A DNA stretch of 64,000 nucleotides from Hygrophila difformis (Eukaryota > Streptophyta > Magnoliopsida > Lamiales > Acanthaceae), in NCBI GenBank assembly GCA_030278955.1, contig JAOANR010000005.1:3515431-3579430 (forward strand), in the 5' to 3' direction. Below the pieces are notes generated by a model. That model saw only the letters and a list, made by a program, of their open reading frames with translations. It did no database searches and was not told the origin of the DNA. The stretch's first letter is position 1. Each line of letters begins with the position of its first letter. Below are positions 1-64,000 of the stretch, piece after piece. The position numbers were made by a program, and so were the translations under genes.

Positions 1-453
1 GAATTGGAGATAGATGAGATTATATTGCTAGAAATTTGGTTATCAGGGATCATTTTTAACAAAAAAAGGCAATCTTTGAAGTGCTGGTTGAGCTTGCTAT
101 ATAATTCATGAAACTGTACATATACAAGGTTATTGCCCAGGCTCCGTCATGAGGGTTTTCGCACTGAAAGTGCATTTTGTTCATGTCAACCAAATGAGGG
201 GTTTTACTCTTTTTCGTTTCATTGCACAGTTTATGTTAGCTCCTATATTTTCTAATTGGACTTATATCATTGATTGATCTATGCAGTTGCCCAAACATTA
301 TCTTAAATTTCATTCAAATTTATTTAGTATTTTGTTTATAGGTTTAAGATCTCATTTGCGGCTTTACACTATTTATGACTTTAATTTTGGGAACTAAGTT
401 TGTGGTGATGGGCTTCATTCTGGATTTTCTTTTGGTGATTGGGTTATTTGCAG
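1..453. other. Unassigned, probably intron or flank of the EF-hand relic
   Basis: No convincing coding sequence was seen. The stretch is T-rich, like a plant intron, and ends in a good acceptor (ttatttgcag) at 453. The open frame starting at 375 runs through that acceptor, so its first 26 residues are probably intron read-through. Confidence 0.4.
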
Positions 454-897
454 AAGTGACAGATACATTTTGTTCTGCGAGCTTGTCTGCTATGGATAAA
501 GTGCTGAACAATTTTGACACCAGTCATGACTGTAGAATCGATTCAAATGAGTTCATTCCGGTAATTAGGGGATGGATTACAGAAGCCAGGAGTGCCAACT
601 TTACAATAACTTTGAATTGATGAAACTCTATCATGAATTCCACTTGGTATGTTGAGCACTTCTGGGGATGATTTTGCACAAAGACATTAACTTGTCATTT
701 TTATACCTGTGTCCTCTTCTCATAACTGTATTGCTGTGCTCCATTTTATTTTCTAGGTATTTTCCAAAACACAAGATGCAGAAGAATACAGGGGCTCCCT
801 ACTTTGGTTTTTGATATCTATTTATGGTTTTCTTATCGGTTGTTGCTTCTTTATTCTCGCAAATATGTATTTGAATTTGGCCGCCTCACTTGCTTAA
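454..897 (+). pseudogene. EF-hand / membrane-segment gene relic (two exons)
   Basis: Exon 454-646 encodes one canonical EF-hand loop (DTSHDCRIDSNE, 516-551), with Asp/Ser/Asp at loop positions 1, 3 and 5 and Glu at 12, followed by a Trp-Ile-Thr-Glu-Ala helix. About 40 bases later the sensible reading moves to another frame (NNFELMKLYHEFHL) and meets a good donor (CTTG|GTATGT). The next exon (acceptor ttttctag, starting 757) reads on in that frame into a hydrophobic, membrane-like segment and stops at 895-897. EF-hand followed by a membrane helix recalls plant NCL/EF-CAX type sodium-calcium exchangers, but the membrane part does not clearly match, so this is a guess. The frame change and early stop suggest a decayed gene. 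Upstream exons may lie outside the window. Confidence 0.4.
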
Positions 898-3366
898 GGG
901 TTTATTCCAAATACTCGCCGCCTCGCTGCATTAGTGCCCGACACAACCACTGTTGCCCTCTACCTACAGCCACCGAGTGCTTGAAGCTCGAGACATGCCG
1001 TTCACCTGTCAATGCCCCACCGTTGTACACAAGATCAGTTGTTCCTAGGAAATCATGTTTACAAAAGAACAAGAGGGAACATGATCAGTGCCCCACTGAA
1101 ACTTGCAATAAGGCATGGTTGCATATTGTTTTGGCGAAATGATAGTATATTGCATTACTTGTGTTATATGCCTCTCTTAATATATTCTTTCATTTCCTAT
1201 TTGATTATCTGGCAGGGCAGAATGATTGGCTTTGGTGGGAGTAGAAGGCCTTGGTTTTTCATTACTGATTGCATTTATCTCTAGAAACTTCTGCATAGGC
1301 CTTGGGAGTAGAATGAGTGGCTGTGGCGCGGCCTTGATTGAGCGTGGTTACATTCTGTATAGGATTATACAATATTCTTTGTTCGATTAATACATTATTA
1401 TTTGGATGTCTTATTACAATTTTCCATAATGTTTATTCCTCACCGGGCGCGCGCAGCATAGCGCGCGCCACTGTCAGAATTCTAGTATATATATAAGGCT
1501 GAATACGAGAGTTTATTAGCACCCCAGTCTCCCAATTGCTTTGGATTTCTCTAATTGCAGGATCTTGGTATATAGTATGTTTTTCTTTTTCTCAGTTTCC
1601 AATTACAATGATACTGTGACAACTGAGTCAGCCATACATATGATGAAGAATCTAGTTCTTCGTGAACGTACTATTTTTTTTTTCTCTATTTTACAACTTC
1701 TCTTAAACAATATTATATGCATATTTTTTTTAAATAATAATAATAATACCACAAACTGTGATGCTTAAAAAAATTGTCACAAAAAGGAATTGTAAATTAA
1801 AGCAATAATTATTAGTAGTGCATCTAATTAGATCGAGTGCGTATAAAATTTCTAATCGATAATATGGCAGTTCTTAAAATAATTAATCAATTAGATTTTA
1901 CACTTTTTAAATTTAACTACAGCTATTCAGAATTATTATTCTTTCTACTGCTACAGAAACTGCCTGTGAAAAGTATAATGGGAGCTATTGACAAGAATCA
2001 ATAGATGCAAATATTCCTCACCAACATGCTCACATACATACGCAAGTAAAAATAGTAACATGTGCTGAAGAAACATTCAATATCATATTGCGAGCATAAC
2101 CAATACTGTGTGCTGAATAATTCAGACATGATGAATTAATTTGAATCAATCTCAGCACAATTCACCAACATATTGTGGATGTTTGAGAGTCAGCAGATCA
2201 GCTAGCAGATAGCAGATTCGGAAAAAGAATTGTGAGAGAATTTGTTGATTGAATCCGCTATATGCTCCTAAATATGCCGGCTTCCAAACAGCCTCACTTT
2301 ATAACAGAGTTTATTTGGAGGCGCATGCTGCTACTTTATTAGTAAATTTCTTGAAGACACACCTCAAGGCTCAAGATTACCGCCTTACTGGAACTAGATT
2401 GCTGAAACATACTTATCACACATTAATTGCAATTCAAAGTACATGGCATTTATATTAAGAAATTATTGTTACCACAGTCTACAGAAACCCACCCCAGAAA
2501 GAAATTGGGACATTAATTTCTTAGCAAATTTGCAGAACATGGAAAGACATTGGAGGTTAAGCATTGGTTGGGTGAATTTGGTTCTTGGGGGTTCCTGGGA
2601 GCTCTCCAGATGATCCCAACCATATATATTTTCTGTGGCCCACACCACATAGTGTGGATGCATTTGAGAAATGGGTTACAAGAATGACCCAACAACCTAT
2701 CTTGACTTGGCACCCAATCATCCATGCCCCATGGAGTCATTTACAAGTTTCCCATTTCTGAACCAAATATGGCAGTGCCATTGTTTTTGTTGTTTGATAT
2801 TGAAGGAAGATAGGAAGGATGTAATAAAAAGGCAACATAACAAACAAACCAATGATTACATATAACAGAAGTTTGGATGGATCACTTCACTTGCCCTATC
2901 CAGCAAACTCCCCAATGGAATCTTGTTTCAAAATTGCAGGTATTTGATTGGGTAAAATCCAGGATTTCAATTCTTAACTTGAAACACAATAAACCCCCAA
3001 AACTTACCTTGTCCCATCTCCCAAAAATTTTCTATTGCTTCTGACACCAACAACATTCCCAACAAACATATCCCAAATCAATCAAACTTGTATCACAATA
3101 TTCTTATTCACCAGAACTCTTAATCTCTAAACACTTCCATTATATGATCCTCATCATCAGCAGAAACAATATGCACCTTAACAAATGGGATTACTTTATC
3201 TAACAAATGAGTTTGCTTTATTCACACATCAGCCAAAGAATACTTGCTCAATTATCCAAACCGGATATCCTTAGCAAGAAATGCCAAAAGATCAAGGCAC
3301 ATGCATTTGATCAAAATCCAATAAACCTATTCTGCTGATTTATGAAAATTAACATACCTTTTTGGT
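898..3366. other. Intergenic DNA, no gene recognised
   Basis: Only short chance frames are present. The stretch includes AT-rich runs near 1670-1760 and a GC-rich hairpin at 1446-1469. The last few hundred bases are the likely promoter and 5' region of the metalloproteinase gene, but no convincing TATA box at a usual distance was found. Confidence 0.5.
1446..1469. repeat. Perfect GC hairpin in AT-rich DNA
   Basis: A nine-base arm, ggcgcgcgc (1446-1454), is followed by a six-base loop (agcata) and its exact complement, gcgcgcgcc (1461-1469). It stands alone in AT-rich sequence. No function is evident. Confidence 0.6.
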
Positions 3367-3432
3367 TTGCCCCTTTTCCTTTATAACAAAGCTTCTCTGT
3401 TTTCACTGTTATCTCCATATGTTACCAGCAAT

Positions 3433-4521
3433 ATGGATTCATCCTCCTTTTTCCTTCTGCATTTTGTAGCCATTTTTGTCTTCCTGTTCATGAACAGTGT
3501 TCTTGCTGCAACGTCAGAAATTTATACCGTAAATCCAAAGACAGAGTCAGAATCGGTTGAGAGGCGTACCTACAGTTGGCATAAATTTAGGAAATTTACT
3601 AATGCTAACAAAGGCAGCTTTGTAAGTGGCATTTCTGAATTGAAGGAATATTTCAGAAAGTTTGGGTATTTGGCGGAGGAAGATGTTGGGGAATCGGCGG
3701 ATGTATTTGATTCGAAATTGGAAAATGCGATACGAAGCTATCAACGAAAATTAGGGATTAGAATTACCGGAAGGCTCGATTCGCCTACGATCGCGGCGGT
3801 CATGACGCCGCGGTGCGGAGTCCCCGATGGTCCGCCGCAAAAGCGGCGTACGAAGGAGAATTACGTGTATTTCACCGGGGAGCCGCGGTGGAACCGGAGC
3901 ACTCCGATGACGCTGACGTATGCCATCTCCCCGGATAACGTGATCAATTCGCTGAGCAATGCAGCGATGCGCGCGGCGTTCGGCCGCGCATTCACGCGTT
4001 GGGCAGCGGTTACTCCGATCACCTTCGCGGAGACGAGGGACTACGGATTCGCCGACATTAAGATCGGATTCTACCGCGGCGACCACGGCGACGGAGAGGC
4101 GTTCGATGGCGTGCTGGGCGTGCTGGCGCACGCGTTCTCGCCAGAGAGCGGGCGGTTCCACCTGGACGCGGCGGAGACGTGGGCGTTGGACTTCGGGGAG
4201 GAGAAATCGGAAGCGGCGGTGGATCTGGAATCGGTGGCGACGCACGAGATCGGGCATCTGCTGGGGCTGGCGCACAGCGAAGTGAAGGAGGCGGTGATGT
4301 ATCCAAACCTGCGGCCACGGCAGCGGAAGACGGAGCTGACGGTGGACGACATCCGAGGGGTGCAGGCGCTGTACGGATCGAACCCTAACTTCAGCCTGCT
4401 AGGGTATTCGGAATCGGACATGCATTCGAATTTGGCGGGAGAGGGAATTCCAATTATTAGGGTTTTTAATTTGGCGGCAGTATTGGGATTGGGATGGGCG
4501 CTGTTCGTATGCATGCAATGA
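3433..4521 (+). CDS. Plant matrix metalloproteinase, intronless, probably GPI-anchored
   Basis: A zinc metalloendopeptidase of the matrixin family, predicted to be secreted and to act at the cell surface or in the extracellular matrix. The ATG at 3433 gives 362 residues; the frame is open from 3367, but that codon is TTG. Residues 1-25 form a signal peptide. A peptidoglycan-binding-like prodomain (about 65-125) leads to the cysteine switch PRCGVPD (126-132), whose Cys keeps the zymogen latent. The catalytic domain carries the zinc site HEIGHLLGLAH (271-281) with the general-base Glu and a Met-turn (VMYP, Met 289). The last 20 residues are hydrophobic, as in plant MMPs with a GPI-anchor signal. 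Lack of introns and length fit the plant family. The catalytic half is far more GC-rich than its surroundings. All key residues are present, so it appears functional. Its substrate cannot be read from sequence. Confidence 0.95.
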   Translation: MDSSSFFLLHFVAIFVFLFMNSVLAATSEIYTVNPKTESESVERRTYSWHKFRKFTNANKGSFVSGISELKEYFRKFGYLAEEDVGESADVFDSKLENAIRSYQRKLGIRITGRLDSPTIAAVMTPRCGVPDGPPQKRRTKENYVYFTGEPRWNRSTPMTLTYAISPDNVINSLSNAAMRAAFGRAFTRWAAVTPITFAETRDYGFADIKIGFYRGDHGDGEAFDGVLGVLAHAFSPESGRFHLDAAETWALDFGEEKSEAAVDLESVATHEIGHLLGLAHSEVKEAVMYPNLRPRQRKTELTVDDIRGVQALYGSNPNFSLLGYSESDMHSNLAGEGIPIIRVFNLAAVLGLGWALFVCMQ

Positions 4522-4908
4522 GGGGCAGAATTGTCTTTACGACTTTCCTAATTTTCTTTTTCTTTTTTTAACTTTTTATATATCTGAAAAAAAAAATCAT
4601 TAGGAATATTGGGATTGTTTTCATTTAATTGATTTTTTTTTTGGGTTAAAAATAAGAACTAGATAGAAAACAATGGAGAATTCGTAAAGTGCTAAGATGT
4701 TTCTGTGATGCCAGATTCCCAAAAATAATGGTAAGATGGAGAATGATGTGTGCGACTGGAAAAATAATGTGATGTCAGAAGTCCAAAAGTAATAGTAAGA
4801 TGGAAAATTGATGTGATTCCAAACCCCCAAAAGGGATGGTAAAATGGGAAATAATGTGTGCGTCTGAAAAAATAATGGGCAGGATCACTCGTAGATTACA
4901 ATCAAATA
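4522..4908. other. 3' flank of the metalloproteinase gene with degenerate short repeats
   Basis: The start is T-rich with A-runs, a plausible 3' UTR. About 4706-4876 holds roughly three degenerate copies of a unit of about 60 bp built on 'ccaaaa-taatggtaagatgga...gatgtg'. No coding potential was seen. Confidence 0.45.
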
Positions 4909-5096
4909 CTCCCTCCGTCCCACTACAAATGTCTTACTTAATACTTTTGGATGTCCCATTACAAATATTTTTTCTACAAATAGAAATAATTTTCCCCTCC
5001 AACAACTATGTGGACCCCATCATATACTCACAAATTAATTCTATCTTAATTCTCGCGTCCAACAGTAACAAGTCATTTATAATAGGACGGAAGGAG
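4909..5096. mobile_element. Stowaway-type MITE with TA duplication
   Basis: The left end CTCCCTCCGTCCC is the classic Stowaway (Tc1/mariner-derived) terminal sequence. The right end ggacggaaggag is its inverted copy, and similarity continues inward for about 20 bases. TA dinucleotides at 4907-4908 and 5097-5098 form the target duplication. The element is 188 bp and non-coding. It would need a mariner-like transposase from elsewhere. Confidence 0.9.
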
Positions 5097-5113
5097 TAGT
5101 AAATATCAACATG

Positions 5114-5748
5114 TTTTTTTTTTTATATGAGTATACATCAATCAGTATTTTTCTTGAGAATAAAGTTTTTATTGCCAACAGGCCGAACACAAGCCGGACC
5201 TCATCCAAATTTACACATGACAAAATCCACCACCGATCAGATTAATTAATATCATTCTTCAATTTTACTACCACCTGCCACGCCCAATCTTAAGTGCCCT
5301 GTGATCCGCTTGGCCGTTCCTCTCCCTTAAGATATTTTGAGTCTCACAGCTCCAGCAGATTGTTTTTTCACCAATAGAATTGGTGCGCCCATAAGAGATG
5401 CAAGCGCCGCCAAGGAATGAGCCATGTTCCGCCAATCTATTCTTAATGAGCTATTCCGACCTCCTACCATTCCTCAGAAACTTCACTCAAAAACTCAAAC
5501 ATAACAACTTGCTGCAACATCTCAGACCCACACTTCAACCTTTCCGCACCCGATTGCCCGTTGCCCCAAGCTTCGCCCAATAGTCGTCTAGACAATTACG
5601 TTCCCTCAATATGTGTTGAATACGTACATCTCCAGCAAAATTTAGGACCGATGCTATAGGTCCGAATTTTCTCCCTGAAACGCCAAGGGACGCTCCCCAT
5701 TTCCTGCAACCATCTCACCACGTTTATTGAATCACATTCAAACAAAAG
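5114..5748 (-). mobile_element. LINE 3' end with RNase H domain relic
   Basis: Read on the minus strand, bases around 5748-5640 encode LLFECDSINVVRWLQ and a nearby PWRFREKIRTY. This is the pattern of the plant LINE RNase H domain, with the Asp of an active-site-like 'CDS' context. A frameshift follows, then IQHILRERNCLDDYWAKL in another frame, matching the conserved 'HI.RE.N..AD..AK' block. The 3' tail ends in an A-run (T-run on plus, 5114-5124), typical of LINEs. Element A split this domain: the reading frame continues across the insertion into 14568-14639. Inactive relic. Confidence 0.75.
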
Positions 5749-7778
5749 TGATGCGTGATTTTCACTACTCATATTTTACCACAAGCGGATGGTTGTCATC
5801 AAGTAATAAAAACCGGTGAATACCGGGTCGAACCCAAGGGAATTCAGAATATTAATTCATCCAGGAGAAAACTTAGTCATTTTAAGTTCATTAATAATAT
5901 ATATTATATTTTGAAAAGAGTTTGTTTAATTCTAATGGTGATTAAATTAAAAATAGTGACATTAAATTTAAAAATAAAGCAAGTTAAAAATTTAAAATAA
6001 TAAAAATAAAGATAAGATATATGCTTGTAATGATTTAGAACATGCCATCTTTATATAAAAGCGAAATTGCATAATGATTTAGCATTTCCCAATGTCTAAA
6101 AAGATCAATTTCAGCAGAATTAATAATTTTATAAAGATTAAAAATATAACAATTTCCTAATTTTCATAATTTGTAAAAACAGACTTCATGGAAGCAAATT
6201 AAATTATCTAACATTCTGCAATCATCAGTCTAGGCATAAATTTGAGTCTTTCCCAAGCATACAAATTTTCCTATTGTGATCATACGACACATTTCATTTC
6301 CCAAATCAGCGTGTACATGCCAGAATCTATTTTAATATGATTTATTCCCAAGACCGGTACTAAAATCTAATTTCCACTTTTTATATCCCGATTTAGCAAA
6401 GTAGAAATCATACAGATTAGATTCTAACATTTAAATATGCAGAATAGTGTAAATAATCTAACAATTATGGTAAAATATTGATAAAACATGGTAAAATGGA
6501 TTATAATACTAAATTTAGAATGTGAACAGATTAATATTATGCCAGATTAAACTTAAACATATTAATACAGATTGATCGCTCATATCAGGTTAGCAGATTA
6601 AAAATGCAGATTTCAGAATTTTTGCCAAAACATAATCATCGATCAATTGCAGGCATCCAATACATAATCCTAATTCAAATTCTAACAGTTCTTGCAGATT
6701 AATCCAGATTAAACATATAAACATCGACATTTATTATACTTCCATAAAAACATAGATTCGTACTTCAAAGTAATTTCGAACTCCCGTTCTAGAACACTTC
6801 TAACATGAACAACATAGAAATCCGTTTACAAATATGAAAACAGTAGGAAATTATGTTAAAAAGCAAATCCTAAACATTACAAAGCGAGAAAAAGAAAAAC
6901 AACACCTAGAATGCTAAGAACACAGTCAGAGAAGACGTTCTGATCACTTCTTCCGGCATGGTTCGGTGTTATCGGCCTTCTTCTCCAAAGTTGCAAAGCT
7001 TTTCTATCGAAAATATGAGTCTGAATGAGTCTGGATTGAAGAGAATGACAAAAAACGGGCTTTAAAACCGTGTTCGGGAGGTTAGAAAACCTCCAAACCG
7101 CGACTGTGGCGCATAAAATGGCGCTCGGAAGAGGTTTTCGGCGCCACCAAAGAGAGCTGGCGCATCCTGACATTTTCCAAATTTTCTGCTGCGGCGCAAA
7201 AAGTGGCGCTTGGAAGGCAATTTCGGCGCCGCCAAGAAGGCGCGGGGCATTCTGAAGCTTTTTCCCAATTTTCTGATTGCGGTGCCAAAAGTGGCGCCTG
7301 GAGGCTGTTTTAGGCGCCACCAAGAAGGTGTGGAGCATTCTGAAGCTTTTTCACCTCTGAATTTTTTCTAAGTGTTGAAGCGGTACCCGATGCGGTGCTC
7401 GGAAGGCAGTTTAGGCTCCGCCATGCCTGTGCGGAGCATTCTGGGAATGTCTCAACTGAATTTTTTCTAAGTCTGAATCTTGGCACATATCACATTAAAT
7501 ATTGCTTATTTTCCAAACTAAAGCTTCCGAACATCGCTCTTCATCATTTAAATGCCTGAAACAACATTGCAATGCATTAGGTTTGCCAAAGTCTTATTAA
7601 AAACACATAAATATGATAAATTTAAGCTCAATGTGCCAAATCTAATCATGATGACTTGAAAAATAAAAACACATGAAATACACCTAAAAGTGAAATGAAT
7701 TAAGGTAAAATGCACTCATTTTGGACATATTTTAGTACAATTTAAGCTCATTTAAATGTGGTTTCACAGGGTATATCA
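5749..7778 (-). repeat. Element A LTR, left copy (its 3' LTR)
   Basis: 2,030 bp, matching 12546-14567 throughout. Mostly AT-rich, but 7085-7470 is a GC-rich island of four units spaced about 85-100 bp. The sequence acatcctcac at 7779-7788, directly outside the LTR, is the polypurine tract on the element's strand. Confidence 0.9.
7085..7470. repeat. GC-rich palindrome array in element A LTR
   Basis: Four units centred on ggcgcc (7140, 7225, 7313) and ggctcc (7414) are spaced 85, 88 and about 101 bp. Each unit pairs an upstream GGCGC-type arm with the centre. The clearest is gtggcgcct, a 12-base loop, then aggcgccac near 7291-7320. The matching array in the other LTR is at about 13870-14250 (ggcgcc at 13930 and 14014, then degenerate copies). 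Confidence 0.75.
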
Positions 7779-10700
7779 ACATCCTCACACTTAAATATTG
7801 CTCGTCCCTTGAGCAATGAAATTAATTAACACGTCAACATGCCAATTAAGATAATAAAAATGAAGTCACTATAGTTCTGCCAAATCATAGATTTCAACAA
7901 CACAATGAGCTAAAAGGGTTCAAAGTTTAATGTGCTAGAACAAGGTAAATTGTCATGCATCAGTTGTCAAAACTAGATATCCAAAGCACTTACAGTACAA
8001 AAAGCAGATCAATCACACATAGCAACTCGAAATGGGAGAGTGAATAATGTAAATATGTTTTTCTATTCCCATCTTCAAATATGCTCAATTAATGACTCGG
8101 TTTCACAATAATTCAAAGACACTTTGGCTGAGTTGTAGACGGTTGAATTCCAAAAGCTACTCATGTCTAAGAATACGTGCCAGTCATATAGCCAAGAGTT
8201 TATAAATATTTTGTTTAATGCCCCTTTATTCGGAATTTTTTTTTTATCTTGCATTTTCTGATTTTTTTTTCTTTCTTTTCTTTTTGCAAGATTTAATCTA
8301 ATTTTTTTTAGGGGTTTCACTCTGACTTTATTTGTAACTAAGCATTTAAGGAGACATGGAACGAGTATATTCATATATAAATAATGATAACTCTCCAAAG
8401 ACAAGTAAACCAGTCTAATTAATCAAAAAGCTTTCTGCAAAGTAAATAGAATTGTCACCCATGTTCGAACAACTAGCATGACAATTTAACAAAGTCTAGG
8501 ACTTTAAACTAAGAATCATAATGCTCATTAAGTTGTAAAATCGGATCTAAGCAGAACAGTTAGACTTATTCGGATTTTCTTAAGATTGGTTGTGATGTGG
8601 TAATTCAAATAATAGCACACTGTGAAAACACAATTTATATCTAAAATAATTTATATATCCATATAATGCATGTACCAATTTTATTCAAAGGATAATAAAA
8701 AATTAAAATATAACTAAGCTCTTACCAAATTACTTCATGCAGATTGACAAATATAAAACATGAAAAGATCACACCTAGAATGTTTAGGACTCTGAATTTC
8801 ACTTCATCATCACGGCTGTCATCTTGCTCCTTTGTTGGCATATCCTGCTTTTAATATATTTATATAGCAATCACTCAAGCAAAATAGTTGTTAATGTAGA
8901 TGAGAAATTCCAAAATAATCCAATTTATAAAATACCATCCATAACTCATTTTACAGCAGATAATAATAATTTTCAGCAACTTGAAGAAATATGGACAGAT
9001 TTATTAATGATAATTCCATAATTTCACCAAAAGCAAAAACAACATACGTTCCAAAACGGAATTTACAGTAAAGTGCCAACCACTATAATAAATAGTTCCT
9101 TGATTTTTCATGATGACCCAACCCTGAGTATGGTGTTAAATAGATAGTTCATGCACTGAATAAACTAGATATATCAATTGATGAAGAGCTTCCAAGTTTG
9201 TGATCATAAAAAAATCCCCCTCCATCCTCACACTTAAACTGAACTAGTAGTTTAGTTTAAGTGCATGATAAAAGGATTATTGTGGGATTTCAACTTTTCA
9301 ATCTCTAACTCAAAATATAGCAAGCATTTAAAAATTCAGATTGAGTTAAATCATGTCTTAAATTTTTTTTAGCTTTTTAATATGATCTATACATCTTAAT
9401 TTATTGATTTTAATGCCTGCATTGTGTAAAATAATAGAGATTTGATGAAATTACATCCCACATTATAAACATATCTCAATTTAGAGGAAGCATTACCTGC
9501 CAAGCATTGTTGTGGCGCTTGGGACACGATTTGGGCACCACTCAGTTGGAGTGGCGCCTCCTGGACACGAAAGCACCACCTCTTTTGCTCCTAACTCATC
9601 CTAATTCACATCTGATACCTCCAAACTGCTCAACAACACTAGTTCAACTTCTTTTACCAATTAACCATGAATATCTAGTCTCTTCTATTATAAAATCAAC
9701 AGCTCACAAAATTCTAATTTAACATGATTTAAGTAAGAGCTATTTTATTAGAATTAAAAACATGCATAAACAAAACCTAAACATAAATATAAAGTTAACC
9801 ACATGCTCACCATATTAAATACAAATAAATCATCTAAGTAGCGCATAGCAGAGCAAACCAATATTCATAGCAAAAACATCCAACCAAGTAACAAAGGTAT
9901 TTCTTATACATTATTTGTGGAACCTGGTTACACAAAAACTTCGGGTTAGAGTTAAATATATGCATTGCTCCCCATCCTCACACTTAAGTTTAAACCAAAA
10001 GTTTAACTTAAGTGCAATGTATAAAGCAAATATATATCAACCTAGAATGTGTGGTTTAAACAACTAAATGACCAGTATATTTTATTTTAAAAGTTATAAG
10101 TTCTAAGTCTCTTACAAATTTAAGAAAATCACTTTTTTTTAGAACTTAAAACTTATTATTAAAAATAACACGTTTTTAAGTTATAAAAACTCCCTTTTTG
10201 TTAAAAATTTCAGATTTAATGCTTAAAACTAACCAAATTAGCAAACTAGTTCTTATTAATGATTCGAAATAATGATCAAGAACTTTTAGTTTATTGTTTT
10301 AAATAACATAAGTTTGCCTTTTTAGTTAAAAATTCATAGAATGAGTTTTTATAATAGAAATGTTTTTTTTTTCATAAATTAGAAAAACATGAAGTTTCAA
10401 GCTTTAATGTTACCAAAATTTATTACATGTAGATTAAAACAACATGGTTAACAATATTCATAGATCAACTTAAAAGATTAAACATGTTATTTTAACCCAT
10501 TTTTATAAGAAAATTTCAGATTTCTGTAATACTATTTTCCAAAGAGCTGTAATCTGAAATTTTACAAATACTCTATAAATTTTGGCATAGGGCTTGAAAA
10601 TATGTTCTAACACTCATATTGTTCATTTTAAACAAGGATTTATACACTTAAACCAATTATAATCCCACATTCTACATAACCCAAAATTTAATTAACAACA

Positions 10701-12545
10701 GAAATACTAACAATAACACATACCAACTCACAAAATTGGACGAATTATTGAACTAGGATAGCTATTGTTACCCCAAATTGAAGCTTTGAATCACTTTAAC
10801 AAGAAATCCCCAAATTTGAGAAGCTAGAGTTCTTGAGCCTCACTTTCAGCTTCAATTATCAAATACATTTTCAGCTTCTAGTTTTACCACATAACATGCA
10901 CTACTTAATTATTAAATTAGAAATATGGTAGGCACATTTTATTAGCAAAATTAAAAACCTAAACAAATAAGCATAACGTGACATAAAATGAAAATAAAAA
11001 TATGCATAGACCATAAATATGATAATAAAGACAAACAAAAACAGATTATTATTATTTTTATTTTTCTTTTAATTTTTTAAAGGAACTGTGGTGGAAGGGA
11101 AATTGAGGATGACGACTGCGATTGTAAGATTCAATAGAAAGAGGAATGTGAAAGAGAGAACATGAGGGAGATGACTATTTTTTTAAGGTTTAAATTAAAT
11201 TGGTAGGTTTTTAACCCAATTAGAGAATCAAAGATTAATTTTGAGCGAACTGAGGATGAATTGGAATGGATTTGAAGCATAAAAGTTTGTAAAAATCCGA
11301 GTTTGGCAAAAACCCAGTGGTTCCCATTTTATGCTACATATGGTAATCAAACAAGTGTTTACGCGTCATTGGTGAAAATGACGCCCAAAATGCCTTGCTT
11401 GTGCCACTTTTGATGTTTAACTAAGTTTTCGAAAACCATTTATGAAGAGTGGCATCTACAACTCAGTATTTGTACAAATATTGTAGCAAAAACAGGGCGT
11501 GATTTGCTTAATCGAAACATAATATTTCATCCATATTCCTATTCCTCTATTAAGAAAAATTACCCTAATTAGTTCTAATCATCTCCTATAAATATTTATG
11601 AAATTATGTTCATTTTCATCAACCACTCTCATCAATTTATTTCAGCATTTCTCCTATTTTATTTAAATCATCACAAAAATTCTTTCAGTTATTGATCACT
11701 CCAATTCTTATTTCGTCTCAGTTCAAATGCATAAGAATTACTTCAAATTACATATAATGAAAATCATGCAAGAACCTCTTTTTTTTATAGTTAGTAAGAC
11801 ATATAAACTAAAATAAAAGAAAATCAAACATATTAAGCAAAAGATATAAATAACTATTGCTAAGCATGCAAAGGCAGTATGTGGATTCCCTTTCCTAATC
11901 AGCTTTCAAAGACAAATGCACCATTTTCTAAATTAAAGGTCTAAATGGTGGGTGCACTTCCATGATCCTGTCATTCATGAGTTATAAGGTCAAATTGCAC
12001 ATCTTTATACAACAATTTAAATAAAGGTAATGCAATCATAGGAGAATTATTGATAAACATTGTATAGTATCAGCATTCCCTTAAAAAAAACTCATTAAAG
12101 TTGTATTGTTGTCAAGAAGTGGAATTTAATCTCAAACTTTAGCTCTAGCATCCGTTCTCAACAATTGATGTAATGCAATTAATTAAAAGTAATCAAATTT
12201 ATTAAGAAATACGTACCTCAAGAGTGTTGGTAATACCTTTAAATAACGTGTAAGTGGCTTTTCAATCGAAGCTAGCCATTTGAAATCCTCAATTATATAT
12301 GCTGGATACACCTCGCCGCCATCCTCACACTTGTTCTCTTGCAAATCTTTCTTTTTGTTTGATGAGAACTCAATATTATTTCATCTTTCAGGATCACACA
12401 CTGATTTAGCTTGATTCCCTTGCACAACATAGAATAGCAAAAAGTTATAACAATATTTAAAAAGTAGAAATAATATAAATATATTTAAATGAACTTAAAA
12501 CAACATAATTTTCACAATAATTCCCCAGCAACGACGCCAAAAACT
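7779..12545 (-). other. Element A interior, non-coding
   Basis: No gag, protease, reverse transcriptase or integrase motif was found in any frame; the longest open frame is about 110 codons (8075-8404, minus) and has no recognised motif. The motif atcctcacac recurs near 7780, 9225, 9970 and 12320. At 9225 and 9970 it is joined to a perfect inverted repeat with cacttaa-type arms. Weak GC-rich dyads occur near 9508-9585 and 11360-11400. Confidence 0.7.
12522..12539 (-). promoter_or_regulatory. Primer-binding site of element A (tRNA-Asp type)
   Basis: On the minus strand this reads TGGCGTCGTTGCTGGGGA, two changes from the tRNA-Asp-complementary site TGGCGCCGTTGCCGGGGA that is intact in elements B and C. 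It lies six bases inside the LTR. Confidence 0.75.
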
Positions 12546-14567
12546 TGATGCGTGATTTTCACTACTCATATTTTACCACAAGCGGATGGTTGTCATCAAG
12601 TAATAAAAACCGGTGAATACCGGGTCGAACCAAGGGAATTCAGAATATTAATTCATCCAGGAGAAAACTTAGTCATTTTAAGTTCATTAATAATATATAT
12701 TATATTTTGAAAAGAGTTTGTTTAATTCTAATGGTGATTAAATTAAAAATAGTGACATTAAATTTAAAAATAAAGCAAGTTAAAAATTTAAAATAATAAA
12801 AATAAAGATAAGATATATGCTTGTAATGATTTAGAACATGCCATCTTTATATAAAAGCGAAATTGCATAATGATTTAGCATTTCCCAATGTCTAAAAAGA
12901 TCAATTTCAACAGAATTAATAATTTTATAAAGATTAAAAATATAACAATTTCCTAATTTTCATAATTTGTAAAAACAGACTTCATGGAAGCAAATTAAAT
13001 TATCTAACATTCTGCAATCATCAGTCTAGGCATAAATTTGAGTCTTTCCCAAGCATACAAATTTTCCTATTGTGATCATACGACACATTTCATTTCCCAA
13101 ATCAGCGTGTACATGCCAGAATCTATTTTAATATGATTTATTCCCAAGACCGGTACTAAAATCTAATTTCCACTTTTTATCTCCCGATTTAGCAAAGTAG
13201 AAATCATACATATTAGATTATAACATTTAAATATGCAGAATAGTGTAAATAATCTAACAATTATGGTAAAATATTGATAAAACATGGTAAAATGGATTTT
13301 AATACTAAATTTAGAATGTGAACAGATTAATATAATGCCAGATTAAACTTAAACAGATTAATACAGATTGATCGCTCATATCAGGTTAGCAGATTAAATA
13401 TGCAGATTTCAGAATTTTTGCCAAAACATAATCATCGATCAATTGCAGGCATCCAATACATAATTCTAATTCAAATTCTAACAGTTCTTGCAGATTAATC
13501 CAGATTAAACATATAAACATCGACATTTATTATACTTCCATAAAAACATAGATTCGTACTTCAAAGTAATTCCGAACTCCCGTTCTAGAACACTTCTAAC
13601 ACGAACAACATAGAAATCCGTTTACAAATATGAAAACAGTAGGAAATTATGTTAAAAAACAAATCCTAAACATTACAAAGCGAGAAAAAGAAAAACAACA
13701 CCTAGAATGCGAAGAACACAGTCAGAGAAGACGCTCTGATCACTTCCTCCGGCATGGTTCGGTGTTATCGGCCTTTTTTCTCCAAAGTTGCAGAGCTTTT
13801 CTATCAGAGTCTGAATGAGTCTGGATTGAAGAGAATGACGAAAAACGGGCTTTAAAACCGTGTTCGGGAGGTTAGAAAACCTCCAAACCGCGACTTTGGC
13901 GTATAAAATGGCGCTCGGAAGAGGTTTTCGGCGCCACCAAAGAGAGCTGGCGCATCCTGACATTCCAAATTTTCTGCTGCGGCATAAAAAAGTGGCGCTT
14001 GGAAGGGGTTTTAGGCGCCGCCAAGAAGGTGCGGTGCATTCTGACAATTTCCTAAAATTTTGTCTGCGGCGCATTTTGTGGCGCCTAGAGGGTGTTTTAT
14101 GCGTCGCCAAGAAGGTGCGGAGCATTCTGAAGCTTTTTCACCTCTGAAATTTTTCTAAGTATTGAAGCGGTGCCTGGTGCGGTGCTCGGAAGGCAGTTGA
14201 GGCTCCGCCATGCCTGTGCGGAGCATTCTGGGAAGGTTTCAACTGAATTGTTTCTAAGTCTGAATCTTGGCACATATCACATTAAATATTCCTTATTTTC
14301 CAAAATAAAGCTTCCGAACATCGCTCTTCATCATTTAAATGCCTGAAACAACATTACAATGCATTAGGTTTGCCAAAGTCTTATTAAAAACACATAAAAA
14401 CATGATAAATTTAACCTCAATAAGCCAAATCTAACCATGATGACTTGAAAAATAAAAACACATGAAATACACCTAAAAGTGAAATGAATTAAGGTAAAAT
14501 GCACTCATTTTGGACATATTTTAGTACAATTTAAGCTCATTTAAATGTGGTTTCACAGGGTGCATCA
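12546..14567 (-). repeat. Element A LTR, right copy (its 5' LTR)
   Basis: 2,022 bp direct copy of 5749-7778, ending tgcatca. It differs from the left LTR by many point changes and by indels inside the GC-rich array. Confidence 0.9.
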
Positions 14568-14639
14568 ATAAGCTTCTGTAGCGGGAAACCATGATCTCGA
14601 ATAAGGGATAAAGAGGGAAAGGTTATTTTTATACTGTCC
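14568..14639 (-). pseudogene. LINE RNase H fragment between elements A and copia
   Basis: 72 bp of pre-insertion sequence. When element A is removed, the minus strand reads IRDHGFPLQK directly into LLFECDS of the fragment at 5640-5748. This shows both sides belong to one LINE reading frame and confirms the element A boundaries. Confidence 0.65.
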
Positions 14640-15610
14640 TGTTGAGTCAAGGTTTTTTTGGAAGTTCAAAGTCGATGATTGAACACTATGGATGAACCTC
14701 CTGAGCGGCAGTCTTCATGTACGACGTGGAATCTCTGAAAGACTTGCTCCAGCCCCAACGGCTCTTTTCCTAATCTGGGGAGATTATTTACTAAAATTTA
14801 TTTTACAGGACTCCTCCTCCGGATTAGTGAAACAAAAATTTGAATTTGTGTCTAACGGACCCTGTCAAATCTCAACGGCTATTTCCAATATGACCGTTCC
14901 AGTTTGAGAGCTTCTTGATTAAAAGGAATTTCTGAGGGATGGAAGATATGCTCTCACTCTTACAATCTGGGAAACACTCTGAAATTCTTACAAGCTATCA
15001 GAATCACTGTGTGAGAAGCAAGATCGATTAGCAGCCCCCTGTTCTCTGAATCTATCTGTTGCTGCTAAATCGACAAGCCTTGGACTCTTCTCTGTTTGTC
15101 TGCAAGTTGTTAATCTATTTGAGGAGATCGTCCAAAGGCTTCATAGGAGATAAGCTTACATCGTTCATATCATCTTTTTCCAAAGAAGTGATTCACAGAC
15201 TTCTTCAGGGGAAACTCAAGGCATGAGCTTTGGGGAGTTGAAATAGGTGGGAAACTTATACCAGAGCTGGGACTGCGTCTGGTTCCAACAACTCTCTTCC
15301 TGGAGATTAGGGTGAAGTCATTCTCTTTATTTTACTAGTGTGTGTGGTTGTACACTATCGTTGAAACACATAGTAAAATAACCTCCTGGATTGGTATTCC
15401 CCAGACGTAGGCCGAAGGCCGAACTGGGTCAACAACTCCTTGTGTCTCATTAATTCTTTATGCTTGTTGATTATTTATTGTTTATTCCGCTGTGCATGAT
15501 TACTGGTTTATCTGGTTTTGGTTAATCTGTGTGTTCAATGTGATAGACGGAACTAGTTACACAGAACCTCTGTATAAAGAATACATCTTGTTGGATCCCT
15601 GGACCTAAAA
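14640..15610 (+). repeat. Copia 5' LTR
   Basis: 971 bp, paired with 55620-56590. The short open frame inside it (14692-14907) recurs in the other LTR and is not a gene. Confidence 0.92.
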
Positions 15611-15656
15611 ATTGGTATCAGAGCCACACTCTTTCAAGAGAGATCCAAACAGCAAG

Positions 15657-16362
15657 ATGAATCAAGGATGGTCATTAAACATGCCCCCACTGCTCGATGG
15701 GACAAACGTTTCCTTCTGGAAGAACAGGATGCGCTCCTTTTTGATGTCAGTCGATGATAGGGCTTGGGATGCAGTGCTCACAAAGTATGAACCCCCTTCG
15801 GTGACTGTTGATGGCGTTGCCAAGCCTAAAGACAAAAAGAAATGGACAACAGGAGATAGGACCAACTGTAACATGAACTCCAAGGCACTGCATGCTATCT
15901 TCAGTGCAGTGACCGAGGACCAATATGGCTTGATCTCTACCTGCACCACTGCTTATGAAGTATGGGAGATACTGGTAAACTCTCATGAAGGTTCGGCTCC
16001 TGTTAGAACTTCTAAAATTATTTCTATGAAGCTTAATTTCATAAACTTGTCATGGATGAACATGAGTCTATCAATAGTTATTTTAGTAGAATCCGTACTC
16101 TAACCAACCAGACTCAACAGCTTGGTAAGACCTACTCCTCCCAGGAGATAGTTCGAAAAATTGTAGGTATACTCCCTGAGAGATTCAATGCCAAATTGCT
16201 GCTCTTAAATTGCAAGAAAACTATGCCACCATAGCTGTTGATGAACTAATGGGGATCTTACAATCTTGGGAGATGGACCACTGTAAGAACTTCACACGTA
16301 AAATTGTGGCATTCAAGCTGGAGTCCAATCCTCAGATCGAACCTTCAGAGGAGTCGAGTTCA

Positions 16363-16394
<32 letters not shown>

Positions 16395-16990
16395 GGACTT
16401 GGTTAAGCTCTCACAACGCATTGCCAGGATTCTTAGGGATAAGAAGTCCAAACAATTTGGGAACAAGAAGGAAGAGAGCTCATCTATGAGAAGACCAGAT
16501 ATGAAGAAAACTTACTGTGCTACATTTAGCGATGAAAAGAGCTCGAGTTCCAGTGAAAGTGATGATGCAACTGGAGTAGTTTTTGCTGGAACATGGGACT
16601 CAGATTCTGAGTCAGATCCTGAATCGGACAACATTGGTAACCTTCCAATTTGTATCACTTCTGTAAATTGTCAAAATGGTTCTTCTTCTAATTCTGACAG
16701 GAAAGGAAACGAGAGTTTCGAAGCACTCAGGGATCAATATAATGAGATATATAACAAGCTGGAAGATAAGGAAGAAGAATTCCGGAGATTGCAAAGTGAA
16801 TTTGAGGATCTCAAAGTGAAATATTTTGCTCAAAGGGAAGAGTTAACAGATGCCTGCAATGAAAGAGATAAGCTGAGCAATCTTGTAAACATCTTGGAGC
16901 CAAGTTCAATGGAGTTTTCCAACAAAAGAGATGAACTTGCCGAACATGTTCACGAGCTCACAGTTGCTAATGGAGAACTCACTGAACAGG
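15657..16990 (+). pseudogene. Copia gag, 5' part (two frameshifts, interrupted by element B)
   Basis: The ATG at 15657 lies shortly after the primer site. The product resembles the copia gag N-terminal domain (UBN2/DUF4219 type), with the early 'PPLLDGTNVSFWKNRM' block and a conserved W-D pair. The frame changes near 16050 and again near 16200, so the gene is broken. The third frame continues with an acidic run of Asp codons (about 16366-16395, a GAT repeat), Ser/Asp-rich sequence and a long coiled coil rich in Glu, Leu and Lys. At 16990 the coiled coil is cut by element B. It resumes in frame at 54359 once the acagg duplication is counted once. Confidence 0.85.
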
Positions 16991-17277
16991 TGATAATGGC
17001 CAGAAATGACCATTATTTTCAATCCATTTCCGTGTCTGAAACGGGCATTTGATCGCATTCCGGTCTTATATTAAATAAGAAAGCAGTCGAATTGGACTGA
17101 TTCATGCATAATTGTAAAAACATTGAGCTGATATGAAAAATGCATAAATGTGTAATTTTATTACACATTTATGTTAGAAAAATCCAAAAAGCATGAGAAA
17201 AAGAAAAGAAAAGAAAAAGGAAATGAAAAGATGGGAAAAGAAATGAAAAACCCACAAAAAGTTGATTTTTCAGGATA

Positions 17278-17555
17278 TTACGACGCTAGACACAACTACG
17301 ACGCTATGCATGTATAGCGCCGTAGCTTGGTCTAGCGCCGTAGGAGGAAGCCAAAGCAGCAGTCTGAAGAGGAGCGGACGGCGCAAAGCATGGATAGCGC
17401 CGTAATCAAGCATAGCGCCGTAGGCAAGGATAGCACCGTAGGCTGTCCATTCAGAAGCAAGAGTGTCTTTGGGATGGAAGACTACGACGCTACACCTATA
17501 GCGCCGTAGCAAGGATAGCTCCGTAATGCACCTATAGCGTCGTAAGCCTTGCCAG
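17278..17555. repeat. tagcgccgta / tacggcgcta motif cluster upstream of the LTR promoter
   Basis: About eleven copies of the ten-base motif tagcgccgta or its complement tacgrcgcta occur just upstream of the TATA box, with a few one-base variants (tagcaccgta, tagctccgta). The copies are in both orientations, so many pairs can form dyads. The 3' LTR copy is split by element C: part lies at 32330-32433 and the rest at 50219-50375. Confidence 0.85.
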
Positions 17556-17603
17556 AATTCAAATTTCAAGGCCTGGGGGCCCATGGGCCTAGGGTTTCTC
17601 ACC

Positions 17604-17611
17604 TATAAATA
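17604..17611 (+). promoter_or_regulatory. TATA box of element B LTR
   Basis: TATAAATA in the context ctcacctataaatagagg is a strong plant TATA box inside the LTR. The same box recurs in the 3' LTR at 50433-50440. Transcription probably begins about 30 bases downstream. Confidence 0.75.
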
Positions 17612-18254
17612 GAGGTGTTGACTCCCTGGTCTTGTCACTTCACCACATTCTCCAAACTTGAAGACAAGAGGCTGTTCTTGAGAGTAGTGTAGGTTAGTTA
17701 GAGTAGTTAGTTTTATTTTTGTATTATTTAATTTATGCATCTAGTTTAGTCTAAATTCTTGCACAGATTAGTGTTACTCTAGGTTTCTTGTTAGGATAGC
17801 CACTGTTATACTCGTTACAGTTGTGTTAAACCTCTATTTAGGTTTGAAATACCCAAATGATGGGTATTTTCAAACCATTTTCTTATAAATGGGAGGTTAA
17901 TCATTGGAAGTATCCCAAAATCATGAAATGGACATGGGTCCATGGATTTTATGCCTTGTTTTTGGTTTCATGACCATTTGGTCATTTTATCTTACTGTTT
18001 ATGTGGGTTTTGTGTTGTTTGTCTTTTATTTTGGGATTCATGCATGCTTTGTTGGTTGAAAACCCTCATTTGGGTTTGTGGTTCATGAATGTGTAGTATA
18101 GCATGTCATTCTCTTACTGTTTTGCATTTCTTGCATTTTTCTTTCACTGTCTTAGCTTGTTATTTCATTTTCATGCATTTGTGAGCCATTAACTCGAAAA
18201 TAGGGTTTGCAATCGCAGAGATTGCATCACCCGAACAACAACATGCTTCTGGGC

Positions 18255-18735
18255 TAGCTACAACGCTAACCGCCCTACGGCGCTATCCTTGGATAGCGTC
18301 GTAGGTGAGGTATAGCGCCGTAGTTGCCTAGAACTTAAACAAAATTTGCCCTACGGCATTAAACCAACGGCGCTATCCTCAGATAGCGTCGTAATTTCTG
18401 TTTAGCGCCGTAGGTCCCAAAAATTCCTCTATCTCACAGAATCCACCTACGGCATTATCCTTACGACGCTATCCTAGGATAGCGTCGTCATTTAACGTTT
18501 AGCGCCGTAGTATCCCTTCTTTTTTCAAAAACTTCTAATTTCTCAAACCACCTACGACGCTACACCTACGACGCTATACTAGTATAGCGCCGTAGTAGTA
18601 TATAGCGCCGTAATTACCCCCTTTTAATCCAAAATTTATTCTCTCTTGCACCAACCCATGACGACGCTACCCTCACGGCGCTATCCTAGGATAGCGCCGT
18701 AACATCTGTTTAGCGCCGTAATCAACATTTTCATG
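18255..18735. repeat. Array of five regularly spaced nested palindromes in element B LTR
   Basis: Five dyads (for example cgctatccttggatagcg) have centres near 18290, 18380, 18475, 18580 and 18687, spaced 90, 95, 105 and 107 bp. Most are flanked on each side by outer half-motifs (ctacggc... and ...gccgtag), giving two-tier palindromes of about 65 bp with AT-rich, unconserved spacers. The array lies about 690-1080 bp downstream of the TATA box, so it should be transcribed. The 3' LTR has the same array at 51085-51550. Confidence 0.88.
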
Positions 18736-21522
18736 CAGATTTTCCATTCTCCATTTCCATCATTAATTAATTGAACCCTCTAGTCATTAATGATTTATGA
18801 GTCTAATTAGCAATAATTAAATCACTAATTGTTGTGATTAGAGGACCTTTGTTCAATTGCCATTAAAATAATTTTCTATAAACAAAATCATGATGTCTTA
18901 AACAGATAATCCGGACTGTAATTAATTATGGTAAGAGGGATTATTTAAGCCATCAATCATGGATTAATTCCATCACCTTGCATGAGAAACCAATGTCTCT
19001 CATGCAAGTTCTTCTTTTTATTTCATTTTATTTTGTCTTTTGTGTATTGTGTGTAACAATTAGTAAGGAATACATCAGACTAATGTTGGCGGGTATTCCC
19101 TCATGGATAACTAGCTCGTATTCTGGGTATTAATTACTAAATATTATTTTGCATGGTTTGGATAGTAATCAGTGGAAACCTTGGCGGTTCGCCCATCCGG
19201 GGTTATAATAGCTGCTCAGCTGACTCCTATCCAGATACAGTTTTATTTTACTTATCTTAATTTCCCAACCCAAATTCCAATCTGTAATAAAACTCTGCTA
19301 ATGTCTGTCAATATTAGCTGATAAGTACTGCAGAGAGGAAGCATGTAGGTTTTTATCCGAATTCACGGACAGTGGAGGCCCAACGGGCATTGAAACTGCC
19401 ATTATAGGGTCTAAGCTGTCTAAATTCGCTTCATCCGAGTGATTGGGAGATTGGACAGTAGATGTTTACAGTCCACCCGATTATTCTGCCATTACTTTGG
19501 TCTCCTGATCACTTCATTTCTGTGTTTCACCTTCTGTCTAGACACACTCCTATATTTTGGGTCAGTTAATTTTACACTTCCATATATCCGTATGCATGCT
19601 ATTATTATGTATTATTGTGGTCTGTAATTATTTTGGGATCCTTCCCTTGGACAATAGAAGCATAGGATTAAAACAGATATTGCATATTAAATTTCCGACA
19701 AAAATCCCTTTATAAAATTCGGATCTGAGTAAGGGATAAATTCTTCAGTTATGACTAATTCATATTCTATCAAGGGTTGATTTCGGGAAAATAGAAGCAG
19801 AGTCAGCGATTAGGTCTCATCTAGACTGAAAGGATCTGTGTTTTAACTGAGAGTCTAGTACCTGTTTAGGGAATGATTTTCAAATCCATTATTTTCCAAA
19901 ATTGTTGTTTGTTGGGAATCTAAGATTAAATATTATACCGAGATGGGGTCCACTTGGACTCAAATACAGTGTAGTAAATAGTCTTAGAGGAACATCATCC
20001 AGGCCTTGGTTATTTTCTAAGATAGGGTTGAGTTTTCTTTCAACTGCTATCCTCTCTTGCCAAAGCCTACTTTTGAGTCCTGAGTGAGTGCATCCGGAAC
20101 GAACTAATTCATTAATTCGTTTCATTAGTTTGTATCTCATAATCACCCGGAAGGAAGTGAACACTGTGAATGGTTCACCAAGAGCCGGGAATTCTTGATC
20201 CATACCCCTTCATTCTGATGGGGAGCTATCTTTTACTACCAGGGTCAGACCTTCAAAACCTCCGAGTGATAGGATTTTAAATGCTTTCTTTACTGCTTTC
20301 TTTACTGCTTTCTTTTAACCGCTTTCTCTAGAGGTCACTCGGTTGTATTGAGAGTTGTGTAACTGTTACTAGGATTGATAGTTAAGGGATAGTTCAGGGC
20401 TTAATTAGAATCTTTGGGTGTGACATGGGGGAATGATAGTAGTACTTGGCATTTCAATAAATGATTTGTCAGGTGTTGCTTGTCCACCACAGATGAAGTA
20501 ACACACCCAGGCCAGGGCAGTTACGAATCTGTGGTATCTTAGAATTTTGCAGTCTTAAGAACATGTAAACTCATACTGTAAGTACCTGTCTGTTAAAGGG
20601 AACGCTGAACTGAGAGCATGAGAATTAGCTATCTGATAGGATTATCCCAAACAAAGATCTGTGTATAAAAATGGAAGTTTAATACTGCTGTATCTAAATC
20701 TTGTCCAATTTTCATTCTTTTCTTCCTGTCCCTTCTGTCTACACTGTGATATAGCTTCATAGCTAGCATAGTGTAAATATTCACTGCTTTCATAGATAGT
20801 ATTTATCGCATTCTTAGAGTAACTTTACCTGCTTTCTAGAATAAATTTATCTGCCTTGTAGAATGAATTTAAACGCTTTTATAGTTTAGTTTAAATTCAT
20901 GCCAGTAGTTGTTAATCATTTTTCAAACCATTTGGAGCAATACGAATGGAAAATCTAGTAAAACGACGTGGGCCCTGCTTCTATTGCACATCCTCCAGTG
21001 AACGATCCGGTCTTACTATAAATTACTGCAATTTTTGACACCGTGCGTTTTCGGGGGCACAGTTTCTTAACACGAGTAATAAAAACGTGACAACCTATAA
21101 ATATATCCTTAATCCTAACTCCGCCATCATAAATCGGTTTCAATAAATAAAATCGAAAACCAGGATTATGAGTTTTCAGAAAATGCTCATATAGTGGGAA
21201 TGTGACAAAAGTTTCATGGCGCGAATTTTCATGACGTGAAATTATGATAAGTTTCATGATGCAAATTGCCAGGGACCTTCAGTGTGACAGACTGAAGGTC
21301 AAGATTGAACTATCTATCCCGGCTGCACCGTGAAAGTTGTCAAAAGTTTCATGCCAGGGAGGTCCACAGCGCCATTTGAAATCAGAATACCCCATTTGAG
21401 TAATAAAAAGTGAAATATATCCTTAAACCCCTTTCCCATGAATCATAACTCTTTTCATTTAATAAATTCAAACCTGGGATATTTTAGAAAATACTCGTGT
21501 GCGGAAATTGTCAAAAGTTTCA

Positions 21523-21540
21523 TGGCGCCGTTGCCGGGGA
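21523..21540 (+). promoter_or_regulatory. Primer-binding site of element B (tRNA-Asp type)
   Basis: TGGCGCCGTTGCCGGGGA directly abuts the 5' LTR. It is the tRNA-Asp-complementary site common in Athila and Tat gypsy elements. Confidence 0.9.
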
Positions 21541-21680
21541 GGATGCAACGCCGTTTTATTAGAGAATTACATTCCTCATTGCTCCTAGTTAGCTTATACA
21601 TATAAATATAAATATTCACCCTGAAACCGATTCTAACCTGGGGAATGTGCAGGTACTGTCATAGCTAATACCTCTGTTCT

Positions 21681-24043
21681 ATGCAAAAGAGAAAGGAGAC
21701 TCCAGCCGAGATCCCGTTCAACGCAGAGATCGAGAAAACAGCTCGTCGTCTGAGGGCGGAAGCTAGGCAAAGAAAGGAACGGGAAAGACAAGCTCTACTC
21801 TCTCCAAGCACAAGAAGTGACATCTCAGACATGGCGGATAACCATGGCAATCCCCCAAACATTCCACTTAACCCACCACTCCAAAACATCCAAGAGGACC
21901 CAGAAGACGTTGACGTTGAGAACTTGGAGGATCTCCCCCCTCAGGTCATTCAGGGAGGTGAGAATCCCCCAAATCTCGAGCAGCAACCCTTCGAGATGCC
22001 TCCACCCAACCCAAACCACCAAAACCCCCAAAACAAAACAAACTTAACCAGAATAATCCTAATAACCAAAATTTTCAGAATCCTCAATTTCCAGACCCCC
22101 AGTTCAACCAAAATCAGAATCACCCCAACCCGAACGATTTCAATGATCCCAGAAATTACTATCCGAATCAGAACTTTTACCCACAGCAATACCAAGGAGG
22201 GCCAGGGAACAATCAACAGGCAGCCGCAGCTGACTATATGCAGCCCATTCTGGAACAGTATTTGAATATTCCTGGAGAAGCCCCATTCTTGGCCAGGAAT
22301 TTCGAATTAAAGCCGGCCCTCATCAATCTTGTTCAGAGCAACCAGTTCGCAGGAGCAAATCATGAAGATCCCCATGATCATTTGCAGACTTTCCTAGAAT
22401 TGTGTGATACGATCAAAAACCAGAATGTATCTGCTAACACCATTCGATTGAGGCTGTTTCCTTTCTCCCTGACCAGCGGGGCGAGAACATGGTACAAATC
22501 ACTGCCCGTAAATCAGAAGTCTGCATGGGAGGACGTGATCAGAAATTTCCTGACAAAGTACTTCCCAGAGTCCAAGGTGGATGAATGCCGCTCTAAGATT
22601 GCGGAATTCAAGATGAAACCAGACGAGTCCCTGTATGATGCAAAGGAACGGTTCTTCAACTTGCTCAGGAAATGCCCCCAGCATGGTTTCCATGAGTGGG
22701 AGAAATTGAGAAAGTTCTATAGCGGTTTGACCCCAGCATGGAAGAACATGCTTGATGCTGCTGGTGGTCAACACCTGCTATACATTCCCATGGATCAAGC
22801 TTGGGCCAAGATTGAAGCGATGAGCGTAAATAGATCTGTTCTTTCTGATGATGTTAATTCCCCTCCCCCTCGTGGTTTATGTGCTGTAGGTACAGTAGGG
22901 AAATCTGAACTGGACAAACTGAAGGACCAAGTGGTCGTTTTGGCCTTGAATCAGGAAGCTGGGAGCTCTACACAGGCTCAAACTGCTGAAGCTGTTTGCA
23001 GGACTTGCCAAGGCCCGCATTCCACTGAATCCTGTCAGCAAGTGGCAAATGAAAGCTGTAACTATGCAGGTGGATTCCAAAACCGGCACCCGAACCTTTC
23101 ATATTCCAACAACAATGCTTTGAATTCCCACCTGTTGACCCAGCCTCAACAGTTCAACCAACCAAGGCCCCAGCATTTTAACCCAGGTTTTCAGCCTCAG
23201 ATTCTAGCCAGACCACCCCAAAACCAAAATTTCCAAAACTTTCAGCAGCCACAGAATCAATTTGTCCCAAATCAGAATCAGTTTGGTCAAAACCAAGGTC
23301 AGAATCAGAATTGGAACCAGAACCAGCAGAAACCCCTTTCCAGATTAGAGACCCTCATGACTGACTTCATTACCAGTCAAAAGGAAATCAACACTCAGTT
23401 GCAGTCCTCTATCCGGAATGTGGAGACGCAGGTTACACAAATGGCCAAGGAAATGCAGAAAAGAGACCAAGGAACTCTACCCAGCACTGCTGAGAAAAAT
23501 CCTCAGTGTAAGGCCATCACACTGAAGTCTGGTAAAGTTCTGGAAGGACCCAAGGGCAAAGAGAAACTGGTACAAGGAAATGAACTGGAAAGTGACATTG
23601 AGGAGAATGAAAAGGAAGCTGAAAAAGAGACAGCCAATCTGCAGACTGATGCTGCGCCTGAAACGGCTGAAACAGATAAGGGTACAGGTGGAGGTACAAC
23701 TTCCTTCCCTTTACCACAAAAACAAGTAGATAATAACAAGTACATGCCTAGGATTCCTTATCCTCCACGTCTTAAAAATAAGGAACATGATCTTAAATTC
23801 AAGAAATTTCTGGAACGATTAAAGTCTGTAGAGATAACCATTCCTCTCACAGAAATGATTTCCGAAATGCCCATCTATGCTAAGTTCTTAAAAGAATTGA
23901 TTTCAGGAAAAAGGCAGGTCGAGAAAGAGGAGGTGATTATTCTCAACAGCACATGCAGTGCCATAGTTCAGAGGAGATTACCTGAAAAGAAAGAGGACCC
24001 CGATGCTGCACACTTCCAGTACAATTCGGAAAGGCCAAAGTGA
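21681..24043 (+). CDS. Element B gag (one frameshift)
   Basis: The capsid/nucleocapsid polyprotein of the retrotransposon. The ATG at 21681 is 140 bases after the primer site. The first frame (21681 to about 22030) is basic, then Pro/Asn-rich. Near 22030 the reading moves to the frame that stays open to 24043. That frame holds an Asn/Gln-rich linker and a Retrotrans_gag domain (about 22240-22790; 'ARTWYKSL...FLTKYFP...[14 protein letters not shown]'). It also has a short CCHC-like knuckle, [13 protein letters not shown] (about 22996-23035), of the CX2CX3HX4C form seen in Athila gag. A Gln/Asn-rich stretch (23140-23340) and a charged C-terminus follow. A second one-base break near 24000 separates gag from the protease, which were probably one frame. 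Confidence 0.85.
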
Positions 24044-27000
24044 GTATGGGGCTTTGTGATTTAGGATCGAGCATCAATGTGATGCCACTAGCTATGGCAA
24101 TCCGCCTTAAGCTTGGAGAGATTCAACCAATCAAGATGAGACTGCAACTCGCAGACAGATCAATCACTCAGCCCGTAGGAATCCTCAAGGATGTTGTGGT
24201 CAAAACTGGCCAGGTTCTCTTCCCGGTTGAATTCATTATCCTCGACATTGAAGAAGATTCTGAAATGCCACTTATCCTTGGACGCCCATTCCTGGCCACT
24301 GGTGGTGCACTAATTGACGCTAAATCTGGAAAGGTCACATTGAGGGTCGATGGCGAGGAAATCACCTTTGATATGGAACAGCTGCAGAAGTTTCCGAATG
24401 AAGGAGCTTGCTCCATGTTTTCTGTAAAAGATAGTGGAGAGAAAATTGATTGTGAGGAGAGAGAGCTTGACTCTGGACTTGATCATGAAATGATGCTGGA
24501 TGACCTATCAAAGCAGGTACTGAAGCCTGCTGGCATGGAGCACAAAGGATGCAAAGCCGTCCGCTTTGCCGATCCCGAAACAGGGGATTTGGAGGAGTTT
24601 GACGGCACAGACTTCCATGACGATGCCGACCAAGAGGAGGCGGATCCTGTACTGATGCAGGATCCGGAAGGTAAAACTGATCTTCTCCCATCTATTTCTC
24701 GCAAATTACTCCCTTCCGTTGAATTCCCACCTGAGCTTGAACTTAAAACATTACCCGATCATCTCAAGTACGCGTTTCTCGCAGAACATAAAAAATTACC
24801 TGTGATTGTTTCGGCTAAGCTCTCCCAAGAGCAAGAAAATGCTCTGGTGGTCGTTCTTAAAAATTATGTGCGTGCAATCGGTTGGACCATTTCTGATATC
24901 AAAGGAATAAGCCCTTATGTTTGTATGCACAGGATTTTAATGGAGGAGAATTTCAAGGCCTCTCGCCAGCCCCAACGAAGATTGAACCCACCCATGCAAG
25001 AAGTGGTAAGAAAGGAAGTGGTCAAGCTGTTAGACGCCGGTATTATATACCCGATTTCTGATAGCAAATGGGTCAGTCCTGTGCAGGTTGTTCCGAAGCG
25101 GGGTGGGATGTGCATTACGCAGAATGAACAAGGGGAGGAAATTGCCACGCGCCCAGTCACCGGATGGAGAGTCTGCATAGACTACCGGAAGCTGAACGAG
25201 GCAACTCGCAAGGACCATTTCCCTTTACCTTTTATCGATCAAATGTTGGAACGATTGGCGGGAAGGGCGTTTTATTGTTTTTTAGATGGTTATTCTGGAT
25301 ACAATCAAATAGTGATCGCCAGTGAGGATCACGAAAAAACTACCTTTACATGCCCCTATGGCACTTTTGCCTATAGGCGCATGCCTTTTGGATTATGCAA
25401 TGCACCAGCTACTTTTCAAAGATGCATGATGTCTATATTCTCTGAATTTATCGAAAAATGCATTGAGGTCTTCATGGATGACTTCTCTGTATATGGAGAT
25501 ACGTTTGATGAATGTTTGACTAATCTTGCTGAGATTTTAAAGAGGTGTGAGGACACTAACTTGGTTTTAAATTGGGAAAAGTGCCATTTTATGGTCACTG
25601 AGGGCATAGTGTTAGGACATCGCATTTCTCGTGCAGGCATCGAAGTTGATCCAGCCAAATTTTCCATCATTTCCAATCTTCCTCTCCCCAATTCTATCAA
25701 ATCAGTTAGGAGCTTCTTAGGGCATGCCGGTTTTTACCGGAGATTCATTAAGGATTTCTCTAAAATTGCCAAGCCGCTCACTAACTTGCTTTGTAAAGAA
25801 AATCCCTTTTTAATAAATGAAGCGTGTGTCCAAGCCTTTGACACGCTCAAGAAGATGTTGGTTTCTGCACCGATAGTGCAACCACCCGATTGGTCAATAC
25901 CTTTCGAGGTAATGTGCGATGCTAGTGGTCTCGTCATGGGCGCAGTTCTTGGACAACATAAGGACGTGAGACATTGCGTAATTCATTACGCAAGTCATGC
26001 CCTGAATGAGGCCCAAGTTAATTACACCACAACGGAGAAAGAAATGTATGTTGTGGTCTTCGCGTTTGACAAGTTCAGACAGTACCTTATAGGTACGAAG
26101 ACTATAGTATACACCGATCACTCTGCATTGAGATACTTGTTTAGCAAACAAGATGCCAAACCTCGATTAATCAGGTGGGTACTTCTGTTGCAAGAATTCG
26201 ACATCATAATAAAAGATAGGCGAGGTCGAGATAATGGTGTTGCTGACCACTTATCTCGATTAGATAATGATAAAAAGGAAAAAGCCGTCAATGAAGAGTT
26301 TCCGGACGAACAGTTGTTCGCATTGCATCTGCATAATCAAGCCTGTCCATGGTTTTCCGACATCGCTAACTTCTTGGCGTGCGGAATAACCCCACAGTTT
26401 TCGAACTATCATCAGAAGAATAAGTTCAAACGAGATGTATTAAGTTACTTCTGGGAAGAACCTTATCTCTTCAAACACTGCGCCGATTCAATAATCAGGC
26501 GATGTGTGACCGAGCATGAAGCCTATCAAATTGTCAGAAAATGCCATGAATCAGAATATGGAGGTCACCATGGTCCCGCTCGAACGGCCCACAAGGTCCT
26601 CGAATGTGGATTTTATTGGCCTCACATCTATGAGGATTGCAGGACATTTGTGAAAGGTTGCGACAAATGCCAAAGATTAGGAAACCTCTCCAAGAGGGAT
26701 GAGATGCCTCAAAAGGGAATTCTCACACTTGAGATTTTCGATGTATGGGGCATTGACTTCATGGGACCGTTTCCGCCATCTGGTGGAAACTACTATATCT
26801 TGGTAGCTGTCGATTACGTGTCCAAATGGGTCGAGGCTGTCGCATTACCGACCAATGATGGTAGCCAAGTCATCAAGTTCCTCAAGAACAACATTTTCAG
26901 TCGATTTGGCGTACCTAGGGTGGTGATATCTGATGGAGGAACACACTTTATTAATAAAGCTTTTGAAACTTTAATGAGTAAAAATGGAATCCTCCATAAG

Positions 27001-27438
27001 ATAGGCACGCCCTACCATCCCCAGACTAGTGGTCAAGTCGAGGTATCCAACCGCGAAATCAAACACATACTCGAAGCCACGGTCGGGATAACCCGCAAAG
27101 ATTGGGCATGTAAGCTCAATGATGCTCTATGGGCATACCGCACAGCATTTAAGACTCCCATTGGGATGTCCCCTTACAGACTTGTCTTCGGAAAAGCCTG
27201 TCATTTGCCTGTAGAGTTAGAGCATAAAGCTTACTGGGCCGTTAAAACGCTTAACTTCGATCCGAAAGTTGCTCAGAGCAAACAAAATTGGACCTCAATG
27301 AAATTGAGGAAATACGAGCGCTATCTTATGAAAGCTCTCGAATTTATAAGGAGCGGACCCAGAAGTTGCACGATCGCAGGATTAAGCCTAAGCACTTCTA
27401 TGTTGGTCAAAATGTATTATTATTCAATTCTAGGTTGA
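24040..27438 (+). CDS. Element B pol: protease, reverse transcriptase, RNase H, integrase
   Basis: The first codon here is GTG and was probably reached from gag before a frame break near 24000. The aspartic protease has the active-site motif [12 protein letters not shown] (about 24052-24087) and '[10 protein letters not shown]'. The reverse transcriptase (about 24990-25500) has '[11 protein letters not shown]', '[13 protein letters not shown]'-like and catalytic FMDD motifs. RNase H (25900-26280) keeps the CDAS, TEKEM, TDHS and [11 protein letters not shown] blocks. Integrase has an HHCC zinc finger (about 26520-26680) and the catalytic Asp (GIDFMGP, about 26755), Asp (SDGGTHF, about 26935) and Glu ([10 protein letters not shown], about 27040). 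A one-base loss near 27285 throws the C-terminal end into a wrong frame; the true continuation is at 27288-27635. All catalytic residues I checked are present. Confidence 0.9.
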
Positions 27439-27635
27439 TACTGTTCCCCGGAAAGCTTAAATCCAGATGGGAAGGACCACATGAAGTGTTGGAAGTGTTT
27501 CAAAATGGAGCCGTCAGGATCCGAACTGACAAGGGCAACATAGTGGTGAATGGACATCGATTGAAGGAGTACCTCGGACAGTTCGATCCAGAGAAGGAAA
27601 GCCAAGCAGTGGCAGACACGGCTTACATTCAATAA
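27288..27635 (+). CDS. Element B integrase C-terminal domain (frameshifted from pol)
   Basis: This frame continues the integrase after a one-base break near 27285. It has the Athila-type run '[28 protein letters not shown]', then '[28 protein letters not shown]', and ends at a stop at 27633-27635. The domain binds DNA non-specifically in related integrases. No chromodomain is visible, as expected for Athila. Confidence 0.85.
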
Positions 27636-28119
27636 GAAACAGCATTTAAATCATAAAAATTTCATTTCATAATACCTATATATGTGTTATTTTGTCAGAA
27701 AATATCCAAAGATCAATTAAACATTTAGAGTACTAAGACTCTAAATGTGAGGATGTTGATATTTGGAGAAAACTTGACCTAGTGGATATTTATCTGTCTT
27801 GCAGGAAATCTAGAACCACCAAAAAGAAGGAACAGAAAATAAAGAAGAAAGCCAGGTTCCCGATTGGATTAAGTCCATGAATTTAAAAAAATGATTTCGG
27901 AAATTAAAGCAATTTAAGGTCCGAAATAATTTTTGCAAACAAATGGAATTAATCCAACCTATTCATGCAAGTTTAGTTTAATTTAATTAGCCCATTAACA
28001 CACAAAAATGTTTTGAACTAAAATCTCTCAAGTCCAAAACAAATAAAACCAACTGAGGCCCAATTTCATCTACTCGGGCCCAGTTCGCATGAAAATTTTG
28101 AAAATTTCAAAATCCGAAG
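27636..28119 (+). other. Element B non-coding spacer after pol with hairpin and polypurine-like motif
   Basis: No protein. An 11-bp perfect hairpin (arms 27721-27731 and 27738-27748, loop actaag) runs into gtgaggatgt (27747-27756) and then TGATATTT. This mimics the layout of the real polypurine tract and LTR start at 32031-32044. The following stretch is homologous to the region next to the primer site in element C (45136-45520, opposite strand). Confidence 0.7.
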
Positions 28120-28375
28120 TACAACTACGACGCTATCCCCATCTACGACGCTATCCTCGGATAGCGCCGTAGTAATAGGATAGCGCCGTAGGGATCTTCC
28201 CCCACTTTTAGTCTATCTACGACGCAGTCCCTTAGAACGACGCTATCCTTGGATAGCGCCGTACTAAAGGCATAGCGCCGTAGTGCACCTTTCCATTCCC
28301 ACCACTCTACGACGCTAAACCAAGCCTACGGCGCTAGTCTAGCGCCGTAAGTTAAGTATAGTGTCGTAGAAACCC
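28120..28375. repeat. Palindrome array upstream of the F-box cassette promoter
   Basis: The same tagcgccgta/tacgacgcta motifs as in the LTR, with dyad centres near 28157, 28250 and 28338 (spacing 93 and 88 bp). The array stops about 10-50 bp upstream of a TATA box at 28386, the same arrangement as the upstream LTR cluster. Confidence 0.85.
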
Positions 28376-28385
28376 TTTTCTCACC

Positions 28386-28393
28386 TATAAATA
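28386..28393 (+). promoter_or_regulatory. Internal TATA box of the F-box cassette
   Basis: TATAAATA in ctcacctataaataccccacc matches the LTR promoter context (ctcacctataaatagagg), including the preceding cytosines. It lies 135 bases before the exon 1 ATG at 28521. The cassette therefore seems to have its own promoter, probably derived from an LTR. Confidence 0.65.
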
Positions 28394-28520
28394 CCCCACC
28401 AGTCTTCTTCTTCACTCCCATAATCTCACACTCCCATTTCCAGAAACCCACTCTCAAAACACCTACGCAGAACGCAGAGTTCTCGTACAACATTCTTCTC
28501 CACAACTCCAAGGAGACACC

Positions 28521-30390
28521 ATGGACAGATTCCACAGAATCCTTCCAAACTTGGGACCCTTGCCCAGACCCGGACCATGGAGGGCAGGGTAAAACCCATG
28601 TCTTCCATCCTTGTTCATGGCCTCCATCGGAGTCTAGTGTTTTCTTTTTCTTCCCTTTCGGTTGAGAATACCACAATGTGGGTTGTGTTCACTTTTGTTT
28701 TTCTGTTTTGGGTACTGTTGCTCTCGGTTTTGAGGAATCCATTTGAAACCTTTTTGGAAACCCTTAAAACTTGTTTTTAAACGGGTTTAAAAAACTGTTA
28801 AAGTTTAGAGATTTTCTAAAGTTCAAAACTTGAAGGGATAAACCGATGAATATTAGGGTGCTGTTTAGAGCACCATGATATTGTTAGTTTTTCTATTTTT
28901 GAGTCCTTGACAAAGAAAAATTGAGTTTTTGGTGTTTTTGTTCAAAACCTTGTTTTTGATCTTGTTTTGTATACTTGCAGTGTTGTTTTGAAACATTAAA
29001 GGTGGAAGATCCTTTTTGGCATATCTGCTTTTACTGTCTCAAAATCTTTTGGAATAAGTGTCACCTTATTTTTGGAAACATGGTACAAGCACCCAATAGG
29101 GGCTTGCCACTTTTTCAAAAGAAAGTGACCTTATGAAAAAGACAAAAAGAGTATTAGATTTAATATTTGACTTATGTTCCCAATGGAACTGTAGTGTGAG
29201 TAAATAGCAGTATTTTTGTCACCCAACTGCTATTCTTTTCGAAAATCCAAAATGGGACCACTCACATCCCACTTTCATTAAATAAAATAAGTCAACCCTA
29301 AAAAAAAATTAAATTAAAAAAATATATATATAGTGTTTGCAAATTTTTGGATGTTTTAACTGTCCAAGACAGTCCAGGCAGTCCAGAATAGCAGATCCAT
29401 TACGCCACGCCTTCATTGCACATTCCAATTTCGAGCATCCATTCCTTTCGCTCCATCTCATCCCATTTTCAACAAGTGTCTCGGACTTGTTTAATAAAAC
29501 TGGAAAATCAAGTTTTTGGGCCCGCTGGCCCATTAAAAAATACATAGGGGCCTAATGACCCCTATCATTTCATAAAAAATTATATTACCCATGCTTTTTA
29601 TTAAAATTCAAGTTGGAAACTTAATAATCTCACATTTAGAGCAAAACTCTAAATGTGAGGATGTTGGTTTCTAAACTTGAATAATTTCCAAGAAATCATA
29701 AAAATTGGATTCATCACTTCTTATCTTTTCAGGGGCAATCTTCCAAACCCAGACCCAGTGCCCGGAAGAACCCAGCTGCTGGACCTTCCGCTAGAGCTTC
29801 TAGGAGAAATTCTCTCCCGAATCGGGGAGGATGAAATAAAAGAAGTGTTCAGAGCTAGGAGAACTTGCACGAAACTAAGGGACGCAGGAAACCTTGCCAT
29901 CGTTTACAGGCGATGCGAGTTCGATGCAGCTAGGGTGAGGCACTGGCAGGAGGAGATACGAAGGCAGAAAGAAAGATTTCTGCACACATGCACTGAGGCT
30001 GGAAACTTTAATCTCCAAATTGTTCCAGCACTCATGGCATTTGTAGAAGGGGATGAAGAGCAAGCATGCGAGCTGCTACGGCCAGGCATCGAAGACAATC
30101 ATAAAGCGTCAGTCCTCACCCGCGGACTGATGCTCATGAGCAAGCTGGATGAAGGCCAGGTCAATCAGGGGATCGCAATGATAGAGATGATGGTGACCAA
30201 TCGAGAGGTTTTCAACTACACATCCACCAACACCCTCGCGTGGATGGCAGACAATCATGCTCCCTACTTGTTTGCAGGGCAACCACCCCGAGTTTTCTGC
30301 AGAAGGATGCATCCACCCCTGAGAAACCGCGACTGGTGCCTGCGCTGTGAGCTGACCAGCTACGTCCACTGGCTCAGATACATGTTCTGA
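28521..30390 (+). CDS. Retrotransposon-borne F-box protein (two exons: 28521-28588, 29733-30390)
   Basis: Predicted 241 residues, probably a substrate receptor for an SCF (SKP1-cullin-F-box) ubiquitin ligase. Exon 1 (68 nt) begins at an ATG and is rich in Pro, Arg and Leu. The donor GGCAGG|GTAAAA and acceptor tcttttcag|GGGC join in frame. Exon 2 starts with PNPDPVPGR and then an F-box: LLDLPLELLGEILSRIG (about residues 38-54), with the typical continuation 'EVFRARRTCTKLRDAG'. The middle (RFLHTCTEAGN..., then 'ACELLRPGIEDNHKAS') resembles the degenerate Sel1-like part of plant F-box proteins of the At2g35280/At1g67340 type. The Cys/Trp-rich end (DWCLRCELTSYVHWLRYMF) recalls their C-terminus. 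These comparisons are from memory of the family. The frame is intact although gag-pol is not. It occupies the position where Athila elements often carry an env-like gene. Splicing is inferred, not shown. Confidence 0.72.
29629..29664 (+). promoter_or_regulatory. Hairpin and polypurine-like motif in the F-box intron
   Basis: Perfect 13-bp arms ctcacatttagag and ctctaaatgtgag with a five-base loop overlap gtgaggatgt (29655-29664). The motif lies 68 bases before the splice acceptor. A counterpart lies 77 bases before the acceptor of the element C cargo gene. Confidence 0.75.
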
Positions 30391-32030
30391 GAAAAGGAAG
30401 AAGGAGAGATGAATCCTAGTATGCCCTAGTTCCTTTTTATGCCCTAGTATCGACACTATATAAGGGATTTCCTCTTTTGCATGCAGGTTTACACTAACTG
30501 CATAGGAATCTCTTAAAATTATTGTACTTTACCGCTTTCCACAAAATTGAACTCAAGTTTGAGATCTGCAACAATTTTTATTTATTTCCTTTGAAAAGAT
30601 GTCTGACAGTCCGAGATGAATAAGTGACTGTCAGGCCAAAAATATGCTGTTGACACACTCCGTGTGTCAGCAGTGCCTCTTTACTGCTTTAAATTAAATA
30701 ACCAGCAAAAGTATGCATAAACCTGCTCTAAATTCACATGTTGAATTTAGGCTTGTGATTGAATTTTCAAACTTTTAAATTGGGATAATATAATTGAGAA
30801 CATGCATGAAATGAATTCCTAAGGTTTTGAGCTATAAAAATTTAATGATGCGATCAGCTTATTGGGTAATAAATCTGCATGTTAGAAATTTTGATTGAAT
30901 AAATTGTTAGAATTAAGCTTTGATTAAATTTGAGAATATTGTATGACATGAATCAATCCAACCTTGTGAGATTTGAGCCATGAGTCATTTTTACTCATTC
31001 TTTTCTTTGATGTGTGAATCATTTTGATTAAAGGAAACTAGAACTTGCAATTGAGACCGATTCAAGACCATGCCATATTCCCAAAATCGAGCACATGATT
31101 GAGGCACTTAGAAAAAACCCAATTTTTGGCCTTCTTTTGAAATCCAAACCCAAAAACATTTTCCCTTTAGGATTATCCACTTTGAGCCTTAAGCCTAATT
31201 TTTCTTTGAAGCCCTCTATATTATTCCTATCCTTACAAAAAGACCAAAAATATTCAACCCAAGTGTGCAAGAATAAATTTTATCAAGGCATTAAATTTAT
31301 GATCATCAATTCATCAAATCGGTGTGCAATAAACCGATTCAAAAAAAAAAAAGTTGAATCCCATTCAACATCAATAAATTGCAAATGACAAAGCAAATTA
31401 GACTTAGTCTAATGTCATGCAATAGAAAAGGAAAACAAAATAAAGGAGAAATAATGATGATCATAAATTTTTAACAAATGCCAAGTTAAGATAATATTAA
31501 TTCTTGTCACTCCTTAGCCCAATAAATTCCCTTTCCTACCTAATGTTACAACCGTATGCCCCATTACAACCCTCAAATAAGACCTCATGATCTCGATTTG
31601 AAGAAATGAGCCGGTGGCGAGTTGGTCTGATTGCAAACTTATGGGATAATTTAATTAAATTGATTTTGAGTGTTCATTGATTAAACCCCATTGAGAGTGA
31701 GTGAATTTTCCGATTCTCTTATAAGTGAGGCTCCGTTTCATTAAATGTGTTCATGTCATCCCTTAATTCTAATTTTTAACCTTTGCATCTTTCAAACATG
31801 ATATTCATGAAGGGTTGATAATAATGTTTGATTTGTAGGCCCGATGTAGTGAGCAAGTATCATTTCATTAAACACTGCAATCAAGGGAATTTAATACTTG
31901 TAGTTTTTGATTGTCTTATCCCAGTCTGAAAAGAATGTGATTTATGAAGCCACGAAAATGAATTGAATATGTAGAGTCCGTGTTCTTAGGAACATTGACT
32001 CTGACTGCTCGGGGACGATCAGTATTAAAT
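30391..32030 (+). other. Element B 3' non-coding region with two conserved stem-loops
   Basis: No sense-strand gene. Stem-loop 1 (30603-30634) has nine-base arms ctgacagtc and gactgtcag. Stem-loop 2 (30647-30673) has a 12-bp stem with a three-base loop. Both recur after the cargo stop in element C. Most of this region is recognisably shared with 36990-38655 of C (opposite strand). Confidence 0.75.
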
Positions 32031-32040
32031 GTGAGGATGT
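32031..32040 (+). promoter_or_regulatory. Polypurine tract of element B
   Basis: gtgaggatgt directly precedes the 3' LTR start (TGATAATGG at 32041). Just upstream is a hairpin-like block (tgctcggggacgatca) also found at the same place in elements A and C. Confidence 0.8.
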
Positions 32041-32438
32041 TGATAATGGCCAGAAATGACCATTATTTTCAATCCATTTCCGTGTCTGAAACGGGCATTT
32101 GATCGCATTTCGGTCTTATATTAAATAAGAAAGCAGTCGAATTGGACTGATTCATGCATAATTGTAAAAACATTGAGCTGATATGAAAAATGCATAAATG
32201 TGTAATTTTATTACACATTTATGTTAGAAAAATCCAAAAAACATGAGAAAAAGAAAAGAAAAGAAAAAGGAAATGAAAAGATGGGAAAAGAAATGAAAAA
32301 CCCACAAAAAGTTGATTTTTCAGGATATTACGACGCTAGACACAACTACGACGCTATGCATGGATAGCGCCGTAGCTTGGTCTAGCGCCGTAGGAGGAAG
32401 CCAAAGCAGCAGTCTGAAGAGGAGCGGACGGCGCTAAG
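32041..32438 (+). repeat. Element B 3' LTR, first part
   Basis: The first 398 bases of the 3' LTR match 16991-17388 with few differences. It is cut by element C after ctaag (32434-32438) and resumes at 50219. Confidence 0.93.
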
Positions 32439-35269
32439 TGAAACTTTTGACAATTTCCGTCCCACGAGCTTTTGCTAAAATTATACCAGGTTAGATTTAT
32501 TACAAGAAAAGAGTTATGATTCACGGGAAAGGGTTTAGGGGTACATCAAGATTGTTAGTCTTTTTATTACTCAAGTGTGGTGCTTCAATTTCAAATGGCG
32601 CTGTGGTCCTCCCTGTCATGAAATGTTGACAAATCTCATGGCATAGCCGGGATAGGTTGACCTTCAGCCTGTCACACTGAGGATCCCCGGCAAGTATGCC
32701 ATGATACTTCTCATCAATTCTTGGCATGAGAGTTCCTGCCATGAAACTCTTGGCAAGTTCCCACTACATGAGTATTTTCCGAAAAGTTATGGTCCTGGTT
32801 TAGATTTTATTTAATGAAACCAATTTATGATGGCGGAGTTGTGATTAGGGATATAATTATACGTACGTAGTCACGTTTTTATTGCTCGGAGTTAAGAAAC
32901 TGTGCTCCCGAAAGCGCACGGTGTCAAAAATTGCAGTAATTTATAGTAAGACCGGATCGTTCACTGGAGGATGTGCGATAGAAGCAGGTCCCACGTCATT
33001 TACTAAGATTTTCCACTCGGTTACTCGAATCAGGTTTGGGATATGACTAACAACTACTTGACAGAGTTTAAATCAGATTAAGAAAGCAATTAAAAATAAA
33101 GCAGATAAAAGTATTCTAGAAAGCGAATTAGATTTAATCTAAGAAAGCAGTAAAATTAATCTAAGAAAGCGATTAAGATTATTCTAAGAAAGCAGATTTA
33201 AATGAGACAGAAAGGACAGGAAGAAAATAATGAAGATTGGACAAGATTCAGATGAAACATAGTTAAACTTCCATTTTGTTACACAGATCTTAGCTTGGGA
33301 TAATCCGTTCAGTTAGCTAATTCTCATGCTCTCTGTACCATGTTCCCTTTAACAGACAGGTACTTACAGGAAGAGTTTACATGCTCTTTAAGAAAATAAA
33401 TTCTAAGATACCACAGACGCATAACCACCCTTGCAATGCATTGCTAAGGTATGTTAATTATCTGTGGTGGACAAGCAACACCTGACAAATCATTTATTGA
33501 GGTGTCAAGTACCGTTATCATTCCCCCATGTCACACCCAAAGATTCTAATTAAGCCCTGAACTATCCCTTAACTCTCAGTCCTAGTAGCAGTTACACAAC
33601 TCTCAATACAACCGAGTGACCTCTAAAGAAAGCAATTAAAAGAAAGCAGTAAAGAAAGCATTTAAAATCCTATCACTCGGAGGTTTTTGAAAGTCTGACC
33701 CTGGTAGTAAAAGAAAGCCCCCAGTCAGAATGACCGGATGTGGATCAAGAATTCCCTAATCTCGGTGAACCGCTCGCAGTGTTCACTTCCCTTCGGGTGG
33801 TTATGAGATACAAACTAATGAAACGAACTAATAAATTAGTCGTTCCGGATGCACTCACCCAGGACTCAAAAGTAGGCTTTGGTAGAAGAAGATAGCAGTT
33901 GAAAGAATACTCAACCCTACCTTAGAAAATACCCAAGGCCTAAATGTTGTTCCTCTAGTATTATCTGTCACACCTTATCAGAATCCAAGTGGAATCTGAC
34001 CCAGTGTAATATTTAATACAAGATTTCCAACAACCAGCAATTTTGGAAAATAATAAATCTGAAAATCATTCCCTATCAGGTACTAGACTCTCAATAAGAA
34101 CACAGACCCTTTCAGTCTAGGTGAGACCTAATCGCTGACTCTGCTTCTAATTTCCCAAAATCAACCCCCAGTCGGATTATGAATTAGTCATAACTGTCGA
34201 ATTTATCCCTTACTCAGATCCGGATTTTATAAAGGAATTTTTGTTGGAAATTTATTACGAAACATCTGATTTAAGTCAAGACTTCTATGTCCAAGGGAAG
34301 GATCCCAAAATAATATTGACCACAATATCTACATAATAATATCATGCATAAATTTATAAGGAAGTGTAAAATAAAATAACCCAAAATATAAGGTGGGTTT
34401 AGACAGAATGTGAAACACAGAGATGAAATAGCCGGAGATGAGAAGAATTTATTTGGCCAAAAAGATGACAAAAATGATCAGGAGGATCCGGACTGCAAAC
34501 ATCTGCTATCCAGGTCCTGATCATTTCAGGTGGGATGACTTTTAGACAGTGGGATGCCTCAAATGACAGTTGCCGCCGTCATCTCAGACTCCACTATCTG
34601 TGAATTTGGATAAAAACCCACATGTTCTATTACTGCAATAATAATTAGATGACATTGGCATATGTCATCTAAAATTACTACAGCTCCAGATTCAGGTTTG
34701 AAATTAAAGTAAGAAAAGAAAACTGTATCCGGATGGGAGTCAGCTGAGCAGCTATTATAATCCCGGAGGGATGAACCGCCAAGGCTTCCACCGGCCACTA
34801 TCCAGACCATGCAAAATAACATCTAATAATTAATATACAGACCACGAGCTAGTTATCCGTGTGGGAATACCCGCCAACATTAATCTGATATATTCCTTAT
34901 TAGCTGTTTCACACAACACGGGAAAAGACAAAATAAATAAAAGAAAAATATTTTTGGGTCATCTTGCATGAGAGACATTGGTTTCTCATGCAAGGTATGG
35001 AATTAAATCCACAATTACTCTTCATGTCTAAATAATCGCTCATTCCATAATTAATTAATTAATTAATTACAGTCCAGATTATATACTTAGATCATTAGAG
35101 TTTAATCATTTGTAGAAGAATCTTTTAATGGGAAATTAAACAAAGTTCTTTATATCAATTTAATCATGGGTTGAGATCATTGGATTTCAACCTCAAAATA
35201 TTAATATAAAGGTTCAATTAGTTAATGGGGTGAGATGAAGAATGAAAGCTTGGCAAAAGGCGCCACCTT

Positions 35270-35750
35270 GTCGCGATACAGGGTTCGTGTCACGGAGCAT
35301 GGCTCCGCGACAAAGATTTCGCGACAGAGGGGTGGGAAATAAGAGAAATGGAATTTTGAAAGTTTGGGGTTTGTTTTGTCGCTAAGTAAAGAAAATTTTG
35401 TCGCGGAACGTGGTTCCGCGACAAGGGCATAGCGATAAAAAGGTTGAAAATTGGACAAGGCATAATTCTTGTCGCGGAACAAGAGATTTTGGCGCGGAAC
35501 GTGGTTCCGCGACAAGGTTGCTTCGCGACAAAGCCCTTCCAGAATAAAATCACAAGTATTTGGGTCCTTGGTCGCTAATCAAGATTTTGTCGCGGAACGT
35601 GGTTCCGCGCCAAGGGGTGTTTCGCGACCAAGGGTTTTAAAAATAATGGTCAACAAATGTTCTTTGGCACCTTTGTCGCCAAAGCATCACTTTGTCGCGG
35701 AACGTGGTTCCGCGACAAGGGTTGTACCGCGACAAAGGTGTGTCCAGTAC
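35270..35750. repeat. Array of five palindromes in element C LTR
   Basis: Five dyads built on tgtcgcggaacgtggttccg have centres near 35300, 35411, 35502, 35600 and 35705, spaced 111, 91, 98 and 105 bp. Several have outer half-motifs (tttgtcgcgga / tcgcgacaaag), giving the same two-tier plan as element B. On the element strand the array spans about 660-1070 bp downstream of the TATA box, almost the same distances as in B. The other LTR has it at about 48494-48975. Confidence 0.88.
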
Positions 35751-36359
35751 ACATGTCAGAAAAGTAGAGTGGAACAGTGGCATGCATTATGTGTGATCTC
35801 ACCCATTTCAGATTCAAAAGCTAAACTAAGCTTAAAATAACAAAACAGAATTTGAATCTAGCTAGAACATGCTTGAACAAAATAGAAATAAAGCAAACTT
35901 AAAACTTAAGAAACCCTAATCTAAGCTTGATCATCCATAAGCATGCAACATTATCCAAAGAAAAAGTTACCAAGCAGTAACATTAAAATGCAAAACGAGG
36001 ATCAAATGACCCAAGGAAGATGAAAACAGTAAGATCCATGGGGTGTGAGACCCATTTCATGATTTTGGGACACAAATGGAGAATGTTTTCCCATATTATT
36101 AAACGGTGTTGTTCATACTCATGGTTTGAGTACCACAAACCTTTAAACAAAAGTTTAGAACAAAAACAAAGTATAAAACTGGCTATCTAATCAAAGTGCA
36201 GTAAACTATTTCTAAACAGTGCATAAATTAAATAATACAAAAGAAAACCTAACTAAACTACCCTAAACTACACTAAACTACTGAACTTCCCAACTTGTCT
36301 TCAAGAAGGTGTAGTTTTTCTAAAATTCTTCCAACCTCTAGCTCAAAGGAAACACCTCA

Positions 36360-36367
36360 TATTTATA
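36360..36367 (-). promoter_or_regulatory. TATA box of element C LTR
   Basis: On the minus strand this reads TATAAATA, at the same place relative to the upstream motif cluster (36430-36690) as in element B. Copy in the other LTR at about 49584-49591. Confidence 0.7.
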
Positions 36368-36429
36368 GAGGGGAAACCCTAAGCTCATGGGCCTTGATAT
36401 GAGCCCATTGTGTCTCAAGACATCACACA

Positions 36430-36690
36430 CATCACAGCTTTGTCTCGGAGCACCAAGTTTGGTCGCGGAACACACTGCATGTGGCAAAGCTTCTCGACTG
36501 GGTCTTGTGTCTCTAAAAATGTATCTTGGTCGCGGAATGGACCTTTGTCGCGGAACAGCACATCGCGACAAAGGTATCGCGCCAAGGGGCTTTGGCTGGT
36601 CTCTTCTTCATCTGGGCCACTTGGTCGCGGAGTGTTCCTTTGTCGCGGAACCATGCATCGCGCCAAGGGGCTTCCGCGACAAAGGTCTTC
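36430..36690. repeat. tgtcgcgga motif cluster upstream of the element C LTR promoter
   Basis: About ten copies of gtcgcgga / tcgcgac-type motifs in both orientations lie immediately upstream (element sense) of the TATA box. This mirrors the tagcgccgta cluster in element B. Copy in the other LTR at about 49654-49914. Confidence 0.82.
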
Positions 36691-36989
36691 CTGGGCCTGC
36701 TGGATTGGGCCAGATGGGCCGAAAATATTCTTTTTGTGGGCTTTTCTCTCTTTTTCCCATCTTTTTCATTCCTTTCTCTTTTTCTCGTGTTTTTGGATTT
36801 TTCTAACATAAATATGTAATAAAATTACATATTTATGTCTTTTTCACACCAGCTTATTATTTTTACAATTATGCATAAATCAGTCCAATTCGACTGCTTT
36901 CTTACTTAATGTAAGACCGGAATGCGATCAAATGCCCGTTTAAGACACGGAAATGGATTGAAAATAATGGTCATTTTTGGCCATTATCA

Positions 36990-38655
36990 ACATCCTCACA
37001 TTTAATACTGATCGTCCCCGAGCAGTCAGAGTCAATGTTCGTAAGAGCACGGACTCTACATGTTCAATTCATTTTCGTGGCTTCATAAATATCATTCTTT
37101 TTAGATTGGGATAAGACAATCAAAAACTACAAGTGTTAAATTCCCTTGATTGCAGTGTTTAATAAAATGATACTTGCTCACTATATCGGGCCTACAAATC
37201 AAACATTATTATCAATCCTTCATGAACATCATGTTTGAAAGATGCAAAGATTAAAAATTAGAATTAAGGTATGACATGAATATTCTTAATGAAACAGAGC
37301 CTCACTTATAAGAGAATCGGAAGGATCACTCACTCTCAATTGGGGTTCAGTCAGTGAACGCTCATAATCAGTTTTAATTAAATTATCCCATAAGCTTGCA
37401 ATCAGACCAACTCGCCACCGGCTCATTTCTTCAAATCAAGATCACGAGGTCTTATTTGAGGGTTATAACGGGGCGTACGGTTGTAACATTAGGTAGGAAA
37501 GGGAAATTATTGGGCTAAGAAGTGGCAAGAATTTAATTCCATCATAACTTGGCATTTTTATTTTATGACCATCAATTTATTTCTTTCTTTCTTTCTTTTG
37601 CTTTTCTCTTTTCATATTGCATTGACATTAGACTATGTCTAATTTGCTTTGTCATTTGCAATTTATTGATGTTGAATGGAATTCAACTCTCTCTTTTTTT
37701 TTCTTTTTTTTCTTTTTTTTTTTTTTTTGAATCGGTTTATAGAATACCGATTTATAGTTTTCATGATGATCATAAATTTAATGCCTTTGATAGAATTCAT
37801 CCTTGCACACTTGGGTTTGAATTTCTTGGTCTTTTTAGAAGGCTAGGAATAATATAGTGGATTTCAAAGAAAAATTAGGCTTATAGGCTCAAGTTGGTTA
37901 ATCCTAAAGGGAAAATATTTTTGGGTTTGGATTTCCAACGAAGGCCAAAAATTTGGGTTTTCTAGGTGCCTCGATCATATTCTCGATTTCGGGAATATGG
38001 CATGGTCTTGAATCGGTCCCAATTGCAAGTTCTAGTTTCCTTTAATCAAAATGATTCACTCATCAAAGAAAATGAATGAGTAAAAGTGACTCATGGTTCA
38101 AATCTCACATGGAATGGTTCATTCATGTCATGCAATATTCTCAAATTTAATCAAAGCTTAACTCTAACAATTTATTCAATCGAGATCTCTAACATGCAGA
38201 TTTATTACCCAATAAGCTGATCGCATCATTAAACTTTTATAGCTCAAAACCTCAGGAATTCATTTCATGCATGTTCTCAATTATATTATCCCAATTTAAA
38301 AGTTTGAAAATTTAATCCTAAGCCTAAATTCAACATGCGAATTTAGAGCAATTTTATGCATATTTTTGCTGGTTATTTAATTGAAAGCAGTAAAGAGGCA
38401 CTGCTGACATACTGAGTATGTCAATAGCATATTTTTGGCCTGACAGTCACTTATTCATCTTGGACTGTCAGACATCTTTTCAGAAACGAAAGAACCAAAT
38501 GAAAACAAAGATTGTTGTTGGGGCTGCAAAATCCCAATCTGAAAGCAGTAATTATATCAATTACAAGAGATTTCATTTGCAATCAAATCTATCTTGCATG
38601 GATGAATTGAAATTCTCTTATATGATATTTACAATTAAGCTCAGAAATGAAGGAG
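36990..38655 (-). other. Element C 3' non-coding region with polypurine tract and stem-loops
   Basis: Polypurine tract at 36990-36999 (acatcctcac on plus). The stem-loops homologous to those of B lie at 38440-38471 and 38401-38428. T-rich microsatellite at about 37685-37730. No sense-strand gene recognised; the open frame 37549-37857 (+) is antisense and low-complexity. Confidence 0.7.
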
Positions 38656-41331
38656 TCAGGGATCGCCATCTTTCTTCTCGTCTGATTTCTTGGAGGAGCC
38701 AGCTTCATCAGGGATCTTCTTAAGTAAGGTTTGCAGGAGCTGATTTTGGCTAAGGATCAGTGATTCCACCATTTTTCGATTCTTCTCTTCTTTTTCCAGC
38801 ATCATCATTCTGAATTCCTCGTCTCTCCTTTCCTTCTCCAACTTCTCCTTCCGTTTCTCTTCCTTTTCTCTCCTACGCTCCTCGCGTTCCTCTTCTCTCT
38901 CCCTCCTTCGCTCTTCACGCTCCTCTTCTGCCCTTTTCTGCTGTCCCTCTTGGCTTGCCAAAATTACATCAGTCATGGATTTCATTCCCTCGAGCATAGA
39001 CTGACTCATTCTGCTCACCATCTCAATCGTTTGGGAATCAGCAGGGAACTGAGATACATTCTGGCTTTGAGGAGGCATCTGAGGTGGAGGTTGAGTCGGA
39101 GGTGGGATTGGAATCTCAGTCCGTTCTTGGTCCGCAGGAGGCTCCTCTCGAACATTCGAAGGTCCTGCATCAGCACAGGTGTTTTGTGTTCCCTTCTTTG
39201 TCTTCGGCTGCCTCTTTCGCTTCCTTGATGCCTGCTCACCCGATATGAAGGAGGATTGAGCGTCTGAATCTCCTCTGACGGACAGTTGGGGAAGGGAATA
39301 TTTGATGCTCTCACATAAAGGAAGTCTTGGCACACTGATAGGTGGGTTCACCTTCACCACTGTGTCGCCCTCAAACGCGCTCAAATCAACTCCCTGAGCT
39401 ATGCAGATTCTCCTAATCATATTCGGATAACACAGCACCTGTCTATCCTTTATGCGGGTTATCATCACCTCGAATACATGCCTCCCTACATTAAGTTTTG
39501 CTCCGCTCCACATTCTTGCAAATCCCATTAACACATTTCCAGATGTGGTGTGCGGATGCGAGTTGGGCCGGATCTTGGACATGTAGAACTCATAGGTTGG
39601 CATGAATTGTATCCGCAGCCATTTTGCATTGAATGTGTGTCCAGGGGCGGTCACGCTTGTCATGCTGTTAGCCAATGTTGCATACTTCGCATATTCAGTC
39701 GTTTTGGCTCTCTTTGTCATGATCTCACCAGGGGGAAATTCGCTTTGAATCTCTGGAGTCCCGAAGAACTGGTTCAGCCAATCAGGTGCAATGTTGATCA
39801 CTTGTCCCCGGATCCATGTTGTTCTGGCAGCTTCATCGATGTTGCAGAAGAATTCCTTTGTTAGCTCCACGAAGCCATCTTCGTCATGATGCAACATGAA
39901 GTTACCCCACTCTTGATTTCTGTAGAAAGTTTCAACAGTGGGGTGTGACAACGCATCGGGTCTGAACCCTTTATCTGGCACTATCATCTTCTGCAACTTC
40001 TTATACTTCTCTGCATTCTCCTTGTTGACATTGAACTTGATCTGGATCTGTTCTTCACTTAGCTTTTTCTTCCCATATTCTTTTGAGACGCCCATTCTTT
40101 GCCTTACAGTGTTTTCAGACCAAAACTCGACTGGTCGAATGGATCCGACGGACTCGTCATCGCTTGTGTGCCAGTCTGTTTGATCGTCTCCCTCCTGTGG
40201 CTGGTCATCCCTTGGTTCAGCCTCATTTCCCCTCTGACTTGGCTCTCGCTCTCCATGACCTGTTTCATCTCCGACTTCCTCCTCAACCTGTTTAATTACA
40301 TGTTTCATCGTATTGAGTTCACAATTTACAGGTAAAGAGGATGTAGTTACATGAAAATTACGGTCATCAACATCAGTTGATACCTCCTCCTCCTCCCTAA
40401 TTCTTGCAGCTCGTCCAACTGGACGTTGGAAAATAGGCGCCATTTGGTTCATGAATTCTTGCTCCTCCTGACGAGCTTCTTCTTCCGAATCATTCCCATC
40501 TGCAGCTTCAGTCAAAATTCCTTGAACCTTTTCTTTAAGTGCAGAGGTCATGAGAGGGTCGTCTGGCTGCTTTTCCAAGGTTTTGGCCAGTGTTACTGGA
40601 TCTATGGAATCTTGCGGTCCTTCTGACTGCTCAGGCTGGTGAGACGGGCCTCCTTGAGTGATGAATTCTTCAATTCTGGCCGTGCCCACGAGAGGATCGA
40701 TCACTTGACCTACTTTTGTCTGATATTTGATTTGATGTGGCTTTTCTCCAGCATCGATTCTTGTTTCGATCTGTTCATTAAGCCTTTTCCTTATATCCCC
40801 TCGGATGGTCTCAGCATCATGTGCAGTGGGGCCAGTCCATGCAGGAGGTTGTTCTTCTTTGATTTTCAAACCACGCCCCTGCACTTCTCCAGTGATCTTC
40901 AGCTCAAAGTCCTCCTCATTACCCCGCTCAACCTCTCCAGATTTCCTGCTTTCCAGCTCAGCCTGCATCTTTCTGGCAGTTTCTTCATCCTTTGTCTGCT
41001 GGATATTCTTTCGGATCTGCTCTTCCTCTGCAGCTTTCTTTTCCATTTCCAGGCGTTCTTCCTCAGTTAATTTTTCTATTCCCGAACCACCTGTTACTTG
41101 ATCCAGCAAACCAGCTAATGCAAGCTCTTCATTGTGCATCTTCATGGCTAGCTCAGCATCGGATATCACCTGGTGCTTCTTTTTCGGGGGTGGCGGCGGC
41201 ATTGGCTTTTTACCTCTGTCCTTAGGATCCGTGGGCTCTGCCACTTTCCTAACAGTTGGTTCCGGTTCCTTGATCTCCACTTTCTTTTCCGGAGCCCTTG
41301 CTGGCTTGTCCTTATCAGCGGACCTTATCAA
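38656..41331 (-). CDS. Element C cargo protein, C-terminal portion
   Basis: 891 residues from the first TTG; the frame is open back to the TGA at 41482-41484, so it probably continues the protein encoded at 41482-42696. The first 400 residues are charged and low-complexity (Pro-, Glu- and Lys-rich, with coiled-coil stretches). Residues about 430-680 form a compact-looking domain with 'FYRNQEWGNF', 'TTWIRGQVINIAPDWLNQFFG' and 'CYPNMIRRICIAQGVDL'. This resembles the 'putative plant transposon protein' family (Transposase_32 type) often found in Athila-like elements; the assignment is from memory. The tail has a nuclear-type basic run (RKRKRQPKTKK), a Pro-rich part and a long Arg/Glu coiled coil. 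Function unknown. It is not gag, and no reverse transcriptase or transposase catalytic motif is visible. Confidence 0.7.
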   Translation of the reverse strand: MIRSADKDKPARAPEKKVEIKEPEPTVRKVAEPTDPKDRGKKPMPPPPPKKKHQVISDAELAMKMHNEELALAGLLDQVTGGSGIEKLTEEERLEMEKKAAEEEQIRKNIQQTKDEETARKMQAELESRKSGEVERGNEEDFELKITGEVQGRGLKIKEEQPPAWTGPTAHDAETIRGDIRKRLNEQIETRIDAGEKPHQIKYQTKVGQVIDPLVGTARIEEFITQGGPSHQPEQSEGPQDSIDPVTLAKTLEKQPDDPLMTSALKEKVQGILTEAADGNDSEEEARQEEQEFMNQMAPIFQRPVGRAARIREEEEVSTDVDDRNFHVTTSSLPVNCELNTMKHVIKQVEEEVGDETGHGEREPSQRGNEAEPRDDQPQEGDDQTDWHTSDDESVGSIRPVEFWSENTVRQRMGVSKEYGKKKLSEEQIQIKFNVNKENAEKYKKLQKMIVPDKGFRPDALSHPTVETFYRNQEWGNFMLHHDEDGFVELTKEFFCNIDEAARTTWIRGQVINIAPDWLNQFFGTPEIQSEFPPGEIMTKRAKTTEYAKYATLANSMTSVTAPGHTFNAKWLRIQFMPTYEFYMSKIRPNSHPHTTSGNVLMGFARMWSGAKLNVGRHVFEVMITRIKDRQVLCYPNMIRRICIAQGVDLSAFEGDTVVKVNPPISVPRLPLCESIKYSLPQLSVRGDSDAQSSFISGEQASRKRKRQPKTKKGTQNTCADAGPSNVREEPPADQERTEIPIPPPTQPPPQMPPQSQNVSQFPADSQTIEMVSRMSQSMLEGMKSMTDVILASQEGQQKRAEEEREERRREREEEREERRREKEEKRKEKLEKERRDEEFRMMMLEKEEKNRKMVESLILSQNQLLQTLLKKIPDEAGSSKKSDEKKDGDP

Positions 41332-41481
41332 CCTTCTCCTCGTTCCCGGTTGAGGTGCTGGCTGATGACCTTCAGATGTAACAACAGCAGTGGAGGGTTT
41401 CTCGGGCTGTGTGGGTGCCTTAGTGGTGGCAGGTGCTACAGCAGATGTTGTCGTTTCAGTCTGAGCTGTCTGTACTGGACA

Positions 41482-42696
41482 TCAGACTGCTTCTTGCTGC
41501 ACCACTGGCTCGGTCGTAGCAACTCTTTGTACTTCGGTCTGCCCTCTAGGCAGCAAAGCTGAAGCTTGTACTGCTGGCTGGGTAGGCTGTGGGTTGGCCT
41601 CAGGGGGGGTGGAGAAGTATGCATCAATCTCAGCGTCAGGATCCTCTTCCCTGTTCGGTTCACCCTCGTAGCCTAGTTGCTTCTCGGCGCGCTGCAAATA
41701 ATCCTCAATAAAACTCCTTTGAGAGATTCTCCTCAGTTGGTCCTCCCAGTCCTTCTTGATCTTGGAGCAGAACTTACTCCGAACATTGTTGTTATAGTGC
41801 AAGACCTTCTTTCCATTAGCAGTACTGTTGCAGTATTCCAGTGCAAACTTGTCCATCTCCATGATCAATTCCCAGTAGGAGTCCCTGTACTGATCTATCA
41901 TGCCCCCTACCAGATCCTTTTGAATCCCTTCCAGGTAGGACATGTCTTCTGCCGAATCGTACGTGAGATACATCTCAGCCTCAGCTTTTGATAGCAAATT
42001 GAACTGCCTTTCATTTTTCCTTTTGGGTTTCCAGCCACCTTTGCGTATATCCACTTGTAGCTGATCCCTTAGTACTGCTATGTGCTGGGGAAATTCATCA
42101 TCTTTGTTCGTCCCGTACTGTCCATACTTTCTGTGTGTGAAGATGGTTTCAAGTACCTCATCTGCAGGTAGTACTACTCCTTCTTCCAGAAAGGACTCAG
42201 TGATACTTGGATTGCCTTTTCCCCAGACAGTAGTCAGGTCGTCCCATTGTTCGCTTGCATCCTTGATCATCTTCCTCATTGTGTTCAACAGTGAGGTGTT
42301 GCGGCTTTGCTCAAACTTCTCAGCATTTTTGAGGCGCTTGTACAGGTTGAAGATTAGCTCTCGATGCCTGGCTCGAGCTAGATCTGTAATCCACCTCTGC
42401 TCCACTGGTCCTTTTGCTTCAAACAGATACGGATTCCACTTAAATGGAAATGCCTCATACATCATGATGGCCCCACTGTTGATGACCCTACTTAGATCCA
42501 TGTATTTGTGTTCGAAGGCCATCCGAACTTGAGGATCTACGATCTGGTTAGGGATGATGATGTCGAAGTCAGCTATATTTGGATCTTTTGTTCCCTTTTC
42601 CACATGCCGATTCCACACAGCCCTGTGCTCTCTGAACCTCAATTGGATGCGCTCATGATGGACTTCAGGAGTTGTTTTTTTCGTCTTGGGGGGCAT
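41482..42696 (-). CDS. Element C cargo protein, middle portion
   Basis: 404 residues from an ATG, ending at a single TGA (41482-41484) beyond which the same frame stays open for another 2.8 kb. The sequence is largely helical and charged, with Trp-containing blocks such as 'SEQWDDLTTVWGKGNPS' and 'KKDWEDQLRRISQRSF'. It ends in a Pro/Gln/Thr-rich linker that continues past the stop. No family is recognised with confidence. Its start overlaps the preceding exon frame by 32 bases at a run of six C residues, where loss of one base would join the two frames. It may therefore be the middle of one broken gene rather than an independent gene. Confidence 0.6.
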   Translation of the reverse strand: MPPKTKKTTPEVHHERIQLRFREHRAVWNRHVEKGTKDPNIADFDIIIPNQIVDPQVRMAFEHKYMDLSRVINSGAIMMYEAFPFKWNPYLFEAKGPVEQRWITDLARARHRELIFNLYKRLKNAEKFEQSRNTSLLNTMRKMIKDASEQWDDLTTVWGKGNPSITESFLEEGVVLPADEVLETIFTHRKYGQYGTNKDDEFPQHIAVLRDQLQVDIRKGGWKPKRKNERQFNLLSKAEAEMYLTYDSAEDMSYLEGIQKDLVGGMIDQYRDSYWELIMEMDKFALEYCNSTANGKKVLHYNNNVRSKFCSKIKKDWEDQLRRISQRSFIEDYLQRAEKQLGYEGEPNREEDPDAEIDAYFSTPPEANPQPTQPAVQASALLPRGQTEVQRVATTEPVVQQEAV

Positions 42697-44542
42697 ACCC
42701 CATCATCCTTATCCAAAACTTTTTCAGGAAGTGATAGTAGTCCCTTTCTATCGATGCAGCGACTATCGACCTTTCCTGTGGAGGAATATGCACGTCCCAT
42801 CCCGGAGAAAGTTTCAATTTTTCGTCTGTAGTGTGGTCCAGAGGCACCTTATAAACTGATTTGATGGCATCTCTTGCGTCCTTAATCTCTGTTCGATCAA
42901 TTGAGGCCTGGTTGCCAGCAGCCTCATATGTGCAGTCAGGCAACCCGATGCCTGAGTGCACTACCAATGCATTCCTGAAAAAGGGTTAAAGTGCTCAGAT
43001 ACATCCAGAATTTTTTATGAGTTTTCAAAGACTACTCAGGTGTGAAAACCAACATCCTCACATTTTGAGCTTTGCTAAGCTCGAAATGTGATTTAGGTGA
43101 ATTAATCTTGAGTTTATTAAAAGATCCAAAGATAAGGTACTTATGCTTTAGGACCTAGAAGGAGATAACTCAATTTATTGAGTCCAATCGAAAAAAGGGG
43201 AAAATAAAAATAAAATGAAGTGGTCATTGGACCAAAAATTCCTTTTTTAGTGGGCCATTGGGCCCAAAAGTTTGTTTTTCCAATTTTATTAAACAAGCTC
43301 GAGGCACTTGTTGAAAATGGGATGAGATGATGATGATGGAATGGAATGGCTCGAAAATGGAATGTGCAATGGAGGCATGGCGGGACGGATTCGCTATTTC
43401 CGGATTGTTTGGACTGTCATTGGACAGTTAAAACATTCAAGAAAATGCAAACACTATTTTTTATTTTTTTTTTTTAATTTTGAAAAGGTTGACTTGATTT
43501 TTATTTAATAAAAAGTGGGATGTGTGTGGTCCCATTTTTGGATTTTTGTAAAAAGGTAGCAGTTGAGGTGGCAAAATACTGCTACTTAACTCACACTCTT
43601 TAGTTCCATTGGGAACAAAAACACAATGTCAACCAAAATTCCTAGTACTATTTTGTCTTTTAGTGAAAAAGTGAAATCTGATGGAAAGGGGATTGGTGGT
43701 GGCGCAGGCTGCCCAAAACCAAACAAACATACACTTTACACAAATTGCCACACACCCTCAAATACTTGCCAAAATAGATCAGAGCCAACTTCCTCAGTCC
43801 TCCAACATACATACAAAAAAATCAAGCACAACAGCTTTGCATTTAATGTGGAGTAAAGAGGACAGTGGCATGCAAGCAACATGAGCAAAATGGAACACCA
43901 ACACAGGATCATGCCTTCATTCGAGCCAAAACATGGGATTAAAAACATTTTCATCCCTCACATATTCAAAAACCAAAAAATCGTTCATGCTCTATAATCA
44001 AGAAAATCAACAGCATATTGATACTCATGCAATATTCCTATGTTTATTAACTCTCACTTTTTCAAGAATTTTCAACAATCCAGGAGGAATCAAGATCAAG
44101 CAGACAAGACATGAGCATATGGACTAGAACAAACAAAAGCAAAAGAATCTTAAAACTCAAAACCCACAACCATGGCGGAATCTACCACTGCCAAACCCTA
44201 GCCTTCATGGAATCAAAATTTCTAAAACCCCTAACGCTTCTATCTGTGCCCCTGCATCAACCAACCAAAGTACCAAACCCCAACACCACACTCGGCCATT
44301 GACGATAAAAACAGGGAATCGAAATCCATACATGCCCAATACACAGAACCACTAAAATTGAAAGTCAACTAAGTGAAAACAACCATGAGGAGGCCCATTA
44401 ACACATTATCGAGAGTAATAACGCAAGAATCCCCAAAATCACAAAAACAGGGCAGTGGTTCGCGTACGAAAAGTGTGGGGAATGCTTACCAAGGCTCGGT
44501 TTGCTTCGGAGAAGACGAAGATGAGGGTTCTGATGGTTCCAT
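42665..44542 (-). CDS. Element C cargo gene 5' end (exons 44490-44542 and 42665-42974)
   Basis: Exon 1 (53 nt) starts at an ATG at 44542-44540 and is Ser/Pro-rich. The donor CCTTG|GTAAGC and acceptor cctttttcag|GAATGC join in frame to an exon reading NALVVHSGIGLPDC... and ending 'DYYHFLKKFWIRMMGYAPQDEKNNS'. The layout (short exon 1, long intron with hairpin motif, long exon 2) matches the F-box cassette of element B. Exon 2 probably once ran on into 42696-38656. Splicing is predicted, not shown. Confidence 0.6.
43052..43090 (-). promoter_or_regulatory. Hairpin and polypurine-like motif in the element C cargo intron
   Basis: Arms 43059-43072 and 43077-43090 (14 bases, one mismatch) overlap acatcctcac (43052-43061), which on the element strand is gtgaggatgt. 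It lies 77 bases before the splice acceptor, equivalent to 29629-29664 in element B. Confidence 0.75.
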
Positions 44543-44701
44543 AAGGGTTGCGAAAATTTGGGCAGAGTTTCCCTTGGGTTTGGCGTTCGAAAGGTGCGAA
44601 GAACACAGTGGTGTACTTCGGGAGAGGTTTCGTGTGTGCGAGAGTGTTTTTCGAAAATTTTCTAAGTCCGAATGCGTGGGGAAGAAGAGGGAGGCGGAGA
44701 G

Positions 44702-44709
44702 GTTTAAAC
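44702..44709 (-). promoter_or_regulatory. Possible TATA-like box of the element C cargo cassette
   Basis: tttaaacc on the minus strand lies about 160 bases before the exon 1 ATG, where element B has TATAAATA. It is weak as a TATA box; the call rests on position. Confidence 0.35.
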
Positions 44710-44714
44710 AGAAA

Positions 44715-45135
44715 TGGGCCGGTCGCGGAACCCTAGCCCATGGTCGCGGAACAGGATTACGCGACCAGGCTTGGCGACATTAGAGGTGTCGCGGAGTGTG
44801 GGACTCTGTCGCGGAGTCACGCACCGCGACAAAGTGTACCGCGACAAAATGGCGAGGAAGAAGGGAGTGGTGTGTCCGTGTCGCGGAATAGGAACTCTGT
44901 CGCGGAGTCATGCTCCGCGACAAGATGTTCCGCGACAAGGACAGGCAGAGTTTAGGGATGAGTATAACTTTGTCGCGGAATTTGCACATGGGCGCGATGC
45001 TGGGCATCGCGACAAAATGATCACTCCGCGACAAAGACAAACAAGGGTTCAGAGGTGAGTGAGATTTTGTCGCGGAATTGTACTTGGTCGCGGAACGTTG
45101 TTCCGCGACAAAATGGTCAGTCCGCGACAAACTTT
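44715..45135. repeat. Palindrome array upstream of the element C cargo gene
   Basis: Dyads of the gtcgcgga...tccgcgac type have centres near 44819, 44910, 45002 and 45098, spaced 91, 92 and 96 bp. A further degenerate pair lies near 44730-44770. The array sits directly upstream of the cargo gene on the element strand, as 28120-28375 does in element B. Confidence 0.85.
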
Positions 45136-45644
45136 TTGAATTTTCAAATTTTCAACGGATTGGGCCCGAGTGTGATATTGGGCCTGCGTCCATTTTATTT
45201 GAGTTGGACCTGAATGAATTCAGTCCAAGTAAATTCAAATCATTGGGCCATTATTTAAAATAATCTACTCGCATAAAATTAGGTCGGGTCAGTTCCATTT
45301 ATCTGCAAGATTTATTCCGGATCTTAAATTTCTTTAAATTCCGAAAATAATTTCTCAGATTTGTGGAATTTTCCCAACCAAGAACCTGGTTTTCCTTGCT
45401 TTTTCTGCTCCTTCTTTTTGGTTGGTTCCGAATTTCCTGCAAGACAGATAAATACCCATTAGGTTAGGTTTTCTCCTCAGTTCAACATCCTCACATTTAG
45501 AGTCTTGGTACTCTAAATGTTCAATTAATCTTGAGGGTACTTTTTCTGTTCTGAATTAAATATATATTACATTAAACTAGACTAATCTAAGCTAATCTAG
45601 GAGTAATCAGGAGTGTAATCTTCTTAATAAATGACGCTGCATCC
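45136..45644 (-). other. Element C leader, homologous to element B post-pol spacer
   Basis: Non-coding. A perfect 11-bp hairpin (45493-45503 with 45510-45520, loop cttggt) overlaps acatcctcac (45485-45494). Arms and flanks match 27721-27756 of B. This adjacency to the primer site shows that gag and pol are missing from element C. Confidence 0.75.
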
Positions 45645-45662
45645 TCCCCGGCAACGGCGCCA
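45645..45662 (-). promoter_or_regulatory. Primer-binding site of element C (tRNA-Asp type)
   Basis: The minus strand reads TGGCGCCGTTGCCGGGGA, identical to that of element B and directly abutting the LTR at 45663. Confidence 0.9.
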
Positions 45663-48600
45663 TGAAACTTTTGACAATTTCCGTCCCACGAGCTTTTGCT
45701 AAAATTATACCAGGTTAGATTTATTACAAGAAAAGAGTTATGATTCACGGGAAAGGGTTTAGGGGTACATCAAGATTGTTAGTCTTTTTATTACTCAAGT
45801 GTGGTGCTTCAATTTCAAATGGCGCTGTGGTCCTCCCTGTCATGAAATGTTGACAAATCTCATGGCATAGCCGGGATAGGTTGACCTTCAGCCTGTCACA
45901 CTGAGGATCCCCGGCAAGTATGCCATGATACTTCTCATCAATTCTTGGCATGAGAGTTCCTGCCATGAAACTCTTGGCAAGTTCCCACTACATGAGTATT
46001 TTCCGAAAAGTTATGGTCCTGGTTTAGATTTTATTTAATGAAACCAATTTATGATGGCGGAGTTGTGATTAGGGATATAATTATACGTACGTAGTCACGT
46101 TTTTATTGCTCGGAGTTAAGAAACTGTGCTCCCGAAAGCGCACGGTGTCAAAAATTGCAGTAATTTATAGTAAGACCGGATCGTTCACTGGAGGATGTGC
46201 GATAGAAGCAGGTCCCACGTCATTTACTAAGATTTTCCACTCGGTTACTCGAATCAGGTTTGGGATATGACTAACAACTACTTGACAGAGTTTAAATCAG
46301 ATTAAGAAAGCAATTAAAAATAAAGCAGATAAAAGTATTCTAGAAAGCGAATTAGATTTAATCTAAGAAAGCAGAAAAATTAATCTAAGAAAGCGATTAA
46401 GATTATTCTAAGAAAGCAGATTTAAATGAGACAGAAAGGACAGGAAGAAAATAATGAAGATTGGACAAGATTCAGATGAAACATAGTTAAACTTCCATTT
46501 TGTTACACAGATCTTAGCTTGGGATAATCCGTTCAGTTAGCTAATTCTCATGCTCTCTGTACCATGTTCCCTTTAACAGACAGGTACTTACAGGAAGAGT
46601 TTACATGCTCTTTAAGAAAATAAATTCTAAGATACCACAGACGCATAACCACCCTTGCAATGCATTGCTAAGGTATGTTAATTATCTGTGGTGGACAAGC
46701 AACACCTGACAAATCATTTATTGAGGTGTCAAGTACCGTTATCATTCCCCCATGTCACACCCAAAGATTCTAATTAAGCCCTGAACTATCCCTTAACTCT
46801 CAGTCCTAGTAGCAGTTACACAACTCTCAATACAACCGAGTGACCTCTAAAGAAAGCAATTAAAAGAAAGCAGTAAAGAAAGCATTTAAAATCCTATCAC
46901 TCGGAGGTTTTTGAAAGTCTGACCATGGTAGTAAAAGAAAGCCCCCAGTCAGAATGACCGGATGTGGATCACGAATTCCCTAATCTCGGTGAACCGCTCG
47001 CAGTGTTCACTTCCCTTCGGGTGGTTATGAGATACAAACTAATGAAACGAACTAATAAATTAGTCGTTCCGGATGCACTCACCCAGGACTCAAAAGTAGG
47101 CTTTGGTAGAAGAAGATAGCAGTTGAAAGAATACTCAACCCTACCTTAGAAAATACCCAAGGCCTAAATGTTGTTCCTCTAGTATTATCTGTCACACCTT
47201 ATCAGAATCCAAGTGGAATCTGACCCAGTGTAATATTTAATACAAGATTTCCAACAACCAGCAATTTTGAAAAATAATAAATCTGAAAATCATTCCCTAT
47301 CAGGTACTAGACTCTCAATAAGAACACAGACCCTTTCAGTCTAGGTGAGACCTAATCGCTGACTCTGCTTCTAATTTCCCAAAATCAACCCCCAGTCAGA
47401 TTATGAATTAGTCATAACTGTCGAATTTATCCCTTACTCAGATCCGGATTTTATAAAGGAATTTTTGTTGGAAATTTATTACGAAACATCTGATTTAAGT
47501 CAAGACTTCTATGTCCAAGGGAAGGATCCCAAAATAATATTGACCACAATATCTACATAATAATATCATGCATAAATTTATAAGGAAGTGTAAAATAAAA
47601 TAACCCAAAATATAAGGTGGGTTTAGACAGAATGTGAAACACAGAGATGAAATAGCCGGAGATGAGAAGAATTTATTTGGCCAAAAAGATGACAAAAATG
47701 ATCAGGAGGATCCGGACTGCAAACATCTGCTATCCAGGTCCTGATCATTTCAGGTGGGATGACTTTTAGACAGTGGGATGCCTCAAATGACAGTTGCCGC
47801 CGTCATCTCAGACTCCACTATCTGTGAATTTGGATAAAAACCCACATGTTCTATTACTGCAATAATAATTAGATGACATTGGCATATGTCATCTAAAATT
47901 ACTACAGCTCCAGATTCAGGTTTGAAATTAAAGTAAGAAAAGAAAACTGTATCCGGATGGGAGTCAACTGAGCAGCTATTATAATCCCGGAGGGATGAAC
48001 CGCCAAGGCTTCCACCGGCCACTATCCAGACCATGCAAAATAACATCTAATAATTAATATACAGACCACGAGCTAGTTATCCGTGTGGGAATACCCGCCA
48101 ACATTAATCTGATATATTCCTTATTAGCTGTTTCACACAACACGGGAAAAGACAAAATAAATAAAAGAAAAATATTTTTGGGTCATCTTGCATGAGAGAC
48201 ATTGGTTTCTCATGCAAGGTATGGAATTAAATCCACAATTACTCTTCATGTCTAAATAATCGCTCATTCCATAATTAATTAATTAATTAATTACAGTCCA
48301 GATTATATACTTAGATCATTAGAGTTTAATCATTTGTAGAAGAATCTTTTAATGGGAAATTAAACAAAGTTCTTTATATCAATTTAATCATGGGTTGAGA
48401 TCATTGGATTTCAACCTCAAAATATTAATATAAAGGTTCAATTAGTTAATGGGGTGAGATGAAGAATGAAAGCTTGGCAAAAGGCGCCACCTTGTCGCGA
48501 TACAGGGTTCGTGTCGCGGAGCATGGCTCCGCGACAAAGATTTCGCGACAGAGGGGTGGGAAATAAGAGAAATGGAATTTTGAAAGTTTGGGGTTTGTTT

Positions 48601-50213
48601 TGTCGCTAAGTAAAGAAAATTTTGTCGCGGAACGTGGTTCCGCGACAAGGGCATAGCGACAAAAAGGTTGAAAATTGGACAAGGCATAATTCTTGTCGCG
48701 GAACAAGAGATTTTGGCGCGGAACGTGGTTCCGCGACAAGGTTGCTTCGCGACAAAGCCCTTCCAGAATAAAATCACAAGTATTTGGGTCCTTGGTCGCT
48801 AATCAAGATTTTGTCGCGGAACGTGGTTCCGCGCCAAGGGGTGTTTCGCGACCAAGGGTTTTAAAAATAATGGTCAACAAATGTTCTTTGGCACCTTTGT
48901 CGCCAAAGCATCACTTTGTCGCGGAACGTGGTTCCGCGACAAGGGTTGTACCGCGACAAAGGTGTGTCCAGTACACATGTCAGAAAAGTAGAGTGGAACA
49001 GTGGCATGCATTATGTGTGATCTCACCCATTTCAGATTCAAAAGCTAAACTAAGCTTAAAATAACAAAACAGAATTTGAATCTAGCTAGAACATGCTTGA
49101 ACAAAATAGAAATAAAGCAAACTTAAAACTTAAGAAACCCTAATCTAAGCTTGATCATCCATAAGCATGCAACATTATCCAAAGAAAAAGTTACCAAGCA
49201 GTAACATTAAAATGCAAAACGAGGATCAAATGACCCAAGGAAGATGAAAACAGTAAGATCCATGGGGTGTGAGACCCATTTCATGATTTTGGGACACAAA
49301 TGGAGAATGTTTTCCCATATTATTAAACGGTGTTGTTCATACTCATGGTTTGAGTACCACAAACCTTTAAACAAAAGTTTAGAACAAAAACAAAGTATAA
49401 AACTGGCTATCTAATCAAAGTGCAGTAAACTATTTCTAAACAGTGCATAAATTAAATAATACAAAAGAAAACCTAACTAAACTACCCTAAACTACACTAA
49501 ACTACTGAACTTCCCAACTTGTCTTCAAGAAGGTGTAGTTTTTCTAAAATTCTTCCAACCTCTAGCTCAAAGGAAACACCTCATATTTATAGAGGGGAAA
49601 CCCTAAGCTCATGGGCCTTGATATGAACCCATTGTGTCTCAAGACATCACACACATCACAGCTTTGTCTCGGAGCACCAAGTTTGGTCGCGGAACACACT
49701 GCATGTGGCAAAGCTTCTCGACTGGGTCTTGTGTCTCTAAAAATGTATCTTGGTCGCGGAATGGACCTTTGTCGCGGAACAGCACATCGCGACAAAGGTA
49801 TCGCGCCAAGGGGCTTTGGCTGGTCTCTTCTTCATCTGGGCCACTTGGTCGCGGAGTGTTCCTTTGTCGCGGAACCATGCATCGCGCCAAGGGGCTTCCG
49901 CGACAAAGGTCTTCCTGGGCCTGCTGGATTGGGCCAGATGGGCCGAAAATATTCTTTTTGTGGGCTTTTCTCTCTTTTTCCCATCTTTTTCATTCCTTTC
50001 TCTTTTTCTCGTGTTTTTGGATTTTTCTAACATAAATATGTAATAAAATTACATATTTATGTCTTTTTCACACCAGCTTATTATTTTTACAATTATGCAT
50101 AAATCAGTCCAATTCGACTGCTTTCTTACTTAATGTAAGACCGGAATGCGATCAAATGCCCGTTTAAGACACGGAAATGGATTGAAAATAATGGTCATTT
50201 TTGGCCATTATCA
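45663..50213 (-). repeat. Element C LTR, right copy (its 5' LTR)
   Basis: 4,551 bp, the same length as 32439-36989 and differing by about nine substitutions by eye, with no indels noticed. Confidence 0.94.
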
Positions 50214-50218
50214 CTAAG

Positions 50219-53200
50219 CATGGATAGCGCCGTAATCAAGCATAGCGCCGTATGCAAGGATAGCGCCGTAGGCTGTCCATTCAGAAGCAAGAGTGTCTTT
50301 GGGATGGAAGACTACGACGCTACACCTATAGCGCCGTAGCAAGGATAGCGCCGTAATGCACCTATAGCGTCGTAAGCCTTGCCAGAATTCAAATTTCAAG
50401 GCTTGGGGCCCATGGGCCTAGGGTTTCTCACCTATAAATAGAGGTGTTAACTCCCTGGTCTTGTCACTTCACCACATTCTCCAAACTTGAAGACAAGAGG
50501 CTGTTCTTGAGAGTAGTGTAGGTTAGTTAGAGTAGTTAGTTTTATTTTTGTATTATTTAATTTATGCATCTAGTTTAGTCTAAATTCTTGCACAAATTAG
50601 TGTTACTCTAGGTTTCTTGTTAGGATAGCCACTGTTATACTCGTTACAGTTGTGTTAAACCTCTATTTAGGTTTGAAATACCCAAATGTTGGGTATTTTC
50701 AAACCATTTTCTTATAAATGGGAGGTTAATCATTGGAAGTATCCCAAAATCATGAAATGGACATGGGTCCATGGATTTTATGCCTTGTTTTTTGTTTCAT
50801 GACCATTTGGTCATTTTATCTTACTGTTTATGTGGGTTTTGTGTTGTTTGTCTTTTATTTTGGGATTCATGCATGCTTTGTTGGTTGAAAACCCTCATTT
50901 GGGTTTGTGGTTCATGAATGTGTAGTATAGCATGTCATTCTCTTATTGTTTTGCATTTCTTGCATTTTTCTTTCACTGTCTTAGCTTGTTATTTCATTTT
51001 CATGCATTTGTGAGCCATTAACTCGAAAATAGGGTTTGCAATCGCAGAGATTGCATCACCCGAACAACAACATGCTTCTGGGCTAGCTACGACGCTAACC
51101 GCCCTACGGCGCTATCCTTGGATAGCGTCGTAGGTGAGGTATAGCGCCGTAGTTGCCTAGAACTTAAACAAAATTTGCCCTACGGCACTAAACCAACGGC
51201 GCTATCCTCAGATAGCGTCGTAATTTCTGTTTAGCGCCGTAGGTCCCAAAAATTCCTCTATCTCACAGAACCCACCTACGACATTATCCTTACGACGCTA
51301 TCCTAGGATAGCGTCGTCATTTAACGTTTAGCGCCGTAGTATCCCTTCTTTTTTTCAAAAACTTCTAATTTCTCAAACCACCTACGACGCTACACCTACG
51401 ACGCTATACTAGTATAGCGCCGTAGTAGTATATAGCGCCGTAATTACCCCCTTTTAATCCAAAATTTATTCTCTCTTGCACCAACCCATGACGACGCTAC
51501 CCTCACGGCGCTATCCTAGGATAGCGCCGTAACATCTGTTTAGCGCCGTAATCAACATTTTCATGCAGATTTTCCATTCTCCATTTCCATCATTAATTAA
51601 TTGAACCCTCTAGTCATTAATGATTTATGAGTCTAATTAGCAATAATTAAATCACTAATTGTTGTGATTAGAGGACCTTTGTTCAATTGCCAATTAAAAT
51701 AATTTTCTATAAACAAAATCATGATGTCTTAAACAGATAATCCGGACTGTAATTAATTATGGTAAGAGGGATTATTTAAGCCATCAATCATGGATTAATT
51801 CCATCACCTTGCATGAGAAACCAATGTCTCTCATGCAAGTTCTTCTTTTTATTTCATTTTATTTTGTCTTTTGTGTATTGTGTGTAACAATTAGTAAGGA
51901 ATACATCAGACTAATGTTGGCGGGTATTCCCTCATGGATAACTAGCTCGTATTCTGGGTATTAATTACTAAATGTTATTTTGTATGGTTTGGATAGTAAT
52001 CAGTGGAAGCCTTGGCGGTTCGCCCATCCGGGGTTATAATAGCTGCTCAGCTGACTCCTATCCAGATACAGTTTTATTTTACTTATCTTAATTTCCCAAC
52101 CCAAATTCCAATCTGTAATAAAACTCTGCTAATGTCTGTCAACATTAGCTGATAAGTACTGCAGAGAGGAAGCATGTAGGTTTTTATCCGAATTCACGGA
52201 CAGTGGAGGCCCAACTGGCATTGACACTGCCATTATAGGGTCTAAGCTGTCTAAATTCGCTTCATCCGAGTGATTGGGAGATTGGACAGTAGATGTTTAC
52301 AGTCCACCCGATTATTCTGCCATTACTTTGGTCTCCTGACCACTTCATTTCTGTGTTTCACCTTCTGTCTAGACACACTCCTATATTTTGGGTCAGTTAA
52401 TTTTACACTTCCATATATCCGTATGCATGCTATTATTATGTATTATTGTGGTCTGTAATTATTTTGGGATCCTTCCCTTGGACAATAGAAGCATAGGATT
52501 AAAACAGATATTGCATATTAAATTTCCGACAAAAATCCCTTTATAAAATTCGGATCTGAGTAAGGGATAAATTCTTCAGTTATGACTAATTCATATTCTA
52601 TCAAGGGTTGATTTCGGGAAAATAGAAGCAGAGTCAGCGATTAGGTCTCATCTAGACTGAAAGGATCTGTGTTTTAACTGAGAGTCTAGTACCTGTTTAG
52701 GGAATGATTTTCAAATCCATTATTTTCCAAAATTGCTGTTTGTTGGGAATCTAAGATTAAATATTATACCGAGATGGGGTCCACTTGGACTCAAATACAG
52801 TGTAGTAAATAGTCTTAGAGGAACATCATTCAGGCCTTGGTTATTTTCTAAGATAGGGTTGAGTTTTCTTTCAACTGCTATCCTCTCTTGCCAAAGCCTA
52901 CTTTTGAGTCCTGAGTGAGTGCATCCGGAACGAACTAATTCATTAATTCGTTTCATTAGTTTGTATCTCATAATCACCCGGAAGGAAGTGAACACTGTGA
53001 ATGGTTCACCAAGAGCCGGGAATTCTTGATCCATACCCCTTCATTCTGATGGGGAGCTATCTTTTACTACCAGGGTCAGACCTTCAAAACCTCCGAGTGA
53101 TAGGATTTTAAATGCTTTCTTTACTGCTTTCTTTACTGCTTTTTTTTAACCGCTTTCTCTAGAGGTCACTCGGTTGTATTGAGAGTTGTGTAACTGTTAC

Positions 53201-54353
53201 TAGGATTGATAGTTAAGGGATAGTTCAGGGCTTAATTAGAATCTTTGGGTGTGACATGGGGGAATGATAGTAGTACTTGGCATTTCAATAAATGATTTGT
53301 CAGGTGTTGCTTGTCCACCACAGATGAAGTAACACACCCAGGCCAGGGCAGTTACGAATCTGTGGTATCTTAGAATTTTGCGGTCTTAAGAACATGTAAA
53401 CTCATACTGTAAGTACCTGTCTGTTAAAGGGAACGCTGAACTGAGAGCATGAGAATTAGCTATCTGATAGGATTATCCCAAACAAAGATCTGTGTATAAA
53501 AATGGAAGTTTAATACTGCTGTATCTAAATCTTGTCCAATTTTCATTCTTTTCTTCCTGTCCCTTCTGTCTACACTGTGATATAGCTTCATAGCTAGCAT
53601 AGTGTAAATATTCACTGCTTTCATAGATAGTATTTATCGCATTCTTAGAGTAACTTTACCTGCTTTCTAGAATAAATTTATCTGCCTTGTAGAATGGATT
53701 TAAACGCTTTTATAGTTTAGTTTAAATTCATGCCAGTAGTTGTTAATCATTTTTCAAACCATTTGGAGCAATACGAATGGAAAATCTAGTAAAACAACGT
53801 GGGCCCTGCTTCTATCGCACATCCTCCAGTGAACGATCCGGTCTTACTATAAATTACTGCAATTTTTGACACCGTGCGCTTTCGGGGGCACAGTTTCTTA
53901 ACACGAGTAATAAAAACGTGACAACCTATAAATATATCATTAATCCTAACTCCGCCATCATAAATCGGTTTCATTAAATAAAATCGAAAACCAGGATTAT
54001 GAGTTTTCAGAAAATGCTCATATAGTGGGAATGTGACAAAAGTTTCATGGCGCGAATTTTCATGACGTGAAATTATGATAAGTTTCATGATGCAAATTGC
54101 CAGGGACCTTCAGTGTGACAGACTGAAGGTCAAAATTGAACTATCTATCCCGGCTGCACCGTGAAAGTTGTCAAAAGTTTCATGCCAGGGAGGTCCACAG
54201 CACCATTTGAAATCAGAATACCCCATTTGAGTAATAAAAAGTGAAATATATCCTTAAACCCCTTTCCCATGAATCATAACTCTTTTCATTTAATAAATTC
54301 AAACCTGGGATATTTTAGAAAATACTCGTGTGCGGAAATTGTCAAAAGTTTCA
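50219..54353 (+). repeat. Element B 3' LTR, second part
   Basis: Continues 32041-32438 after element C; the two parts total 4,533 bases against 4,532 for the 5' LTR. Contains the TATA box (50433-50440) and the five-palindrome array (about 51085-51550). Ends GTTTCA at 54353 before the acagg duplication. Confidence 0.93.
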
Positions 54354-54927
54354 ACAGGTTAATGCCTTGTCAAATCAAAAGACTGAACTCGAGGAACATG
54401 TATCCACACTTACTGAACAGGTTCAAGTGTTGAAAGCCAAAGTGGCCAGCTCAGAAGAATTGGCCAGCAAGTTGAACAAAGGAAAAGATGTTCTTGAAGA
54501 AATTATTTCATCTACTAGAGCTCATGGTGACAGACGTGGAATTGGTTATACAAAGGAATGCTCCAGCTCTACTCAAAGGCTTTTTGTTAAAGAAGGAACC
54601 ATTCCTAAGGAGATTCCAGTGAGAAACACAAAGGAGATCATTGATCAAGTCAAAGGATCAAAGAGAATAACCAGACAACGTGTTCCACCTCCTGTACCAT
54701 TGGAATGTGAGTATTGTCACAATTATGGTCACAAAGCAGGAGCCTGCCACATTCTTTCCAGAGATGCTCTATCCGGCAAACCAGTTACATGGCCGAATGA
54801 AGATCTAAAAAGGTGCATTCCAAGAAGAGAATGGCGTGCTAAAGGAACCACGGGTTTCACATCAAGGTTTGAATCAAGCAAGGTTGGATCATTAAGGAGA
54901 GACCTTGGGCTTTGCAGCATGGTCTGA
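54354..54927 (+). pseudogene. Copia gag, 3' part with CCHC zinc knuckle
   Basis: Resumes the coiled coil of 16210-16990 in frame (…LTEQV into NALSNQKTELEEHV) when element B and one acagg copy are removed. Ends with a CCHC knuckle CEYCHNYGHKAGACH (CX2CX4HX4C, about 54706-54750), the nucleocapsid RNA-binding motif, and a stop at 54925-54927. No protease follows. Confidence 0.85.
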
Positions 54928-55619
54928 ATGAAGCCGATCGGATCCCCCCATTGTGTAAACGGTTCAAATTCCTAACCCAAAACTTGTTCAACATGCTTAT
55001 TTGCTAATGATTTGGGTTGCAGGAATTATAATCCTTAGGGGGAGATCAAAGGAGGCTCACTGGACCGGGTTAATGAGTTAAATCAAGAAAGAATACTATC
55101 TGATATCTTGGTCCATGAGTCAATTATGCAAATGCAGAGTAAATATGAGCAAGACTTAGCCTTATTGCCCGACACATGGTCCGATGATTAGAATGTCATA
55201 ATTCATCTTGATGGCGATGAGGATAATTCTGAAGATGGAGGTGACACTGAGGGGGAGTTAAATGATTTTTGACAATAAAAAGTGATCCAGAGGGGGGAGA
55301 GATCAAATTCAACATGCTGGATTAAACAACCTCTGGAGATTGGTAACATCTTTCTAACTCAAATCTCTTTGCGATATATGGTTTTTGAACTGATGATTTT
55401 TGGTTGCTGGTATTTGTGAATTGATTGCTGGATATTTCCCCTTGTAATTTGAATGTACAAGCTCTATGTTGAAATTGTTATATTTTGTAAAGAGCTTTTC
55501 TGGGATGTATTTTGGTTGTTGGGAGAATGGGTGCTGTTAGGTTCATTGTTTTTCTTGTAATAGTTCATCATCGTCTGGATTATTGTTATGGCTCACTTCC
55601 TGCCAAAAAGGGGGGAGAT
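54928..55619 (+). other. Copia 3' interior, pol absent
   Basis: No integrase, reverse transcriptase or RNase H motif in any frame. Two purine-rich 'gggggaga' stretches (about 55038 and 55295) precede the functional polypurine tract at about 55605-55619. Confidence 0.75.
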
Positions 55620-56590
55620 TGTTGAGTCAAGGTTTTGTTGGAAGTTCAAAGTCGATGATTGAACACTATGGATGAACCTCCTGAGCGCCAGTCTTCATGT
55701 GCGACGTGGAATCTCTGAAAATCTTGCTCCAGCCCCAACGACTCTTTTCCTAATCTGGGGAGATTATTTACTAACATTTATTTTACAGGACTCCTCCTCC
55801 AGATTAGTGAAACAAGAATTTGAATTTGTGTCTAACGGACCCTGTCAAATCTCAACGGCTATTTCCAATATGACCGTTCCAGTTTGAGAGCTTCTTGGTT
55901 AAAAGGAATTTCTGAGGGATGGAAGATATGCTCTCACTCTTACAATCTGGGAAACACTCTGAAATTCTTACAAGCTATCGGAATCACTGTGTGAGAAACA
56001 AGATCGATTAGCAGCCCCCTGTTCTCTGAATGTATCTATTGCTGCTAAATCGACAAGCCTTGGACTCTTCTCTGTTTGTCTGCAAGTTCTTAATCTATTT
56101 GAGGAGATCATCCAAAGGCTTCATAGGAGATAAGCTAACATCGTTCATATCATCTTGTTCCAGAGAAGTGATTCACAGACTTCTTCAGGGGAAACTCAAG
56201 GCAGGAGCTTTGGGGAGTTGAAATAGGTGGGAAACCTATACCAGAGCTGGGACTGCGTCTGGTTCCAACAACTCTCTTCCTGGAGATTAGAGTGAAGTCA
56301 TTCTCTTTATTTTACTAGTGTGTGTGGTTGTATACCATCATTGAAACACATAGTAAAATAACCTCCTGGATTGGTATCCCCCAGACGTAGGCCGAAGGCC
56401 GAACTGGGTCAACAACTCCTTGTGTCTCATTTATTCTTTATACTTGTTGATTATTTATTGTTTATTCCGCTGTGCATGATTACTGGTTTATCTGGTTTTG
56501 GTTAATCTGTGTGTTCAATGTGATAGACGGAACTAGTTACACAGAACCTCTGCATAAAGAATACATCTTGTTGGATCCCTGGACCTAACA
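55620..56590 (+). repeat. Copia 3' LTR
   Basis: 971 bp, paired with 14640-15610, ending CTAACA before the tgtcc duplication (56591-56595). Confidence 0.92.
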
Positions 56591-58144
56591 TGTCCGACTA
56601 CAAACAACAGGTAAAAAGGAGGATTCGGGTAGTTTTCGTTCAATTGATGAATGCAGTATGTAAAAATGGATACATATTTAGAGAACAACTACTGTAAAAA
56701 TGGAGTACATCTATATTAATATTTGGACACAGAAATGAGGAATTGGCCGAGTTGTCAATTACCTTGGCCTGTCTCCCAATCTTATAATTGGGATTTGATT
56801 CTCTACCCGGCCCGACGACACCCTATCCCTCTAGTTTATTCATTTGTAATTTGTGTGACATGGTATCACCAATATTTTCTCTAACCAATGGTTTTGCCAA
56901 AAAAATATTTTGGCATCGGCGATGTGTGTGACACCTAGCCAACCATGTGTTCCCATGACTCAATTGAACAAACATAGTAAGATCATTCGAATATTTTCAA
57001 TACAACTTAAATGGAAAGTCCCTTATATACAATCAAGTAGTACAATTGGAGATCCAGTTCTGAGTTGGATATAATCCCAGACCCATTATCATTCTTATTT
57101 ATTATTTATTTTTTCTCTCTCTAGTCCAAATCCCAAATTCACCCTTTTGTTACTTTAATCCTACCTTTTCACCGTATAAACTGTGTGATGAGGAAAGTCT
57201 TCTTCATCACACATGATTCCTGATTTAAGTATTTACAAATGTATTGGTACTATAAAAATTTAAGTAAAATTTTATATATACATAAAAATATATGTTGGGG
57301 ACTGAGTTCGCCACTTTAAGTCTGACATTAGTATGATATTAGCTTTGAGCCGGGCCTTTATAGCTTCGATTTAGGGCACCTTCCAGAAAGCCTCAAAGTA
57401 GTGAAGTTTGAAGTTTGAGGATCAACTTATATACAGGAAATATGTATGATAATACTACTTCCTATATATGGTCCAGTGTTGTGTCCACATCCAACCATTT
57501 TCAGCCACAAACTGGAAACTAGCTGGAGTATACTCCCTCCTATCTTGCTTAGCTTTCCTTCACAAAAAGAATCCTCTGATAACAATAATGGTGATTAATT
57601 ATTTGAGAATTAAAAAATAAAGATGAAAATTGAAAAAAAAAAAAAAAAGGAAAAGAAAAGAAGAGGTGGGTCAATCACATGCATGAGTGGTTATTAGATT
57701 CTGATGTAACCCCAAAATCTAAGTTTAATGGTCTGTATTTCATTTAAGTAACACTTATATATATTGCCCCCATTGTCTGTCCTTTGCCTTTGGTCTATTC
57801 TTTCTTGTCTCTTCACTACACATACAAACGCTTTCTTTCTTTTCCATCTCTATAGAAACTAGTACTCTAGTTATTATTTATTTTCACAATTCACATTACA
57901 TTGATCGAAGAAATTTTTTTTATCAATTAATGAAGAAAGAAGTAAACAATAAAAAATAGTTTCAGAGCAGCTCCATTTACAATTATATATAATTTTTTTT
58001 TTTAAAAAAAAAGAAGGATGTGGAGACTTGACCTTCAAATAAATTATGATGGGGCTTCGACTAAAAGTGCGTGTTACTTTTTCTTGGCACTAAATTCTGT
58101 AAATACGTGAAATATGAAACCTGTAATTTGGAGTGTAATAAGTA
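56591..58144. other. Intergenic DNA right of the retrotransposon nest
   Basis: AT-rich, with only short frames. Near 57760 a tatatata run is followed by a pyrimidine-rich leader-like stretch, but the first ATG gives only a few codons, so no gene is called. A-run at about 57633-57648. Confidence 0.5.
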
Positions 58145-58398
58145 CTCCTTCAGTTCCTTTTTAGTTGTCTTTTTAGAGAGTAAAATGTGTTCCAAAATAG
58201 TTGTCATTTTTAGGTAGTTATAGCTAGTTATGCTATGTTTTTACTATATTACCCTTTACTTTACATAAATGCTATTTGTTGACATTTATTAAGATTGTAT
58301 TTAGTTGAAGGGTAAAAATATAAATTTACGAGTTAATTAATGCAAACATTGGTTAATAAAATTGAGTTGAAAGAGACAACTATTTAGGAACTTTATAA
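58145..58398. mobile_element. Degenerate Stowaway-like MITE
   Basis: The left end CTCCTTCAGTTCC after a TA, followed by tttttagttgtc, resembles the common 'ctccctccgttcctttttagttgtc' family. The right side carries the inverted counterpart (gacaactatttaggaac, 58375-58391), but its last dozen bases are eroded. Non-coding. Confidence 0.6.
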
Positions 58399-59195
58399 TT
58401 ACATATGATTATGGTTTGACAAATGGCATGCATTGAATAATGAATTATATTGCGATTGACAATTTGCGATTTTTTGTGGTGCTTAGGAAAATTATTCACT
58501 ATCAAATAACCATACCCAAAAAAAAATACCTTAAATAATAAGATAAATAAATACCTATATATAGTCCATAAATAGATAGCTAGCTAGGCAGACAAATAAA
58601 CCATTAAACTAAATATTAGAGCAATATTTTTTCTTGTGTTTATCCCATAAGGATGTGATTAATTAATAGTAGCAATTAATATGTATACCAAATTCGAAGG
58701 TTGGATTGTATTTGGTGTGGCATAAGCTTCCACCACCCTTTCTCTGCCTTTTCGGAATTACAAAAAGAAAAATTTGAAGGGTGGATTAAAAATTACTCCT
58801 ACTACTACATCCAAATCTTTGTGGAATATATATATATATTATAACGGGGAAATAGGATATACATAAAGAATTAGAAAATTTTTTAATTTAATTGTTAAAA
58901 TTGTGATAGCGAATGAATTTCAATCGTTAAAGTGATGGTTGTCAATGAATTTCAGCGGCTAACCTCTTTATTGGCTGAACTTTATGAAAAAAAAAAAATT
59001 ATAGTTGAAACATATATTTTTATTTTTTGTAATGATACATGTGTCAACTTCATGGTATGGGTTGACTATTGAAGAAAGAAGCATTTATTACTGAGTTCAT
59101 TGCATGTTGGAAATTAAAATTTGTGATATAAATTCCCAGTATACTAAAATTTGTGATATAAATTCCCAATATACCATGTGTCAACTTCATGGCAT
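58399..59195. other. Intergenic DNA with a short tandem duplication
   Basis: No gene. About 59116-59175 is a duplicated unit of about 33 bp (taaaatttgtgatataaatt, then cccagtatac or cccaatatac). Related 'tgtcaacttcatgg' sequences occur on both sides (about 59042 and 59180). Confidence 0.6.
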
Positions 59196-59391
59196 GGCCG
59201 GTTCTCTAGCCTTAAATAAGTTGTTTTGATCTGAATTTTATAAGATCTGGTCTGATCTGATTTGAATTTTTCTGGTCTGATCTTATCTTATCTTAGTTAT
59301 ATTATTATAATGATTTGATCAGATTTGATCTGATCTGGTTTTAATAAAAACAAGTAACAAGTCCTGGAAATAAGTCCTAGAGAACGAGGCC
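59196..59391. mobile_element. Small element with terminal inverted repeats
   Basis: The ends ggccggttctctagcctta and (complement of the right end) ggcctcgttctctagga are inverted copies. The interior is AT-rich with repeated gatctgatct words. About 196 bp, non-coding, so a MITE-like element; the superfamily is unclear because no target duplication is evident. Confidence 0.5.
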
Positions 59392-61255
59392 TAATAACGG
59401 GTGTGTGTTGTCAGTTGTGTGTGTATGCTTTGAAAGTTGTTCAAGTGTGTGAAAGGCGACCAAGTGGAGTATATTATACGTGGTCGGTGGATATGCTTAG
59501 CTTATGGATCTTTTATTTTTTTTCTTTTTTTTTTGTTTTAGGAGCCATTAAAGATATGGAAAAGGGATGGTGGGAGTCCACGCCACACAAATTATAAAAG
59601 GAACAAAGGGGAGGATCATAGTTTTTTTTTTTTTTTTTTTAAGGATCATAGTTGAATACTGTATTTGTATAGTCGAGTGCTTCTTCCATTCCATGCATCT
59701 TCATTCCTTGCCATTACCCCCAATTTCTGTTGTAAATACCCTAAATGGGAAAATTAGCTAGAGCGAATTTAATTTGGATTAGGGTTTCATTAATGATCAA
59801 GTGGTGTTGATTTGCTTTGATTTGTTTGGTCGTATAGGATTAGGGTTTCTTTCTTTTTATATTATACTATGTCATATCAGAGTTATTATAATAAGATTAA
59901 TTAATTAATTAATTGTGAGGATGGGATGCATCATTCGATCTTGAGGATCGATCATAATAGTAATTGGAAAATCCCTGTTTCAAAGAGAGGGTTCAATCCA
60001 ATCCAATCCAATCCAATGAAACTTATTATGAAGTGGAAGGGAAGGAATAAACTAACGGATTATTATCCTTGGCATGTAGTTGAAACGACAATATACCCAA
60101 TTGGGTATACACATTATATATATATTCTTATATTATAATGAATATGATATGATGTTTAAACCTAAAAACACATGGAGAATAATAGGTGGCCGGATTGGTA
60201 GGCAAATTCACCTAAAAGCTGTATATATACATGCAGAGTCTGAAGCTAAGGGATATATGTTGAGATAAAATTCAGTGGATAAAATGCAGGAGGCAGAGCA
60301 TATACATATAGGCAGGAGGGGATACAATGAAGGACAATGTGATCAGTGAATTGACCCTCGAAAAAATTAAAAATAATATATTAGTATTAATACTTTAATA
60401 TGATTAGAAATTAAGTTATAATTTTAGAAAGAGTTGTGATGCTAGAATTGATGATGTTATACCACAACAATTTTAAAATATGAGAACTCGATATTACCAA
60501 GTGAATTTATTTGGAAAAAGAGATTGATGCTCGTCATTTTTGTTTTTTGGTTTGTAGTTGTTGGTTGTAGTTATCCTCTATTAACAATGAAATTGTCATT
60601 CATGTTGTTGGTTATTCTTAGTGAGATTGAAGTAGATATATGGCAACATTTAGATTATATAAAGTCAATTTGAATGATCTTGAATAACAAAGTTAATGAT
60701 TTTCCTTGTGTTCTTTATAAAAATCCACAAAAGTGACAATTTCGTCATGAGAAAACTGGGACAGATCTGATTTGGTGCAATCCCCATTAAATTTTTGTAA
60801 ACTTTAGTTTATGGACGCATAATTGGATTCCTCTCGTCGGATAGATGAATTTTCATATATCATTTGCTCATTTTGGACTTCGTATGCGAAAGTTAAGTCA
60901 TTCTGTGTAGTTTATATATAGTGTTAGAGTTGAACTTGTTATTTTGAGGATTTTTTGTTATGTTGTAGTTATATTTAGTGTACGAGTTGGATTAGTTTTT
61001 TTGAGTCATTCATGATATGTTGGTCCTATATAATATGTACTGTTGGAGTTGGATTTTTATTTAGGATGTCGTATTCGATGTTCTTATATGTTTTTGAAAT
61101 TTGTTAAAGCATATGGTTAGATGTGACCTATATTCATATAGTACTTGTCTAATTTCGAATATTGCATTAACAGATACACTTGGGCCTGAAATTTGTATAT
61201 GTTTTATTTAGAAGTATCGTTAATTCCTAATAAGATTGGCCTTTGTTTTGTACAG
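59392..61255. other. Intergenic or transposon-internal DNA, no gene recognised
   Basis: T-rich runs (59505-59535, 59622-59640), a short (ccaat)n repeat at about 59996-60015, and AT-rich sequence. The part nearest 61255 may belong to the CACTA element, but no left terminus (CACTACAAG) was found. Confidence 0.45.
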
Positions 61256-62934
61256 ATGTCTGACCGGGGGGGCTCATCTTCAAACACGCCGCCGCGACCC
61301 CTTACATCAGCCGAGGATGCGGCAAGGATCCGGAGGGCGAGGGAGGCTTACAGGTGACGGATGGCAGGTAATTGAGTGTACAGTCATTTCCCTTACTATA
61401 CGATCAACTGTGTATTCCTAATTATTACTTATTGAAATTCAGTTGCTAGTGCCAGCGCGGAGGATCAGACTGGAGTTCATGATTCCGATCAGGTTGTGCC
61501 AGAGACACCACCCCCACCCCCACCCACACAAACACCAGGAACTATCTGTTTTAAAATATAGTTACATTAAAAATTGCATTTTAATATCCTCATTCAATTT
61601 GTTTTAGGATCGGTTGGCTCTACACAAGCTATTCCTCCCGCTGCTCGGAAGGGGAATGACAGGGTGCTTCTTGCGCCGAACGCCACTGATGGGATGTAAG
61701 TCATATTACATTAAATTAAATTAATAATCTGACTTGTATCGTTATAGAATATGCGTATTCATCTTATGTGGGTGAACAACTTGCATTGTATTACAGTATT
61801 GACTTCCCGAACGCGGTCGCGAGGAAGATTACGGACATATATCCCAGACGTGCAGATCTAAATGGGATTAGTTGGGGGAAGGTTACAAAAGAGACAAACG
61901 AGTTCTATTAGGGAGAGTTCCAGGTATGATGTGCTTAAGACAATAATAATGTGTAATTTTCACACTACTAACTGTAAGGAACATTAACTCAATCTGCAGA
62001 AAGTTGCTCGTTGGGCTCCCGAGCATGCCCTTGCTGTAAGGAAAGAGTGGGAGAAGAGGAATATTGCACGGTGAGTTCTAAATTACAACAATAGAGTTTT
62101 ATTGTGTAATATGTGAGAGTTTCATTACCGTAATTGCACATAATTAACAGGTACAAGGATTATACATTGGACATAAGAAGTAAGAAAAAACCGATGCCGG
62201 GGGATGCGGTTGTGGCAGAGAATTGGAGACGAATATGGGATTCCCAAGCATTCAAAGATAAGAGCAAAAGGGGAAAGCTGAACAGACGCCGCGGTCAGGA
62301 GGATGCACCAACCCTCCCCACACACACTGCGGGATCCAAGAGATTCCGTGCCACCCGTGATGACATGGTATTTTTTTAATATCCCTTAGTTCTAATTTTA
62401 TAATATAGTTTAATGAAAATGTCTCATCACACTGATTTTTTATGAAATTTATAGTCGGCTGCTAAGGATGGGCCTGTCCACTTGCATGAGCTCCATGAGC
62501 ACACACATACAAGAAAGCACCATAAGGATGATTGGGTCCGAGATAAGTCGAAGGATCTTCAGGTACATATTCTAAATATCGTGGAAGGATTATGGTTTGC
62601 CTCGATACTAACTTAGTTGCCAACCATTTTTTATCTTATTAAACAGGAGGAGTTTAATGCCGTTGCTGAGACTTTGAGCCAGGATCCGGAGATTGGTAGT
62701 AGCTTTGATCCGGATCGCCTCTTCCTAGACGTTGCCGGTGGCCACGACAGGCAGAAGGCGGTCTATGGCATAGGATCTATAGCCAGGTCGCTCAGGCATA
62801 TGGATGCAGTTGATTCCACCCCTCCACCTCCTACTTCTCAGTATGTCACGCAGGCACAGTTGGATGCCAAGTTTGAGGAGTACAGGGCGACTCTAGATCG
62901 GCTCTCCCAGTCACAGATGACCATGGCGGAGTAG
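61256..62934 (+). pseudogene. CACTA (En/Spm) PTTA-type transposon gene with premature stop
   Basis: Multi-exon gene. Exon 1 starts at an ATG at 61256 (MSDRGG...). Further exon-like blocks lie near 61446-61546, 61610-61696, 61799-61921, 61999-62070, 62151-62366, 62457-62560 and 62647-62934, most with GT-AG borders. The blocks 'WGKVTKETNEFY', 'KEWEKRNIAR|YKDYTLDIRSKK', 'NWRRIWDSQAFKDKSKRGKLNR', a 'HT.GSKRF' motif and 'LHEHTHTRK' match the Transposase_24/PTTA pattern of plant En/Spm elements. An in-frame TAG follows 'NEFY' (about 61909), where relatives usually have an aromatic residue. The border after 61546 lacks a GT donor. Probably non-functional. The catalytic transposase gene of the element is not in the window. 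Confidence 0.7.
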
Positions 62935-63340
62935 ATGGAGAGATGGCTGGGGGTTCGGGGTCCTCGATCCCCCGACCGCGGGGATGATGGATTTGGAGGT
63001 GGTGGTTCTGTTGTTCATTGACTCTTGTCGTTTATCATTTCATAATACTTGTCGTCTTTGGATACTTGTCGTCTTTTGATCATTTCATACTTATGTTTGT
63101 AGAACTTTTTGGTATTGAACTTGTAGGTATTGGACTTGAACTACTACGTATTCTAATGATCGTTGACTAGCAATGATATATAGATACATGTTTCAATAGT
63201 TGTGTTTCTCGAACCTTTATTGTTGTTTGGAAGTTTAGTATCAATTTGTAATGTATTCTTGAACTTGAGATTGTTGGTTTGATGTTTGATTTGAGCAGCA
63301 GGGTGGGATGAAACAACCAGCCAAACTGAGGCTGCTGTTT
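62935..63340 (+). other. 3' region of the CACTA gene
   Basis: Immediately after the stop the sequence still looks codon-like for about 80 bases, then becomes T-rich 3' UTR-like sequence with repeated 'cttgtcgtctt' words. No other gene was seen. Confidence 0.45.
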
Positions 63341-63694
63341 CAAGATTTACCGACCGCACTTGCGGTCGATAATTGGTCTCCAGGATCTACCGACCGAATT
63401 ACCGACCGCATAGGCGGTCGGTAAAGCGAGATCCAGGAGGTTCTCCAGGGCGATTTTACCGACTGACCCGTGGTCGGTACGTCTGTTGGCAAAATATGCC
63501 GACCATTCGACGGTCGGGAAATGGGTCGGCAACGTCACCGACCCCTCGACAATTGGTCGGCCTTCGAATCCAGACCAAGATATTACCGACCGGCAAATGC
63601 GGTCGGTAAGCCGGTCGGCAACCCCGGAAACGACCCGTCCGATTGGGTTGCCGACCGCATATGCTGGTCGGTAATCCCGCAGATTCTTGTAGTA
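63341..63694 (+). mobile_element. CACTA subterminal palindromes and right terminus
   Basis: About a dozen copies of taccgaccgca or its complement tgcggtcggta occur in both orientations, several as perfect dyads. This is the usual subterminal binding-site array of CACTA elements. It ends at gattcttgtagta (about 63682-63694), the complement of a CACTACAAGAATC-like terminus with its first base changed. Confidence 0.75.
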
Positions 63695-64000
63695 TATACT
63701 GTATGTACTACTACACAGTTTGTACTCAACGACTATAATCTCCCAGAGTCCCCAATAATATTATCATTATCATTGTTAAATAACAAACATTGACAAAAGC
63801 ATGTGAACATATCAAACCATTAAGCGTGTGCCAAATTTTGCTAGCAATCTATGTACGAAAATATAGATTAGTTCGAAAAAGTCCCACCGAGGTGGAATTA
63901 TTTAGAAGATTTTACAGCACATAGAAATTTGAGAAAGAACAGTACAATATTAATTTTCTCCTAGTTATTTTTTCTTTTTCTTCTACGGCTCTTCAAATAA
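63695..64000. other. Flank beyond the CACTA end
   Basis: No gene or repeat recognised. Confidence 0.4.

Follow-up and report, generated by a model that had tools for sequence, protein, structure and literature searches.

Two motif dialects on one palindromic array layout in sister LTR elements suggest a separate DNA-binding partner for each group

How can two homologous LTRs keep the same arrangement of palindromes while the palindromes themselves are spelled differently? This question is raised by a 64,000-bp stretch of the Hygrophila difformis genome, here called the window (positions 3,515,431-3,579,430 of its contig; genome size 915 Mb), in which LTR elements lie nested inside each other. 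A Copia-type element is interrupted by element B on the plus strand, with the target duplication ACAGG, and the 3' LTR of B is interrupted in turn by element C on the minus strand, with the target duplication CTAAG. Both insertions are young, since the paired LTRs are 99.0-99.2% identical in B (compared in two pieces) and 99.7% identical in C. The insertion point of C lies within a dyad of B's own cluster I (CTAAG copies at 32434-32438 and 50214-50218), in keeping with the preference of LTR elements for palindromes that the title of a published study reports. The features referred to below are:

14640-15608 and 55620-56588: LTRs of the Copia-type element (LTR comparison; copia gag domain)
16991-21522, plus strand: 5' LTR of B, 4532 bp, TG...CA
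17278-17545, plus strand: cluster I of B, a half-site array upstream of the TATA box, its last site starting 68 bp from it
17604-17611, plus strand: TATA box of the B LTR (TATAAATA)
18258-18721, plus strand: cluster II of B, five units around dyads 18290-18688, half-site CTACGRCGCTA(TCC)
21962-27438, plus strand: gag and pol ORFs of B (Retrotrans_gag, RVT_1, RNase H, integrase)
27709-28112: conserved post-pol block of B, preceding cluster III
28125-28369, plus strand: cluster III of B, with three dyads; an internal TATA box (28386-28393) follows after 45 bp
29659-30390, plus strand: cargo ORF of B, F-box and plant TPR protein, 243 aa from stop to stop, under purifying selection
32041-32438, plus strand: first piece of the 3' LTR of B, with part of cluster I, interrupted here by C
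50214-54353, plus strand: remainder of the 3' LTR of B, with clusters I and II again (sites 50225-51551)
32439-36989, minus strand: 3' LTR of C
35268-35735, minus strand: cluster II of C, with half-site TTGTCGCG(GAAC) and five dyads flanked by outer half-sites
36360-36367, minus strand: TATA box of the C LTR (TATAAATA)
36459-36682, minus strand: cluster I of C, half-sites in quartet order, 99 bp upstream of the TATA box
38656-42702, minus strand: cargo of C, two adjoining ORFs of 406 and 941 aa, PF20167 (Transposase_32) in the second
44740-45131, minus strand: cluster III of C, internal, adjoining the post-pol block; no TATA match within 200 bp
45134-45532: conserved post-pol block of C
45663-50213, minus strand: 5' LTR of C, with clusters II (48492-48959) and I (49683-49906) again

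Element B has the two LTRs, the target duplication, the gag and the protease-RT-RNase H-integrase order of a Ty3/Gypsy element (Pfam; the protease match scores below the curated cut-off), and from its gag-pol-extra ORF layout we take it to be a candidate member of the Athila lineage. A search for gag-pol domains among the ORFs of C found none.

With 11-nt arms and at most one mismatch as the dyad criterion, the stretch 35240-35760 of C contains the five dyads that the original prediction had placed there (centres 35300, 35411, 35502, 35600 and 35705; spacing 91-111 bp), whereas 200 shuffles of this stretch yield 0.015 dyads on average and never more than 1. The other structural claims hold as well: B also has five dyads, centred from 18290 to 18688; the TATA-to-dyad distances are about 687-1085 bp in B (TATA at 17604) and about 663-1068 bp in C (TATA at 36367, minus strand); and the flanking LTR sequences are homologous, with 78% identity along about 2.8 kb and 86% in the initial 280 bp. 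The prediction had described this cluster II alone, but B and C each contain two more clusters of their own motif. In both elements the conserved LTR start is followed by cluster I, the LTR TATA box and cluster II, in this order, and cluster III stands after the conserved post-pol block and before the extra gene. Within the window, all 62 B half-sites (at most one mismatch) fall inside B and 64 of the 66 C half-sites inside C, an intact LTR of either element holding 25 to 27 of them. Dyad centres number seven in the 5' LTR of B (at looser stringency) plus three in its cluster III, and five per LTR in C plus cluster III. The dyads of B cluster I are weaker, with 10-nt arms, and in C cluster I a dyad search that allowed one mismatch in arms of 10 or 11 nt found none.

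Exact palindromes occur 11,840 times (C) and 3,391 times (B) genome-wide, and reversed controls never. In viral contigs, the C palindrome had no match, the B core had two (L001, L002) that we take as chance, and an RT piece gave 13 pattern-matching stretches, none of which encodes a relative. We compared 34 loci (L007-L040), all on contig C1 and chosen because they contain exact C or B palindromes or lie next to such loci: 31 regions at the first listed palindrome places (L007-L037) and L038-L040, which were added later. L039 and L040 comprise the F-box part alone and are assigned to the B class by exact B palindromes nearby. With this choice of loci, other motif classes may be missed, and the sample offers no basis for class frequencies or for the absence of further classes. 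Clusters were present in 35 of 37 sequences (L007-L037 plus six window pieces), 12 of them B-class and 23 C-class; L011, which is unlabelled in one tree, and L037 were searched and had none. Several sequences are two LTRs or parts of one element, so that about ten B-class and about twelve C-class elements are independent. Across these, the layout is kept and the motif switched in concert, as had been proposed from the window.

The positions of the clusters relative to promoters recur among the relatives. A TATA match follows the end of cluster I by 97-100 bp in 13 of 18 C-class cases and by 68 bp in three of seven untruncated B-class cases; one case of each class has a longer distance (166 and 171 bp), and no match was found within 200 bp in four of the 18 and three of the seven. 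Cluster III is followed by a TATA match in all three B-class cases (45 bp in window B, 45 and 58 bp in two relatives), and a search over 200 bp gave no match in ten of ten C-class cases. The clusters are CpG-rich, with observed/expected ratios of 1.0-1.8 versus 0.54-0.95 for the entire sequences.

In 34 sequences of both motif classes, the repeated unit is mostly a quartet of half-sites (> > < <). The inner half-sites stand about 10 bp from the centre (spacing of the inner pair, > <, 17-23 bp) and the outer ones mostly 24-30 bp from it, in both classes. Correctly oriented outer half-sites at 22-32 bp from the centre number 40 on the left and 36 on the right for 50 inner pairs in the B class, and 82 and 74 for 122 inner pairs in the C class, where the count used TGTCGC alone and misses variant half-sites; half-sites pointing the wrong way within 45 bp number zero and four, respectively. 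Many units are incomplete, being short of one outer half-site. Within an array, the spacers of the units differ from each other and the sites agree. Cluster I of C keeps the quartet order without palindromic inner arms, and since no dyad passes there, this argues for recognition of half-sites rather than for hairpins. The purine position of the B motif is free on each arm (AC 8, AT 6, GT 6 and GC 6 among 26 distinct dyads), and such independent variation is expected under half-site recognition. As a counterpoint, dyads in clusters II and III of the C class have inner arms that vary (GGAAC, GGAGC, GATGC) yet remain largely complementary, which is more than plain half-site binding needs.

The two motifs had been described as unrelated, which is wrong, and one as having replaced the other wholesale, which our data do not support. 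Half-sites of both classes share a G.CGC core in one register, reading yTACGRCGCTA.nC-like in B (132 sites, 8 arrays) and yTTGTCGCGRA.C-like in C (152 sites, 10 arrays; most elements represented once), with the G and CGC columns fixed by the alignment anchor. G.CGC stands 10 bp from the dyad centre in both classes and is enriched about six-fold, with 16.5 and 15.2 occurrences per array versus 2.5 expected from base composition. Around it, five positions differ clearly between B and C and two more in part. When the motifs are masked, the B and C spacers align better forward than in reversed and reverse-complemented controls in 70 of 80 pairs (which share members), with z scores against shuffles from about 0 to 9.4; the B array of L035 ranges from -0.0 to 2.1 against C arrays (10 pairs). 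Many C-class outer half-sites moreover read TTTGTCGCTATGC, i.e. CGCTAT as in B's CGCTATCC, and could form a bridge between the two motifs. The common core and register, the alignable spacers and this possible outer-site bridge make it more probable that the motif was modified in place than that it was replaced.

Clear half-sites of the two dialects do not occur together. Clear B half-sites (264) are confined to the 12 B-class sequences and clear C half-sites (622) to the 23 C-class sequences, and none of the 35 mixes the two. Weaker half-sites number 9 (B-like) and 77 (C-like), six weak B-like sites lying in the C-class sequences L024 and L025. Among the 1172 clustered G.CGC sites, 200 have a mixed spelling, and 197 of these belong to C-class sequences. 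The block that follows cluster II has a different history: on its tree (30 rows) the motif class needs two changes, and a single B clade is rejected (p-AU 2.8e-27). All four combinations of motif and block occur (B-class rows, 4 B-like and 5 C-like blocks; C-class rows, 8 and 13), which means that this part of the LTR recombined between the classes. Class purity thus does not merely reflect a lack of exchange, because the block adjoining the arrays did recombine. One motif change suffices on the trees of the LTR start (23 rows, of which 5 are B-class; the support of 86 is not starred), the LTR end (16 rows, class B being the two LTRs of window B only) and the post-pol block (13 rows, 3 of class B); blocks under a length limit were dropped from the trees, e.g. 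the LTR end of L032 and the post-II block of L010. On the unrooted LTR-start tree, short C-motif elements fall outside the B-C split, which suggests that the C motif is the older one.

Two observations concern single regions. The integrase stretch of B (window 26700-27100) is 96-97% identical to the C-class loci L010, L014, L016, L018, L020 and L027, and elsewhere B is 88-90% (RT, five loci) and 84% (gag, three loci) identical to C-class elements; this stretch may be a locally shared or a strongly conserved module. At L038, which adjoins L030, an LTR has its start block (5453) only about 2.8 kb from its end block (about 2614) and may be a shortened member of a run of LTRs; the locus contains nine B-like half-sites (at most one mismatch) and no C half-sites.

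Whether motif class tracks cargo, as the original prediction had raised, has a divided answer in our sample: the kind of cargo does not track it, and cargo variants do so in part. Both classes include elements with gag-pol and an F-box ORF as well as gag-pol-less elements of the PF20167 type, which rules out the kind of cargo as determinant of the motif class. F-box ORFs or matches are found in the C-class gag-pol elements L009/10, L014, L016, L017/18 and L019/20, and B-class carriers are window B, L029, L039 and L040. F-box DNA is 83-99% identical within B, 82-97% among four C-class copies (L014 partial) and 73-80% between B and these four, so that eight of nine copies group by class; the exception is L017, which has the C motif and is 71-77% identical to all others. 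The sole B-class element of the PF20167 type in the sample, L031/L032/L037, lacks gag-pol between LTR end and post-pol block, and its ORF shares 42% protein identity with the 941-aa ORF of C. C-class copies of this type are 87-98% identical over the main matches, L023 having a stretch of 52%. F-box ORFs evolve under purifying selection: five ORFs, one of them partial, gave dN/dS values of 0.09-0.30 in 10 pairwise comparisons (L014, L029, L039 and L040 left out), and positive selection was not seen in these pairs. The extra ORFs yielded no match to a DNA-binding domain, and in a protein search with the 941-aa ORF none of 7985 scored candidates passed. Extra ORFs in plant LTR elements are the subject, as far as the available parts of these papers go, of PMC11963269 and PMC7264820.

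We consider it somewhat more probable than the contrary that the palindromes are cis-regulatory arrays for a sequence-specific DNA-binding factor, present in two compatibility classes. TATA proximity, CpG-rich clusters, conserved geometry and class purity amid recombination fit such arrays. A full unit would place four half-sites for binding of the factor as two cooperating pairs, and the partner might be encoded by the host or by the elements. With cluster I placed at the putative promoter of the LTR, cluster II beyond its TATA box and cluster III ahead of the extra gene (where B-class elements have a second TATA box), one factor could switch on, or keep unsilenced, both the element and its extra gene. 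The recognition sequence would have changed once in our sample, probably from C-type to B-type and in all three clusters, at about five to seven positions around the constant G.CGC core, leaving two compatibility classes. Elements with and without gag-pol of one class would then share one factor.

The most serious rival, which we regard as possible but doubtful, is neutral concerted evolution, in which template switching by RT and correction between palindrome arms would homogenise the repeats of an element lineage, so that a new motif would reach every cluster without selection by any partner. It can draw on arms that vary and stay largely complementary, on unit copies that are alike within an element, on the mosaic structure that documents exchange, and on the C-class outer half-sites that already read CGCTAT. 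However, homogenisation alone leaves unexplained why spacing and homologous cluster places were preserved through five to seven changes, and why spacers of the same array differ between units whose sites agree. Acquisition of the B-type arrays as a whole, by recombination from another element family, seems quite unlikely to us: the elements are modular, the inner motif differs strongly and the spacers of L035 show no similarity to C arrays when judged by shuffling, but most masked spacers align best forward, core and register are common to both classes, and three separate clusters would have had to be replaced.

Slightly less probable still, and in our view very unlikely, is a role of the dyads as hairpins in the leader RNA, serving packaging, translation or the production of small RNAs. 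The position of cluster II downstream of the TATA box and arms of at least 10 nt with short loops would suit hairpins, but cluster I lies upstream of the TATA box and, in C, has no palindromic inner arms. In transcript orientation (core columns fixed by the choice of units), G-U pairs and A-C mismatches number 10 versus 16 in 26 distinct B dyads and 18 versus 27 in 49 distinct C dyads; this absence of a G-U preference favours half-site recognition over hairpins, and we do not favour the hairpin as main function. A self-recognition system like that of VANC, in which the extra protein (PF20167-type or F-box/TPR) would read the quartets and have switched together with the sites into two exclusive groups, each with its own gag-pol-less partners, seems unlikely. 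To our knowledge, no such system is known in LTR retrotransposons, and our literature search for one found none.

Palindromic LTR regions of maize Sirevirus elements are reportedly treated in a 2016 study. In the available part of Bousios et al. 2010 (PMC2829016), the palindromic repeated motifs (RM) of Sirevirus (Ty1/Copia) elements are described as element-specific, high-copy dyads, nearly all with a CGG-CCG core, which lie in the LTR upstream of the TATA box and again upstream of the extra (ENV) gene, form CpG islands and vary in motif by element; they are stated there to be absent from the classic Copia elements studied. Like these, window B and C each contain eight or more copies of a palindromic motif, and cluster III of B, C and their relatives corresponds to the extra copies upstream of the extra gene. 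Unlike them, the gag-pol element here is Ty3/Gypsy by the Pfam domain order of B, the unit is a quartet, one cluster lies downstream of the TATA box, and sister elements form two classes of the same geometry. As far as these partial sources allow, Sirevirus RM are the nearest layout and VANC arrays the nearest evolutionary behaviour. The targets of VANDAL VANC proteins are short motifs (YAGTATTAY; AGTTGTCC/AC) clustered in non-coding repeats that change together between families (accessible parts of PMC5735166 and PMC10398659; the former does not call them palindromic, a term absent from it), and non-coding motif arrays altered in concert between families are also what we observe. VANC, however, is a known binding protein, whereas the partner here is putative, and VANDALs are DNA transposons. 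In Tnt1, U3 regulatory classes of the LTR diverge while coding modules stay similar (PMC1838419), a comparable modular LTR evolution, but a conserved geometry with an in-register motif change is not described in the available part of that paper.

Two dialects on one geometry, each in thousands of copies in one genome and with recombination alongside, constitute a natural experiment, and the dialect pair makes a possible co-evolution between transposon promoter motifs and a specific partner directly testable. These elements also bring Gypsy retrotransposons into the range of palindromic LTR arrays, alongside the Copia Sireviruses.

Further motifs occur beside the two dialects. Additional dyads with a different spelling (GTTGTGATCC..GGATCACAAC or close to it) at L008 2718-2750, L024 4280-4314 and L025 3122-3156 adjoin the C-type cluster II of short elements and perhaps represent a third motif class. 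Elsewhere in the window, an ORF at 3346-4521 resembles a plant matrix metalloproteinase, as judged from its translation alone, and the LTRs of a further element (5749-7779 and 12546-14568) include tandem arrays (7104-7472 and 13898-14259) whose repeat unit measures about 85 bp and contains GGCGC motifs. Three dyads on ACCGACCG/CGGTCGGT, with a core that is neither B's nor C's, lie within about 260 bp at 63347-63608.
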